Shown here: piece by piece, positions 1 through 28,428 of the stretch | How positions within the stretch are numbered: the stretch's first letter is position 1 | Layout: every line of letters begins with the position of its first letter | Origin: a virus | Length of the DNA stretch: 28,428 bases | IMG/VR virus record: IMGVR_UViG_3300021957_006857 | Span: 1-28,428 of that record | Direction: 5' to 3' (one strand) | Translations under genes and position numbers: made by a program | The notes under the pieces: model-generated | Told to the model about the DNA's origin: nothing | Database searches by the model: none | What the model saw: the letters and a program-made list of their open reading frames with translations, nothing else

Positions 1-362
1 ATGCTAGTAGGGACGAGATGTTTAACTTTATTCATAATATTTCTGCCCTTCTTACCATTACCCCGAGTAAGAGCCAGCACTAATTCACCATCGTAGTAGC
101 CCAGCGAAACCGCTGCTCCATCTAACTTGGGTGTGATTACTGTTGCTCCAGTAGCGTGGTCGTAAGGAGGATGATCTTCACCTACAAATGCTTTCTGTAA
201 ACTGTACATAGGGTACAAGTGATCGAACTCGAAGAATTCGTCAGAGTATCCTACGTTAGTATAGTTAGCATCAGCGGCGAGAACATCAAACTCAGCATCA
301 GAAATTATGGGGTTGCCCTCATAATAAGCTTTTGCTGCTTTGGCAAGAAACATATTAGTCAT
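1..362 (-). CDS. ligA: NAD-dependent DNA ligase (LigA-like), N-terminal part
   Basis: Partial gene: the first 120 codons are present and the rest lies beyond base 1. LigA seals nicks using NAD+ through a lysyl-AMP intermediate. The translation has the YYEG..ISDAEFD block near residues 13-28, typical of the NMN-binding domain Ia, and the adenylation motif PKLDGAAVSL with the catalytic lysine at residue 79. It is followed by ALTRGNG near 97-103, which matches the TRGDG block of LigA. The start at 362 is chosen because AAAGG lies just upstream on the minus strand. A consensus promoter sits at 387-415. Phages use such ligases in replication and repair. The residues seen make the family assignment firm; activity cannot be judged without the C-terminal domains. 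Confidence 0.9.
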   Translation of the reverse strand, partial: MTNMFLAKAAKAYYEGNPIISDAEFDVLAADANYTNVGYSDEFFEFDHLYPMYSLQKAFVGEDHPPYDHATGATVITPKLDGAAVSLGYYDGELVLALTRGNGKKGRNIMNKVKHLVPTS

Positions 363-386
363 AAATACCTTTGATTTAAAAAGAAC

Positions 387-415
387 ATTATGAGGGGTTT
401 TCGATAAAATGTCAA
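387..415 (-). promoter_or_regulatory. sigma70 promoter for the ligase gene
   Basis: On the minus strand TTGACA (410-415) and CATAAT (387-392) are separated by 17 bases. The start of the ligase gene follows 25 bases downstream of the -10 box. Confidence 0.75.
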
Positions 416-418
416 GAA

Positions 419-697
419 CTATTTAGTATAAACGTCTCTAATAATTTCACCGAAGAACTCCTCTAGTACTTGCTTGCTTTCTGCTAGAGAAAGTATCTCT
501 GACAATCCAACAAACAATTCTTTTGAGGTTTCAAGATCGAGAGGTATAGAGATACCCTTGTTAGAAGGCTTCCAGTCTTCTTCAAAATCGAGGTAATACT
601 CTCTCAAGTGAAGATATTCTGCCTCTCGAAACTCATTCACCGTAAGCCTTACCTGTCTATAAGGTTCAGATACGATAATTTTTGAATACACATCCAT
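419..697 (-). CDS. PC4/p15-like ssDNA-binding protein
   Basis: 92 residues. The central segment contains LHLREYYLDFEEDWKPSNKG followed by an ISIPLDLE stretch, which resembles the PC4 (transcriptional coactivator p15) fold: a REYY strand, a tryptophan/lysine turn and a KGIS strand, then a C-terminal helix. PC4-like proteins bind single-stranded DNA and act in transcription or replication. The ATG at 697 overlaps the stop of the upstream gene (TGATG), so translation is probably coupled. It lies just upstream of the ligase promoter, in a replication-flavoured context. The assignment rests on motif resemblance only, and a structural search would settle it. Confidence 0.6.
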   Translation of the reverse strand: MDVYSKIIVSEPYRQVRLTVNEFREAEYLHLREYYLDFEEDWKPSNKGISIPLDLETSKELFVGLSEILSLAESKQVLEEFFGEIIRDVYTK

Positions 698-960
698 CAA
701 TCATTCCTTAAAATATTTGATAAGGGTACAACTGAGGTGACGTTATCCGCTTTCATAAGGCGAAAAGAATCCGTGTCCCAACAAAACATTAGAACAGTAT
801 CATCGTCTTCTTTAGCCCGATTCTTTTTATCCTGAATGTAAGGAGTGCTGAAATCTATTGTACAAACATTATACTTTGTTTTTCTAGAATTGGGACTTTT
901 GTAAGTAATTACAGCGTCCCCAGCATCTTCTATTTTCAGTTTTAAGTCTTCTTTTTTCAC
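697..960 (-). CDS. Small phage protein, possible SH3-like fold
   Basis: 87 residues, unknown function. It starts with GTG at 960, supported by GGAG six bases upstream. A helix (KKEDLKLKIEDAG) is followed by a beta-rich part, VITYKSPNSRKTKYNVCTID. This layout resembles the small DUF2693-like proteins of T4-type phages. The protein at 8047-8277 has the same layout (helix, then DITYESLNSGKE, then a K-rich strand), so the two may be distant paralogues. It overlaps the downstream PC4-like gene by one base. Confidence 0.6.
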   Translation of the reverse strand: MKKEDLKLKIEDAGDAVITYKSPNSRKTKYNVCTIDFSTPYIQDKKNRAKEDDDTVLMFCWDTDSFRLMKADNVTSVVPLSNILRND

Positions 961-1078
961 TATTTACTCCAGTATTACATTGAGCAAAACCTCTTTTGCC
1001 GCTTGTACTTGTAGGAGTAATGGTTGCCCTGCGAGGGTTAAATACGCGACTAAGCATACTCAACCCTCACAAGGACTT
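961..1078. other. Short intergenic gap with a 7-base inverted repeat
   Basis: GAGGGTT at about 1034 and AACCCTC at about 1060 can pair across a long loop. No T-run follows on either strand, so it is not a convincing terminator. No supported gene is present. Confidence 0.4.
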
Positions 1079-1441
1079 TTATGCCGCTACTTTAGCGAGC
1101 GCATCAGCGAAATATTGAGCAGCTTTACCTGTCAATTTAGAAACAATATCTTCATCGATAGCTACACCGGCATCTGAGAGAGCCGCAGTGAGGGCTTCCT
1201 GTGCAGCAGCCTTGCTAATTCGAGTACCGCCAGTAGGGGAAGCTTTAGCACCGCCACTAGAAGCAGCAGGAGTTTTCTTGACGTATACTCCAGCTTTGGT
1301 TAGAATCATTCGCACACCATTAGGGCTCTCACCCATATCTTCTGCGATAGCTTTTACAATCTCCATAGAGTTCTCTGGAGTTGGTTCTTCACTTGTGTAG
1401 GCATCAATTGCCTGTTGCTTGGATTCGTCAGTCCACGCCAT
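1079..1441 (-). CDS. HTH-like small regulator with C-terminal helical domain (paralogue family)
   Basis: 120 residues from the ATG at 1441, which has AGGAGA a few bases upstream. An alternative in-frame ATG at 1525 also has a good site (GAGGAAA) and would give 148 residues. Residues 3-55 look like a Myb/GcrA-type helix-turn-helix, ending in GVRMILTKAGVYVKK. An Ala/Ser/Gly-rich linker and a C-terminal helical module (RISKAAAQEALTAAL) follow. The same two-part design occurs at 19383-19682, 22628-22936 and 25662-25967. I infer DNA binding plus oligomerisation; no target is known. A promoter lies at 1549-1577. Confidence 0.65.
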   Translation of the reverse strand: MAWTDESKQQAIDAYTSEEPTPENSMEIVKAIAEDMGESPNGVRMILTKAGVYVKKTPAASSGGAKASPTGGTRISKAAAQEALTAALSDAGVAIDEDIVSKLTGKAAQYFADALAKVAA

Positions 1442-1548
1442 TTTCTTTCTCCTGTTTGGTTTAAAAGGTAGACCAGCAGCATTGCCAGTCTCTTCAAGTT
1501 GTCGCATGTAAAAATTATATCCCATACTTTCCTCAATTTCAAAAACAT

Positions 1549-1577
1549 ATTATACTAGCTTTCGTCATCTGAGTCAA
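1549..1577 (-). promoter_or_regulatory. sigma70 promoter
   Basis: TTGACT (1572-1577) and TATAAT (1549-1554) with a 17-base spacer on the minus strand. It lies inside the 3' end of the upstream membrane-protein gene and drives the HTH-like gene. The leader is about 17 bases to the ATG at 1525 or about 100 bases to the ATG at 1441. Confidence 0.75.
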
Positions 1578-1827
1578 TATATATTTGGGTGATATAGGTA
1601 ATTAAACTTTCGTAATAAACATTGCTTCTAAAAATAAAAATAATAAAAAATATAGGAGCACCTAATAAAATTATGGGTATTGTAACGCTGTAGTAAATGA
1701 GTCCTCCTGAAAAGTTCCAGTGAAACCCTACAGCTTTAAATGCTTTTACATTTAAGTTGATAATACAAATAGCTGTTGTTATACAAAATATGGCATAGTA
1801 ACTAAATCCTTCTAGTATTGATTCCAT
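1555..1827 (-). CDS. Small membrane protein, unknown
   Basis: 90 residues with at least two strongly hydrophobic segments: about residues 9-30, and about 45-67 including IPIILLGAPIFFIIFIF. It has a short acidic tail (DSDDES). The start overlaps the 3' end of the upstream regulator gene by 26 bases. No family is recognised. The position between two DNA-binding proteins gives no functional hint. Confidence 0.55.
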   Translation of the reverse strand: MESILEGFSYYAIFCITTAICIINLNVKAFKAVGFHWNFSGGLIYYSVTIPIILLGAPIFFIIFIFRSNVYYESLITYITQIYIDSDDES

Positions 1828-2449
1828 ATGTCTTCAAATGCTCCAATTTTCCTAGGTCATAAGCGGGTACAAAAGCATTATAACCTCCACCTACGTTATC
1901 TTCATTACTAACTTCTCGTATCCACACACGATAACAAGGGCCATAGCCTTGTTCGTGTTTGGCATCAAGAGTTGCCATTACTTCACACGCAGTGTGGTAC
2001 TTGGCTGACCAAGCAACTTCTCCTACAGCAAAGCTATCTGAGACACACTCATCGGGCAAGTATTCCATCTCGTATCGTTCGTCCCCAGCTACCCTACCAG
2101 GCACTCCTAGGGTCTCCACTATATTTTTAACAAAAGCAACGGAGCGAAAGATTCTTCTAGCAATGTCTGTAAAGCTTTCCCCTGTAAGGTAGGACTCTAC
2201 GACTTCTGCAATTTCAGCATTGTCAGCGGGTCTGCCACGCTTCTGGGCTTTTCGGGTTTTTCTATACTCTTGGTCGCTTTCATAATCCTCGATAACTTTA
2301 GAAAGGCGAGTGGTATTATAGCTAATATTAAGAATACTACACGCTTCTTTTTTTGTAATCGGCTTTTCCGCTGACAAAAGTCGTATAACCTTTTTAATGT
2401 TTGCATCAGTTAGATTTTCTCCTTCTTGCTTTTTTATACCTCTTCTCAT
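1802..2449 (-). CDS. HTH-containing phage protein, possible regulator
   Basis: 215 residues. The N-terminal third reads as a helix-turn-helix (TDANIKKVIRLLS then KKEACSILNISYNTTRLSKV). A basic linker (RKTRKAQKRGRPADN) is followed by a second HTH-like stretch around residues 80-115 (EVVESYLTGESFTDIARRI). The C-terminal half is a mixed domain with GYGPCYRVWIREV that I do not recognise. The linker resembles an AT-hook (KRGRP). The ATG follows the stop of the 2450-3052 gene directly, so both are read from the promoter at 3079-3107. Role as regulator or site-specific DNA-binding protein is inferred. Confidence 0.6.
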   Translation of the reverse strand: MRRGIKKQEGENLTDANIKKVIRLLSAEKPITKKEACSILNISYNTTRLSKVIEDYESDQEYRKTRKAQKRGRPADNAEIAEVVESYLTGESFTDIARRIFRSVAFVKNIVETLGVPGRVAGDERYEMEYLPDECVSDSFAVGEVAWSAKYHTACEVMATLDAKHEQGYGPCYRVWIREVSNEDNVGGGYNAFVPAYDLGKLEHLKTYGINTRRI

Positions 2450-3052
2450 TTATGCTGCCCTTGTAATTCGTTGTTGATAATCTGCAAAATCTTCGTCCCA
2501 CCAGTAAGGCTTGTCTCTATACTTCCAGCTTGCGAAAGTAGCTTTGTCAAGGTGGTAGTAGCGTCGATAAGATTCTACTGGGTCGTCATAATCTTTTAGT
2601 TCGTCTGGCATAGCCAACCCGAAAGTAGTAAAACCCACACGCTCCATTCTTTGAGGTTCTGGTAGGTTGTTTACTACTTGGGCTATAGACTTATGGTCTT
2701 TACCGTAACGGTAACGATACTCTTCGTTAAGAGCATTACCATAGCAGTGAGTCCACTCATGATTATCGAGAGAGGAGCGAGCCCATATCGTACATGGATG
2801 ATTATACATCATGGGTAAATAGGGCGTCAAAGGTCTTTCCTCTGGTGGAAGATGTTTGATTTCGGCCTTTAGGCCGTTAAGATAGTCTCGTTCGTTTTTA
2901 TCAAGTGCGCGAGGCACAAAGCCAAGGTACTCATCAATCCATACGGAAGTACAAAGTATCTGGGCTACTTCTAAAGGCATTTTTACAATGTGTTTATCGA
3001 CGTGAAACTCGGCACAACGGTCAAGGTCGTCGTCAAGATAAAATAAATTCAT
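2450..3052 (-). CDS. Conserved phage protein of unknown function (HVDKHIVKM family)
   Basis: 200 residues. The N-terminal block LDRCAEFHVDKHIVKMPLEV, the later HPCTIWARSS and many conserved-looking His, Trp and Tyr residues match a family I recall as widespread in phage genomes but functionally unassigned. The His/Asp/Glu-rich N-terminus would suit a metal or phosphate-handling enzyme, but this is only an impression. It is the first gene after the promoter at 3079-3107, with a 20-30 base leader. Confidence 0.6.
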   Translation of the reverse strand: MNLFYLDDDLDRCAEFHVDKHIVKMPLEVAQILCTSVWIDEYLGFVPRALDKNERDYLNGLKAEIKHLPPEERPLTPYLPMMYNHPCTIWARSSLDNHEWTHCYGNALNEEYRYRYGKDHKSIAQVVNNLPEPQRMERVGFTTFGLAMPDELKDYDDPVESYRRYYHLDKATFASWKYRDKPYWWDEDFADYQQRITRAA

Positions 3053-3078
3053 AACACACTCTTTTCACAATTTCGATT

Positions 3079-3107
3079 ATTATAACAGCAGAAGAAAAAA
3101 ATGTCAA
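3079..3107 (-). promoter_or_regulatory. sigma70 promoter
   Basis: TTGACA (3102-3107) and TATAAT (3079-3084), 17-base spacer, minus strand. The AAATAAATC stretch upstream of the -35 box recurs in front of the Hsp20 promoter at 6850-6878. Confidence 0.8.
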
Positions 3108-3126
3108 GATTTATTTTTGCCCTCAA

Positions 3127-3288
3127 CTACCAATGACGCAGTGTATTAGCAATTATGAAGAAGCAGGTAATAAAGTTTACTAGAACGAGAATGCTACGAA
3201 ATATCATAACGTGATTGTCGTAGCCCTCTGTTTTGTCGTCGCTAAAAGAACCGATTGCAAACTTCCAGATTGTTATTAGCTTACGCAT
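3127..3288 (-). CDS. Small single-pass membrane protein
   Basis: 53 residues. A basic N-terminus (MRKLITIWKFAIGSF) precedes a hydrophobic helix from about residue 29 to 49 (FRSILVLVNFITCFFIIANT). The ATG at 3288 overlaps the stop of the MazG-like gene by eight bases, which suggests coupled translation and supports this as a real gene. No family recognised. Confidence 0.55.
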   Translation of the reverse strand: MRKLITIWKFAIGSFSDDKTEGYDNHVMIFRSILVLVNFITCFFIIANTLRHW

Positions 3289-3532
3289 AATCCTGCCGCT
3301 TCATTTTAGTAAGACGTTTCTGAACCAAATCTTCTAAGGTACTGCCATCTATATGGTAAGATGTTCTAAGGATGCGTGTCATAGCGATAACATCCGCTAT
3401 TTCTTCAGTAAGATTTTCTAGATACTTAGGGTCCTCTTCAGTCCCATGTCTTAACACTTTGGAGCAAGCACGAATTAATTCACCGCATTCTTCCATAGTA
3501 ATTACTAATTGTTTCAGCTTATTTAATTCCAT
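3281..3532 (-). CDS. MazG-like nucleotide pyrophosphohydrolase
   Basis: 83 residues, the size of a single MazG-type all-helical domain. EECGE at residues 14-18 and EEIADV at 43-48 match the Mg2+-binding EExxE and ExxD elements of the family. These enzymes hydrolyse (d)NTPs or related nucleotides to NMP and pyrophosphate; phage versions have been linked to dNTP or alarmone control. It overlaps the glutaredoxin gene upstream by 14 bases. A second MazG-like gene lies at 7718-8050, on the other strand. Confidence 0.75.
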   Translation of the reverse strand: MELNKLKQLVITMEECGELIRACSKVLRHGTEEDPKYLENLTEEIADVIAMTRILRTSYHIDGSTLEDLVQKRLTKMKRQDYA

Positions 3533-3743
3533 TCGTGTATTCCATTAGTTCGTCAAACCCTCCGATACATACATCATCTACAAAAATCTGAGGAAAGGTT
3601 TTAAACTTAACCTTTTCCCAGAGTTCCATAATAGTGTAGTGATCGTCCAAGTGATAATATTTATAGTCTAGCTTGAGGGTTTTACATACGTTCTGTGCTT
3701 CTACACAATAGTTGCAATCCATCTTTCCATAAATTTCTATCAC
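3519..3743 (-). CDS. Glutaredoxin
   Basis: 74 residues, the usual size of a small glutaredoxin. The redox motif is CNYC (C10, C13). The cis-proline loop TFPQIF has P51, and the GGFDEL glutathione-binding turn is at 61-66. The start is GTG at 3743, overlapping the upstream stop (GTGA). Phage glutaredoxins commonly serve as electron donors for ribonucleotide reductase; no reductase gene lies in this window. It sits with MazG and other nucleotide genes, in keeping with that role. Confidence 0.85.
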   Translation of the reverse strand: MIEIYGKMDCNYCVEAQNVCKTLKLDYKYYHLDDHYTIMELWEKVKFKTFPQIFVDDVCIGGFDELMEYTNGIK

Positions 3744-3874
3744 AATTTCTTAGCCTTATAAAAGTTAATGTGGTCAGTCCAACCCTGAAAAGACTGCCGA
3801 ATATGACACCAGAACTGCCCGTTGTAGGGGGGCTGGTTAATATCTTTGGGGAAGTTTAAGTTAGTTTGTTTCAT
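3740..3874 (-). CDS. Small phage protein, unknown
   Basis: 44 residues beginning MKQTNLNFPKDINQPP, rich in aromatic residues (QFWCHIRQSFQGW). It lies exactly between the 3878-4204 gene and glutaredoxin, and its TGA overlaps the glutaredoxin GTG. That tight packing is the main support. No family recognised. Confidence 0.5.
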   Translation of the reverse strand: MKQTNLNFPKDINQPPYNGQFWCHIRQSFQGWTDHINFYKAKKL

Positions 3875-3877
3875 AGT

Positions 3878-4204
3878 TTAATATTTCCTTTTGGTGTTCA
3901 TTCTATCCTCTCTGTAGCGCCTTAACATATAATCCATATAATCGTAGTAGCGTTCTTCCTCTACTCGTTGTTTTGACTCCCTGAATGTCTTATTAAAGGC
4001 TACTATCTTGTTCATGCTGACCTCATACTCTTCAAGACTTATATGGTCCTCCTGACTCACTCCGTTAACTAGACATATAAAATCCCACACACCAACATCG
4101 TGATGCTTACAGTATTCCCAGAAGCAGTCCCTAAAATTTTCATTCCAAAAGACTCCTTCTTTATTGGCTCTCGCCTTCTTTAATATTTCTTGTTTAATAT
4201 CCAT
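3878..4204 (-). CDS. Hypothetical phage protein
   Basis: 108 residues, predicted mostly helical with a charged C-terminus (RRYREDRMNTKRKY). It contains FRDCFWEYCKHHDVGVWDFI, rich in aromatic and Cys/His residues. Its start overlaps the end of the glycosyltransferase-like gene by 11 bases, so it belongs to the same transcript. Not recognised. Confidence 0.55.
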   Translation of the reverse strand: MDIKQEILKKARANKEGVFWNENFRDCFWEYCKHHDVGVWDFICLVNGVSQEDHISLEEYEVSMNKIVAFNKTFRESKQRVEEERYYDYMDYMLRRYREDRMNTKRKY

Positions 4205-5027
4205 TTACTTTCCCACATATAAGTTTTAAATGTTCCCAGGCTTCTCCAGCAGCCACCTCTTCGGGGAGCCACTGACACCAGGCTAAGTTATTAAGCCATT
4301 GAGTTCTATCAGGCTTTGGAGGGTTATTTAGCTCTGAGTAAGATTTCATTGCTAGCTCCCAACACATAGATCCAGGATCTAAGTTTAAAACAGGTACTCC
4401 ATATACTAGGGAGTCTACTCCTGAGTTACTATTAATAGTTACTAAAGCTTTTACTAGATTAAGCTGTCTCTCTAGAGGTACTTGATTAGAAACTAGTTTT
4501 GTTCTATCTTCAATACTAAATGTGCCCTTTGGGTGAGGACGCACTTTAACTGGAGTTTCAGTAGCTTTTTCTATTTCTTTTATTATACTGTCATAACTAC
4601 CTTTATAATGTCTTAAAGAAGCGTCTCCAGGTACTTGCATTGCAACAAGTATAAACTCTCCTTCATCCCTGTAAGGCCGTACTCTACCATCATCAAAGTG
4701 TTTATTAAATCTATAAGAGTCCTTATCCTCATTTAAATAAGTACCCCTACCATTTAGTCCGTTGAACCCTAAAGAGTACCAAAGAGGCCAGCTTTTTTCA
4801 TCAATCCTTGGCTGTAAATAAGCCGCCTCTATCAGAAGAAAATTACTATACATTCCCTCAAACCTATCGATATTTCTCAAACCCCAAGTTACTAGTAAGT
4901 CACAGTATCCTCGGGTAGTAAGGTCCCAAACCTCGTAATCTTGTCCGTGCTTCTTTAATCCCTCTATAAATTTATCAGCAGAGAATTTATGGTGAGAAAG
5001 ACTGCCTCTGTATACGGCTATTCTCAC
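4194..5027 (-). CDS. Glycosyltransferase-like protein (capsule-synthesis type GT-B)
   Basis: 277 residues. The C-terminal half carries VRPHPKG (162-168) and NSNSGVDSLVYGVPVLNLDP (199-218). These are typical of the nucleotide-sugar side of GT-B folds in capsule/Kdo transferase-like proteins (H-P-K loop, then SNSG and GVP-V). The start is GTG at 5027, overlapping the methyltransferase stop (GTGA). With its two upstream neighbours it forms a cassette likely to build or modify a glycan, either on the host surface or on virion or DNA. Substrate unknown. Confidence 0.65.
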   Translation of the reverse strand: MRIAVYRGSLSHHKFSADKFIEGLKKHGQDYEVWDLTTRGYCDLLVTWGLRNIDRFEGMYSNFLLIEAAYLQPRIDEKSWPLWYSLGFNGLNGRGTYLNEDKDSYRFNKHFDDGRVRPYRDEGEFILVAMQVPGDASLRHYKGSYDSIIKEIEKATETPVKVRPHPKGTFSIEDRTKLVSNQVPLERQLNLVKALVTINSNSGVDSLVYGVPVLNLDPGSMCWELAMKSYSELNNPPKPDRTQWLNNLAWCQWLPEEVAAGEAWEHLKLICGKVNGY

Positions 5028-5581
5028 TTTAGGGTGAGCAGAAAGCTTTCGCTTATTCTATTCTCGTTAGGGTTCATCCAATCTACTGTACCATATTCTT
5101 CTAGTTTTTCCTTCCATTCTGGATAGGTTTTGATATTGATATGTAAGTCTCTGCCGTCGGGTAGATGGCTGGGGTTGTTGCTAATAGTAAAATAGATATA
5201 CTTTGTCGCAACTCGTACAAACTCTTCTAGGATCTCGTCTGTTTGCTCAGGCAAGTAGTGTTCCATAGCATCTAAATTAGTAATGAAATCAATGCTTTTA
5301 TCCTCAAAGGGTAAGTCGTGGCTCCACCCAAAAACTACACTAGAGTTTAATAGTTCTGGTACTATCTCTGTACCGCTGCTCTCTACCCCTTTACCCCTAA
5401 TATATTGGATCGTTTCGCCTCTACCCGCACTCACATCCAGGTGTGTCCTTATAGTTGGATCACTTTCTAAAATTTGATCGATGCACTTAAAGGCACTAGC
5501 CATTCGGGCGTGTCCCATTTTATACGCTGGAATTGTGTACGCGCTAACATATTTGGCCTGTTCCGTTTCATTTTTGTCCAC
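5024..5581 (-). CDS. Class I SAM-dependent methyltransferase
   Basis: 185 residues. Motif I is HLDVSAGRGET (47-57), an acidic residue ends the next strand (SSGTEI), and SIDFITNLDAMEHYLPEQ corresponds to motif IV and post-IV of Rossmann methyltransferases. The GTG start at 5581 overlaps the upstream gene by 14 bases. Between a glycosyltransferase and a DUF115-like protein it probably methylates a sugar or sugar-linked intermediate; the substrate is inferred from context only. Confidence 0.7.
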   Translation of the reverse strand: MDKNETEQAKYVSAYTIPAYKMGHARMASAFKCIDQILESDPTIRTHLDVSAGRGETIQYIRGKGVESSGTEIVPELLNSSVVFGWSHDLPFEDKSIDFITNLDAMEHYLPEQTDEILEEFVRVATKYIYFTISNNPSHLPDGRDLHINIKTYPEWKEKLEEYGTVDWMNPNENRISESFLLTLK

Positions 5582-6185
5582 TTAACACCTCCTTCAGGTC
5601 TTTGTATTTAAACATTGTTAAAGCACTATCGGGTGTGCAGTTAATAATTAGGTCTTTTATTGTTGGTTGTATTTTACTATACGCAGCGGTAAATTGAGCG
5701 TAGGGGCTAGCCACTTTTAGGCCTGCTGGGTGGTCTCCGAAATAGTGAGTAAGACCACCCACTGGCTTCATGTTATATCCTACTAGAATAAATCTGTTTC
5801 CGCCCATCAGAAAAGCTAAGTTTAAACTCTGAAAACCCGAGTTAGATCCATAATGGATATAGCTAGAGTTTAGACTTAGTCCTTCTAAGTGTTTTCCGTC
5901 CACATGGGTAACATTATATTGATCACACAACTCTTGTCCTGCTTGTGACCAACAACTCAACTCAGGCCTCAATTCTCTTAAAGCTTCTCCGTGGTGTCTC
6001 CACCACTTATCATCACAGGCATAATGTTCGTGTAGGTAGTCTACTACTTTATAGCAATCATTACAGCCCATCATAATGAACTCATCTTTGTATGGACGCA
6101 ACAATTCAATGACCTCTGTGGTGAGTGAGGGCCCCGTTGCAAACAAAACAAAAGTTTTATTTCTATAATTTAAAGGTATTTTCAT
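5568..6185 (-). CDS. DUF115/MptE-like sugar-pathway protein
   Basis: 205 residues. The N-terminal FVLFATGPSL and following MMGCNDCYKV, later HYGSNSGFQSLNLAFLMGG and ILVGYNM, match proteins of the DUF115 / 6-hydroxymethylpterin pyrophosphokinase MptE-like group. These are often found in phage and bacterial glycan clusters. It heads the three-gene sugar cassette. No promoter is visible in the short gap upstream, and a terminator hairpin stands only a few bases before its start, so its expression may depend on read-through. Confidence 0.6.
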   Translation of the reverse strand: MKIPLNYRNKTFVLFATGPSLTTEVIELLRPYKDEFIMMGCNDCYKVVDYLHEHYACDDKWWRHHGEALRELRPELSCWSQAGQELCDQYNVTHVDGKHLEGLSLNSSYIHYGSNSGFQSLNLAFLMGGNRFILVGYNMKPVGGLTHYFGDHPAGLKVASPYAQFTAAYSKIQPTIKDLIINCTPDSALTMFKYKDLKEVLSGQK

Positions 6186-6192
6186 AGATAAA

Positions 6193-6216
6193 AAAGCCGG
6201 ACATTTCTGCCCGGCT
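6193..6216 (-). terminator. Intrinsic terminator, minus strand
   Basis: On the minus strand AAGCCGG and CCGGCTT form a perfect 7-bp stem over a roughly 10-base loop and are followed by a run of T. It stands between the 36-residue membrane protein and the sugar cassette. Confidence 0.8.
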
Positions 6217-6224
6217 TACCGTTT

Positions 6225-6335
6225 CTAAGCGGAAGCGTAGCTTACAGCCATATATGCTAGTGGTGCTGTTACGCACACTACAATTTGAAATACAGCCTCA
6301 AGTACACCCCACTTTTCTTTTACGAAGTTCTTCAT
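6225..6335 (-). CDS. Small membrane protein
   Basis: 36 residues: a charged start (MKNFVKEKWG) and one hydrophobic helix covering roughly residues 12-35. A ribosome site (TTGGAG) precedes the ATG at 6335. It follows hsp20 in the same transcript and is closed off by the terminator at 6193-6216. Confidence 0.55.
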   Translation of the reverse strand: MKNFVKEKWGVLEAVFQIVVCVTAPLAYMAVSYASA

Positions 6336-6347
6336 TGAATCTCCAAG

Positions 6348-6737
6348 TTACCCAATAGGTATTGATGTGGGCTTACTAGAGGGCGAATACGATAGGTCTA
6401 TAGTTAACATTCCGTTTTCCATGGAAGCAGAAGAGACCTCTAAGGTATTGTCAAGCTTTAGATGCTTCTCGAAACTTTTTCCTGATATACCTTTGTGCAC
6501 CCAGCCTCTACCTTCGTTATTCTCTTTTTTCTCACCTTTAATGGTAAGAACATTTTTGTGAACGTTCACTGAAATTTGGTTTTTGTTCCATCCTGGAACG
6601 GCTACTTCAACTACGTAGCCATGTTCTACTTTTTCAATGTTATAACGAGGGTATTCTGGTGCCTGTTGAGTATATAACGGGCTGTTAATTAAATTGTCGA
6701 AACCGACAAAGAATTTTTCTAGATTTACTGCATTCAT
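6348..6737 (-). CDS. Hsp20/alpha-crystallin small heat-shock protein
   Basis: 129 residues, close to the size of IbpA/IbpB and phage Hsp20 proteins. The alpha-crystallin domain runs from about residue 30 to 120: YNIEKVEHGYVVEVAVPGW, a VLTIKGEK strand, and the closing MENGMLTIDL block that corresponds to the conserved A-x-x-x-n-GvL signature. Such chaperones hold unfolded proteins; phage copies are common in marine myoviruses and may aid virion folding or host proteostasis. Divergent from thyX; promoter at 6850-6878, leader about 105 bases. Confidence 0.85.
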   Translation of the reverse strand: MNAVNLEKFFVGFDNLINSPLYTQQAPEYPRYNIEKVEHGYVVEVAVPGWNKNQISVNVHKNVLTIKGEKKENNEGRGWVHKGISGKSFEKHLKLDNTLEVSSASMENGMLTIDLSYSPSSKPTSIPIG

Positions 6738-6849
6738 AAGTTTTCTCCTTTTAAGAAAGATGAACTTGCCCCTTTCGGAAGCGTAACAATCGTTTTAATT
6801 TACGGATTTTGAAAAAGACACAGTTAGACTGGTATCAATTTCAGGGTAT

Positions 6850-6878
6850 ATTATATCACCTACACCAAATTGTGTCAA
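6850..6878 (-). promoter_or_regulatory. sigma70 promoter for hsp20
   Basis: TTGACA (6873-6878) and TATAAT (6850-6855), 17-base spacer, minus strand. It lies about 40 bases from the divergent thyX promoter. Confidence 0.85.
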
Positions 6879-6916
6879 GATTTATTTTTCCCGAAGTAGC
6901 ATCGGTAAAATAATTC

Positions 6917-6945
6917 TTGACATAAAACCCACAACGTCATATAAT
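6917..6945 (+). promoter_or_regulatory. sigma70 promoter for thyX operon
   Basis: TTGACA (6917-6922) and TATAAT (6940-6945) with a 17-base spacer. The thyX ATG follows 25 bases downstream behind AGAGGAG. Confidence 0.85.
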
Positions 6946-6969
6946 ATACACTTAATCAGAGGAGATTGT

Positions 6970-7599
6970 ATGAAAGTAAACCTAGTTTGGATTACCCCCG
7001 AAGCCATGAAAGTCATCGCCTATTGTGCGAGAGTTAGTAATCCTGCAAATCAAGACAATGAGAGAACCGCCCCGAAATTGTTGAAGTACCTTAAAAAAGA
7101 AGCACACTTCAGCCCATTCGAAATGGCGAGCGCTTGCATTGAAATCGAGACTACGAGAGACATTGCTCGCCAGATTCTGCGGCATCGCTCTTTTAGTTTT
7201 CAGGAATTTAGTCAACGCTATGCAGACCCTACTCAAGCATTAGATTTCTCTACGAGAGAAGCGAGACTGCAAGACCCACGTAACCGACAGAATAGTATTC
7301 CTGCGGATAATGATGGGCTAGAAATTGCTTGGCACGCTAAACAGAGAGAAGTAATCGATGCATCTACTGAAGCCTACAAATGGGCTATAAGTATGGGTAT
7401 TGCAAAAGAACAGGCGAGGGCAGTATTGCCCGAGGGTAACACTCATTCTCGATTATATATGACTGGTACACTTCGTTCGTGGATGCACTTCTGCGACCTA
7501 CGAGGTGGGAACGGCACTCAAAAAGAGTGTTCAGAAATTGCAGTAGCCTGCAAAGAGATTCTCTGCCAAAACGGTGGAGACGTCTGGGGAGACTCATGA
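6970..7599 (+). CDS. thyX: FAD-dependent thymidylate synthase ThyX
   Basis: 209 residues, near the usual 220-250. The ThyX signature RHRxxxxxxxSxR is present as RHRSFSFQEFSQR at residues 71-83, and the C-terminal substrate region EQARAVLPEGNTHSRLYMTG is also typical. The enzyme makes dTMP from dUMP using FAD, NADPH and methylene-tetrahydrofolate. Phages carry it to raise thymidine supply for replication. It is the first gene of a long plus-strand operon with a MazG-like gene and the lysis genes. The ATG at 6970 is well placed behind AGAGGAG. Confidence 0.93.
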   Translation: MKVNLVWITPEAMKVIAYCARVSNPANQDNERTAPKLLKYLKKEAHFSPFEMASACIEIETTRDIARQILRHRSFSFQEFSQRYADPTQALDFSTREARLQDPRNRQNSIPADNDGLEIAWHAKQREVIDASTEAYKWAISMGIAKEQARAVLPEGNTHSRLYMTGTLRSWMHFCDLRGGNGTQKECSEIAVACKEILCQNGGDVWGDS

Positions 7600-7721
7600 A
7601 ACGTATTAGAAATACAATTTTAACTGTAGCAATTCTAGCTGGATTGTTATATACTAACTGGCAAAGCAGTATGATGCTTGTCAAACACCCTGAAATGTAT
7701 CAAGGAAATCCTTACTTATGA
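7596..7721 (+). CDS. Small single-pass membrane protein
   Basis: 41 residues. Basic start (MKRIRN), then a hydrophobic helix about residues 7-20 (TILTVAILAGLLYT), then a short polar tail. The ATG overlaps the thyX stop (ATGA), and its own stop overlaps the ATG of the MazG-like gene, so it is clearly embedded in the operon. Confidence 0.6.
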   Translation: MKRIRNTILTVAILAGLLYTNWQSSMMLVKHPEMYQGNPYL

Positions 7722-8050
7722 ATGATGTTTGGAACGGAGAGTCAAGAGGAAATAGTGATGTTATGCAAGAGCGCATACGAATCTGGCACAGAGACCGAAA
7801 TTTGATTGATGGCAGTACTGACAAAGACCAGTTCTGTAAGCTGATTCAAGAATGTGGGGAACTGTCAGACAATATGTGCAAAGGCAGAGACATGAAAGAT
7901 GACATTGGCGATATTATGGTTGTACTTATTAATATTATGGAACGTAATGGATACTCTATGATGGATTGTCTAGAGACTGCGTGGATTGATATTAAAGATC
8001 GCAAAGGAAAGATGGTTGATGGCATCTTTGTAAAGGAAGCGGATTTGTGA
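7718..8050 (+). CDS. MazG-like nucleotide pyrophosphohydrolase
   Basis: 110 residues. The MazG-like core has FCKLIQECGELSDNM (E45, E48) and MKDDIGDIMVVL (D62, D65) as the metal-binding helices, plus a K-rich C-terminus of the DIKDRKGKMVDG type seen in phage MazG proteins. Likely hydrolyses nucleoside triphosphates to monophosphates. It is unlike the other MazG-like protein at 3281-3532 outside the core. Start and stop overlap its neighbours by four bases. Confidence 0.75.
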   Translation: MNDVWNGESRGNSDVMQERIRIWHRDRNLIDGSTDKDQFCKLIQECGELSDNMCKGRDMKDDIGDIMVVLINIMERNGYSMMDCLETAWIDIKDRKGKMVDGIFVKEADL

Positions 8051-8277
8051 AACTTGTTGAGGCATTGAGAAACGGCAATGTCGATATAACGTATGAAAGT
8101 TTAAACAGCGGGAAAGAGATAACAAAAACATATACTTTGAAAACTATATTTAAAGTAAATGTTAGTCTCAAATCAGATAAAATAATTGCTTATGATATAG
8201 AAGCAAAGGAATGGGAAGACATAGAAAGGTCCAGCATTAAAAAATGGAGTATAAATGAACAGAGAAGAAGTATTTAA
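8047..8277 (+). CDS. Small phage protein, possible SH3-like fold
   Basis: 76 residues from a GTG start at 8047 that overlaps the MazG-like stop (GTGA). The N-terminal KLVEALRNGNVDITYESLNS and the later strands recall the protein at 697-960 and DUF2693-type phage proteins. Its last 23 bases overlap the lysozyme start. Function unknown. Confidence 0.55.
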   Translation: MKLVEALRNGNVDITYESLNSGKEITKTYTLKTIFKVNVSLKSDKIIAYDIEAKEWEDIERSSIKKWSINEQRRSI

Positions 8278-8701
8278 CCAGCTAAAGGAGGACGAAGGTG
8301 TCAAGTATGAAATCTATAATGACCATCTTGGCCTGGCTACTTTTGGTGTTGGTCATCTTGTTATTGAGAGCGATTCGGAATTTGGTTCGCCCTTGGGTAC
8401 GTCGGTATCAGAGGAGCGAGTTTGGGAAGCGTTTGAAAAGGATTTGGATACGTCTATTGATGAGTGCGAAGTTCTTTTTGGCCCCAAATGGCATGACTTT
8501 CCGGGAGAAGTTCAAGAGATTGTGGTAAACATGATGTTCAATATGGGGCGTCCTCGTTTGTCAAAGTTTAAGAACTTCTGCGCTGCACTAGAAGAAGGCG
8601 ATTGGGCGAAGGCTGCCGTCGAAGGACGAGATTCTCGCTGGCATAAGCAAGTGACGAATCGTGCGGAACGCCTCATGGTACGACTAGAAAATGTATCTTA
8701 A
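8255..8701 (+). CDS. T4-type lysozyme (endolysin)
   Basis: 148 residues. The catalytic triad of T4 lysozyme (Glu-8 residues-Asp-5 residues-Thr) is present with exact spacing as E14, D23 and T29 in DEGVKY..YNDHLGLATFGVGH. A later NMMFNMGRPRLSKFKNF and RDSRWHKQVTNRAERL match the C-terminal lobe of T4 gpE (which has MVFQMG and SRWYNQTPNRAKR). It hydrolyses the MurNAc-GlcNAc bond. No signal peptide, so it should need a holin; holin candidates lie far downstream at 17801 and 18012. Spanin genes follow directly. Confidence 0.92.
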   Translation: MNREEVFNQLKEDEGVKYEIYNDHLGLATFGVGHLVIESDSEFGSPLGTSVSEERVWEAFEKDLDTSIDECEVLFGPKWHDFPGEVQEIVVNMMFNMGRPRLSKFKNFCAALEEGDWAKAAVEGRDSRWHKQVTNRAERLMVRLENVS

Positions 8702-9110
8702 AGTCATATTTCTTCTAGGTGTGGTCGGAGCTGCTGGTGGTGCGTATGCGTATCACCAAGTCACTGTTGCGAAGTTAGAGAATGCGGTTATTCAGTTAGA
8801 AGCTAATAATCGTACTCTTAAAGAGAACAACAATGTATTACAGGTAGCGGCCGAGAACAATGCGACGAAGGTCGCAGAACTAGAAGCTCGAAGAGAGGAA
8901 CAGCAAGCTCAGGTAACTAAACTTACTGCTGTAACAGCCTCTTTACAAGCCGAGAAGTCTAACTTTATGAAAGTATTTAAAGACCACAACCTTACTAGGC
9001 TTGCAAGAGCAAGACCGGGCATGATTGAAAAAAGAGTAAATAAAGCCACCGCAGGTATCTTTAGAACAATAGAGGAAGAGTCAAAGGAGGTTGAAAATGA
9101 GGACGATTAG
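8691..9110 (+). CDS. i-spanin-like (Rz) inner-membrane lysis protein
   Basis: 139 residues. One N-terminal transmembrane helix (about residues 3-20) is followed by a long coiled coil (about 25-100, rich in Glu, Gln, Asn and Ala) and a charged tail. This is the architecture of an inner-membrane spanin. The start overlaps the lysozyme stop and the tail overlaps the lipoprotein gene downstream, matching the usual lysozyme-Rz-Rz1 order. Assignment rests on architecture and position, not sequence identity. Confidence 0.7.
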   Translation: MYLKVIFLLGVVGAAGGAYAYHQVTVAKLENAVIQLEANNRTLKENNNVLQVAAENNATKVAELEARREEQQAQVTKLTAVTASLQAEKSNFMKVFKDHNLTRLARARPGMIEKRVNKATAGIFRTIEEESKEVENEDD

Positions 9111-9546
9111 TATAGCATCATTACTACTTGTTAGTGGGTGTTCTTGGTTTGGTGGTAAAGACATGCCAGCACCATACGTAATGCCGGAGCCTGTTGTAAT
9201 TACTAAAATAGAAACAGTTCCTATTCGTATCTACCAGCCACCTCTACCTCGTGAAATAGACATGCTCGATGTTAACTTCTGGATAATCACTGAAGAAAAC
9301 TATCAGGAGAAACGAGCAGAGATTGAAAAGATGCTTGATGGACAGTTTGTAGTATTTGCTCTGACGCCAGACGGGTACGAGAAGATGTCCGAAAATTTAC
9401 AAGAGTTACGCAGATACTTTAAAGAAACAAAAGAAATTATTCTATACTATAAAAAGGCCACTACTTATGAGACTGAAACAGAAGATCAATCACAGAATGG
9501 ACAAGCTCCAGGAGATGATGGAAAGCAATCAACACCTGGAGAATGA
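9097..9546 (+). CDS. Lipoprotein, probable o-spanin (Rz1-like)
   Basis: 149 residues from the ATG at 9097 behind a perfect AGGAGG. The N-terminus ends in LLLVSGC, a lipobox that predicts lipidation of the Cys, and a proline-rich stretch follows (PEPVV, QPPLPR), as in o-spanins. Unlike the short classical Rz1 it goes on for another 100 residues with a conserved-looking domain (NFWIITEENYQEK, LRRYFKETKEIILYYKKA). That domain I recall from marine myovirus proteins, and it may have its own function. It overlaps the i-spanin gene. Confidence 0.65.
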   Translation: MRTISIASLLLVSGCSWFGGKDMPAPYVMPEPVVITKIETVPIRIYQPPLPREIDMLDVNFWIITEENYQEKRAEIEKMLDGQFVVFALTPDGYEKMSENLQELRRYFKETKEIILYYKKATTYETETEDQSQNGQAPGDDGKQSTPGE

Positions 9547-9670
9547 AGAAGCGGCCTATGATCTTACCCTAGAAGTAAGTAAGTTTTGGTCTGTATTGGA
9601 TGAAGCTGATAAAGATTACATACAAATGTGTCAAATGGCTATTGAAGAACAAAAGGAGTGGAATGTATGA
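9467..9670 (+). CDS. Small phage protein, unknown
   Basis: 67 residues if started at 9467; an internal ATG at 9497 would give 57 (MDKLQEMMESNQ). Mostly acidic helices (EEAAYDLTLEVSKFWSVLDE). Overlaps the lipoprotein gene by 80 bases in another frame, and its stop overlaps the next ATG. The later start is as plausible as the first. Confidence 0.5.
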   Translation: MRLKQKINHRMDKLQEMMESNQHLENEEAAYDLTLEVSKFWSVLDEADKDYIQMCQMAIEEQKEWNV

Positions 9671-9888
9671 GTGCGTGGGAGAAACAAGTTGGTGGAGACC
9701 ACTATAAGAAGTATGCTATTCAACCTACGGAGTATGCTGAGAAAAATGGACTTACTTTCTCTGAAGGTTGTATCGTGAAGTATATCACTCGTTGGCGGGA
9801 TAAGGGTGGAATTGATGACTTGCGAAAAGTTATTCATTACGCAGAACTCTTAATTGAGTTAGAGATACAGGCAGACAAACAGGTATAA
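9667..9888 (+). CDS. DUF3310-like phage protein
   Basis: 73 residues from the ATG at 9667, which overlaps the upstream stop (ATGA). VGGDHYKKYAIQPTEYAEKN near the N-terminus, then IVKYITRWRDKGGIDDLRKV, are the hallmarks of DUF3310, a phage family sometimes annotated as nucleotide kinase-like. Length is near the family core. Function in phages is not established. It closes the thyX operon, just before the next promoter. Confidence 0.8.
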   Translation: MSAWEKQVGGDHYKKYAIQPTEYAEKNGLTFSEGCIVKYITRWRDKGGIDDLRKVIHYAELLIELEIQADKQV

Positions 9889-9893
9889 AGTTA

Positions 9894-9922
9894 TTGACAC
9901 AACAAGCTTTAGCCCATATAAT
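9894..9922 (+). promoter_or_regulatory. sigma70 promoter
   Basis: TTGACA (9894-9899) and TATAAT (9917-9922), 17-base spacer. It starts the transcript of the next three small genes. Confidence 0.85.
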
Positions 9923-9958
9923 ATGCACATCTTAAAAGAAACAAAGGAAAAATATAAA

Positions 9959-10162
9959 ATGTCAGTAAAATTCAAGCCTAATGAAATTGTTGTGGATCGA
10001 GCTACGAAAGTAAAGACGAAGAAAGTATTCCCAATTGCGGGAGTGAAAACTTCAGAGCTTGTAGAACTGTGCACAAAATCTGACTCTGATTTACGTCGGG
10101 GTGAAAGGAAAACCCGTGCGAAGGCACGAAACGAACTAGCAAAACGAGGAGTAGCGCTATGA
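9959..10162 (+). CDS. Small basic phage protein, unknown
   Basis: 67 residues. The ATG at 9959 fits the transcription start expected near 9929; an upstream in-frame ATG at 9923 would lie in the -10 region and is rejected. Lys/Arg-rich throughout (RATKVKTKKVFPI, RRGERKTRAKARNELAKRG), which suggests nucleic-acid contact, but no family is recognised. Its TGA overlaps the next ATG. Confidence 0.6.
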   Translation: MSVKFKPNEIVVDRATKVKTKKVFPIAGVKTSELVELCTKSDSDLRRGERKTRAKARNELAKRGVAL

Positions 10163-10455
10163 GAAACTTTAATTTTAGTATGAGAGATCGAGACCATAAT
10201 GATGAGTCTATCTCTTTTGACTTTGATAGTAAGAATGACTCTGATGTACGACATAAACTGCGTAAGTTTTTCAAGGCTTGTGAGATGTCTGTAAATGAGG
10301 ATTTTACTGATGAGTTGTTTGAACGGCGAACAATGGTCGCTATGAAACTAGAACAGGTTTGCAATGAGGGAACTGACCCTTCCGCAGAAGAAGAGCTTTA
10401 TGACTTACAAGAAGCTTTTGATATGGTAATTGCGCATGTCGAATCAGAACTATAG
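10159..10455 (+). CDS. Small acidic phage protein, unknown
   Basis: 98 residues, predicted helical from about residue 28 on (VRHKLRKFFKACEMSV, then acidic helices ending in AFDMVIAHVESEL). Overlaps both neighbours. Not recognised. Confidence 0.55.
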   Translation: MRNFNFSMRDRDHNDESISFDFDSKNDSDVRHKLRKFFKACEMSVNEDFTDELFERRTMVAMKLEQVCNEGTDPSAEEELYDLQEAFDMVIAHVESEL

Positions 10456-10678
10456 ACTGCTTCAGCAGGCGTTAACCGAACTGAATGCAGACGGTAACGA
10501 AGAACGTGGGCGTGAAGGAGAGGAACTCAAGATAACGTCTGACGGGTATGTGAATACAGCCCCGTCGGGCGAACTCCCGAAGTGGAAAAAGGTGGTTGCT
10601 CCAGGACATCACGCAGGAGTTACAGAAGAACAGTGGGTTGAAGTGTTAAAAGCACTACACCAGGAAAATAATTCTTGA
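10436..10678 (+). CDS. Small phage protein, unknown
   Basis: 80 residues from the ATG at 10436, overlapping the preceding gene by 20 bases. N-terminal helix (NYRLLQQALTELNADGNE), a glycine/proline middle, and TEEQWVEVLKALHQ at the end. Its last codons overlap the next -35 box. Confidence 0.55.
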   Translation: MSNQNYRLLQQALTELNADGNEERGREGEELKITSDGYVNTAPSGELPKWKKVVAPGHHAGVTEEQWVEVLKALHQENNS

Positions 10679-10703
10679 CATAAATCCTCTTTGCCAGTAT
10701 AAT
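10675..10703 (+). promoter_or_regulatory. sigma70 promoter
   Basis: TTGACA (10675-10680) and TATAAT (10698-10703), 17-base spacer. The upstream context AATAATTCTTGACATAAA is almost identical to that of the thyX promoter. Confidence 0.85.
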
Positions 10704-10726
10704 TATATTTCAAGAGAGGGAGAACT

Positions 10727-11008
10727 ATGATAATTTCAGGAAGTATTGACTATTCTTACTCAGGCAGGAAGCGTAGTGTGAAAAGGACTCGGAAGACCGA
10801 ACCAGTGTTTCGCCCCGCTTCCGAGCCTTTGTTTAAGAATACTAGGGAAGATAAGTATTACCCTTCAGCACCGATGACGAAGTATAAGCCACCAGCGGAT
10901 ACTTCTTATAAGCTGAAAGAAAGTAGAAACCATACCGTAGCGATTGCCTATAATAAGGGTGGTTACATGGTAATCGGTAAAGATAACATTAAGGATATTG
11001 GTAAGTGA
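10727..11008 (+). CDS. Small basic phage protein, unknown
   Basis: 93 residues. N-terminal half is rich in Lys, Arg, Pro and Ser and probably flexible (GRKRSVKRTRKTEPVFRP). The C-terminus has HTVAIAYNKGGYMVIGKD, which looks like a short folded beta unit. AGAGAGGGAGAA precedes the ATG. First gene of the iscU operon. Confidence 0.6.
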   Translation: MIISGSIDYSYSGRKRSVKRTRKTEPVFRPASEPLFKNTREDKYYPSAPMTKYKPPADTSYKLKESRNHTVAIAYNKGGYMVIGKDNIKDIGK

Positions 11009-11283
11009 TCCATACACCGCTATTTAGAGCCAAGGAAAGACATATACAAGATAGACTTGTTATGGTGTGCCTTGAATTTATTGAGCTGAACTACGATAAA
11101 AAGTTAGCACAGCTCAGTAGAGAAGAAATGAAAGAGCTGGATGAGTTTGCTTTTCGTAATGTTAAGTCTGTAATGTGCTATGGAATACGAGAAAATATTA
11201 AGAGGTGGGAAAGAGCACACGAAACCACCGTAGAGGGAGGCGAATACTTGAAAGAGTTAAACCTTCGAGAAGGAGAAGACTAA
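11005..11283 (+). CDS. Small phage protein, unknown
   Basis: 92 residues, mostly helical and charged. The GTG start at 11005 overlaps the upstream stop (GTGA), and its TAA abuts the GTG of iscU. No family recognised. Confidence 0.55.
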   Translation: MIHTPLFRAKERHIQDRLVMVCLEFIELNYDKKLAQLSREEMKELDEFAFRNVKSVMCYGIRENIKRWERAHETTVEGGEYLKELNLREGED

Positions 11284-11661
11284 GTGTCGTATAGCGAACA
11301 GGTTATGGATCACTACGAAAACCCTCGGAATGTGGGAAAACTCGACAAAGATTCCCAGACTGTTGGCACGGGCTTAGTGGGTGCGCCTTCGTGCGGTGAC
11401 GTAATGGTTCTACAGATAGACGTAAAAGATAATATTATCTTAGACGCTAAATTTAAAACTTATGGGTGTGGAAGCGCTATTGCTTCCAGCTCACTGTTAA
11501 GTGAGTGGGTAAAGGGTAAGAGTTTAGAAGAAGCTGGTATGATAAAAAATACTGACTTAGCTAATGAACTTGCACTCCCACCTGTTAAAATTCATTGTAG
11601 TGTACTAGCAGAAGATGCTATAAAAGCTGCGATAAAGGATTACAAAGAGAAGCAAGTATGA
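11284..11661 (+). CDS. iscU: Iron-sulfur cluster scaffold protein IscU
   Basis: 125 residues, full length for IscU. All ligands and partner sites are kept: C37 and D39 in GAPSCGDVM, C62 in FKTYGCGSAIASSS, H104/C105 in IHC, and the LPPVK site bound by the chaperone HscA. The sequence is very close to gammaproteobacterial IscU as I remember it (MAYSEKVIDHYENPRN.. in E. coli). It starts with GTG directly after the upstream stop. Host IscU assembles [2Fe-2S] clusters with IscS. No iscS, iscA or hscA lies nearby, so the phage copy would have to use host partners. It is packed between phage genes, so it is not a stray host fragment. Confidence 0.95.
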   Translation: MSYSEQVMDHYENPRNVGKLDKDSQTVGTGLVGAPSCGDVMVLQIDVKDNIILDAKFKTYGCGSAIASSSLLSEWVKGKSLEEAGMIKNTDLANELALPPVKIHCSVLAEDAIKAAIKDYKEKQV

Positions 11662-11915
11662 TGATGGATAGGTTGTACCAGGAAGCAGAGAGCATTGTTT
11701 TAGCAATGTGGGACGAAGAACCCGAAGAGATGGCAGCAGAGATTTCTGTTCAGCTTTCAATTAGCGCAGATTATGCGTGGGAGTTAGTTCAACAAGTTAT
11801 TGTAAACGAAATTCGTATTGAAGAAGGTTACAGTGACGGAGACACTGATTTATTTGATTGGGACGGAGACGCATTAGCCTCCGCAGGGTTTGGAACTGAT
11901 GAAGACTACTTCTAA
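11658..11915 (+). CDS. Small acidic phage protein, unknown
   Basis: 85 residues, strongly acidic (WDEEPEEMAAEI, SDGDTDLFDWDGD). The ATG at 11658 overlaps the iscU stop (ATGA). N-terminal helices could form a small folded unit. The acidity could indicate a protein-partner or DNA-mimic role, but nothing specific supports this. Confidence 0.55.
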   Translation: MMMDRLYQEAESIVLAMWDEEPEEMAAEISVQLSISADYAWELVQQVIVNEIRIEEGYSDGDTDLFDWDGDALASAGFGTDEDYF

Positions 11916-12084
11916 TATTATTGATTTTAACAAGTATAAGAAAGCTAAACAGAGAGCGATCTCTGTGGTAGTAATCGATAGTTTTGATACAGCTACTTTC
12001 ATATATACTGTAACTAATGATAGGGGCGAAACTTTCGAGTTTGATATACCTTATCCAAACTATGACAACTATTTTGACAGCTAA
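11899..12084 (+). CDS. Small phage protein, unknown
   Basis: 61 residues from the ATG at 11899 (a TTG at 11890 is possible). NIIDFNKYKKAKQRAISVVV then beta strands ending FEFDIPYPNYDN. Overlaps the previous gene by 17 bases. Last gene before the 12.1 kb RNA promoter. Confidence 0.5.
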   Translation: MKTTSNIIDFNKYKKAKQRAISVVVIDSFDTATFIYTVTNDRGETFEFDIPYPNYDNYFDS

Positions 12085-12097
12085 GAAAAAATAGTTC

Positions 12098-12126
12098 TTG
12101 ACATCAAACCTATTAAACGGTATAAT
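12098..12126 (+). promoter_or_regulatory. sigma70 promoter of the 12.1-kb RNA locus
   Basis: TTGACA (12098-12103) and TATAAT (12121-12126), 17-base spacer. The first gene downstream starts only at 12655. Confidence 0.85.
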
Positions 12127-12132
12127 TGTATT

Positions 12133-12650
12133 CATAAATGAGAGAGATTCTTATTTAAAATCCACTAGAGATGCCTCCTAGTTAATTGAGGTATCGCCCA
12201 TACCCCTCAGGCGTAAGTGAGTGGAGGATTCTAACTTCCTCCTAGTTAGACGGCGTAGTTGCTACGATAAGTGACTCTTCGGAAGGCAGTCCGATGCGGA
12301 TACAAACTGCCCTTGGGGAGCTAATGACCCCGTTGCCCCATAAACTGGTACCGATTCCTATGGGCACGTCGAGTCTTCCAGGCTAGAGACGACGTTAAAA
12401 CATAAACCCTGCCGAGAAGAGAACTCGTAGACCATCTCCGTGTAGGCACGCCACGTTAATCAAAAGGATCTAATCTGGGTGTAGGTTTTAAGGCTTTTTT
12501 CCTGCTAATAAAAGGCCACTATTTCCAAGGTAAGGTAAACTGTCGTGGAGTAGGTAAGACTTTTTACGAGCAAAGCACTACGCCTTACCGAACACCTGGG
12601 GGTGAGCATTCTGCCTTAAAGCGTAACGCGCCCCCACCTATTATAGAGGT
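12133..12650 (+). ncRNA. Candidate large structured RNA or long leader of bfd
   Basis: About 520 bases with no supported gene, starting just after a consensus promoter. Local helices read directly: 8 bp at 12170-12177/12188-12195; CTAACT/AGTTAG around 12231-12249; CGTAG TTG CTACG near 12254; GGCAGT/ACTGCC enclosing TCCG ATG CGGA (about 12284-12311); ACGTCG/CGACGT enclosing about 18 bases (12366-12395); CGTG TAGG CACG near 12439; GGTAAGG (12529-12535) with CCTTACC (12583-12589); GGGGG/CCCCC near the end. No T-rich terminator separates it from bfd, so it may be a 5' leader or be processed. I cannot match it to a named RNA family; tRNA, tmRNA and group I/II intron signatures were not found. Confidence 0.6.
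12174..12248 (+). repeat. Direct repeat CCTCCTAGTTA (two copies)
   Basis: The same 11 bases occur at 12174-12184 and 12238-12248 within the candidate RNA. CCTCCT is the anti-Shine-Dalgarno core. One copy lies partly in the loop of the CTAACT/AGTTAG hairpin. Confidence 0.8.
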
Positions 12651-12654
12651 CTTT

Positions 12655-12876
12655 ATGTATATTTGTATTTGTAACAATATATCCAGTAAAGACTTAGAAA
12701 GAGACCCATTTCTTATTGATAAGGTGGGCTCAAAATGTGGTAAATGTATTGCGCCAATAATTGCGCAGAGCTTTATAAATGGAGTTTATACATGCCAGCA
12801 GGAAAAGGTACTTACGGTAAAAAAAGAGGTCGTCCCGCCAAAAAAGGTAAGCAAAAGCTACCAATGTCTTTCATGA
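12655..12876 (+). CDS. bfd: Bfd-like [2Fe-2S] ferredoxin
   Basis: 73 residues, close to the 64 of E. coli Bfd. It starts MYICICNNIS, with the CxC pair C4/C6, and has GSKCGKC with C28/C31, the four cluster ligands of bacterioferritin-associated ferredoxin. Bfd binds bacterioferritin and passes electrons to release stored iron. The C-terminal 28 residues overlap the next gene in another frame and look unlike Bfd (lysine-rich), so the tail may be constrained by the overlapping gene. AGAGG precedes the ATG. It stands 1 kb from iscU. Confidence 0.8.
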   Translation: MYICICNNISSKDLERDPFLIDKVGSKCGKCIAPIIAQSFINGVYTCQQEKVLTVKKEVVPPKKVSKSYQCLS

Positions 12877-12908
12877 AGAAAAAGAAATCAAAGAAGAAAC
12901 GTAAATAA
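12792..12908 (+). CDS. Tiny lysine-rich phage protein
   Basis: 38 residues beginning MPAGKGTYGKKRGRPAKKGK and ending in a run of Lys. GGAG stands eight bases before the ATG. KRGRP resembles an AT-hook, so DNA binding is likely. Similar MPAGKGTYG proteins are familiar from marine phages, often near structural genes. It overlaps bfd by 85 bases and ends in TAATG with the next gene. Confidence 0.7.
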   Translation: MPAGKGTYGKKRGRPAKKGKQKLPMSFMKKKKSKKKRK

Positions 12909-13072
12909 TGGCTGCTCGTGGATTGTATGCAAATATAAACCGCCGAAAAAAGAAGGGTACTAGTAGATCGAAGAAAAAGTCTACTATCTCACCCAAAGCT
13001 TATTCCCTGATGAAAGCAGGGTTTAAGAAGAAGGGAAAGAAAAGTGGCAGCAAAAAAACGAAGAAGCGTTAG
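12908..13072 (+). CDS. Tiny lysine-rich phage protein (RGLYANIN type)
   Basis: 54 residues, MAARGLYANINRRKKKGTSR at the start and a Lys-rich tail. The family is one I recall from marine phages with unknown role; the charge suggests DNA packaging or a virion-internal protein. Its ATG overlaps the upstream TAA and its 3' end overlaps the next GTG by 29 bases. Confidence 0.7.
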   Translation: MAARGLYANINRRKKKGTSRSKKKSTISPKAYSLMKAGFKKKGKKSGSKKTKKR

Positions 13073-13352
13073 AAAGAAAGATCCCCGCCTTAAAAGAGCT
13101 GGAGTTTCAGGTTTCAATAAACCAAAAAGAACTCCCAAGCACCCCAAAAAATCTCATGTTGTCGTAGCAAAAGCTGGCGGCAAAGTAAAAACAATACGAT
13201 TCGGCCAGCAAGGTGTCTCAGGTTCTCCCAAGAAAGCGGGTGAATCGAAGGCAGCTGCTTCGCGTCGTCGTTCATTTAAAGCCCGCCATGCAGCCAACAT
13301 CGCCAAAGGGAAGTTGTCCGCAGCATATTGGGCAAATAAGGTAAAATGGTAA
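13044..13352 (+). CDS. Basic phage protein (DUF6321-like)
   Basis: 102 residues from a GTG at 13044. The body KTIRFGQQGVSGSPKKAGES, SFKARHAANIAKGKLSAAYW and the final WANKVKW are highly characteristic of a marine-phage family of unknown function, frequently seen next to structural genes. Strongly basic N-terminus (AAKKRRSVRKKDPRLKRAG). It completes a set of three overlapping basic proteins. Confidence 0.75.
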   Translation: MAAKKRRSVRKKDPRLKRAGVSGFNKPKRTPKHPKKSHVVVAKAGGKVKTIRFGQQGVSGSPKKAGESKAAASRRRSFKARHAANIAKGKLSAAYWANKVKW

Positions 13353-14044
13353 TGGCGGCTAATTTAGGAATTTTAGGGCTTTCACATGCAAATAAGCGTA
13401 TAGATAACTGGAACAGTGTACATAAATTCGGGTCAAATCCTTCTGTAGGCACCGATTTTGAGAGTATATGGAGCGCAGGAGGACTTTATCCTTGGAAACC
13501 TGGAGCGGCTACACTAATTATTCAAAGCGATGATAATGGAGACATCGGTACTGTAGAAGTTCAAGGCCTAGATGGAGACTATAATTTTCTGACAGAAACT
13601 GTCACTCTTACTGGGGCCAGCCCTAATACGGTACTTACTACAGGTACTTTTCTTCGCGTTTTTCGTATGAGATTTACGGGAGCTGCCGAGAATGCTGGTA
13701 CAATAATAGCAAACCATACTGCAACAAATATTGCTCAAATTGACCCCGGCAAAGCCCAAACTTTAATGGCAGTTTATACTATCCCTGCAGGAAACTATGG
13801 GTGGCTTCTTAATTATTCAGTGAGCGTCGGTAAAAATGATGATGCCACTATAGAAGTATACACCCGTAAGTCTGGGGAACCTTTTCGTATTTTGAGCGAA
13901 ATCAGTGTATATCAAAACAGTATTAGTAAAGACTTCATAGTCCCCATTCATCTTGCTCCCAAAACGGATATTGATATTCGGGCTAAGACGACTAATGCAG
14001 GCGGTAGTCAAGTAATCTCTACCTTTGATGTAATTTATCCATGA
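13346..14044 (+). CDS. Putative virion structural protein
   Basis: 232 residues (start 13346, or 13352 which forms TAATG with the upstream stop). Beta-rich throughout: a domain with TLIIQSDDNGDIGTVEVQGL, then RVFRMRFTGAAENAGTIIAN, and a C-terminal domain with KAQTLMAVYTIPAGNYGWLL and PKTDIDIRAKT. I recall this repeated layout from marine phage proteins presumed to be fibre or capsid-decorating proteins. No enzyme motif. No other tail or capsid gene is visible in the window. Confidence 0.6.
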   Translation: MVMAANLGILGLSHANKRIDNWNSVHKFGSNPSVGTDFESIWSAGGLYPWKPGAATLIIQSDDNGDIGTVEVQGLDGDYNFLTETVTLTGASPNTVLTTGTFLRVFRMRFTGAAENAGTIIANHTATNIAQIDPGKAQTLMAVYTIPAGNYGWLLNYSVSVGKNDDATIEVYTRKSGEPFRILSEISVYQNSISKDFIVPIHLAPKTDIDIRAKTTNAGGSQVISTFDVIYP

Positions 14045-14616
14045 GAAAACTTGTATTACTTTTAGCTACGTTTGTATCTTTTTCAGCTACAGCGGAAGAA
14101 GCCCCGATTATTGATGATAATATTATTCGTACTGACTCTACCACTAATAGTACAGTTACTACGAAATCAGACACATCAACAACTTTAAGAGCCCCTCCTG
14201 CGTCTGCTATTACGCCTACTATCAACACTTCAAACAGCGATTTGTGTACTTTTGGAGTTGCGGGGGCTGTTCAGACGCAGATTTTAGGTATCTCTATGGG
14301 TTCTCAGATAACTGACTCAAACTGTGAACGGTTAAAACTTTCTAAAACTCTGTACGATATGGGAATGAAAGTTGCGGCAGTATCTACATTGTGTCAGGAT
14401 GAGAGAGTGTTTGACGCAATGCTAATGGCCGGAACTCCTTGTCCTTTTGAAGGTTTGATCGGGGATGAAGCAAAAGCAGCGTGGAAAGTAAACGAAGAAC
14501 TCGAACCCTCCGTTGACGAAACGACGGAAGAAAAAGAAAAAGGACTCGGTGATGGTACTAAGACACTCATGGGCAGTGCCGGTGTTGTTAGCTTGCTGCT
14601 CTTACTCATACTCTAG
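14041..14616 (+). CDS. Secreted/membrane-anchored phage protein A
   Basis: 191 residues. Sec signal peptide MRKLVLLLATFVSFSATA with cleavage likely before EEAP. A Ser/Thr-rich segment (STTNSTVTTKSDTSTTL) follows, then a folded domain with four Cys (residues about 68, 102, 119, 131; GTPCPFEGLIGDEA) and a hydrophobic C-terminal tail (VVSLLLLLIL). First of five consecutive genes with Sec-type N-termini. The pairs of Cys suggest disulfides in the periplasm. The family is known to me only as hypothetical in marine phages. Confidence 0.65.
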   Translation: MRKLVLLLATFVSFSATAEEAPIIDDNIIRTDSTTNSTVTTKSDTSTTLRAPPASAITPTINTSNSDLCTFGVAGAVQTQILGISMGSQITDSNCERLKLSKTLYDMGMKVAAVSTLCQDERVFDAMLMAGTPCPFEGLIGDEAKAAWKVNEELEPSVDETTEEKEKGLGDGTKTLMGSAGVVSLLLLLIL

Positions 14617-15424
14617 CGAAGAAGTATACGGGACGACAACCAATGCTGCGAGTATTGGATTGAATTGGGTGATGTCTAATATCTTGCCTCAAGCGGCAGG
14701 ATTGACCGTAAATAATGTAATCTATAGATATACCACAGAAAAAAACCCCGAAGATGATATGCTGGTTCATGTTCAAAATGAAAATGCTCAGGGAGATGGA
14801 TATATTTTCAGAAACACAGACGACTGGTCAGGTTTGCCAGGGAACACGATTAATAAAACAATTCCTGTAGGTGGAATAGGAATTGATTTTTGGGGTGATG
14901 GCTCCATAGAAGTGGAGGGTTTCGGAACAGTTTTAGACCCAGAGGTTTACTATACATATCAATATGTTCCTTGTGATAATCCTCAGTCTGACCCAGAATG
15001 TCCGGGCTATATTGACCCGCTCACACTAACTGAAGAGCCTGAAATAGATACTTCAAGTGAGGAGTATATTCAAGCAGAACTGGACCGCAAAGCGAACATG
15101 AAGGCACAAAAAGAAGAGGAAGAAGAAAAAGAGCGAGAGAAATTTGCTAAGAACACCGAAGAAAAAGTAAGGAATAGTTTAGAGAAGATGTTAGGTTTGT
15201 CTATTGGGGCAGGCCTACAGGAAGCACAAGACACACTATTGCATAACGCATTAGTGTCAACGAATTATCTGCCTAGAGGTTATCTAGTGCAGATAAAGGG
15301 AGGAGAGTATCCGGATGCAGAGATGCTGAAAGACTCTAACCTCCCTGACAATGCAAATGGTCGCCGAGTAAACTTTGCGCAGCAACTTTTGCACCAAAAA
15401 ATGGTTCAATCGCAGTATGATTGA
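14552..15424 (+). CDS. Secreted phage protein B with coiled coil
   Basis: 290 residues from the ATG at 14552, which follows AAGGA and starts a signal-peptide-like MVLRHSWAVPVLLACCSYSY. An upstream in-frame ATG at 14513 would add a Lys-rich stretch and spoil the signal. After a beta-rich domain (residues about 30-130, with DDMLVHVQNENAQGDGYIF) comes a Cys-containing turn (VPCDNPQSDPECPGYI), an acidic helical coiled coil (about 150-195) and a helical C-terminus. Overlaps gene A by 65 bases. Function unknown. Confidence 0.6.
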   Translation: MVLRHSWAVPVLLACCSYSYSSEEVYGTTTNAASIGLNWVMSNILPQAAGLTVNNVIYRYTTEKNPEDDMLVHVQNENAQGDGYIFRNTDDWSGLPGNTINKTIPVGGIGIDFWGDGSIEVEGFGTVLDPEVYYTYQYVPCDNPQSDPECPGYIDPLTLTEEPEIDTSSEEYIQAELDRKANMKAQKEEEEEKEREKFAKNTEEKVRNSLEKMLGLSIGAGLQEAQDTLLHNALVSTNYLPRGYLVQIKGGEYPDAEMLKDSNLPDNANGRRVNFAQQLLHQKMVQSQYD

Positions 15425-15449
15425 CAGAGTATAGAGGGGGAACTCTATT

Positions 15450-15938
15450 ATGAAAAAACTAGTTATTTTACTATTTTGCGCCTTTAGTGCGCAAGCAGAG
15501 GAGATGGAAGTAGTGGGGAACGTTGCTTCAAAATGTGTAGTAACTCCTGATACCGCAGGTGTATTTGGTAACCCTACAGCAGATGTGTTAAGCACTGATC
15601 CTACTGACGGCGGAGTTGATCCTGTCGTTCGATTTGATGTAATTCAAGCGAGCATGTACAAAGCTAGAATTTTGTACCCCGTGGAATTTTCAGAAGCTCC
15701 TACGCTGAATGATGTAGTAAACTGGACTGGCGATGTTGCTACGTCTCAAGTATCAGATACTAGCATGTCTGGGTATGACGCGGCAAAAGTTGAGTTTGAT
15801 AATGTTACTGAATTCAGTTTGACTGTTGCTGGTAGCACATGGTTTAAGACAGAATCACAAGCAGATTACGGCTATGGTAAGGCATTTCCTGGCGGTGTAT
15901 ACCGTGCGGTAGTGAGTGCTGAATGCATCGCTATCTAA
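15450..15938 (+). CDS. Secreted phage protein C, pilin/SCPU-like in outline
   Basis: 162 residues. Signal peptide MKKLVILLFCAFSAQA, cleaved likely before EEM. The mature part begins with a beta strand and Cys (GNVASKCVV) and ends GGVYRAVVSAECIAI with a second Cys, so the first and last strands could be disulfide-linked. This outline recalls Ig-like pilin or spore-coat-U-type secreted subunits; I see no diagnostic signature. GGGGGAA precedes the ATG. Confidence 0.6.
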   Translation: MKKLVILLFCAFSAQAEEMEVVGNVASKCVVTPDTAGVFGNPTADVLSTDPTDGGVDPVVRFDVIQASMYKARILYPVEFSEAPTLNDVVNWTGDVATSQVSDTSMSGYDAAKVEFDNVTEFSLTVAGSTWFKTESQADYGYGKAFPGGVYRAVVSAECIAI

Positions 15939-16294
15939 TTTTATTGTTGGTGATGAGTGGGTACATAAGTGCCCACGAATTCACCCCAACTTATCCAAAG
16001 TTGAAGAATTCTTATGTTGAGGGTGTATTATATACTACAATGACCCTTTTCAATATGCGAAAAGATGTAGAGTATTATGAGTTTGGTGTTTTTAATGCGG
16101 AGTGGAAGAAAGTACCTTTTGCTATGCAGGAGAAAGTTATGCGTTTCAAACACCTTGAAAAGAAAAAGGTTGACATTTATATAAGGGAGAAGGACAAAGA
16201 AGAAGTAGTTTACATCTGTTCAAAGTCAAAGTTGATTGTAACAGGAAGTGAAAAGACATCGATATCTTCTAGGATTTGTTCAAAAGTTAAATGA
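15923..16294 (+). CDS. Secreted phage protein D, fimbrial-chaperone-like in outline
   Basis: 123 residues. Signal peptide MHRYLILLLVMSGYISA. The mature part, EFTPTYPKLKNSYVEGVLYT then VEYYEFGVFNAEWKKVPFA and KKKVDIYIREKDKEEVVYI, reads like one immunoglobulin-fold domain of a pilus-assembly chaperone. Two Cys near the C-terminus (YICSKSKL, RICSKVK) may pair. About half the length of a PapD-type chaperone, so a single domain only. Its start overlaps gene C. Confidence 0.6.
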   Translation: MHRYLILLLVMSGYISAHEFTPTYPKLKNSYVEGVLYTTMTLFNMRKDVEYYEFGVFNAEWKKVPFAMQEKVMRFKHLEKKKVDIYIREKDKEEVVYICSKSKLIVTGSEKTSISSRICSKVK

Positions 16295-16719
16295 GATTCA
16301 TACTATTAATGCTAGTGTCAACTTACGCGATGGCAGATTCTAGTTCTTTAAATTTAAACTTACCTAGCACTCCGGGGTCTTACGCGAGTGATAGAATAAG
16401 AACAAATGGCAACGTCGAGTGTTCCATGGCGATTGGCGGAAGCGTGAATTTAGAGTTTGGTGTAGTAGGAGTTCTAAATCAGAATGGACCCTACACTAGC
16501 AATATAGGGAACTATTCGGAAGACTACGATGAGGAAGGTTTAGTAAAAGATGTTGGAGTGTATGCGAAAATTAGCATACCACTCAATGCACCGAAAACTA
16601 GATTAGATTGTAATCAGCTTTATAAATTGGAGCTAGCAAGACAGAGAATAGAACTACAAAAATTACAACAAGAAATAAATAATCTAAGAGCACTAAAATT
16701 CGAGGAAGATGATGGCTGA
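16291..16719 (+). CDS. Secreted phage protein E with C-terminal coiled coil
   Basis: 142 residues. Signal peptide MRFILLMLVSTYAMA. A Ser/Gly/Asn-rich beta region (NGNVECSMAIGGSVNLEFGV) leads to RLDCNQLYKLELARQRIELQ and a heptad-like helix to the end. Two Cys. ATG overlaps the stop of gene D. The layout (folded head, helical tail) suits a periplasmic or outer-surface adaptor. Confidence 0.6.
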   Translation: MRFILLMLVSTYAMADSSSLNLNLPSTPGSYASDRIRTNGNVECSMAIGGSVNLEFGVVGVLNQNGPYTSNIGNYSEDYDEEGLVKDVGVYAKISIPLNAPKTRLDCNQLYKLELARQRIELQKLQQEINNLRALKFEEDDG

Positions 16720-17239
16720 GGTAGAGTTTGGGGGTATGACATTTAAGGGCGGTAAGATGATGGTTGTTCTTACTGCTCTGTCTACATTAGGTGGAGCAAG
16801 TTGGGGTGCGTTTGAATTCTACTCTGACTATATGGACATGAAAGAAATTGTTACTAACATTGATACAACAGAGATAGAGAATCGCAATAAAATTATAGAG
16901 CAGAAAATAGATGCAGCTCAGGCATCTGTTGACGAAGCAATAGATTACTCACGTAGCATTAAGAATGACCTACGTGATGACTTCAACCGTATGGAAGCAA
17001 ACGTTGATAGGGTTGAAGATCAGAATAGAGAAGTAGAAGATAAAGTGAAAACTATGATTGACAGAGCAGATGAACGCTTTGATAGTAAAAGAGAGAGTTT
17101 ACAAACAGATACGGAACTTAAAATTAATGTGCTAGAGGATAGACTGAATAAGAAAATACAAGCAGTACTAGATAATCCACTAGCATCATTTAATTTTGAT
17201 AAGCTAGAACCGACAGCAGCAGGAGGTTCAGAGGGGTAG
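16709..17239 (+). CDS. Membrane-anchored coiled-coil protein
   Basis: 176 residues (start 16709 or 16712). One hydrophobic segment around residues 17-35 (MVVLTALSTLGGASWGAFEF) is followed by a coiled coil of over 100 residues (about 45-155) with a regular Asp/Arg/Asn heptad pattern. Ends in a short Gly/Ser tail. Overlaps gene E. It could tether the secreted cluster to the inner membrane; spanin-like function is also possible but a spanin pair already exists. Confidence 0.6.
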   Translation: MMAEVEFGGMTFKGGKMMVVLTALSTLGGASWGAFEFYSDYMDMKEIVTNIDTTEIENRNKIIEQKIDAAQASVDEAIDYSRSIKNDLRDDFNRMEANVDRVEDQNREVEDKVKTMIDRADERFDSKRESLQTDTELKINVLEDRLNKKIQAVLDNPLASFNFDKLEPTAAGGSEG

Positions 17240-17258
17240 TCTCAGCAGGGGGAACTGA

Positions 17259-17339
17259 ATGGGATATATTAAAAAGCTAGTAGTGGTGTGTATACTTGGA
17301 GTAGTTATAGGCGCTTTAATTGCGTTGATATTTATATGA
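17259..17339 (+). CDS. 26-residue membrane peptide
   Basis: MGYIKK followed by a continuous hydrophobic helix to the end (VVVCILGVVIGALIALIFI). A strong GGGGGA site stands before the ATG, and its TGA overlaps the next ATG (ATGA), which supports it as a real gene. Confidence 0.55.
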   Translation: MGYIKKLVVVCILGVVIGALIALIFI

Positions 17340-17542
17340 AAGTTCGTATAGTAACTACATCTGGACATACACTATATGGGTCTTTATTAGGAGAAGAAGC
17401 AGTATCACTGCCACCGAAAGAAGCCATAGAGTGGATAATGAACAGTGGTACTAAGTTCATAAGATACTTGCAGCCAAACGGGCAGGAAGTATTATTTAAC
17501 AAGAATGCTATTATGAATATAGCCGAAGACGACTACAATTAG
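17336..17542 (+). CDS. Small phage protein, unknown
   Basis: 68 residues from the ATG at 17336. Starts with beta strands (KVRIVTTSGHTLYGSLLG), then a helix (PPKEAIEWIMNSG) and strands (IRYLQPNGQEVLFNKNAIMN). Resembles a small SH3-like or Sm-like unit. Not recognised. Confidence 0.55.
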   Translation: MKVRIVTTSGHTLYGSLLGEEAVSLPPKEAIEWIMNSGTKFIRYLQPNGQEVLFNKNAIMNIAEDDYN

Positions 17543-17551
17543 GAAAATTAA

Positions 17552-17791
17552 ATGATATACGTTGTGCACACTTACTACAATGGAGAAACAATTCATACGC
17601 ACAAGTATATGACTATTGAGGAAGCCTTCGTTGATTATAATACTTACACTTTTGCAGGACTGAAAGAGGGTACACCATACCAGTGTAAGAAGGCACTCTA
17701 CATAAAAGAGGGTAACGCCTACTTTCAGTATATTGGTCCGGTTTATTTCCCACCGGAAAAATGGGATGGGGTAGACCGCAGGTCTACATAA
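17552..17791 (+). CDS. Small phage protein, unknown
   Basis: 79 residues, aromatic-rich (YVVHTYYNGETIHTHKYMT), ending VYFPPEKWDGVDRRST. Preceded by AGGA nine bases before the ATG. Not recognised. Confidence 0.55.
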   Translation: MIYVVHTYYNGETIHTHKYMTIEEAFVDYNTYTFAGLKEGTPYQCKKALYIKEGNAYFQYIGPVYFPPEKWDGVDRRST

Positions 17792-17800
17792 GGAGATAGT

Positions 17801-17971
17801 ATGAATTTATTGGAGATTTGGAGTATTGTTACTACGCTAGTAACGGCAGCGAGTATTGTAAGTGCGGCAACGCCTACGAAAGCTGACGACAACTTTATGC
17901 AGAACTATGTAACGCCAGTAATTGATGCACTAGCATTGAATTTCTTCAACGCGAAGCCTGAAAAGAAGTAA
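17801..17971 (+). CDS. Holin-like small membrane protein
   Basis: 56 residues. The N-terminal half is a hydrophobic helix (LEIWSIVTTLVTAASIVSAA), then TPTKADDNF and a second amphipathic or hydrophobic helix (VIDALALNFFNAKPEKK). Size and layout resemble small phage holins of the IWS..VTAAS..ATP type I recall. The lysozyme lacks a signal peptide, so a holin is expected; this and the 18012 gene are the candidates. AGGAGA stands before the ATG; a terminator follows. Confidence 0.6.
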   Translation: MNLLEIWSIVTTLVTAASIVSAATPTKADDNFMQNYVTPVIDALALNFFNAKPEKK

Positions 17972-17977
17972 AACAGC

Positions 17978-17997
17978 GGGGCCTTCGGGCCCTTTTT
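17978..17997 (+). terminator. Intrinsic terminator with UUCG loop
   Basis: GGGCC and GGCCC form a stem closed by a TTCG tetraloop and followed by five T. It ends the long plus-strand operon, or attenuates entry into the 18012 gene. Confidence 0.8.
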
Positions 17998-18011
17998 CTT
18001 AGGAGAAATAA

Positions 18012-18326
18012 ATGAGTGAACATCATCCAGCGGATGTAAATGGTGACGGTCATGTAAGCGATGAAGAGCTTATGATGCACCTCGAATTTAAACGAAAGAA
18101 ACTCGAAGATGAAGATGCGCAGCGAGATGCCATGAGAAAGATGACATGGTTCGCACTCTTCGGAATGTTACTTTATCCTTTCGGCATCTTTTGTACTAGC
18201 CTCTTCGGGCTTGATACGGCTGCGGGTATCATCGGTGATATCGCACCCACTTACTTTATCGCCATTAGTGCGTTAGTTGCGGCGTTCTTTGGAGCGAACG
18301 CGTACTCAGGTAAAAATAATACTTGA
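18012..18326 (+). CDS. EF-hand membrane protein, holin-like
   Basis: 104 residues. Residues 8-19 (DVNGDGHVSDEE) are a canonical EF-hand loop with D8, N10, D12, S16 and E19 as ligands. A charged helix (23-45) and two hydrophobic helices (about 46-68 and 76-97, AAGIIGDIAPTYFIAISALV) follow. The type is familiar from marine phages without assigned function. Two transmembrane helices and location behind the holin-like gene fit a class II holin or its regulator, perhaps responding to Ca2+; this is inference. AGGAGA precedes the ATG. Confidence 0.65.
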   Translation: MSEHHPADVNGDGHVSDEELMMHLEFKRKKLEDEDAQRDAMRKMTWFALFGMLLYPFGIFCTSLFGLDTAAGIIGDIAPTYFIAISALVAAFFGANAYSGKNNT

Positions 18327-18351
18327 CACGGAGATGTCGAGGGCGTATAAT
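18323..18351 (+). promoter_or_regulatory. sigma70 promoter
   Basis: TTGACA (18323-18328) and TATAAT (18346-18351), 17-base spacer. The -35 box overlaps the stop of the EF-hand gene. Confidence 0.85.
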
Positions 18352-18374
18352 ATATGAAAATTAAGGGGACAGCT

Positions 18375-18542
18375 ATGCAAATTCAACAATCGCTACAAAA
18401 CACTTGGGAGGCTGAAGGATTATTCCACGTTATTCCAGGTTTCGCACTTTACCACAGCAATGATATGATGACGAACGACTACGGAGTTATTGTAACGTGG
18501 TTAGTTTGGTCTTACGGCATTGAACTGTGGATGGATGCGTAA
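18375..18542 (+). CDS. Small phage protein, unknown
   Basis: 55 residues from the ATG at 18375 behind AAGGGGAC; an earlier in-frame ATG at 18354 lies before the expected transcription start. Aromatic-rich and partly hydrophobic (GVIVTWLVWSYGIELW near the C-terminus). Its TAA overlaps the next ATG. Confidence 0.55.
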   Translation: MQIQQSLQNTWEAEGLFHVIPGFALYHSNDMMTNDYGVIVTWLVWSYGIELWMDA

Positions 18543-18670
18543 TGAAGTTTGCTGAGAAGATATACGATAAACGCAAGGCTTTAGCTTTGGTAGAACAGGA
18601 CGAACGGGATCTAGAAAATTTTATTAACTCTATTGCGTTACGCTTACTGTTGGCCAAAAATAAATCTTGA
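18542..18670 (+). CDS. Small helical phage protein
   Basis: 42 residues, a charged helix followed by FINSIALRLLLAKNKS. TAATG overlap with the upstream gene. Its TGA lies within the -35 box of the 18.7 kb RNA promoter. Not recognised. Confidence 0.5.
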   Translation: MKFAEKIYDKRKALALVEQDERDLENFINSIALRLLLAKNKS

Positions 18671-18695
18671 CTTTTTTCATCCGATCTGCTAAAAT
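18667..18695 (+). promoter_or_regulatory. sigma70 promoter of the 18.7-kb RNA
   Basis: TTGACT (18667-18672) and TAAAAT (18690-18695), 17-base spacer. Confidence 0.75.
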
Positions 18696-18701
18696 TAATA
18701 C

Positions 18702-18876
18702 AAGTTTACGAAGTCAAACTTCCTCTTTAGAGGGGAACGTGGAAGAGAAAGCGACGTACGCAAGGCCCTAAAGGCGTGGACGCGTTAGTTCGCTGACTTC
18801 TTCCCGAAGTTCCCCTCTCTGTTGAATAAACCTTCAAATCCCACATAAGCCTGCTTTTATAAGTGGGCTTTTTTTG
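18702..18876 (+). ncRNA. Candidate small RNA with pseudoknot potential
   Basis: About 175 bases between a promoter and a terminator, with no gene. GAAGTCA (18710-18716) pairs with TGACTTC (18794-18800), and AGAGGGGAAC (18729-18738) pairs with GTTCCCCTCT (18809-18818). The order a-b-a'-b' makes a pseudoknot. Competing local hairpins also exist: GAAGT CAA ACTTC (18710-18722), CCTC TTTA GAGG and ACTTC TTCCC GAAGT (18796-18810). The middle is GC-rich with GCG/CGC pairings. The a-b-a'-b' topology recalls HDV-like ribozymes, but their core bases are not evident. Family unknown. Confidence 0.7.
18840..18876 (+). terminator. Terminator of the 18.7-kb RNA
   Basis: CCCAC (18840-18844) pairs with GTGGG (18863-18867), with extra A/T pairing inside, followed by a T-run at 18869-18876. 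Confidence 0.75.
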
Positions 18877-19011
18877 CCTGTAAAAAGCTAAGAAGGCTGA
18901 AGTGACTATACCTAAGTTTTTCTGAAGTTTTGTGGTTGAGGGGAAGTTTCTCCTAGTCTACATCAGGAGCGCGGCCCTATTCTAGTGGAATTTCATGCTT
19001 TAAATTCCATT
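18877..19011. other. Convergent intergenic gap with an inverted repeat
   Basis: TGGAATTT (18986-18993) and AAATTCCA (19002-19009) form a perfect 8-bp hairpin flanked on both sides by TTCTAG. It lies between the RNA terminator and the convergent hydrolase gene. It has no T-run and its role is open. No gene seen. Confidence 0.5.
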
Positions 19012-19389
19012 CTAGTCGTGAGTCGTATAGAAAACGTGATTGCCTATAATCTCTAGCTCTTTATACTTTAGAAACCCCGCTTGGGCGAAAAAGAATGCTT
19101 TTGAGGTTCTTTCTTCTGCTGTATATGACGCATGGGCGAGTGCTAGATTCATAGCTTTATTTGGTGGGAGGTCTAAGTAGTCAGCTCCGTAGAGTCTAGG
19201 AAATTCTGACTTAATGAGAGGCCAGCTTTCAAACTGACCTTTCTCTGCTACTACTTCACAGGTATGGTTGGGCCATCGAGGGTCGTCTCTGCGATTCCAC
19301 ACTACAGACGCAACGGCACGTTGGCCCCGCTCGGTTTCTCCTCTTGCTTCGAAGTAAACCGCCAGGGCCACACATATCATTTCTAGCAT
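19012..19389 (-). CDS. SleB/CwlJ-type cell-wall hydrolase
   Basis: 125 residues, the size of a bare Hydrolase_2 domain. ALAVYFEARGETERGQRAVA (8-27), VVWNRRDDPRWPNHTCEVV and KGQFESWP are the conserved core; E14 in YFEARGE is the presumed catalytic Glu. SleB/CwlJ enzymes cut peptidoglycan as lytic transglycosylases. In phages such proteins act as endolysins or virion-associated lysins. It is the second cell-wall enzyme here, besides the T4-type lysozyme. Start ATG at 19389; a second ATG at 19380 is possible. Confidence 0.8.
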   Translation of the reverse strand: MLEMICVALAVYFEARGETERGQRAVASVVWNRRDDPRWPNHTCEVVAEKGQFESWPLIKSEFPRLYGADYLDLPPNKAMNLALAHASYTAEERTSKAFFFAQAGFLKYKELEIIGNHVFYTTHD

Positions 19390-19682
19390 TCTAAAAGTGC
19401 CTGAATTACAGATTTTGGAGCTTTCTCAAGCCCCGCGAGACGATCAAGATCGATACTCTCTTTTATTGCTAGTCTATGTACTAGCTCTTGCTTTGTAACG
19501 GGGCTTTCACCCTGTTTTGTCAGGTAGACTTTCTTCTCATAAACCCCGAGGCGGGACAGCTTTCCAATAATAGATCTACGGGGCTTTCTTAGGCTTTCTG
19601 CAAGTATATCAATTATCTCATGCTTATTCTCTGAAGCCTGATACACCTCTAGCAGATATTGTTCTTCTTCTGGTGTGTACAT
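19383..19682 (-). CDS. HTH-like small regulator (paralogue family)
   Basis: 99 residues from the ATG at 19682, which overlaps the upstream TAA (TAATG). MYTPEEEQYLLEVYQ followed by PRRSIIGKLSRLGVYEKK is a Myb/GcrA-type HTH. The C-terminal VTKQELVHRLAIK then LDRLAGLEKAPKSVIQALLE matches the C-terminal module of the proteins at 22628-22936 and 25662-25967. DNA-binding regulator inferred. Confidence 0.65.
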   Translation of the reverse strand: MYTPEEEQYLLEVYQASENKHEIIDILAESLRKPRRSIIGKLSRLGVYEKKVYLTKQGESPVTKQELVHRLAIKESIDLDRLAGLEKAPKSVIQALLEC

Positions 19683-19879
19683 TACCACTCTCCGTTCTGC
19701 ACTTTAATTTTTACATGGTTGTAGATAGATTCCCAGTCAATGTGGTCACATTCTGCAGGACTTATTCTACAGTCTAGGTCGTGTACTCCTTTCCATGCTT
19801 TTGCCATTTTAAGAGCATTCTCAAAGCTTGAATATACTCCTTTCACTGTTTCGTTGTTTGTAACTACATACATTTTCAT
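19682..19879 (-). CDS. Small phage protein, unknown
   Basis: 65 residues. KMYVVTNNETVKGVYSSFEN at the start has the look of phage proteins with a beta-hairpin then helix fold (ALKMAKAWKGVH). Overlaps both neighbours by a few bases. Confidence 0.55.
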   Translation of the reverse strand: MKMYVVTNNETVKGVYSSFENALKMAKAWKGVHDLDCRISPAECDHIDWESIYNHVKIKVQNGEW

Positions 19880-19992
19880 TTTCGCACCTTTTTCAATAGT
19901 AATACAAATAATCTTCTTAGTCTTTCATCACTTAGCGCGAAGGCGCTATGCTGTTTGTGCACAATCGCTTGGAGCATTTGTTCATCGTTCAT
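19876..19992 (-). CDS. Small helical phage protein
   Basis: 38 residues (MNDEQMLQAIVHKQHSAFAL then a basic helix). ATG at 19992 overlaps the upstream stop, and its TGA overlaps the next ATG. Supported only by this packing. Confidence 0.45.
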   Translation of the reverse strand: MNDEQMLQAIVHKQHSAFALSDERLRRLFVLLLKKVRK

Positions 19993-20176
19993 AATAGTGC
20001 ATCCACTGAACATTCTTTCCATCAACCCCAGGATAGCCCTGTTCAGTTGCCCACTTTCTCCAGCCGGGCTTCAATCCATAATCGCTTCCACCAAACTTTG
20101 TAATTAACTCGTCAGGCAATTGCTTCGGGAACCCATACAGCTTGCCATCAGGTGACACATCTAAAAATACTTTCAT
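19982..20176 (-). CDS. Small phage protein, unknown
   Basis: 64 residues, aromatic and glycine-rich (YGLKPGWRKWATEQGYPGVD). ATG at 20176 overlaps the stop of the upstream membrane peptide. Confidence 0.5.
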   Translation of the reverse strand: MKVFLDVSPDGKLYGFPKQLPDELITKFGGSDYGLKPGWRKWATEQGYPGVDGKNVQWMHYYER

Positions 20177-20256
20177 GAGGCTACTTCCACTATTAATAGG
20201 ATTAATAAAATTATAACAAATACGTCTAAGAAATCTCTTTTATTAATAGGTTTCAT
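20173..20256 (-). CDS. 27-residue membrane peptide
   Basis: MKPINKRDFLD followed by a hydrophobic helix (VFVIILLILLIVEVAS). Start and stop overlap both neighbours by four bases, which supports translation. Confidence 0.5.
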   Translation of the reverse strand: MKPINKRDFLDVFVIILLILLIVEVAS

Positions 20257-20561
20257 ACGTACTTCCTACTTTTATCTAAGGCTGCTTGTTTAATGCTAGC
20301 GTCTACCTTTTCTATACTGAATTGAGGGTTAGAAGGGCTCGTATACATATTGTATCGAGACCACAGAGCATTATTACTTCTTACTACAAACTCTGGGTAC
20401 TCCTCGGCTAATGCTTCAGAGATCTTGTTCCATTGTAACTTCTTCATTCTTAAAACACACACAAACATACTTGTTTCTTCTGTCCACTGCCTTCTTTTTG
20501 TCACTTCAGGTACTATAGGCACCGGCCCTTTACCTAGAAAGAATGCATCTACTTCGTCCAT
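20253..20561 (-). CDS. Myb/SANT-like DNA-binding protein
   Basis: 102 residues. KRRQWTEETSMFVCVLRMKK then LQWNKISEALAEEYPEF and NALWSRYNMY carry the Trp and helix spacing of a Myb/SANT repeat. Probably binds DNA; related in design to the other HTH-like proteins here but lacks their C-terminal module. Overlaps the upstream gene by 13 bases. Confidence 0.55.
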   Translation of the reverse strand: MDEVDAFFLGKGPVPIVPEVTKRRQWTEETSMFVCVLRMKKLQWNKISEALAEEYPEFVVRSNNALWSRYNMYTSPSNPQFSIEKVDASIKQAALDKSRKYV

Positions 20562-20785
20562 ACTAGCTGCTCCTTATTGTCTTCAATAAACTGACGGATT
20601 TCATCAGCTTGGTCTAGCACTTTAAGCCATGACGGGGCATATAAGGTTACAGGAAACCGCTGACCTAACGCTTTGCCACCGACTTTTACATTACCTTTGT
20701 TACCAAAGCCAATCGTTAATCTATCTTCTTGTTGCTGTTCTTTAAGCCTAGCAATCTCGGCTCTCAACTCTTCCACTTCACTCAT
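20549..20785 (-). CDS. Small phage protein with N-terminal coiled coil
   Basis: 78 residues. EVEELRAEIARLKEQQQEDR is a coiled coil, then a beta region with IGFGNKGNVKVGG and a helical end. First gene after the promoter at 20812-20840, with AGGAGA before the ATG. Confidence 0.55.
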   Translation of the reverse strand: MSEVEELRAEIARLKEQQQEDRLTIGFGNKGNVKVGGKALGQRFPVTLYAPSWLKVLDQADEIRQFIEDNKEQLVWTK

Positions 20786-20811
20786 GATATTCTCCTGTAA
20801 GGTGTCAAATA

Positions 20812-20840
20812 ATTATAACATAAATTTTATTGTCTGTCAA
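20812..20840 (-). promoter_or_regulatory. sigma70 promoter
   Basis: TTGACA (20835-20840) and TATAAT (20812-20817), 17-base spacer, minus strand. Confidence 0.85.
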
Positions 20841-20848
20841 TAATTTTT

Positions 20849-21001
20849 TTATATTTTCACCAATATCCCTATCAGCACAAATATAATGACTAGAAGCTCT
20901 ACCGCTAGAATGGTGTGATACCAAACCCATCTTGCTTCATATACTTTTCGTGCTTTAAATGTATCTTTTATCTCTGCACTAAATTTTTTTAAGTGTTCCA
21001 T
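20849..21001 (-). CDS. Small single-pass membrane protein
   Basis: 50 residues from the ATG at 21001 (MEHLKKFSAEIKDTFKARK). A transmembrane helix at the C-terminus (ILAVELLVIIFVLIGILVKI) makes it a tail-anchored type. It starts five bases after the upstream stop. Confidence 0.55.
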   Translation of the reverse strand: MEHLKKFSAEIKDTFKARKVYEARWVWYHTILAVELLVIIFVLIGILVKI

Positions 21002-21006
21002 ATTAC

Positions 21007-21204
21007 TCACATTTCTCCCCAACCAGCACTCTTTAGCCAAGCATTGTCTGCTTCTGCGTTTTCCACATCAGCAGGGTTAGCTTTACAGTCTCCACAAAAT
21101 CTCTGTTGACCATAATAATCCGTTCGCCCACAGGCAACCGATACTTCTCTATAATCGTAGCCATTACTAGGCACGACATAGTAAACTCTGTTTTCACAAC
21201 TCAT
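21007..21204 (-). CDS. Zinc-ribbon-like small protein
   Basis: 65 residues. Cys at 3, 25, 37 and 40, the last three in VACGRTDYYGQQRFCGDCKA, suggest a half or full zinc-binding knuckle. ATG overlaps the stop of the metallopeptidase gene. Confidence 0.55.
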   Translation of the reverse strand: MSCENRVYYVVPSNGYDYREVSVACGRTDYYGQQRFCGDCKANPADVENAEADNAWLKSAGWGEM

Positions 21205-21599
21205 ACAAATTTACTCCAATTGTTTGCGTACATTGACCAGAAGGCTGCTTCATAGCCTCTAGCTTCTATCTCCCAGGGATTAAACCAATAATCGTCCTCT
21301 GGGTCATACCAAGTCCCACGAAAGTAATGGGCTCTCACTTCTAACGAAAGCCCATCGTTTTCATGTTGCTTTACATGAACCATCTCGTGTGCAATAATCT
21401 GCACCCATTCTTCTTCTTCACAGTTAAGTACAAAGTTAGGGTTTACATTGATTTCATACTCACCTTCACAGACCTCTGTACAGTAAGCATTATAATCAGG
21501 TTGAACGTCATGCGATGGAACGAGCTTCACCTTCACATCGAGGTCAAAGTATTGACTCACCATGTTGATTGTAATTCTTGCTATTTCCATCTTTGTCAT
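21201..21599 (-). CDS. HExxH zinc metallopeptidase-like (SprT/ImmA type)
   Basis: 132 residues. IIAHEMVHVKQHEND has the zinc motif H71-E72-x-x-H75, and a downstream Glu in PWEIEARGYEAAF (E110 or E112) is a likely third ligand. Single-domain peptidases of this kind occur in phages, with unknown targets. Not a lysin by sequence. Two bases separate it from the upstream gene. Confidence 0.7.
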   Translation of the reverse strand: MTKMEIARITINMVSQYFDLDVKVKLVPSHDVQPDYNAYCTEVCEGEYEINVNPNFVLNCEEEEWVQIIAHEMVHVKQHENDGLSLEVRAHYFRGTWYDPEDDYWFNPWEIEARGYEAAFWSMYANNWSKFV

Positions 21600-21600
21600 T

Positions 21601-21813
21601 CTAGATCTCCTTCATTGTTTCATAATCAATAACTGGTAACGCTAAGTTGGCTTCCATGTGATGTAGTACCCACTTTACTTCTTCAACATCCTCGCCTATA
21701 ACATCTACTGCATTTTCAGTTAGGAACTCTACTTGTCCGTCATCATCGTAATGGCATTCGTGTATTCCTAAATACCCATCCTTACTTACTACTCTATAGT
21801 TCCAATAACTCAT
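21601..21813 (-). CDS. Small phage protein, unknown
   Basis: 70 residues starting SYWNYRVVSKDGYLGIHECH and continuing with an acidic region. The YRVV-x-KDG-x-x-x-I-HE pattern is familiar from short phage and plasmid proteins of unknown function. Confidence 0.55.
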   Translation of the reverse strand: MSYWNYRVVSKDGYLGIHECHYDDDGQVEFLTENAVDVIGEDVEEVKWVLHHMEANLALPVIDYETMKEI

Positions 21814-21914
21814 GAGAACCCCCTATGAATAGCTAGTAGCATAAAGATGCCGAACAGATACCCTGTAACTGCACCTTTCCAAAACATTACTTGTAATTCC
21901 TGTTTATAGTCCAT
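21810..21914 (-). CDS. Small membrane protein
   Basis: 34 residues: MDYKQELQVMFWKGAV then a hydrophobic helix (TGYLFGIFMLLAI). GGGGAGG precedes the ATG at 21914; the TGA overlaps the next ATG. Confidence 0.5.
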   Translation of the reverse strand: MDYKQELQVMFWKGAVTGYLFGIFMLLAIHRGFS

Positions 21915-21952
21915 ATAGAATACCTCCCCACATAATCGTTAATAATAATACT

Positions 21953-22186
21953 TTAGATATGGTTCCCATCTTCATCGTAAACTCCTGGATGAAGCTGATT
22001 GAAATAGTCATAATACTCCTTTAATTGATCTTGTGTCATCATCGCTAATAGCGCGTTTAATACATAAAAGTGGCTATAGCTCTCGGCTAATTTTGTAAAT
22101 CTATATCTTAATTCATTAGCATCCATAATCATATCGTCCATCTCTTTTACACTCTCCAGTAGCTCGTTAAAAGCCTTATCTTCCAT
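21953..22186 (-). CDS. Small acidic helical protein, unknown
   Basis: 77 residues, helical, ending LHPGVYDEDGNHI. ATG forms TAATG with the upstream stop. Confidence 0.55.
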   Translation of the reverse strand: MEDKAFNELLESVKEMDDMIMDANELRYRFTKLAESYSHFYVLNALLAMMTQDQLKEYYDYFNQLHPGVYDEDGNHI

Positions 22187-22419
22187 TATCGATTACCTTC
22201 TTCCCAACCATCTGAAAGGTCAGTGTTATAACAATCATAGTACCAGTTACCGTACATTTCTAATAGGTCAGCATCACTATAATCACCATCTTCTTCAATC
22301 ATGTCATCTGCAATCATTTCATCCCTTAAGCCAGCGATGTGTTTGTTGAAAGCTACGTTTGAAGGCGTCATAAACACTACTTCCATTTGCTCTGGGTCTA
22401 AAATAATGTGAATAATCAT
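22186..22419 (-). CDS. Small acidic protein, unknown
   Basis: 77 residues, starts MIIHIILDPEQMEVVFMT and turns strongly acidic (DDMIEEDGDYSDADLLEM). First gene of the 22.4-19.0 kb minus-strand run; promoter at 22449-22477. Confidence 0.55.
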   Translation of the reverse strand: MIIHIILDPEQMEVVFMTPSNVAFNKHIAGLRDEMIADDMIEEDGDYSDADLLEMYGNWYYDCYNTDLSDGWEEGNR

Positions 22420-22448
22420 TTGGTCTTTTCCTTTTTTTGTATGGACAT

Positions 22449-22477
22449 ATTATACGGGGTAGAGTTAAATATGTCAA
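22449..22477 (-). promoter_or_regulatory. sigma70 promoter
   Basis: TTGACA (22472-22477) and TATAAT (22449-22454), 17-base spacer, minus strand. Confidence 0.85.
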
Positions 22478-22587
22478 ACTATTTTTTGCCCGGACTACAG
22501 TAAATTTACACAAATTTTATCCGGGGCGGGCGGCCAAGCTGCAAAAATCAAGTAAAATTTTCCTCTAATTCACGAAAATTTGTCACA

Positions 22588-22610
22588 AAAAAGCCCCTAA
22601 GCGGGGCTTT
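22588..22610 (-). terminator. Intrinsic terminator
   Basis: AAGCCCC (22591-22597) and GGGGCTT (22603-22609) form a 7-bp stem with a T-run on the minus-strand side. It closes the 22628-22936 gene. Confidence 0.85.
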
Positions 22611-22627
22611 TCGGCTTAAAACTCGGA

Positions 22628-22936
22628 TTAGCTCGGGAGAGCTGCGAGCAGCGCTCGGAGTGAGCCAGCATCGGCTTTGTCCAACCCCGCCAGGGCTTCT
22701 GGGTCTGCGCCTGAAGCGTCTGCGATGAGTCGCACAATGTCCGCCTTGGTAATGCGAGGCCCGGACGCTGATTTTACAACTTCTTTGGGCGTGTAGGCTA
22801 AGCCAAGGTTTTTAACTTTTGAAATCACACTGCGTACAGAGAGGCCGTGCAGGTCGGCAAAAGCCGTAGCGGTCTCATAAGTAAAAGAGCCAGTGGAAGT
22901 CATGTCGAATACCATCTTGTCGGTGTAAGCTGTCAT
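22628..22936 (-). CDS. HTH-like small regulator (paralogue family)
   Basis: 102 residues from the ATG at 22936 behind GAGGA. Residues 25-50 include TAFADLHGLSVRSVISKVKN, an HTH recognition segment, followed by LGLAYTPKEVV, then PRITKADIVRLIADASGADP and a leucine-rich end. It is almost the same design and in parts the same sequence as the protein at 25662-25967. It is a single-gene unit with its own promoter and terminator, which suggests a highly expressed regulator or nucleoid-type protein. GC-rich compared with earlier genes. Confidence 0.7.
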   Translation of the reverse strand: MTAYTDKMVFDMTSTGSFTYETATAFADLHGLSVRSVISKVKNLGLAYTPKEVVKSASGPRITKADIVRLIADASGADPEALAGLDKADAGSLRALLAALPS

Positions 22937-22981
22937 ATAATTTTCCTCAAATTGTTTGTTATTGTTTGTCTTGATGGGGTA

Positions 22982-23010
22982 ATTATACGGGCCCGTGGCT
23001 GGGATGTCAA
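22982..23010 (-). promoter_or_regulatory. sigma70 promoter
   Basis: TTGACA (23005-23010) and TATAAT (22982-22987), 17-base spacer, minus strand. Divergent from the tandem plus-strand promoters at 23068 and 23192. Confidence 0.85.
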
Positions 23011-23067
23011 CAACTTTCTTGGTGGAAGACCAAAGAAAGTTTTTCACATGGAGGAGGTAAAAAAGAC

Positions 23068-23096
23068 TTGACATGCCATCACTTTGGCACTATAAT
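23068..23096 (+). promoter_or_regulatory. sigma70 promoter, repeat unit A
   Basis: TTGACA (23068-23073) and TATAAT (23091-23096), 17-base spacer containing ATCACTTTGGCAC. No gene follows in the usual distance. Confidence 0.8.
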
Positions 23097-23341
23097 CGGC
23101 GCAGCCTACGCTATCGCTTTATCACTTTGACACTTTGGCGCTGTCGGAGACTACCGCATTGATTTATTTATGCGATAACCCTAAAAAACTCTTGACATGC
23201 TATCGCTTTGGCACTATAATGGGCGCGCCCGCGCCAAAAAACTGATAGGAGACTAAGCTGTTGATAACACACACATTTTTTCGTGCTGACGACCCATAGG
23301 TTAGATACTTCACTTTCGCACTGGCGCCCCCGCGCCAAAAA
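23072..23341 (+). repeat. Iteron-like degenerate repeats
   Basis: Units built on ATGCYATCRCTTTGGCAC occur at about 23072-23090 and 23196-23214; partial units (CTATCGCTTTATCAC, CACTTTGACAC, CACTTTGGCGC) lie at 23111-23142. The block CGCTTTGGCACTATAAT plus GC-rich tail and CGCGCCAAAAA at 23204-23241 recurs at about 23311-23341 with the -10 box missing. GGGCGCGCCC at 23221-23230 is a perfect palindrome. Confidence 0.65.
23192..23220 (+). promoter_or_regulatory. sigma70 promoter, repeat unit B
   Basis: TTGACA (23192-23197) and TATAAT (23215-23220), 17-base spacer nearly identical to unit A. AGGAG follows at about 23248 but only a 12-codon TTG reading frame is open. Confidence 0.8.
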
Positions 23342-23377
23342 TCCCTGTAAAAACAAGGACTTAGAGCGTTTTTGTAA

Positions 23378-23393
23378 TGTTTCACGTGAAACC
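23378..23393. other. parS centromere site 1
   Basis: TGTTTCACGTGAAACC matches the bacterial ParB-binding consensus TGTTTCACGTGAAACA at 15 of 16 positions. Confidence 0.85.
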
Positions 23394-23425
23394 ATTAACG
23401 CGTCAGAATTTTGACGGTCGCCGAA

Positions 23426-23441
23426 TGTTTCACGTGAAACA
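23426..23441. other. parS centromere site 2
   Basis: TGTTTCACGTGAAACA is a perfect 16-base parS palindrome, starting 48 bases after site 1. No parA or parB gene is in the window. Confidence 0.9.
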
Positions 23442-23463
23442 TGGGGCCAAATGCGAATGATTC

Positions 23464-23637
23464 TCATCCGTATTGAATGAAGGCGGCCAGCGATATAAGG
23501 CATAATGCGCAGAATGATATTACGATAAAAGTGTAGACATAAAATACCATATAGAACCCCGAACCCCTAAGCTTGTCCCGAACGATTTTCATTTCTCTAT
23601 CAGTTGCAAGCCTTCTAACGTCAATCGTATTTTTCAT
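23464..23637 (-). CDS. Small membrane protein
   Basis: 57 residues. A charged N-terminal half (RRLATDREMKIVRDKLRG) and a transmembrane helix at about 29-53 (MVFYVYTFIVISFCALCLIS). ATG at 23637 overlaps the PPK2 stop (TAATG). Last gene of the operon, ending just beside parS site 2. Confidence 0.55.
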   Translation of the reverse strand: MKNTIDVRRLATDREMKIVRDKLRGSGFYMVFYVYTFIVISFCALCLISLAAFIQYG

Positions 23638-24251
23638 TATTTTTCTCCTAATGCGAATATTAATTCTCGTAAAAAATTCTCAATACCAGTTTTTTTATTA
23701 TTGTAATCTACATGGATCCATTCGTCATCGATGCAACCATTTTTAAGCGTGGTCATCTCGTCATAGTAGGAAAGTGCGCGTTCATCATTAGGCGAAAATT
23801 TCCAGTATGTCAATGGCGACTTTTTGCGCTTTTCTATTCGCCGGTGCTGTTCAGCTTCAGTAATCGAAAGCCACATTTTTATCATGGTGACATTCTGGTC
23901 ACGTTCCCAGATTTTGTGCGATTTGATAAAATTGTCGTATTGCTTAGGTGAGCACCAGCCATTCAAGCGCTGAACCATTGCGCGAGAATACCAAGAACGG
24001 TCATAAAAAACAATCTGATTCCCGCGTGGCATTTTATGCGACCAATAAGAAAGCCAATTTTTCATGGTGCGCTTGCTAGGCTTTTTGCTCAAATGAACAG
24101 AAAAGCGATTCATAGGCAGATAATGCGTAGCCTCGCGAATCGTGCTGGATTTTCCGGCAGTGTCGCGCCCTTCTAACAGGACCGCGACCGGTCCTGTTAG
24201 CCCTTCGACAATCTCGTTTAACTCAGCTTGTAAAGTCTCAATCTGATTCAT
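23637..24251 (-). CDS. ppk2: Polyphosphate kinase 2 (PPK2)-like
   Basis: 204 residues from the ATG at 24251. The Walker A region EGRDTAGKSSTIRE (27-40), the lid/Walker B element FYDRSWYSRAMVQRLNGWC (82-100) and RRIEKRKKSPLTYWKFSP are typical of PPK2. PPK2 transfers phosphate between polyphosphate and nucleotides, mostly phosphorylating GDP/ADP or NMPs. It is slightly shorter than bacterial PPK2 (about 230-300). It sits with a DnaQ-like exonuclease and a HAD protein, so a role in nucleotide supply during infection is likely. GGAG precedes the start at a longer spacing. Confidence 0.85.
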   Translation of the reverse strand: MNQIETLQAELNEIVEGLTGPVAVLLEGRDTAGKSSTIREATHYLPMNRFSVHLSKKPSKRTMKNWLSYWSHKMPRGNQIVFYDRSWYSRAMVQRLNGWCSPKQYDNFIKSHKIWERDQNVTMIKMWLSITEAEQHRRIEKRKKSPLTYWKFSPNDERALSYYDEMTTLKNGCIDDEWIHVDYNNKKTGIENFLRELIFALGEK

Positions 24252-24256
24252 TATTG

Positions 24257-24364
24257 TTAAGCTCCAATGATTAAGTAGATAATGCCACATATTAACAGAA
24301 AGTCGGCGGTAATGGAATAGGCAATATAAAGTTTAAAAGCAAGTGCTAAAATTTTCGTTCTCAT
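24257..24364 (-). CDS. Small membrane protein
   Basis: 35 residues, nearly all hydrophobic after MRTK (ILALAFKLYIAYSITA, then DFLLICGIIYLIIGA). ATGA overlap with the exonuclease stop; the PPK2 ATG follows six bases after its TAA. Confidence 0.5.
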   Translation of the reverse strand: MRTKILALAFKLYIAYSITADFLLICGIIYLIIGA

Positions 24365-25011
24365 TTGCCAGCCTCCAATAATTTCGCGCGGGTCAAGTCT
24401 CGCAGCAGTCGTTGCAGAATCGGGTTTTCATAATCCCGCGCATCTTCAAGCGCAGTGTGCGGCTCGTCTTGCAATTCAAGCCCTAGAATGAATTTCGCCA
24501 TCGTGTCGGCGGTCATGCTAGGCTGTCGCAATGCAGGAGTCAAAAAGCGATTATCATGGCAAAAATCGTGATAGGCCGCCAATGTGCCAATGTGCTTTTT
24601 TGCCGCTTTCATAAGACAAAAACGCTGGGAAAAAATCCCGAGATTGATGCCGGTATTCGAGCATTTGCCAAAATCAAAAGCGATATTATAAGCCGTCAAA
24701 ACTGGGGCATATCGGGCGTTGATGCCAGCAAGCCATAAATTAATCAGAGCCGGTGAGGATATTGAGCGAAGGCCAGATTCTAGCATTGCATCGTAAGCCT
24801 TAGCGCGGCGCTTGGCAGATTGTTCTGACCAAAAAGCCGAATCAGAGGCGGAAGGGTCGAAGAATAGAGGCTTTTTGCCGAATTCGCCCAAAACCATTGC
24901 GCCGAATTGCTCGACAATTTCGCCCTTGCGAGTGACCAAAACAGCGCCAAAATCAGCGACCGTATTTCGGCGGGTCGTTTCCGTGTCAACAATAAGATAA
25001 AAGTGTTTCAT
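24361..25011 (-). CDS. DnaQ-like 3'-5' exonuclease (DEDDh)
   Basis: 216 residues. ExoI motif VDTET (D9, E11), ExoII AYNIAFD (D113) and ExoIII HTALEDARD (H185, D190) give a complete DEDDh active site. It should degrade DNA or RNA ends with two metal ions. Possible roles are proofreading, host DNA turnover or small-oligo clearance; no polymerase gene is near. The codon choice is richer in G and C than in the left half of the window. Confidence 0.85.
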   Translation of the reverse strand: MKHFYLIVDTETTRRNTVADFGAVLVTRKGEIVEQFGAMVLGEFGKKPLFFDPSASDSAFWSEQSAKRRAKAYDAMLESGLRSISSPALINLWLAGINARYAPVLTAYNIAFDFGKCSNTGINLGIFSQRFCLMKAAKKHIGTLAAYHDFCHDNRFLTPALRQPSMTADTMAKFILGLELQDEPHTALEDARDYENPILQRLLRDLTRAKLLEAGK

Positions 25012-25013
25012 AA

Positions 25014-25478
25014 TTAAGCGGCCTTTTTATTGCGTGAGTTGTAGTTTACCGGACAAAAGCATCTGAGTCCATTCCTGTTTAGGATTTCTTTAACGTCCGA
25101 ATTATCATCGAACATAATGGCAGTTCGGCAGAATTGCGACCAAGATATATTTTGGCGTTTTGCCATGCCTTGCAACAATCTCAATTTTAGAGATCCTGGG
25201 TTTTCATTGCCATCAAGCAAAGTGCGAGCCAGTAGGTTATCGAAGCGCAAACCGAGCAATCGGAAGCTCTCGAAATCGTGAGCAGATAATACCCTGCTAG
25301 TGCAAACCGTCACAACGTCGCCGTTGTGATAAGCGGCTTTCATCTGGTCGGCCAGAGGTAAAAGCGTATCCTTAAGGATATTTTCCCTAGTGTTTAATGC
25401 TATCCATTCGTCTAGCGTTTCACCTTGTCGGTGGCTTGAATCGATAACCGTTTCATCTAAATCAAATATAAAGTGCAT
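25014..25478 (-). CDS. HAD-like phosphatase
   Basis: 154 residues. HAD motif I FDLDET (5-10; nucleophile D6, acid D8), motif II region VVTVCTSR, a conserved-looking Lys near residue 98 and MFDDNSD as motif IV. Probably a nucleotide or small-metabolite phosphatase, or polynucleotide 3'-phosphatase as in phage end-repair enzymes. Substrate open. Confidence 0.8.
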   Translation of the reverse strand: MHFIFDLDETVIDSSHRQGETLDEWIALNTRENILKDTLLPLADQMKAAYHNGDVVTVCTSRVLSAHDFESFRLLGLRFDNLLARTLLDGNENPGSLKLRLLQGMAKRQNISWSQFCRTAIMFDDNSDVKEILNRNGLRCFCPVNYNSRNKKAA

Positions 25479-25665
25479 AAGAAAATCCTAATATTGAAAT
25501 GAGGTTTAAGCATACCAGATTTATTGTCCGGTTGCAAATGGCCTGTATCGTTAAGAGTCCAAGCCCTACAATTGCCAGCGCCTTACCCGCTGGGCTGTCT
25601 ATGATGAATGGGGCGCAGCTCATACAAGCCGCGCCAATCCAACCGCTGAAGGCCGCAACCTTCAC
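25462..25665 (-). CDS. Small two-helix membrane protein
   Basis: 67 residues from a GTG at 25665 that overlaps the upstream stop (GTGA). Two hydrophobic segments: AAFSGWIGAACMSCAPFII and LVCLNLISILGFSYALYI, with AIVGLGLLTIQAICNRTINL between. This NR-x-x-NL-x-x-LN-x-x-S type occurs in several phages without assigned role. Confidence 0.6.
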   Translation of the reverse strand: MKVAAFSGWIGAACMSCAPFIIDSPAGKALAIVGLGLLTIQAICNRTINLVCLNLISILGFSYALYI

Positions 25666-25967
25666 GCGATATGCTCAAGCAAAGTGCGAAGCGCCTTAGC
25701 GTCAGCTTTATCAAGGCCGCGAATTGACTCAACATCTAGCGCCATAGCGCGGGCGATAGCGTCAACCAAATCAGCTTTGGTGATACGCGGGCCAGCAGTT
25801 GAAACGACTTTAGCCTTGGGCGTGTAGGAAATACCAAGGTGCTTGACCTTGGATATAACCGAGCGAACGCTGAGGCCGTGAGCCGAAGCGAAAGCAGAGG
25901 CAGAATCATAATCGAAAGAATCTTGCGATTGCATTTCTGCGAGAATAACCGGAGTATAATTTGACAT
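25662..25967 (-). CDS. HTH-like small regulator (paralogue family)
   Basis: 101 residues from the ATG at 25967 behind AAGGAAA. SAFASAHGLSVRSVISKVKH is almost identical to the HTH segment of the 22628-22936 protein; PRITKADLVDAIARAMAL and LRTLLEHIA form the shared C-terminal module. First gene of the HAD-exonuclease-PPK2 operon, so it may regulate it. Confidence 0.7.
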   Translation of the reverse strand: MSNYTPVILAEMQSQDSFDYDSASAFASAHGLSVRSVISKVKHLGISYTPKAKVVSTAGPRITKADLVDAIARAMALDVESIRGLDKADAKALRTLLEHIA

Positions 25968-26010
25968 ATTTTTAGTTTCCTTTAGTGTAATGCTTGATTG
26001 CATGGGTAGG

Positions 26011-26038
26011 ATTTTACAGGTTTTTCTGTAAATGTCCA
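26011..26038 (-). promoter_or_regulatory. Probable promoter, weaker type
   Basis: TGGACA (26033-26038) and TAAAAT (26011-26016) with a 16-base spacer, minus strand. GGATTTTACAG over the -10 box is shared with the promoter at 26414-26442. Confidence 0.55.
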
Positions 26039-26075
26039 GTCTTTTTATATACCGAAATAGCATAACGATATGCGC

Positions 26076-26186
26076 TTAAGGTATAAGGTTAAGCAGGAGT
26101 AACCCTGCAATTGGCATGATAATTGCTAAGGCAATTATCGTGCCAAAAAGTCCGAGCATGAAGCGAACGATTAGATCGTGCATCAT
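26076..26186 (-). CDS. Small membrane protein
   Basis: 36 residues: MMHDLIVRFM then a continuous hydrophobic helix (GTIIALAIIMPIAGLLLLNL). ATGA overlap with the upstream gene. Confidence 0.5.
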   Translation of the reverse strand: MMHDLIVRFMLGLFGTIIALAIIMPIAGLLLLNLIP

Positions 26187-26377
26187 AGCGTAATCTCGAA
26201 GCCGTTAGCCAGCGATATTTTATCGCCTGCCTTGACATTGTAGCCAGCGACCGCGGCCGCATCGATAGCATCGAATGAACAGGCAACAACGTATTGCCCA
26301 ATCTTGCGATAGCTCTTGCCATCGCTCGGCAAGAAATCAGCGCGTTGTACCTCACTCCAGAGTGTATATTTTGTCAT
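26183..26377 (-). CDS. Small phage protein, unknown
   Basis: 64 residues. VQRADFLPSDGKSYRKIGQY and AGDKISLANGFEITL suggest a small beta-rich fold. AGGATAG precedes the ATG. First gene after the promoter at 26414-26442. Confidence 0.55.
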   Translation of the reverse strand: MTKYTLWSEVQRADFLPSDGKSYRKIGQYVVACSFDAIDAAAVAGYNVKAGDKISLANGFEITL

Positions 26378-26413
26378 GTTTTTCTATCCTTCTATTGCTT
26401 GTTTATGTAATGG

Positions 26414-26442
26414 ATTTTACAGCATATCAGCCTATCGGTAAA
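26414..26442 (-). promoter_or_regulatory. Probable promoter, weaker type
   Basis: TTTACC (26437-26442) and TAAAAT (26414-26419), 17-base spacer, minus strand. Confidence 0.5.
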
Positions 26443-26493
26443 GGATATTCGCATCTTTTTTTATACCGTGATAGCATAACCATCGCCCTGCTT

Positions 26494-26827
26494 ATAACAA
26501 AAAGTTCTAGCATCTCTTAAGCATAGACCGTGCCAACTTTTTGCAACATCATTATGAATGATGGTAGGCGGGGGCGGTTATAAGACCCAGTGATAATGGT
26601 CACGCGCAAACCCCCTTTCACGTACAACTTTAAGAATTTTATAAGCAAAAAAGGTGCTATAACAAGCTGTACCTACAAAGCGGCTCAACACGACCAAAAA
26701 TACTTCTTGACATTTTTAATTTTTTCAATTATAATAACATTCTTGAGAAAAGATGAATTTTCCCAAATCCTCAAACATAAACCCACAAACCAAAGAAAGG
26801 CGAAAGCCTGTAATAAAAGGAGTTACT
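26494..26827. other. Gene-free region upstream of the receptor
   Basis: Holds an inverted repeat, CATCATT ATG AATGATG (26547-26563), a consensus promoter and the receptor leader. A 37-codon GTG frame on the minus strand (26578-26691) has hydrophobic character but no ribosome site, and is not called. Confidence 0.5.
26707..26735 (+). promoter_or_regulatory. sigma70 promoter for the TonB-dependent receptor
   Basis: TTGACA (26707-26712) and TATAAT (26730-26735), 17-base spacer. The leader is about 87 bases and holds an AGGC GAAA GCCT hairpin (26798-26809) before AAAAGGAG. Confidence 0.85.
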
Positions 26828-28428
26828 ATGTTAAGAAAGGCAATCCCGCTATTGCTACTAAGTTGTTCATCGTTCGCCGAGATGGAAGAAGTCGTCGTCA
26901 AAGGAGATCTCGGATCACTTCCCGGCGAACGCGTAGAATCCGTCTTCGGCTTTGAGAAATCTATTCTAGACACACCCCGAAGCGCTTCAACAATCTCCGA
27001 AGAAATGATGGACCGTTTCAATATGCAGGATATCGACGAACTCGTTGTTCTAGCACCTGGAACCTTCACACAATCGTTCTTCGGTGTAGCAGGCTCACTC
27101 GACGTACGTGGTACTGCCGGTGAGACATACTTTCGAGGTATTCGACGCCTTGATAACCCAGGCAACTATCCAACCCCGATTGGAGCCTCCGACCGAGTAG
27201 ATATCGTTCGCGGCCCCGCATCCCCTATTATGGGCCCTAGTAAGATCGGTGGTTACCTCAACTTCAATCCCAAGTCCGCTCGCATCGAAGAGACAGGTTC
27301 TTATATTCCAGAGCGTATCGGAGAGATTTCCTACTCTGGTGGAAGCTGGGATCGTAATGTCCTTACTGCCGAAGTTGGTGGCCCTGCAGCAATCAGTGGA
27401 AAGCCTGTTGGCTACTATCTCTATGGAGAAGTTGAACATTCTGGTAGCTTCTACACAAATGCCCCCGGTGTGAATCAATCACTCGTTCAAGCATCGTTTG
27501 ATATGGACTTTAGCGACAATGTACGAATTCAGTTCGGTGGTATGCTTCACGACTATCAGGGTAGCCAAAACGCTGGCTGGAATCGTTTGACTCAAGACCT
27601 CATTGACACAGGTACTTATATCACCGGTACTCCTACTCCTCTTGATACTAGCGGCGATGGCTTCATCTCTCACGATGAGTACTATGCAGGCAATATCAAT
27701 CCTTTTGCTCTCTATGCCTTCTTTGGCCAGCAGAACCTTGATCTTGCCGGTCTGTCAGATGCTTCGTTCGGTTATGACTACTCTTCGTCCAATATGGCCC
27801 TAGAGAACGTTGGAACTGCTATTCTGCCCATGTCTTCTACACTTATTGCTGCGGATGATACCTTAGAGAATAAAGTGGCAACTCTGTACTTCGACGTTGA
27901 TGTTGCTCTTGGCGAGTGGACTTTGACGAATAAGTTATTCTACGAAAGCTATGAGAACCTGAATGAGAATGCTTATGGCTTCTCTCAGTTTCATGACGCA
28001 TCGGTAGTAGAGGATCAGTTGATTCTGTCCCGTGTCTTTGATGGCTCATCAATGACGACTTCTGTTTCGATCTCTCCTTCAATTCGACGAACTGAGTTTA
28101 CTCACGGGGATGACTATTATAACGAATACTTTAGCCGACGTGACTTGACGGGGCCTTCAACGGCTCTTGATAGAAGACTACTGGCAACTCGAAGTGGAAG
28201 CGACTATAGCGAATATTATGTTGGGGATTATACTGACCTGGGTTTCGGGGTAATGGCAGACTTTGCACATGCTTCGGGGCTATCACTTCTTCTAGGTGCA
28301 CGTTATGATGTAATCGATATGACAAGTACAACTCCTGAAGGCTTCACACAATCAGACTCAGCTTTCACATCTTCGGAAGGTGGAGTGGACGTTTCTGTAA
28401 ATACTGCTACGGCTGAGCCTAGCGGTGT
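26828..28428 (+). CDS. TonB-dependent outer-membrane receptor (partial)
   Basis: 533 codons present; the barrel continues past the window end. Signal peptide MLRKAIPLLLLSCSSFA (1-17) is followed directly by MEEVVVKGD, a TonB-box-like segment. The plug (about 30-160) shows ISEEMMDRFNMQDIDELVVL, DVRGTAGETYFRGIRRLDNP and SDRVDIVRGPASPIMGPSKI, the classical plug motifs. The barrel follows with alternating strands and loops; LDTSGDGFISHDEY has an EF-hand-like loop (D273-E284). These receptors import siderophore-iron, B12 or glycans using TonB. Genes of this kind are rare in phages. It has its own consensus promoter; no classical Fur box was recognised. Confidence 0.93.
   Translation, partial: MLRKAIPLLLLSCSSFAEMEEVVVKGDLGSLPGERVESVFGFEKSILDTPRSASTISEEMMDRFNMQDIDELVVLAPGTFTQSFFGVAGSLDVRGTAGETYFRGIRRLDNPGNYPTPIGASDRVDIVRGPASPIMGPSKIGGYLNFNPKSARIEETGSYIPERIGEISYSGGSWDRNVLTAEVGGPAAISGKPVGYYLYGEVEHSGSFYTNAPGVNQSLVQASFDMDFSDNVRIQFGGMLHDYQGSQNAGWNRLTQDLIDTGTYITGTPTPLDTSGDGFISHDEYYAGNINPFALYAFFGQQNLDLAGLSDASFGYDYSSSNMALENVGTAILPMSSTLIAADDTLENKVATLYFDVDVALGEWTLTNKLFYESYENLNENAYGFSQFHDASVVEDQLILSRVFDGSSMTTSVSISPSIRRTEFTHGDDYYNEYFSRRDLTGPSTALDRRLLATRSGSDYSEYYVGDYTDLGFGVMADFAHASGLSLLLGARYDVIDMTSTTPEGFTQSDSAFTSSEGGVDVSVNTATAEPSG

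Follow-up and report, generated by a model that had tools for sequence, protein, structure and literature searches.

The analysed window, the whole 28,428 bp of the viral record IMGVR_UViG_3300021957_006857, carries six genes on the plus strand, designated A to F, at positions 14041–17239. Gene A (14041–14616, 191 aa) encodes a predicted secreted protein with a Ser/Thr-rich N-terminus, four conserved cysteines and a hydrophobic C-terminal tail, the latter present in 71 of 73 distinct A sequences. The likewise putatively secreted product of B (14552–15424, 290 aa) has an acidic/helical C-terminal part; its start was placed at the ATG at 14552, and the mechanically called orf begins upstream of it at a TTG. 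C (15450–15938, 162 aa) encodes a pilin-like, Ig-like subunit with a donor-strand-like N-terminus and two cysteines (Cys29 and Cys159), D (15923–16294, 123 aa) a one-domain protein similar to the N-domain of pilus chaperones, and E (16291–16719, 142 aa) a further predicted secreted protein from a family shared with Vibrio phages. The orfs for five predicted secreted proteins (A–E, 14041–16719) and a sixth, putative membrane protein (F, 16709–17239, 176 aa) were thus confirmed where an earlier note on this DNA had placed them. Its statement that consecutive genes overlap holds for A/B (65 nt), C/D (16 nt), D/E (4 nt) and E/F (11 nt), but B and C are separated by 25 nt. Upstream of A lies a tail-fibre-like, virion-type gene (phrog_8198; 13346–14044, plus strand), whose relatives occur mostly in cyanophage records and are in some cases labelled tail fiber or virion structural; it adjoins A in only some relatives. 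An Rfam scan of positions 11900–18600 gave no match at E ≤ 0.5.

Export signals were analyzed with a rule of our own (not SignalP) that requires a hydrophobic core, no acidic residue ahead of it and an AxA-like site. In the window the rule was positive for A–E and negative for F. Among all 103 six-frame orfs of at least 60 aa it selected 13, including A, C, D and E; B was missed there because it is represented with the long TTG start. The homologues behaved in the same way (A 117/126, B 119/134, C 148/148, D 147/150, E 121/146, F 18/136), with 0–11 positives per family after shuffling of whole proteins, which supports the proposed Sec-type N-termini of the five proteins. The cysteine pairs claimed for most of them are found in all five: A–E have even numbers of cysteines, conserved among homologues, with four beyond residue 25 in A (124/126) and two in B (132/134), D (150/150) and E (146/146), and two beyond residue 20 in C (80/80 distinct sequences). 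No lipobox was detected by rule in A, C, D or E of the window. B has a lipobox-like site, as do 38 of its 86 distinct homologues.

Pfam and PHROG scans of A–F revealed no function, all matches being weak or to unknown families; A matched phrog_20531 (1.5e-15) and E phrog_37374 (2.3e-11), while B had neither a Pfam match near the cut-off nor a match among phage isolates. Judged from sequence, B is probably beta-rich and E is composed of two amphipathic strands and a C-terminal helix, the strand motif being conserved in 78 of 79 distinct E proteins. F agrees with its earlier description as a membrane coiled coil: it has one hydrophobic, transmembrane segment (KD 1.41 from residue 17; above 1.4 in 56 of 75 distinct F) and a long coiled-coil-like tail, putatively periplasmic according to the inferred topology. 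Its best PHROG match is weak (E 0.003) and named virion structural protein.

The AlphaFold2 model of D (pLDDT 90.3) resembles the N-terminal domain of pilus chaperones. Seventeen of 19 Foldseek matches at E ≤ 0.001 were pilus-chaperone entries, the remaining two being MSP domains, and structural alignment gave Z of 9.4–11.1 among the best 50 matches listed. The N-domain of FimC (residues 1–114) aligned with residues 17–123 of the model at Z 11.0 and SafB, of the FGL type, at Z 11.1; unrelated Ig domains also score high (CsxA, Z 10.5; MSP, Z 9.6). By sequence, PF00345 had no match in D at E ≤ 1 and none in 12 records at E ≤ 10, and hhalign of D against five chaperones of E. coli K-12 reached a non-significant 0.7–1.3%. 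The chaperone assignment therefore rests on the structure model: it is structure, and not the sequence profile, that supports the earlier proposal of a single-domain fimbrial-chaperone-like protein. The alignment for the D structure contained 59 of 63 rows, with the window row replacing L002 and the longer rows L143, L155 and L160 left out; that for C contained 56 of 57 rows, again with the window row in place of L002.

The second, C-terminal Ig-like domain is absent from D. The model ends at the N-domain boundary, the 82 distinct D proteins are 116–153 aa long (79 of them ≤130 aa), and at most nine residues follow the second cysteine in 79 of 82, the other three having 16, 18 and 32. By comparison, the chaperone families described in the consulted part of PMC4133393 consist of two domains connected by a linker and act in the chaperone-usher pathway; the same source reports that in FGL chaperones a disulfide joins strands F1 and G1, the F1-G1 loop has about 24 residues and the N-terminal extension 12–14. 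D shares with FGL chaperones such as SafB and Caf1M the cysteine pair on the last two strands: Cys99 lies in strand 97–103 and Cys119 in strand 117–121 (F1 and G1), both are present in 60 of 60 aligned D proteins, and a disulfide between them is predicted. It differs from them in its short F1-G1 loop (13 residues between the strands) and in having no N-terminal extension, its first strand lying at 19–21 in a mature chain that begins at about residue 18. As in chaperone-usher chaperones, basic residues are found where strand G1 ends; those proteins, however, match PF00345 and have an usher partner. PapD-type chaperones also hold the C-terminus of the subunit with an arginine (R8 in PapD, R20 in Caf1M). 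No conserved Arg was seen in the first strand of D. The corresponding D residue can be placed as an alignment range rather than exactly: residues 18–25 are Arg or Lys in 0 of 60 aligned proteins, and residues 26 and 28 are Arg in 2 and 5 and Lys in 34 and 30, respectively. Copper binding by the invariant mature N-terminal His of D was also considered and rejected, as the family alignment contains no second invariant His and the Vibrio D proteins do not have the first.

The model of C is confident (pLDDT 92.8). Its first Foldseek match was CfaB, the major pilin of CFA/I (E 8e-4), but the structural match is weak (Z < 8), and nothing was found in a viral structure library at E ≤ 0.001. The mature N-terminus resembles a donor strand: Gly and V/I at –4 and –8 from it are each present in 80 of 80 distinct C proteins, and 70 of these 80 show the full pattern of alternating hydrophobic residues with Gly, compared with 19 of 4000 shuffled sequences. 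In a profile comparison with K-12 pilins the donor-strand segment alone was aligned (21 columns, 69%, E 4e-5; controls 1.7–11%). In the model the mature chain is without a strand over its first 12 residues. C shares with chaperone-usher pilins (type 1, CFA/I, Csu) the Ig-like fold and the donor-strand-like N-terminus, in which an invariant Gly is followed by Cys. It differs from them in the weak fold match, in having one cysteine in its first strand and the other in its last, and in being phage-borne, with no usher found and no adhesin gene recognised. The pilin-like outline seen earlier is moderately supported by the N-terminus and by CfaB, but the structural Z is low, and we consider C a donor-strand pilin-like protein with moderate confidence. 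Both models match Ig-like domains, the opposite of the outcome that the earlier note had named as refuting its idea. Profile searches of PDB sequences with the C, D and E alignments gave none or chance-level matches.

Of 65 distinct viral loci large enough to hold five genes, 64 keep the order A-B-C-D-E, more than expected by chance and amid varied neighbours, and C adjoins D in all 64. D was detected in at least 584 confirmed viral-contig stretches in one scan. All seven matches in genome_contigs were on MAG contigs (five with A–F, one with B–F, one with E–F only), which are probably binned phage contigs. Neither of two D profiles had a match among 369 class members of a gammaproteobacterial MAG (a search with no positive control), and Vibrio D gave no match on plasmids. 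The usher domain PF00577 was absent from all 12 records searched, with a positive E. coli control; six of these are whole GenBank phage records (vB_VhaS-tm being deposited as partial) and the other six may be fragments. A chaperone-pilin system of phages was not found in the literature at the level of titles and the beginnings of abstracts.

In the phage collection, matches to C, D or E were confined to Vibrio records. About 180 Vibrio phages, which belong to several genome types, carry a strongly diverged but profile-significant C-D-E core; counted separately, 179 records have C and 179 have D. These are the same families (C 97.2%, E 4e-11; D 96.3%, E 1.6e-9, by profile; E by tblastn), in the same order as in the window, and are labelled hypothetical proteins there. 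In seven records read (pVp-1, Thalassa, vB_VhaS-tm, K120, 51E28.1, D93 and K251) C likewise adjoins D, no A, B or F match was found at the locus (tblastn likewise gave no A or B match in Vibrio records), and two fibre-like genes, X and Y, lie directly upstream, a position expected if the cassette concerns the receptor. In vB_VhaS-tm (Queuovirinae) and K251 the core is located between capsid and tail genes. We considered and rejected a strict dependence on fibre Y, which also occurs without C-D-E: 257 records contain Y and 179 contain C or D (separate counts), and no C or D was detected by HMM in six Y stretches. Nor is the fibre link general, because Y was not found in 11 records of the window lineage (again with no positive control). 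It should be mentioned that in douglas 12A4 and SHOU24 Y is followed by an E-like protein and a lipoprotein-like orf, without C-D (the douglas E by HMM, E 4e-9; the other assignments by eye).

Of 76 distinct regions upstream of A, 37 contain a T4-type late promoter 20–70 bases before the gene (0.38 expected); before each of B–F it was found 0–1 times. UvsX- and gp41-like genes lie near A in six of ten boxed loci with more than 6 kb of upstream sequence and in none of ten without a box. One carrier outside the 37 (L061/G001, typed by PHROGs) has CATAAATA at the same place, one base off the late box, and T4-type markers were therefore sought in the remaining carriers as well. Neither box was seen in 28 of the 76 regions, including those of the nearest relatives of the window. 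In the window, a perfect sigma-70 promoter (TTGACA-N17-TATAAT; 12098–12126, plus strand) may start a transcript reaching A–F; the window contains 13 such perfect sites, so this one is not specific to the operon. An intrinsic-terminator-like hairpin at 17978–17993 (plus strand) may mark the operon end, though such hairpins are weak evidence on their own (five found, 4.2 expected in shuffles). Where the late box precedes A, the cassette probably forms a late operon of its own. Such timing speaks against an early exclusion gene, many exclusion proteins being made early according to the consulted part of PMC9586334, and still allows late receptor masking.

A–E, usually with F, are best read as an envelope cassette of tailed phages that is both self-contained and transferable. 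We tentatively propose, at somewhat less than even odds, that it is a late, usherless chaperone-pilin-like system that masks or remodels the host surface. The cassette would be switched on late in at least part of its range, and A–E would be exported by Sec to the host periplasm. There D, as a minimal pilus chaperone consisting of the first domain only, would supply its last strand to the incomplete, pilin-like Ig fold of C, and C would be handed by donor-strand exchange to a fixed envelope partner (E, F or a host outer-membrane protein) rather than to a pilus pore. The finished complex may mask or remodel the dying cell's surface; freed progeny would then avoid sticking to that cell or its debris, and competitors would be kept out.

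The earlier note had suggested a pilus-like appendage or a superinfection block. Since no usher was found, a classical pilus is unlikely. C might nevertheless polymerise by donor-strand exchange into a short pilus- or capsule-like fibre on the infected cell, with E, F or A replacing the usher as a platform for export or anchoring. Polymerising pilins have a donor-strand N-terminus with Gly, which that of C resembles; CfaB is its first Foldseek match, and the strands and helix of E are conceivably an oligomeric pore. The weak fold match and the missing usher in 12 records make this fibre unlikely, as does the second cysteine of C, which lies in the last strand and not, as in type 1 pilins, in strand B. 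The same chaperone- and pilin-like parts without an usher could instead form a decoy that jams host chaperone-usher pili with a false subunit and a chaperone devoid of domain 2; such a decoy leaves the constant partners A, B and E unexplained, does not fit the late timing and seems quite improbable.

Late expression would also fit if A–E ended on the virion, for example as collar whiskers or fibres, with their N-terminal signals serving membrane-coupled assembly. The position of the Vibrio core behind fibre-like genes, and between capsid and tail genes in vB_VhaS-tm and K251, and the weak virion-protein match of F point the same way. Tailed-phage virions are, however, assembled in the cytoplasm, and five separate Sec-type signals with cysteine pairs fit the periplasm, so that we regard a virion location as distinctly unlikely, even though R7M, a siphophage of the Queuovirinae, carries head-tail whiskers and its virions contain an unknown protein in abundance (consulted part of PMC8265664, the sole source found on virion proteomics). 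An accessory lysis or envelope-weakening module would also be expressed late; F has the outline of an inner spanin (N-terminal transmembrane segment and coiled coil), with no spanin family among its PHROG matches, and 10 of 76 regions have a lysozyme homologue in the 1.5 kb preceding A. None was found there in the other 66, though, and the window carries elsewhere a lysozyme-like orf (8255–8701, by eye), an Rz-like spanin (8691–9110; phrog_739, E 9e-10) and an Rz1-like lipoprotein orf (9091–9546, by eye), which makes a lysis role highly improbable.

For the preferred surface-masking cassette, a precedent is the receptor-masking lipoprotein Llp of phage T5, which masks FhuA and also guards against adsorption to lysed fragments (consulted part of PMC9586334). 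Proteins of the Llp type are likewise phage-encoded and exported, the Vibrio cassette adjoins fibre-like genes, and a small lipoprotein-like orf lies behind E in four Vibrio records. A–E differ in being a larger, multi-gene set with a late-promoter box and without a conserved lipobox.

More broadly, it is possible, if rather doubtful, that an usher-free minimal chaperone-pilin system with dedicated secreted partners builds a late envelope structure in marine phages of the T4-like kind and in at least three further genome types. Culturable Vibrio phages make direct tests possible. If such a system exists, a first-domain-only D and a pilin-like client without an usher would represent the least that donor-strand chaperoning needs, and the cassette would be a widespread, unannotated means for phages to restructure the envelope of their hosts at a late stage of infection.

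The six ORFs described in the earlier note lie on the plus strand where it had placed them: A (14041-14616), B (14552-15424), the pilin-like candidate C (15450-15938), the one-domain chaperone-like candidate D (15923-16294), E (16291-16719) and F (16709-17239). They had been called overlapping, which holds for A/B, C/D, D/E and E/F (4-65 nt) but not for B/C, separated by a 25-nt gap. A simple in-house rule (not SignalP) recognized the Sec-type N-termini claimed for five genes in A-E, and none in F of the window. Among homologues the rule was positive for A in 117/126, B in 119/134, C in 148/148, D in 147/150 and E in 121/146, and for F in only 18/136; shuffled controls gave 0-11 positives per family. 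The proposed cysteine pairs are borne out by even and conserved cysteine numbers in A-E: two in C (80/80 distinct sequences), D (150/150), E (146/146) and B (132/134), and four in A (124/126 homologues). In 71 of 73 distinct homologues, A ends in a hydrophobic tail.

Using C as query we found 66 viral loci, while D yielded at least 584 confirmed among at least 599 candidate stretches, of which 80 were kept. Removal of identical D genes left a set of 88 loci, 65 of them with room for the entire cluster. Gene-order conservation, suggested earlier as a check, was evident: A-B-C-D-E occur in this order at 64 of these 65 loci, the sole exception (L024) having an E below the length cut, though a 109-residue E frame is present. 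The A/B overlap of about 65 nt is kept in 64/64 ordered loci, and F follows E in 60/64, in some with genes inserted between. Among the loci listed the neighbours vary, being by eye tail-fibre-like, lysozyme, spanin-like or metabolic genes. Since the order is constant and the neighbours varied, the five genes A-E behave as one transferable unit.

The single-domain chaperone outline proposed for D agrees with its AlphaFold2 model (60 aligned sequences, pLDDT 90.3): the predicted fold matches the N-terminal domain of pilus chaperones, and the second domain is absent. Foldseek (E<=0.001) returned 19 PDB chains, 17 from pilus-chaperone entries (PapD, FaeE, SafB, DraB, SfaE, FimC) and two MSP domains. 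A second aligner gave Z 11.1 with SafB (106-109 residues, rmsd 3.3-4.0) and Z 11.0 with FimC (101 residues, rmsd 2.8), with some unrelated Ig domains scoring close to these (CsxA Z 10.5, MSP Z 9.6). Model residues 17-123 cover FimC 1-114, its N-terminal domain, and D terminates where the second domain of pilus chaperones would start; 79 of 82 distinct D proteins have at most 130 residues (maximum 153). Cys99 and Cys119, located in the last two strands, are present in 60/60 aligned sequences, and FGL chaperones have a disulfide at the equivalent site; D lacks both their long loop and their N-terminal extension, as these are described in PMC4133393. The first strand of D has no conserved Arg, the comparison with E. 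coli K-12 chaperone sequences was not significant, and Pfam PapD_N did not match D. It should be added that His18, the predicted mature start, is invariant (60/60 aligned) and absent in Vibrio D. From its fold, length and cysteines, D resembles the N-terminal half of a pilus chaperone and may function in a similar way; we do not extend this to family membership.

For C, the pilin-like outline is moderately supported, by its N-terminus more than by the fold match. The model (AlphaFold2, 57 sequences, pLDDT 92.8) is an Ig-like sandwich, judged by structural matches, with no strand in the initial twelve or so residues of the mature protein. Its top Foldseek match is the CFA/I pilin CfaB (E 8e-4, TM 0.43); lower matches to PapG, Fim and Csu pilins are interspersed with staphylococcal adhesins and AP2. 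With the second aligner SdrD came first (Z 7.8) and 0/999 matches reached Z 8, so that, taken by itself, the fold match is weak. A stronger pilin clue comes from the N-terminus. Relative to the first mature Cys, Gly at -6 and Val/Ile at both -4 and -8 occur in 80/80 distinct sequences each, and the full pattern in 70/80 versus 19/4000 shuffles; we take this pattern to be the donor-strand layout of pilins. Moreover, hhalign sets C on 15 K-12 pilins at the N-terminal segment only (21 columns, 69%, E 4e-5), three control pairs giving 11%, 3% and 1.7%. The C-terminal end reads G-x-Y...C-I-A, with Gly, Tyr and Cys each in 80/80. A search of 12 records for the usher family PF00577 was negative at E<=1, E. 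coli serving as positive control; it covered the window and five long relatives, possibly incomplete, and six Vibrio phages, vB_VhaS-tm being deposited as partial.

By tblastn, E matches 181 Vibrio phage records. The two genes upstream of E in pVp-1 are relatives of C (97.2%, E 4e-11) and D (96.3%, E 1.6e-9) in profile comparisons, these E-values being for one pair and not a database; each matches 179 of 50,697 records, Vibrio only. In all seven Vibrio records inspected (pVp-1, vB_VhaS-tm, K120, D93, Thalassa, 51E28.1, K251) HMMs detect C, D and E, and the order is X-Y-C-D-E. X and Y, the two genes directly upstream, start without a signal peptide where translated (by eye); PHROGs assigns them unknown function, and our term for them, fibre-like, comes from a relative of Y that carries the annotation 'putative L-shaped tail fiber protein'. 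A short lipoprotein-like ORF follows E in pVp-1, Thalassa, D93 and K251. Carriers of C-D-E are of several genome types: T5-like Demerecviridae (111-129 kb), records of 79-83 kb, and vB_VhaS-tm (Queuovirinae, 59.7 kb) and K251 (58.8 kb), where C-D-E lie between capsid and tail genes. In Vibrio phage SHOU24 (L178, ~3400-4450) three ORFs follow Y, by eye one for a secreted-looking protein rich in Ser, Thr and Asn, one E-like and one lipoprotein-like; C and D were not found there by HMM.

A is present in pelagiphages and one roseophage without C-D-E, none of which was detected by HMM at six such loci. In pelagiphage HTVC115P, A is accompanied by an F relative (32%). Three other small proteins replace C-D-E there between A-B and F (L069:6878-7583), one of which, by eye, has a membrane segment and resembles a coiled coil. 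Given A without C-D-E in some phages and C-D-E with X-Y in others, the window cassette looks like an A-B(-F) unit fused to a C-D-E unit.

In 37 of the 76 distinct regions lying upstream of A, the T4 late promoter, TATAAATA according to PMC1524935, begins 20-70 nt before the gene, against 0.38 expected (plus-strand background, same 802 kb); it is nearly absent before B (0/66), C (0/73), D (1/75), E (0/79) and F (0/69). The long carrier record G001 is T4-like (polymerase, UvsX-like recombinase, helicase), its own late box being one base off, CATAAATA. Among regions with >6 kb upstream, genes related to its UvsX and helicase are located close to A in 6/10 with the box and in 0/10 without it. Thus, judging from sequence, the cassette is probably its own late operon in T4-like carriers, a timing that we propose for these carriers and do not extend to the window phage. 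A sigma-70 site (at least 11/12 matches) lies within 350 nt in 16/76 regions versus 21/1520 shuffles; we saw neither site in 28/76, including the closest relatives of the window. Immediately upstream of A, the T4-like relatives L061 (8136-8471) and L056 (8124-8471) encode a protein of 111-115 residues that has a signal peptide and, by eye, resembles an outer-membrane barrel.

The window has 13 perfect TTGACA-N16-18-TATAAT promoters in 28 kb, which seems many to us, one of them at 12098, and a terminator-like hairpin at 17978. The promoter at 12098 is followed by some 530 nt without a convincing gene (12127-12654), where CTCCTAGTTA is repeated (by eye) and Rfam gave no match, and then by a small Cys-rich ORF with a Bfd-type [2Fe-2S] look (12655-12876; by eye, without PHROG), which precedes A. 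A NifU-like Fe-S assembly gene lies at 11284-11661 (phrog_8429, E 1.7e-40). Other ORFs named by eye are small-heat-shock-like (6348-6737, minus strand), polyphosphate-kinase-2-like (23637-24290, minus strand; without PHROG) and TonB-dependent-receptor-like (26753-28426; without PHROG). The last, with an internal signal-peptide-like start, continues past the contig end and may be either phage cargo or a host join.

Several roles are possible for the cassette: its products might build a pilus-like fibre, act as a decoy for host pili, form part of the virion or aid lysis. In the literature searched we found no published account of a phage chaperone-pilin-like system. We read A-E as a late cassette whose exported products, chaperone- and pilin-like but without an usher, modify the envelope of the host. 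The purpose, though not the parts, would be comparable to that of T5 Llp, a precedent for surface masking (PMC9586334). Masking of the surface against both progeny and competitors is the use we rank as likeliest, at a little under an even chance.

Follow-up and report, generated by a model that had tools for sequence, protein, structure and literature searches.

The virus-derived DNA analyzed in this study (IMG/VR record IMGVR_UViG_3300021957_006857, 28,428 nucleotides over its whole length, referred to as the window) contains two parS sites of the bacterial chromosomal type beside the early genes of a T5-like phage, and these are very probably genuine parS sites kept by selection as functional loading sites for host ParB. 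Taken together, conserved sites of host form at a fixed place, the failure to find ParA or ParB, and cultured relatives without parS suggest that the clade, a family of marine T5-like phages, acquired and keeps a loading site for the ParB of its host.

parS sites and gene content of the window

A perfect parS palindrome, TGTTTCACGTGAAACA (16/16), was located at 23426-23441 and a second copy, TGTTTCACGTGAAACC (15/16, with C as its final base), at 23378-23393. The two starts are 48 bases apart, leaving a gap of 32 between the copies, which confirms the arrangement described in an earlier sequence-only reading of this DNA. No further copy within 3 mismatches was found in the 28,428-base record, and shuffled sequences yielded 0.13 matches under the same limit. 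Both copies lie between a small ORF (23464-23637), which follows a gene for polyphosphate kinase 2 (PPK2) and stops 22 bp before the pair, and the next gene, at 22628-22939. A 111-aa ORF (23168-23503) crosses both sites and reads VSRET there; this ORF is, at parS, only the translated palindrome. The features of the region are as follows:

22628..22939, minus strand: A2-like small DNA-binding-type protein, 60% identical to the paralogue at 25662 (T5 A2 a weak match, E 0.01-0.02)
22982..23010, minus strand: sigma-70-type promoter, perfect 12/12, directed away from parS into the A2-like gene
23068..23096, plus strand: sigma-70-type promoter, perfect 12/12, directed toward parS
23192..23220, plus strand: sigma-70-type promoter, perfect 12/12, directed toward parS
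23378..23393, no strand: parS site 2, 15/16 (paired copies also in L123, with 2, and L129, with 2)
23426..23441, no strand: parS site 1, perfect
23464..23637, minus strand: 57-aa ORF between PPK2 and the parS sites (a variant is present in L124)
23637..24251, minus strand: PPK2, the gene adjoining parS (Pfam PF03976, 2.6e-36)
24361..25011, minus strand: exonuclease-like gene (PHROG 192, 3e-4)
25014..25478, minus strand: dmp-like gene (homologue of the T5 deoxynucleoside-5'-monophosphatase)
25662..26063, minus strand: A2-like small DNA-binding-type protein (PHROG 1725 and paralogue comparison)

The A2-like paralogues begin at 22628, 25662, 19383, and 1079, the last of which matches T5 A2 at 5e-7 and the others weakly. 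An Rfam search of positions 22400-24300 gave no match.

The window covers part of the genome of an uncultured T5-like (Demerecviridae-like) phage. Many of its proteins are common to a 101-kb contig (G004), whose terminase shares about 50% identity with the terminases of T5-like phages, among them Pectobacterium phage My1, T5, and Vibrio phages; the G004 record carries the T5-type large terminase together with dmp, PPK2, and a parS site, and the window fragment stops short of the terminase. Gene order and direction are unlike those of T5, and the terminase in G004 is divergent. Among six contigs searched, dmp and A2-like genes were found and the T5 pre-early gene A1 was not; ten records of the clade yielded no integrase, and the window had no megablast match among cultured phages.

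PPK2 is encoded in this T5-like phage, and numerous other large contigs of phages (L136-L186) carry it too. These distant PPK2 carriers have no site within 2 mismatches, and the idea that parS is a trait of PPK2-bearing phages was therefore rejected; parS goes with the T5-like clade and not with PPK2. Additionally, genes of NifU/IscU-like (11284-11661), ferredoxin-like (12655-12876), and Hsp20-like (6348-6737) type were recognized by eye from the translations of the same phage.

Conservation of parS among relatives

Relatives were gathered from IMG/VR by a PPK2 search and a dmp alignment search. With up to 2 mismatches allowed, the 80 dmp loci contained 45 parS matches, whereas 60 scrambled palindromes gave 0.23 on average, which bears out the earlier judgement that a chance match is very unlikely. 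Of the 49 loci in which dmp is followed by 2.2 kb or more, 39 have parS at 611-1760 bp downstream of dmp, usually as one site and rarely as two; the sites are conserved in related phages, as the sequence-only reading had asked to be checked, and they keep a fixed place. After removal of near-duplicates, most of the 16 positions in the 35 remaining sites were invariant (2.0 bits) and the rest carried 0.9-1.8 bits, against a near-random mean of 0.11-0.13 bits for the 40 bases on each side. These comparisons indicate that parS is conserved beyond chance and under selection.

The sites of the clade correspond to the 16-bp palindrome TGTTYCACGTGRAACA or a natural variant of it, the definition of a chromosome-type parS used here. 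On the dmp tree, the form or presence of the site changes at least 16 times and presence or absence alone at least 8 times. The palindrome persists through the form changes, with both halves switching between chromosomal forms and the half-changed TCC/AAA a common state. Two members (L130 and L297) carry parS inside the PPK2 gene, and the in-gene site of L130 encodes VSRET, where other relatives have, for example, EKRKK. When 14 larger relatives were searched whole, 13 had a single site within 2 mismatches and the remaining one had one extra two-mismatch match, and nearly all members have one site per 25-100 kb. The site was absent from 10 of the 49 loci, most of which keep the promoter array described below, so that parS is not essential.

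No site within 2 mismatches was found in 17 cultured T5-like phages of enteric, Vibrio, and Aeromonas hosts, T5 included. Vibrio and Aeromonas have chromosomal parABS, and a link between parS and ParB-positive hosts was not found among these cultured phages, none of which has the site.

ParA and ParB in the phage records

The ParB_N domain was not found in the 14 records around the window or in 14 further site-bearing records, nor was the ParA-type AAA_31 domain found in 13 records; the contigs searched may be incomplete, include ones of 92-101 kb, and were searched with positive controls that worked. Neither domain was found in the record of the window, in agreement with the earlier observation that it holds no parA or parB. 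A self-contained parABS system, with ParB and ParA encoded beside the site, was likewise not found in the records searched, which may be incomplete contigs.

Match to chromosomal parS and the candidate host

The clade sites occur as TTT/AAA, TCC/GGA, and TCC/AAA. The commonest form in the clade, TGTTCCACGTGGAACA (TCC/GGA), is that of parS2 and parS3 of Pseudomonas aeruginosa, which are occupied by ParB in vivo as proven by ChIP (PMC4368675, PMC5098823).

A gene for a TonB-dependent outer-membrane receptor lies at 26753-28426 on the plus strand and runs off the end of the window; a full-length version (L252, 2140-4557) encodes 805 aa with a signal-peptide-like start. The T5 receptor is the TonB-dependent protein FhuA, and since T5 enters through it, a receptor gene carried by a T5-like phage is odd and worth study in terms of receptor replacement, superinfection control, or nutrient uptake. 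Genes of uncultured marine Pseudomonadales reach 85-87% identity with the phage gene, a similarity that points, as far as one gene can, to this clade as the host. ParB was found in 8 of the 10 nearest candidate host genomes, the host assignment being based on that one gene. Exact parS was present in 5 of the 10 (G062, G064, G069, G070, and G071), in every case as the perfect form found in the window, and in G062, G064, G070, and G071 one contig carries both this chromosomal site and parB, about 13 kb apart. More distant relatives carry TTT/AAA, TCC/GGA, or TCC/AAA. Therefore, the phages and the candidate hosts, each pooled, share the same three parS forms. The candidate hosts have just 1-2 exact parS sites per chromosome.

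Possible functions of the sites

The earlier proposal that the phage recruits host ParB is supported as regards the recruitment itself, in view of the conserved sites, their fixed place, their chromosomal forms, and the failure to find ParB; of the uses proposed with it, plasmid-like segregation is now disfavoured and the decoy weakened, and positioning or condensation of the genome is still a candidate. That reading had noted neither the promoters beside the sites nor their setting among T5-like early genes. ParB is known to recognize parS with CTP, to close as a clamp, and to slide along DNA. A host ParB dimer with CTP would accordingly recognize the phage palindrome and close round the phage DNA, and the clamps would slide outward over the adjoining early region. 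The position of parS among T5-type early genes (dmp and A2-like) suggests that it would act soon after entry. ParB would then bring the phage genome, on entry or during replication, under the ParA/SMC machinery of the host, by which it would be positioned, organized, or held. We tentatively regard such positioning or organization of phage DNA as the likeliest gain, ahead of promoter control.

Promoter control would be a transcriptional switch: having loaded at parS, host ParB would slide across the adjacent promoters or obstruct them, and so shut early promoters or stop antisense transcripts into dmp-PPK2, a use like that of KorB. Near-perfect promoters are indeed concentrated here: across 26 loci, 54 face parS and 28 point away, against 0.05 expected for each, and in almost every member one to four face parS from about 110-480 bp, with parS at, or close to, the border of the non-coding stretch on the side of the genes. 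Furthermore, parS upstream of a test promoter reduces expression in the presence of P. aeruginosa ParB, according to a review (PMC7022226). Against this, members without parS keep the array, and the two members with the site inside PPK2 do not fit readily with such a switch. To our knowledge, native chromosomal ParB is not generally thought of as a strong repressor, and we consider the switch a possible but rather unlikely role.

The array itself is a conserved sigma-70 feature at positions 22980-23330 of the window and at the equivalent place in relatives, in which several promoters read antisense in the direction of the early genes and one or two read away. Its presence in members without parS indicates that it is independent of the site, and the idea of parS as a necessary part of it was rejected.

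The sites might instead serve as a decoy, with replicating phage genomes titrating host ParB to the detriment of chromosome segregation. The few exact sites of a candidate host chromosome would be outnumbered by those on many phage genomes; however, a sponge would be expected to carry clusters of sites, whereas nearly all members have a single one, bound to one place beside early genes. This part of the earlier proposal has become improbable. We also doubt a role in DNA entry, in which ParB clamps on the first-entering DNA would form a ratchet or anchor with a timing comparable to the T5 first-step transfer. The site does lie among homologues of T5 pre-early genes, but gene order and direction differ from T5 and the terminase is divergent in G004; since the gene order differs, we do not claim a first-step-transfer position for parS. 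For a gain other than positioning or organization, promoter control, decoy, or DNA entry, we see only a slight chance.

An operator or a nicking/packaging site for a phage protein, resembling parS by convergence, might be suggested by the small DNA-binding paralogues that flank both sides; the adoption of chromosomal forms, that of P. aeruginosa included, and the change of both halves with the palindrome kept make it quite improbable. A centromere of a plasmid-like prophage is very unlikely in view of the T5-like gene content and of the failure to find integrase, ParA, or ParB in the records searched, even though plasmids can be stabilized by a chromosomal parS that comes with its own par operon (PMC7022226). 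Chance, or a piece of host chromosome joined to a phage contig, has a negligible probability, as the site is conserved between phage genes in dozens of contigs; the idea of a host flank or chimera was also rejected for the right end of the window, where the TonB receptor recurs in two more phage contigs at 97-98%.

Wider occurrence and significance

Two parS cores 18-48 bases apart were identified in 54 IMG/VR contigs (L044 and L187-L239), which have little or no similarity to the clade in the stretches compared, except L198 (the relative G001). ParB_N was found in 3 of the 48 paired-core records searched and was not detected in the other 45, and a terminase was detectable in 14 of 45 records searched, five of these 45 having been taken from a separate search. 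The paired cores in unrelated contigs suggest that host-type parS may be used more widely, with some of these contigs possibly being prophage or host sequence. In two paired-parS contigs, L204 (G029) and L216 (G041), the terminase genes read through 6 TAG or 2 TGA codons, which suggests phages with a recoded stop.

No chromosome segregation module of bacteria is more conserved than ParB-parS, and a phage lineage with the site only would be a lytic virus recruiting the centromere protein of its host. It seems reasonably likely that a lytic phage family keeps, as a fixed element of its early region, the chromosomal centromere of its host and applies the ParB-CTP clamps of that host, together with ParA/SMC, to its own DNA, and that this is a general and unreported viral strategy, as suggested by the unrelated paired-parS phages that are mostly without ParB. 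No report of host-type parS in ParB-less phages was found in a literature search that left out preprints and most subscription journals, so that the novelty is provisional. One 16-bp site and one host protein would make a ready system for the effects of ParB loading on a foreign genome, and the parS form may help to predict the hosts of uncultured phages.

Comparison with known systems

The phage sites share the 16-bp palindrome and its natural variants with the chromosomal ParABS of Pseudomonas aeruginosa, Bacillus subtilis, and others; unlike in those systems, the sites number one or two, lie among early genes and not near oriC, and are carried by a genome without detected ParA or ParB. The phage-plasmids P1, N15, and cluster A mycobacteriophages encode their own ParA and ParB with their own site. 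They likewise have a centromere on a phage genome, but the present clade differs in carrying a host-type site alone and in looking lytic. With T5, the clade has in common a dmp homologue, A2-like genes, and promoter-rich non-coding DNA, as in the T5 pre-early region with its injection stop signal, whereas T5 and 16 other cultured relatives are without parS, and only the uncultured clade showed PPK2 and the parS/promoter arrangement. CTX phage and IMEX use host XerCD/dif, and in these elements, as proposed here, a chromosome-maintenance site of the host is copied and the host protein is used in trans; they do so for site-specific integration, whereas the present phages would do so for ParB loading.

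Follow-up and report, generated by a model that had tools for sequence, protein, structure and literature searches.

Phages are usually assumed to build their DNA from host nucleic acid and by de novo synthesis. What use could a phage make of a gene for a TonB-dependent receptor (TBDR)? Such a gene lies at the right end of a 28,428-base IMG/VR record (IMGVR_UViG_3300021957_006857), called here the window, meaning the whole stretch of DNA that was analysed. We propose, with a probability of about 0.7, that its product imports purine compounds, driven by TonB, to supply phage DNA synthesis.

A host-derived receptor gene inside viral genomes

The features of the window used below are:

1079-1525, 22628-23074 and 25662-26063: three related small proteins, paralogous by eye
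6970..7599, + strand: ThyX thymidylate synthase (PF02511, E 1.8e-41)
11284-11661: IscU/NifU-N scaffold protein (PF01592, E 1.6e-49)
23637..24290, - strand: PPK2, polyphosphate:nucleotide phosphotransferase family (PF03976, E 2.3e-36)
26707..26735, + strand: sigma-70 promoter of the receptor gene, TTGACA-N17-TATAAT, 12/12 match with a 17-base spacer
26828..28428, + strand: TBDR, 5' 533 codons, truncated at the contig end
26828..26878, + strand: putative signal peptide MLRKAIPLLLLSCSSFA, 17 residues, of typical sequence as judged by eye
26885..26899, + strand: TonB-box-like EEVVV, recognised by eye
26966..27253, + strand: plug domain PF07715 (Pfam)

From the ATG at 26828, with AGGAG just 5' of it, the frame runs open to the end of the window with zero stops. 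The plug domain reaches 44.1 bits against a Pfam cut-off of 23.9 (E 3.3e-11). It is preceded by the TonB-box variants EEVVV or EEIVV, conserved by eye among 41 phage and host proteins; around them, most positions from E20 to G26 are invariant or at least 90% kept. The G+C content of the receptor gene is 0.475, compared with 0.41 in the remaining window and 0.504 in the cellular gene of locus L027. Across the window, 13 perfect TTGACA-N17-TATAAT sites occur on both strands, a very regular set for the host RNA polymerase.

Relatives of the receptor are encoded on at least 25 marine and estuarine viral contigs found in a viral scan; L082 is a further carrier, as are L088 and L089, with receptor fragments at contig edges. 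Viral scans used short exact peptide patterns, so the number of carriers is undercounted; the viral scan widened with a phage-plus-host alignment added zero carriers. Annotated phage records hold just three weak matches to this family (TBDR-A), and the Acinetobacter 'phage' records among them may be bacterial DNA. Intact phage receptors measure 800-816 aa and form two groups. Group 1 (L002-L010, L023, L025, L026) is 88-98% identical to the window or to L003; group 2 (L011-L022, L024, L082) is about 60% identical. Among group-1 contigs that extend upstream of the receptor, 7/7 keep its promoter (window, L002, L003, L006, L007, L008, L026). The sequence-only reading had claimed a phage-encoded, promoter-driven TBDR, and the full-length relatives, the plug and the promoter match bear it out.

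Two outcomes that could have undone that claim, an interruption downstream and an assembly join near 26.5 kb, were tested. Genes of 800-805 aa are intact in L002, L003, L006 and L007. L002 and L026 span 26.5 kb with the same gene order, the flanking genes being mostly 89-98% identical, and L002-L008 run on rightward past the receptor into more phage genes. Intact relatives with phage genes to the left and to the right recur in many contigs, so we reject both an assembly join and a host fragment: the receptor is a host-derived gene inside viral genomes, with viral genes on either side. This is the genomic setting of a virus auxiliary metabolic gene, its expression and its effect on uptake in infection being predicted.

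In group 1 these genes are T5-like. Left of the receptor, L002, L006, L007, L008 and L026 carry the same genes as the window, namely PPK2 and the exonuclease-like and HAD-like ORFs (the latter two by eye). Right of it lie tail-fibre and chaperone genes, the small and large terminase subunits, the portal and the head protease. The large terminase subunit (TerL), with at least 80 related loci, is 49% identical to that of T5-like phages (Demerecviridae).

Several other genes of this region deserve mention. PPK2 relatives occur in 15 of 50,697 phage records, all below 60% identity, several of them megaphages. In most group-1 phages, a small protein of about 107-112 aa, 80-98% identical, directly follows the receptor on its 3' side:

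L003:2803-3126 and L006:11231-11569: small protein after the receptor, group 1

Its signal-like N-terminus and ...RYTF end suggest, by eye, a small outer-membrane barrel; a 42% relative lies just 5' of the receptor in L007 and L008. Among the three small paralogues of the window, two share the core 'GLSVRSVISKVK' and all three a 'RISKA/RITKA' stretch. The iscU gene noticed in the first reading is confirmed by its Pfam match; of the 11 genomes searched, nine from TBDR-A hosts and two from hosts of TBDR-B (a family introduced below), 10 encode an IscU 74-77% identical to its product, and phage C48C1 encodes one at 80%. The gene tells little about the receptor's substrate. The bfd gene named alongside it has no Pfam match at 1e-3.

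Group 2 is a podovirus-like lineage, in which the receptor is the last gene of an nrdA-nrdB operon. In L016 it shares a strand with NrdA (PHROG 84, E 7.6e-175) and NrdB (PHROG 86, E 1.1e-87), which lie on its 5' side; a tail-fibre gene is oriented in the opposite direction, towards it. Six group-2 loci were examined with their upstream genes (L011, L012, L014, L016, L018, L021); in each, the nearest ORF listed upstream is a same-strand gene of 319-323 aa. In L017, L018 and L021, NrdB is followed by a 51-codon ORF that overlaps the receptor's start codon, and a TAATG overlap is seen by eye at the receptor start in L012, L014 and L016. Group-2 NrdA is 65% identical to pelagiphage NrdA.

Separate captures, selection and fold

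A quick IQ-TREE search on 66 proteins places group 1 among proteins from Pseudomonadales MAGs (L027-L032, L039, L045, L066). Group 2 falls elsewhere, beside L055-L059, L068, L069 and L071. An AU test on 57 rows, 19 of them phage (L061 and rows below 700 aa excluded), rejects a single phage clade with p-AU 1.3e-177 and with it, within the limits of the test, one capture followed by divergence; orthologous receptors were therefore captured at least twice. The T5-like and podovirus-like lineages apparently acquired them separately. A candidate third capture, L061 (Rhodobiaceae MAG NAT146, PAAM01000024.1), was discarded: at 99.66% identity to phage L021 over 11,198 bases, it is on sequence grounds a phage contig binned into an alphaproteobacterial MAG.

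The receptor is old in the phages and strongly maintained, under strong purifying selection. In nine phage pairs dN/dS is 0.033-0.067, with synonymous sites near saturation in many pairs; between phages and hosts, saturation of the synonymous distances precluded such a ratio. Among 31 host proteins, 238 alignment columns do not vary; 234 of them are unchanged in five group-1 proteins and 227 in five group-2 proteins. When group 1 is set against the hosts nearest to it, identity is 0.956 in the plug, 0.897 in the extracellular loops, 0.829 in the strands and 0.634 in the periplasmic turns, the loop and strand borders being approximate, as taken from an AlphaFold2 model.

That model, of the L003 protein, was computed from 41 aligned phage and host proteins (pTM 0.69, mean pLDDT 61, with the plug poorly modelled). 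It has 22 barrel strands by our own count from the DSSP list, and the protein ends in ...YRF, with an aromatic final residue as in TBDRs. By its plug, its TonB box and the modelled 22-stranded barrel, the product belongs to the TonB-dependent transporters, transport itself being predicted. The long third extracellular loop contains an EF-hand-like calcium loop, DTSGDGFISHDE (L003 residues ~273-284, pattern found by eye), largely retained in hosts and phages.

The best Foldseek matches in the PDB are TBDRs (PiuD, PiuA, FhuA and others, E 2.3e-24). As these nearest folds are siderophore receptors, and the weak family matches are siderophore and heme receptor models, import of iron as siderophore or heme was weighed as a substrate. 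Such likeness of fold is general among TBDRs, and PqqU stands in the same match list. Against the curated NCBIfam models for siderophore, heme and B12 receptors, P0001 and P0002 stay far below all cut-offs, the best match being that of P0002 with 123.8 bits where 223.5 are needed. The host neighbourhood, moreover, is one of purine metabolism, not of iron. An iron substrate is not supported by these data, and we hold it to be very improbable.

A purine locus in cells and a second receptor family

A genome scan with the phage-protein alignment returned 48 loci, or 46 after removal of L061 (phage) and L074 (a distant match). The nearest cellular genes, 83-88% identical to group 1, come from uncultured Pseudomonadales, host names being those of the MAG titles. 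At the core of locus L027, the TBDR is flanked on one side by an adenosine deaminase (PF00962) that is exported, judging by eye from its signal sequence, and on the other by NUP, a 'purine nucleoside permease' (PF06516). Around them are found two PF00860 nucleobase permeases, a phosphoribosyltransferase, a second adenosine deaminase, urate oxidase, a polysaccharide-deacetylase-fold protein, which we take to be PuuE-like, an allantoicase-repeat protein and ureidoglycolate lyase.

This linkage persists across lineages despite differing gene order. Where at least 3 kb are available on both sides of the TBDR (26/46 loci), the deaminase lies within 4.5 kb of it in 23/26, NUP in 22/26, both in 21/26 and neither in 2/26. 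Counting all 46 loci, many of them cut short, at least one of the two is present in 40; the others are L050, L052, L054, L060, L063 and L064, of which L060 and L064 are distant homologues with full flanks and without purine neighbours. Nine host genomes hold at least 15-28 Plug matches each against one or two NUP genes; as they were picked because their loci showed the linkage, these counts show the rarity of NUP and are not an independent test of the linkage. A second NUP gene, about 20 kb from the purine locus, is present in several host genomes; in G003 and G004 a Plug match, among the matches listed, lies no more than some 3 kb from it. The suggestion, made from the sequence, that the receptor raises iron or nutrient uptake is thus supported in kind, with purines as the indicated nutrient, and not supported for iron: the orthologues sit in a purine locus and the siderophore, heme and B12 cut-offs are unreached.

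We also examined what follows nrdB in other phages. Relatives of NrdB number at least 80, of which 37 have enough DNA for their downstream genes to be examined. Two are TBDR-A contigs already known (L166 is the L021 contig, L196 the L016 contig). The slot is filled otherwise in several more:

L168:8118-10388: second receptor, TBDR-B, 756 aa, at +152 behind nrdB, as TBDR-A (PF00593 and PF07715)
L167:1751-2335 and L175:8103-8690: TorF-type putative porins (PF09694, TIGR02001); a third such porin, L007:11634-12206, lies beside the TBDR in group 1

In addition, L181 encodes a 2OG-Fe(II) oxygenase, and L235 a protein that resembles it by eye. The remaining 30/37 have no plus-strand gene longer than 104 aa behind nrdB.

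TBDR-B, present on four contigs, gives only short low-identity matches to TBDR-A; in annotated phage records, no match to it exceeds 26% identity over most of its length. A search of 293 genomes from G001's order gave nine cellular homologues at 1e-100 or better. The six closest, 51-52% identical, all directly adjoin their genome's only PF00860 permease (6/6), and three of the six also adjoin a phosphoribosyltransferase 57% identical to the one in the TBDR-A locus. The other three, at about 41-43% identity, have no adjoining nucleobase permease. That one phage slot holds receptors of two unrelated families, each with a purine neighbourhood of the same kind in cells, is the strongest argument for purine uptake.

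Purines could also be imported for nitrogen, carbon or energy through ureide catabolism, more than for phage nucleotide synthesis. The urate oxidase, allantoicase-repeat protein and ureidoglycolate lyase of the host locus are in line with this, as is a urease operon adjoining TBDR-B in L257. The coupling of the group-2 receptor to ribonucleotide reductase points to nucleotides instead, and so do ThyX and PPK2 in the group-1 window; we regard ureide catabolism as quite improbable.

TorF-type putative porins occur in both phage groups, beside or instead of a TBDR; in L007 this is the single gene between the receptor and the terminase small subunit. They have no homologue at 1e-15 in the 293 genomes. 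A broader proposal, which we rate at slightly less than an even chance, is that of an interchangeable cassette of host purine importers (two TBDR families, perhaps TorF-type porins) tied to phage nucleotide metabolism in several marine lineages, by which infected cells would scavenge nucleosides from lysed neighbours and so supply viral DNA synthesis across the outer membrane.

Tail fibres, the proposed route and known systems

Gene neighbourhood is indirect evidence for purine import, and both phage lineages have tail-fibre genes near the receptor. The phage might instead add a copy of its own or a rival's entry receptor, or of an outer-membrane protein that competes with that receptor, for receptor exchange or superinfection exclusion. 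The position in group 1 favours such a role: oad (receptor-binding protein) and llp (exclusion lipoprotein) occupy the corresponding spot in T5, immediately ahead of the terminase genes. T5-like phages enter through TBDRs, T5 itself through FhuA, which it blocks with Llp (PMC9586334). The receptor and the tail fibres nevertheless evolve separately. Between L023 and L006, identity is 91-98% in the fibre genes and 88% in the TBDRs, whereas between L023 and L003 it is 98.5% in the TBDRs, and the fibre genes are at 29-43% or do not match. A decoy could do without conservation of the plug and the TonB box, which are among the best-kept parts, and exchange or exclusion does not predict a purine link in each of two unrelated families of receptor. 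The conserved plug, TonB box and loops, together with the uncoupling from the fibres, disfavour the replacement of a lost receptor and the exclusion of competitors, both raised by the sequence-only reading; we deem this family of explanations unlikely.

Two related candidates were set aside. The product is not of the T5 Llp/Cor exclusion lipoprotein class, being a TBDR of about 800 aa and not a small lipoprotein. The 643-aa fibre protein of L003, considered as a pb5-type receptor-binding protein, has no match to T5 pb5.

Purine import for phage DNA synthesis, our preferred reading, would proceed as follows. The phage would have acquired the receptor gene from its own bacterial host. In infected cells, the gene would be transcribed from the strong phage promoter in group 1, or at the end of the nrdA-nrdB operon in group 2. 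The receptor would enter the host outer membrane, where host TonB and the proton gradient would draw purines into the periplasm; we infer that the substrate is either purine nucleosides or a larger purine-containing compound. The host's exported adenosine deaminase and NUP would process these in the periplasm, and host nucleobase permeases and phosphoribosyltransferase would then supply purine nucleotides for phage DNA. Among the annotated phage genes, a subset of all genes, none encodes another purine-salvage enzyme of the host locus.

If this is true, some marine infections are limited by external purines, and virus production is tied to dissolved nucleosides released by lysis. The substrate becomes testable because orthologues were captured separately and an unrelated receptor sharing their genomic link has taken their place. 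The work also offers a lead on function for an uncharacterised clade of cellular TBDRs.

A phage-borne TBDR as such has already been reported. The marine megaphage Mar_Mega_1 likewise has one in its genome, a putative SusC-like TBDR proposed to raise uptake in infection (PMC9723777). The carbohydrate substrate proposed there relies on annotation, and we set that receptor apart by its description. Unlike it, the receptors described here have orthologues in a purine locus, two captures, a place in a ribonucleotide reductase operon, replacement by a second family that is also purine-linked, and smaller contigs, not of megaphages, as carriers. A literature search covering few subscription papers found no purine-linked phage TBDR, nor separate captures, coupling to ribonucleotide reductase or a replaceable slot.

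The cellular Pseudomonadales TBDR (L027:7971-10421) is orthologous, with the same plug, TonB box and loops. In contrast, the phage copy stands alone, without adenosine deaminase or NUP, under a phage promoter or operon and with a different signal peptide. T5 llp/oad and FhuA offer a comparable position upstream of the terminase genes and involve a TBDR; there, however, a small lipoprotein jams the host's TBDR, and the T5 region examined encodes none. Finally, Lc of phage PA-2 is a phage-encoded porin tied to receptor replacement in lysogens. It is likewise a phage-borne outer-membrane channel protein, whereas the linkage here is to purine uptake and nucleotide synthesis.
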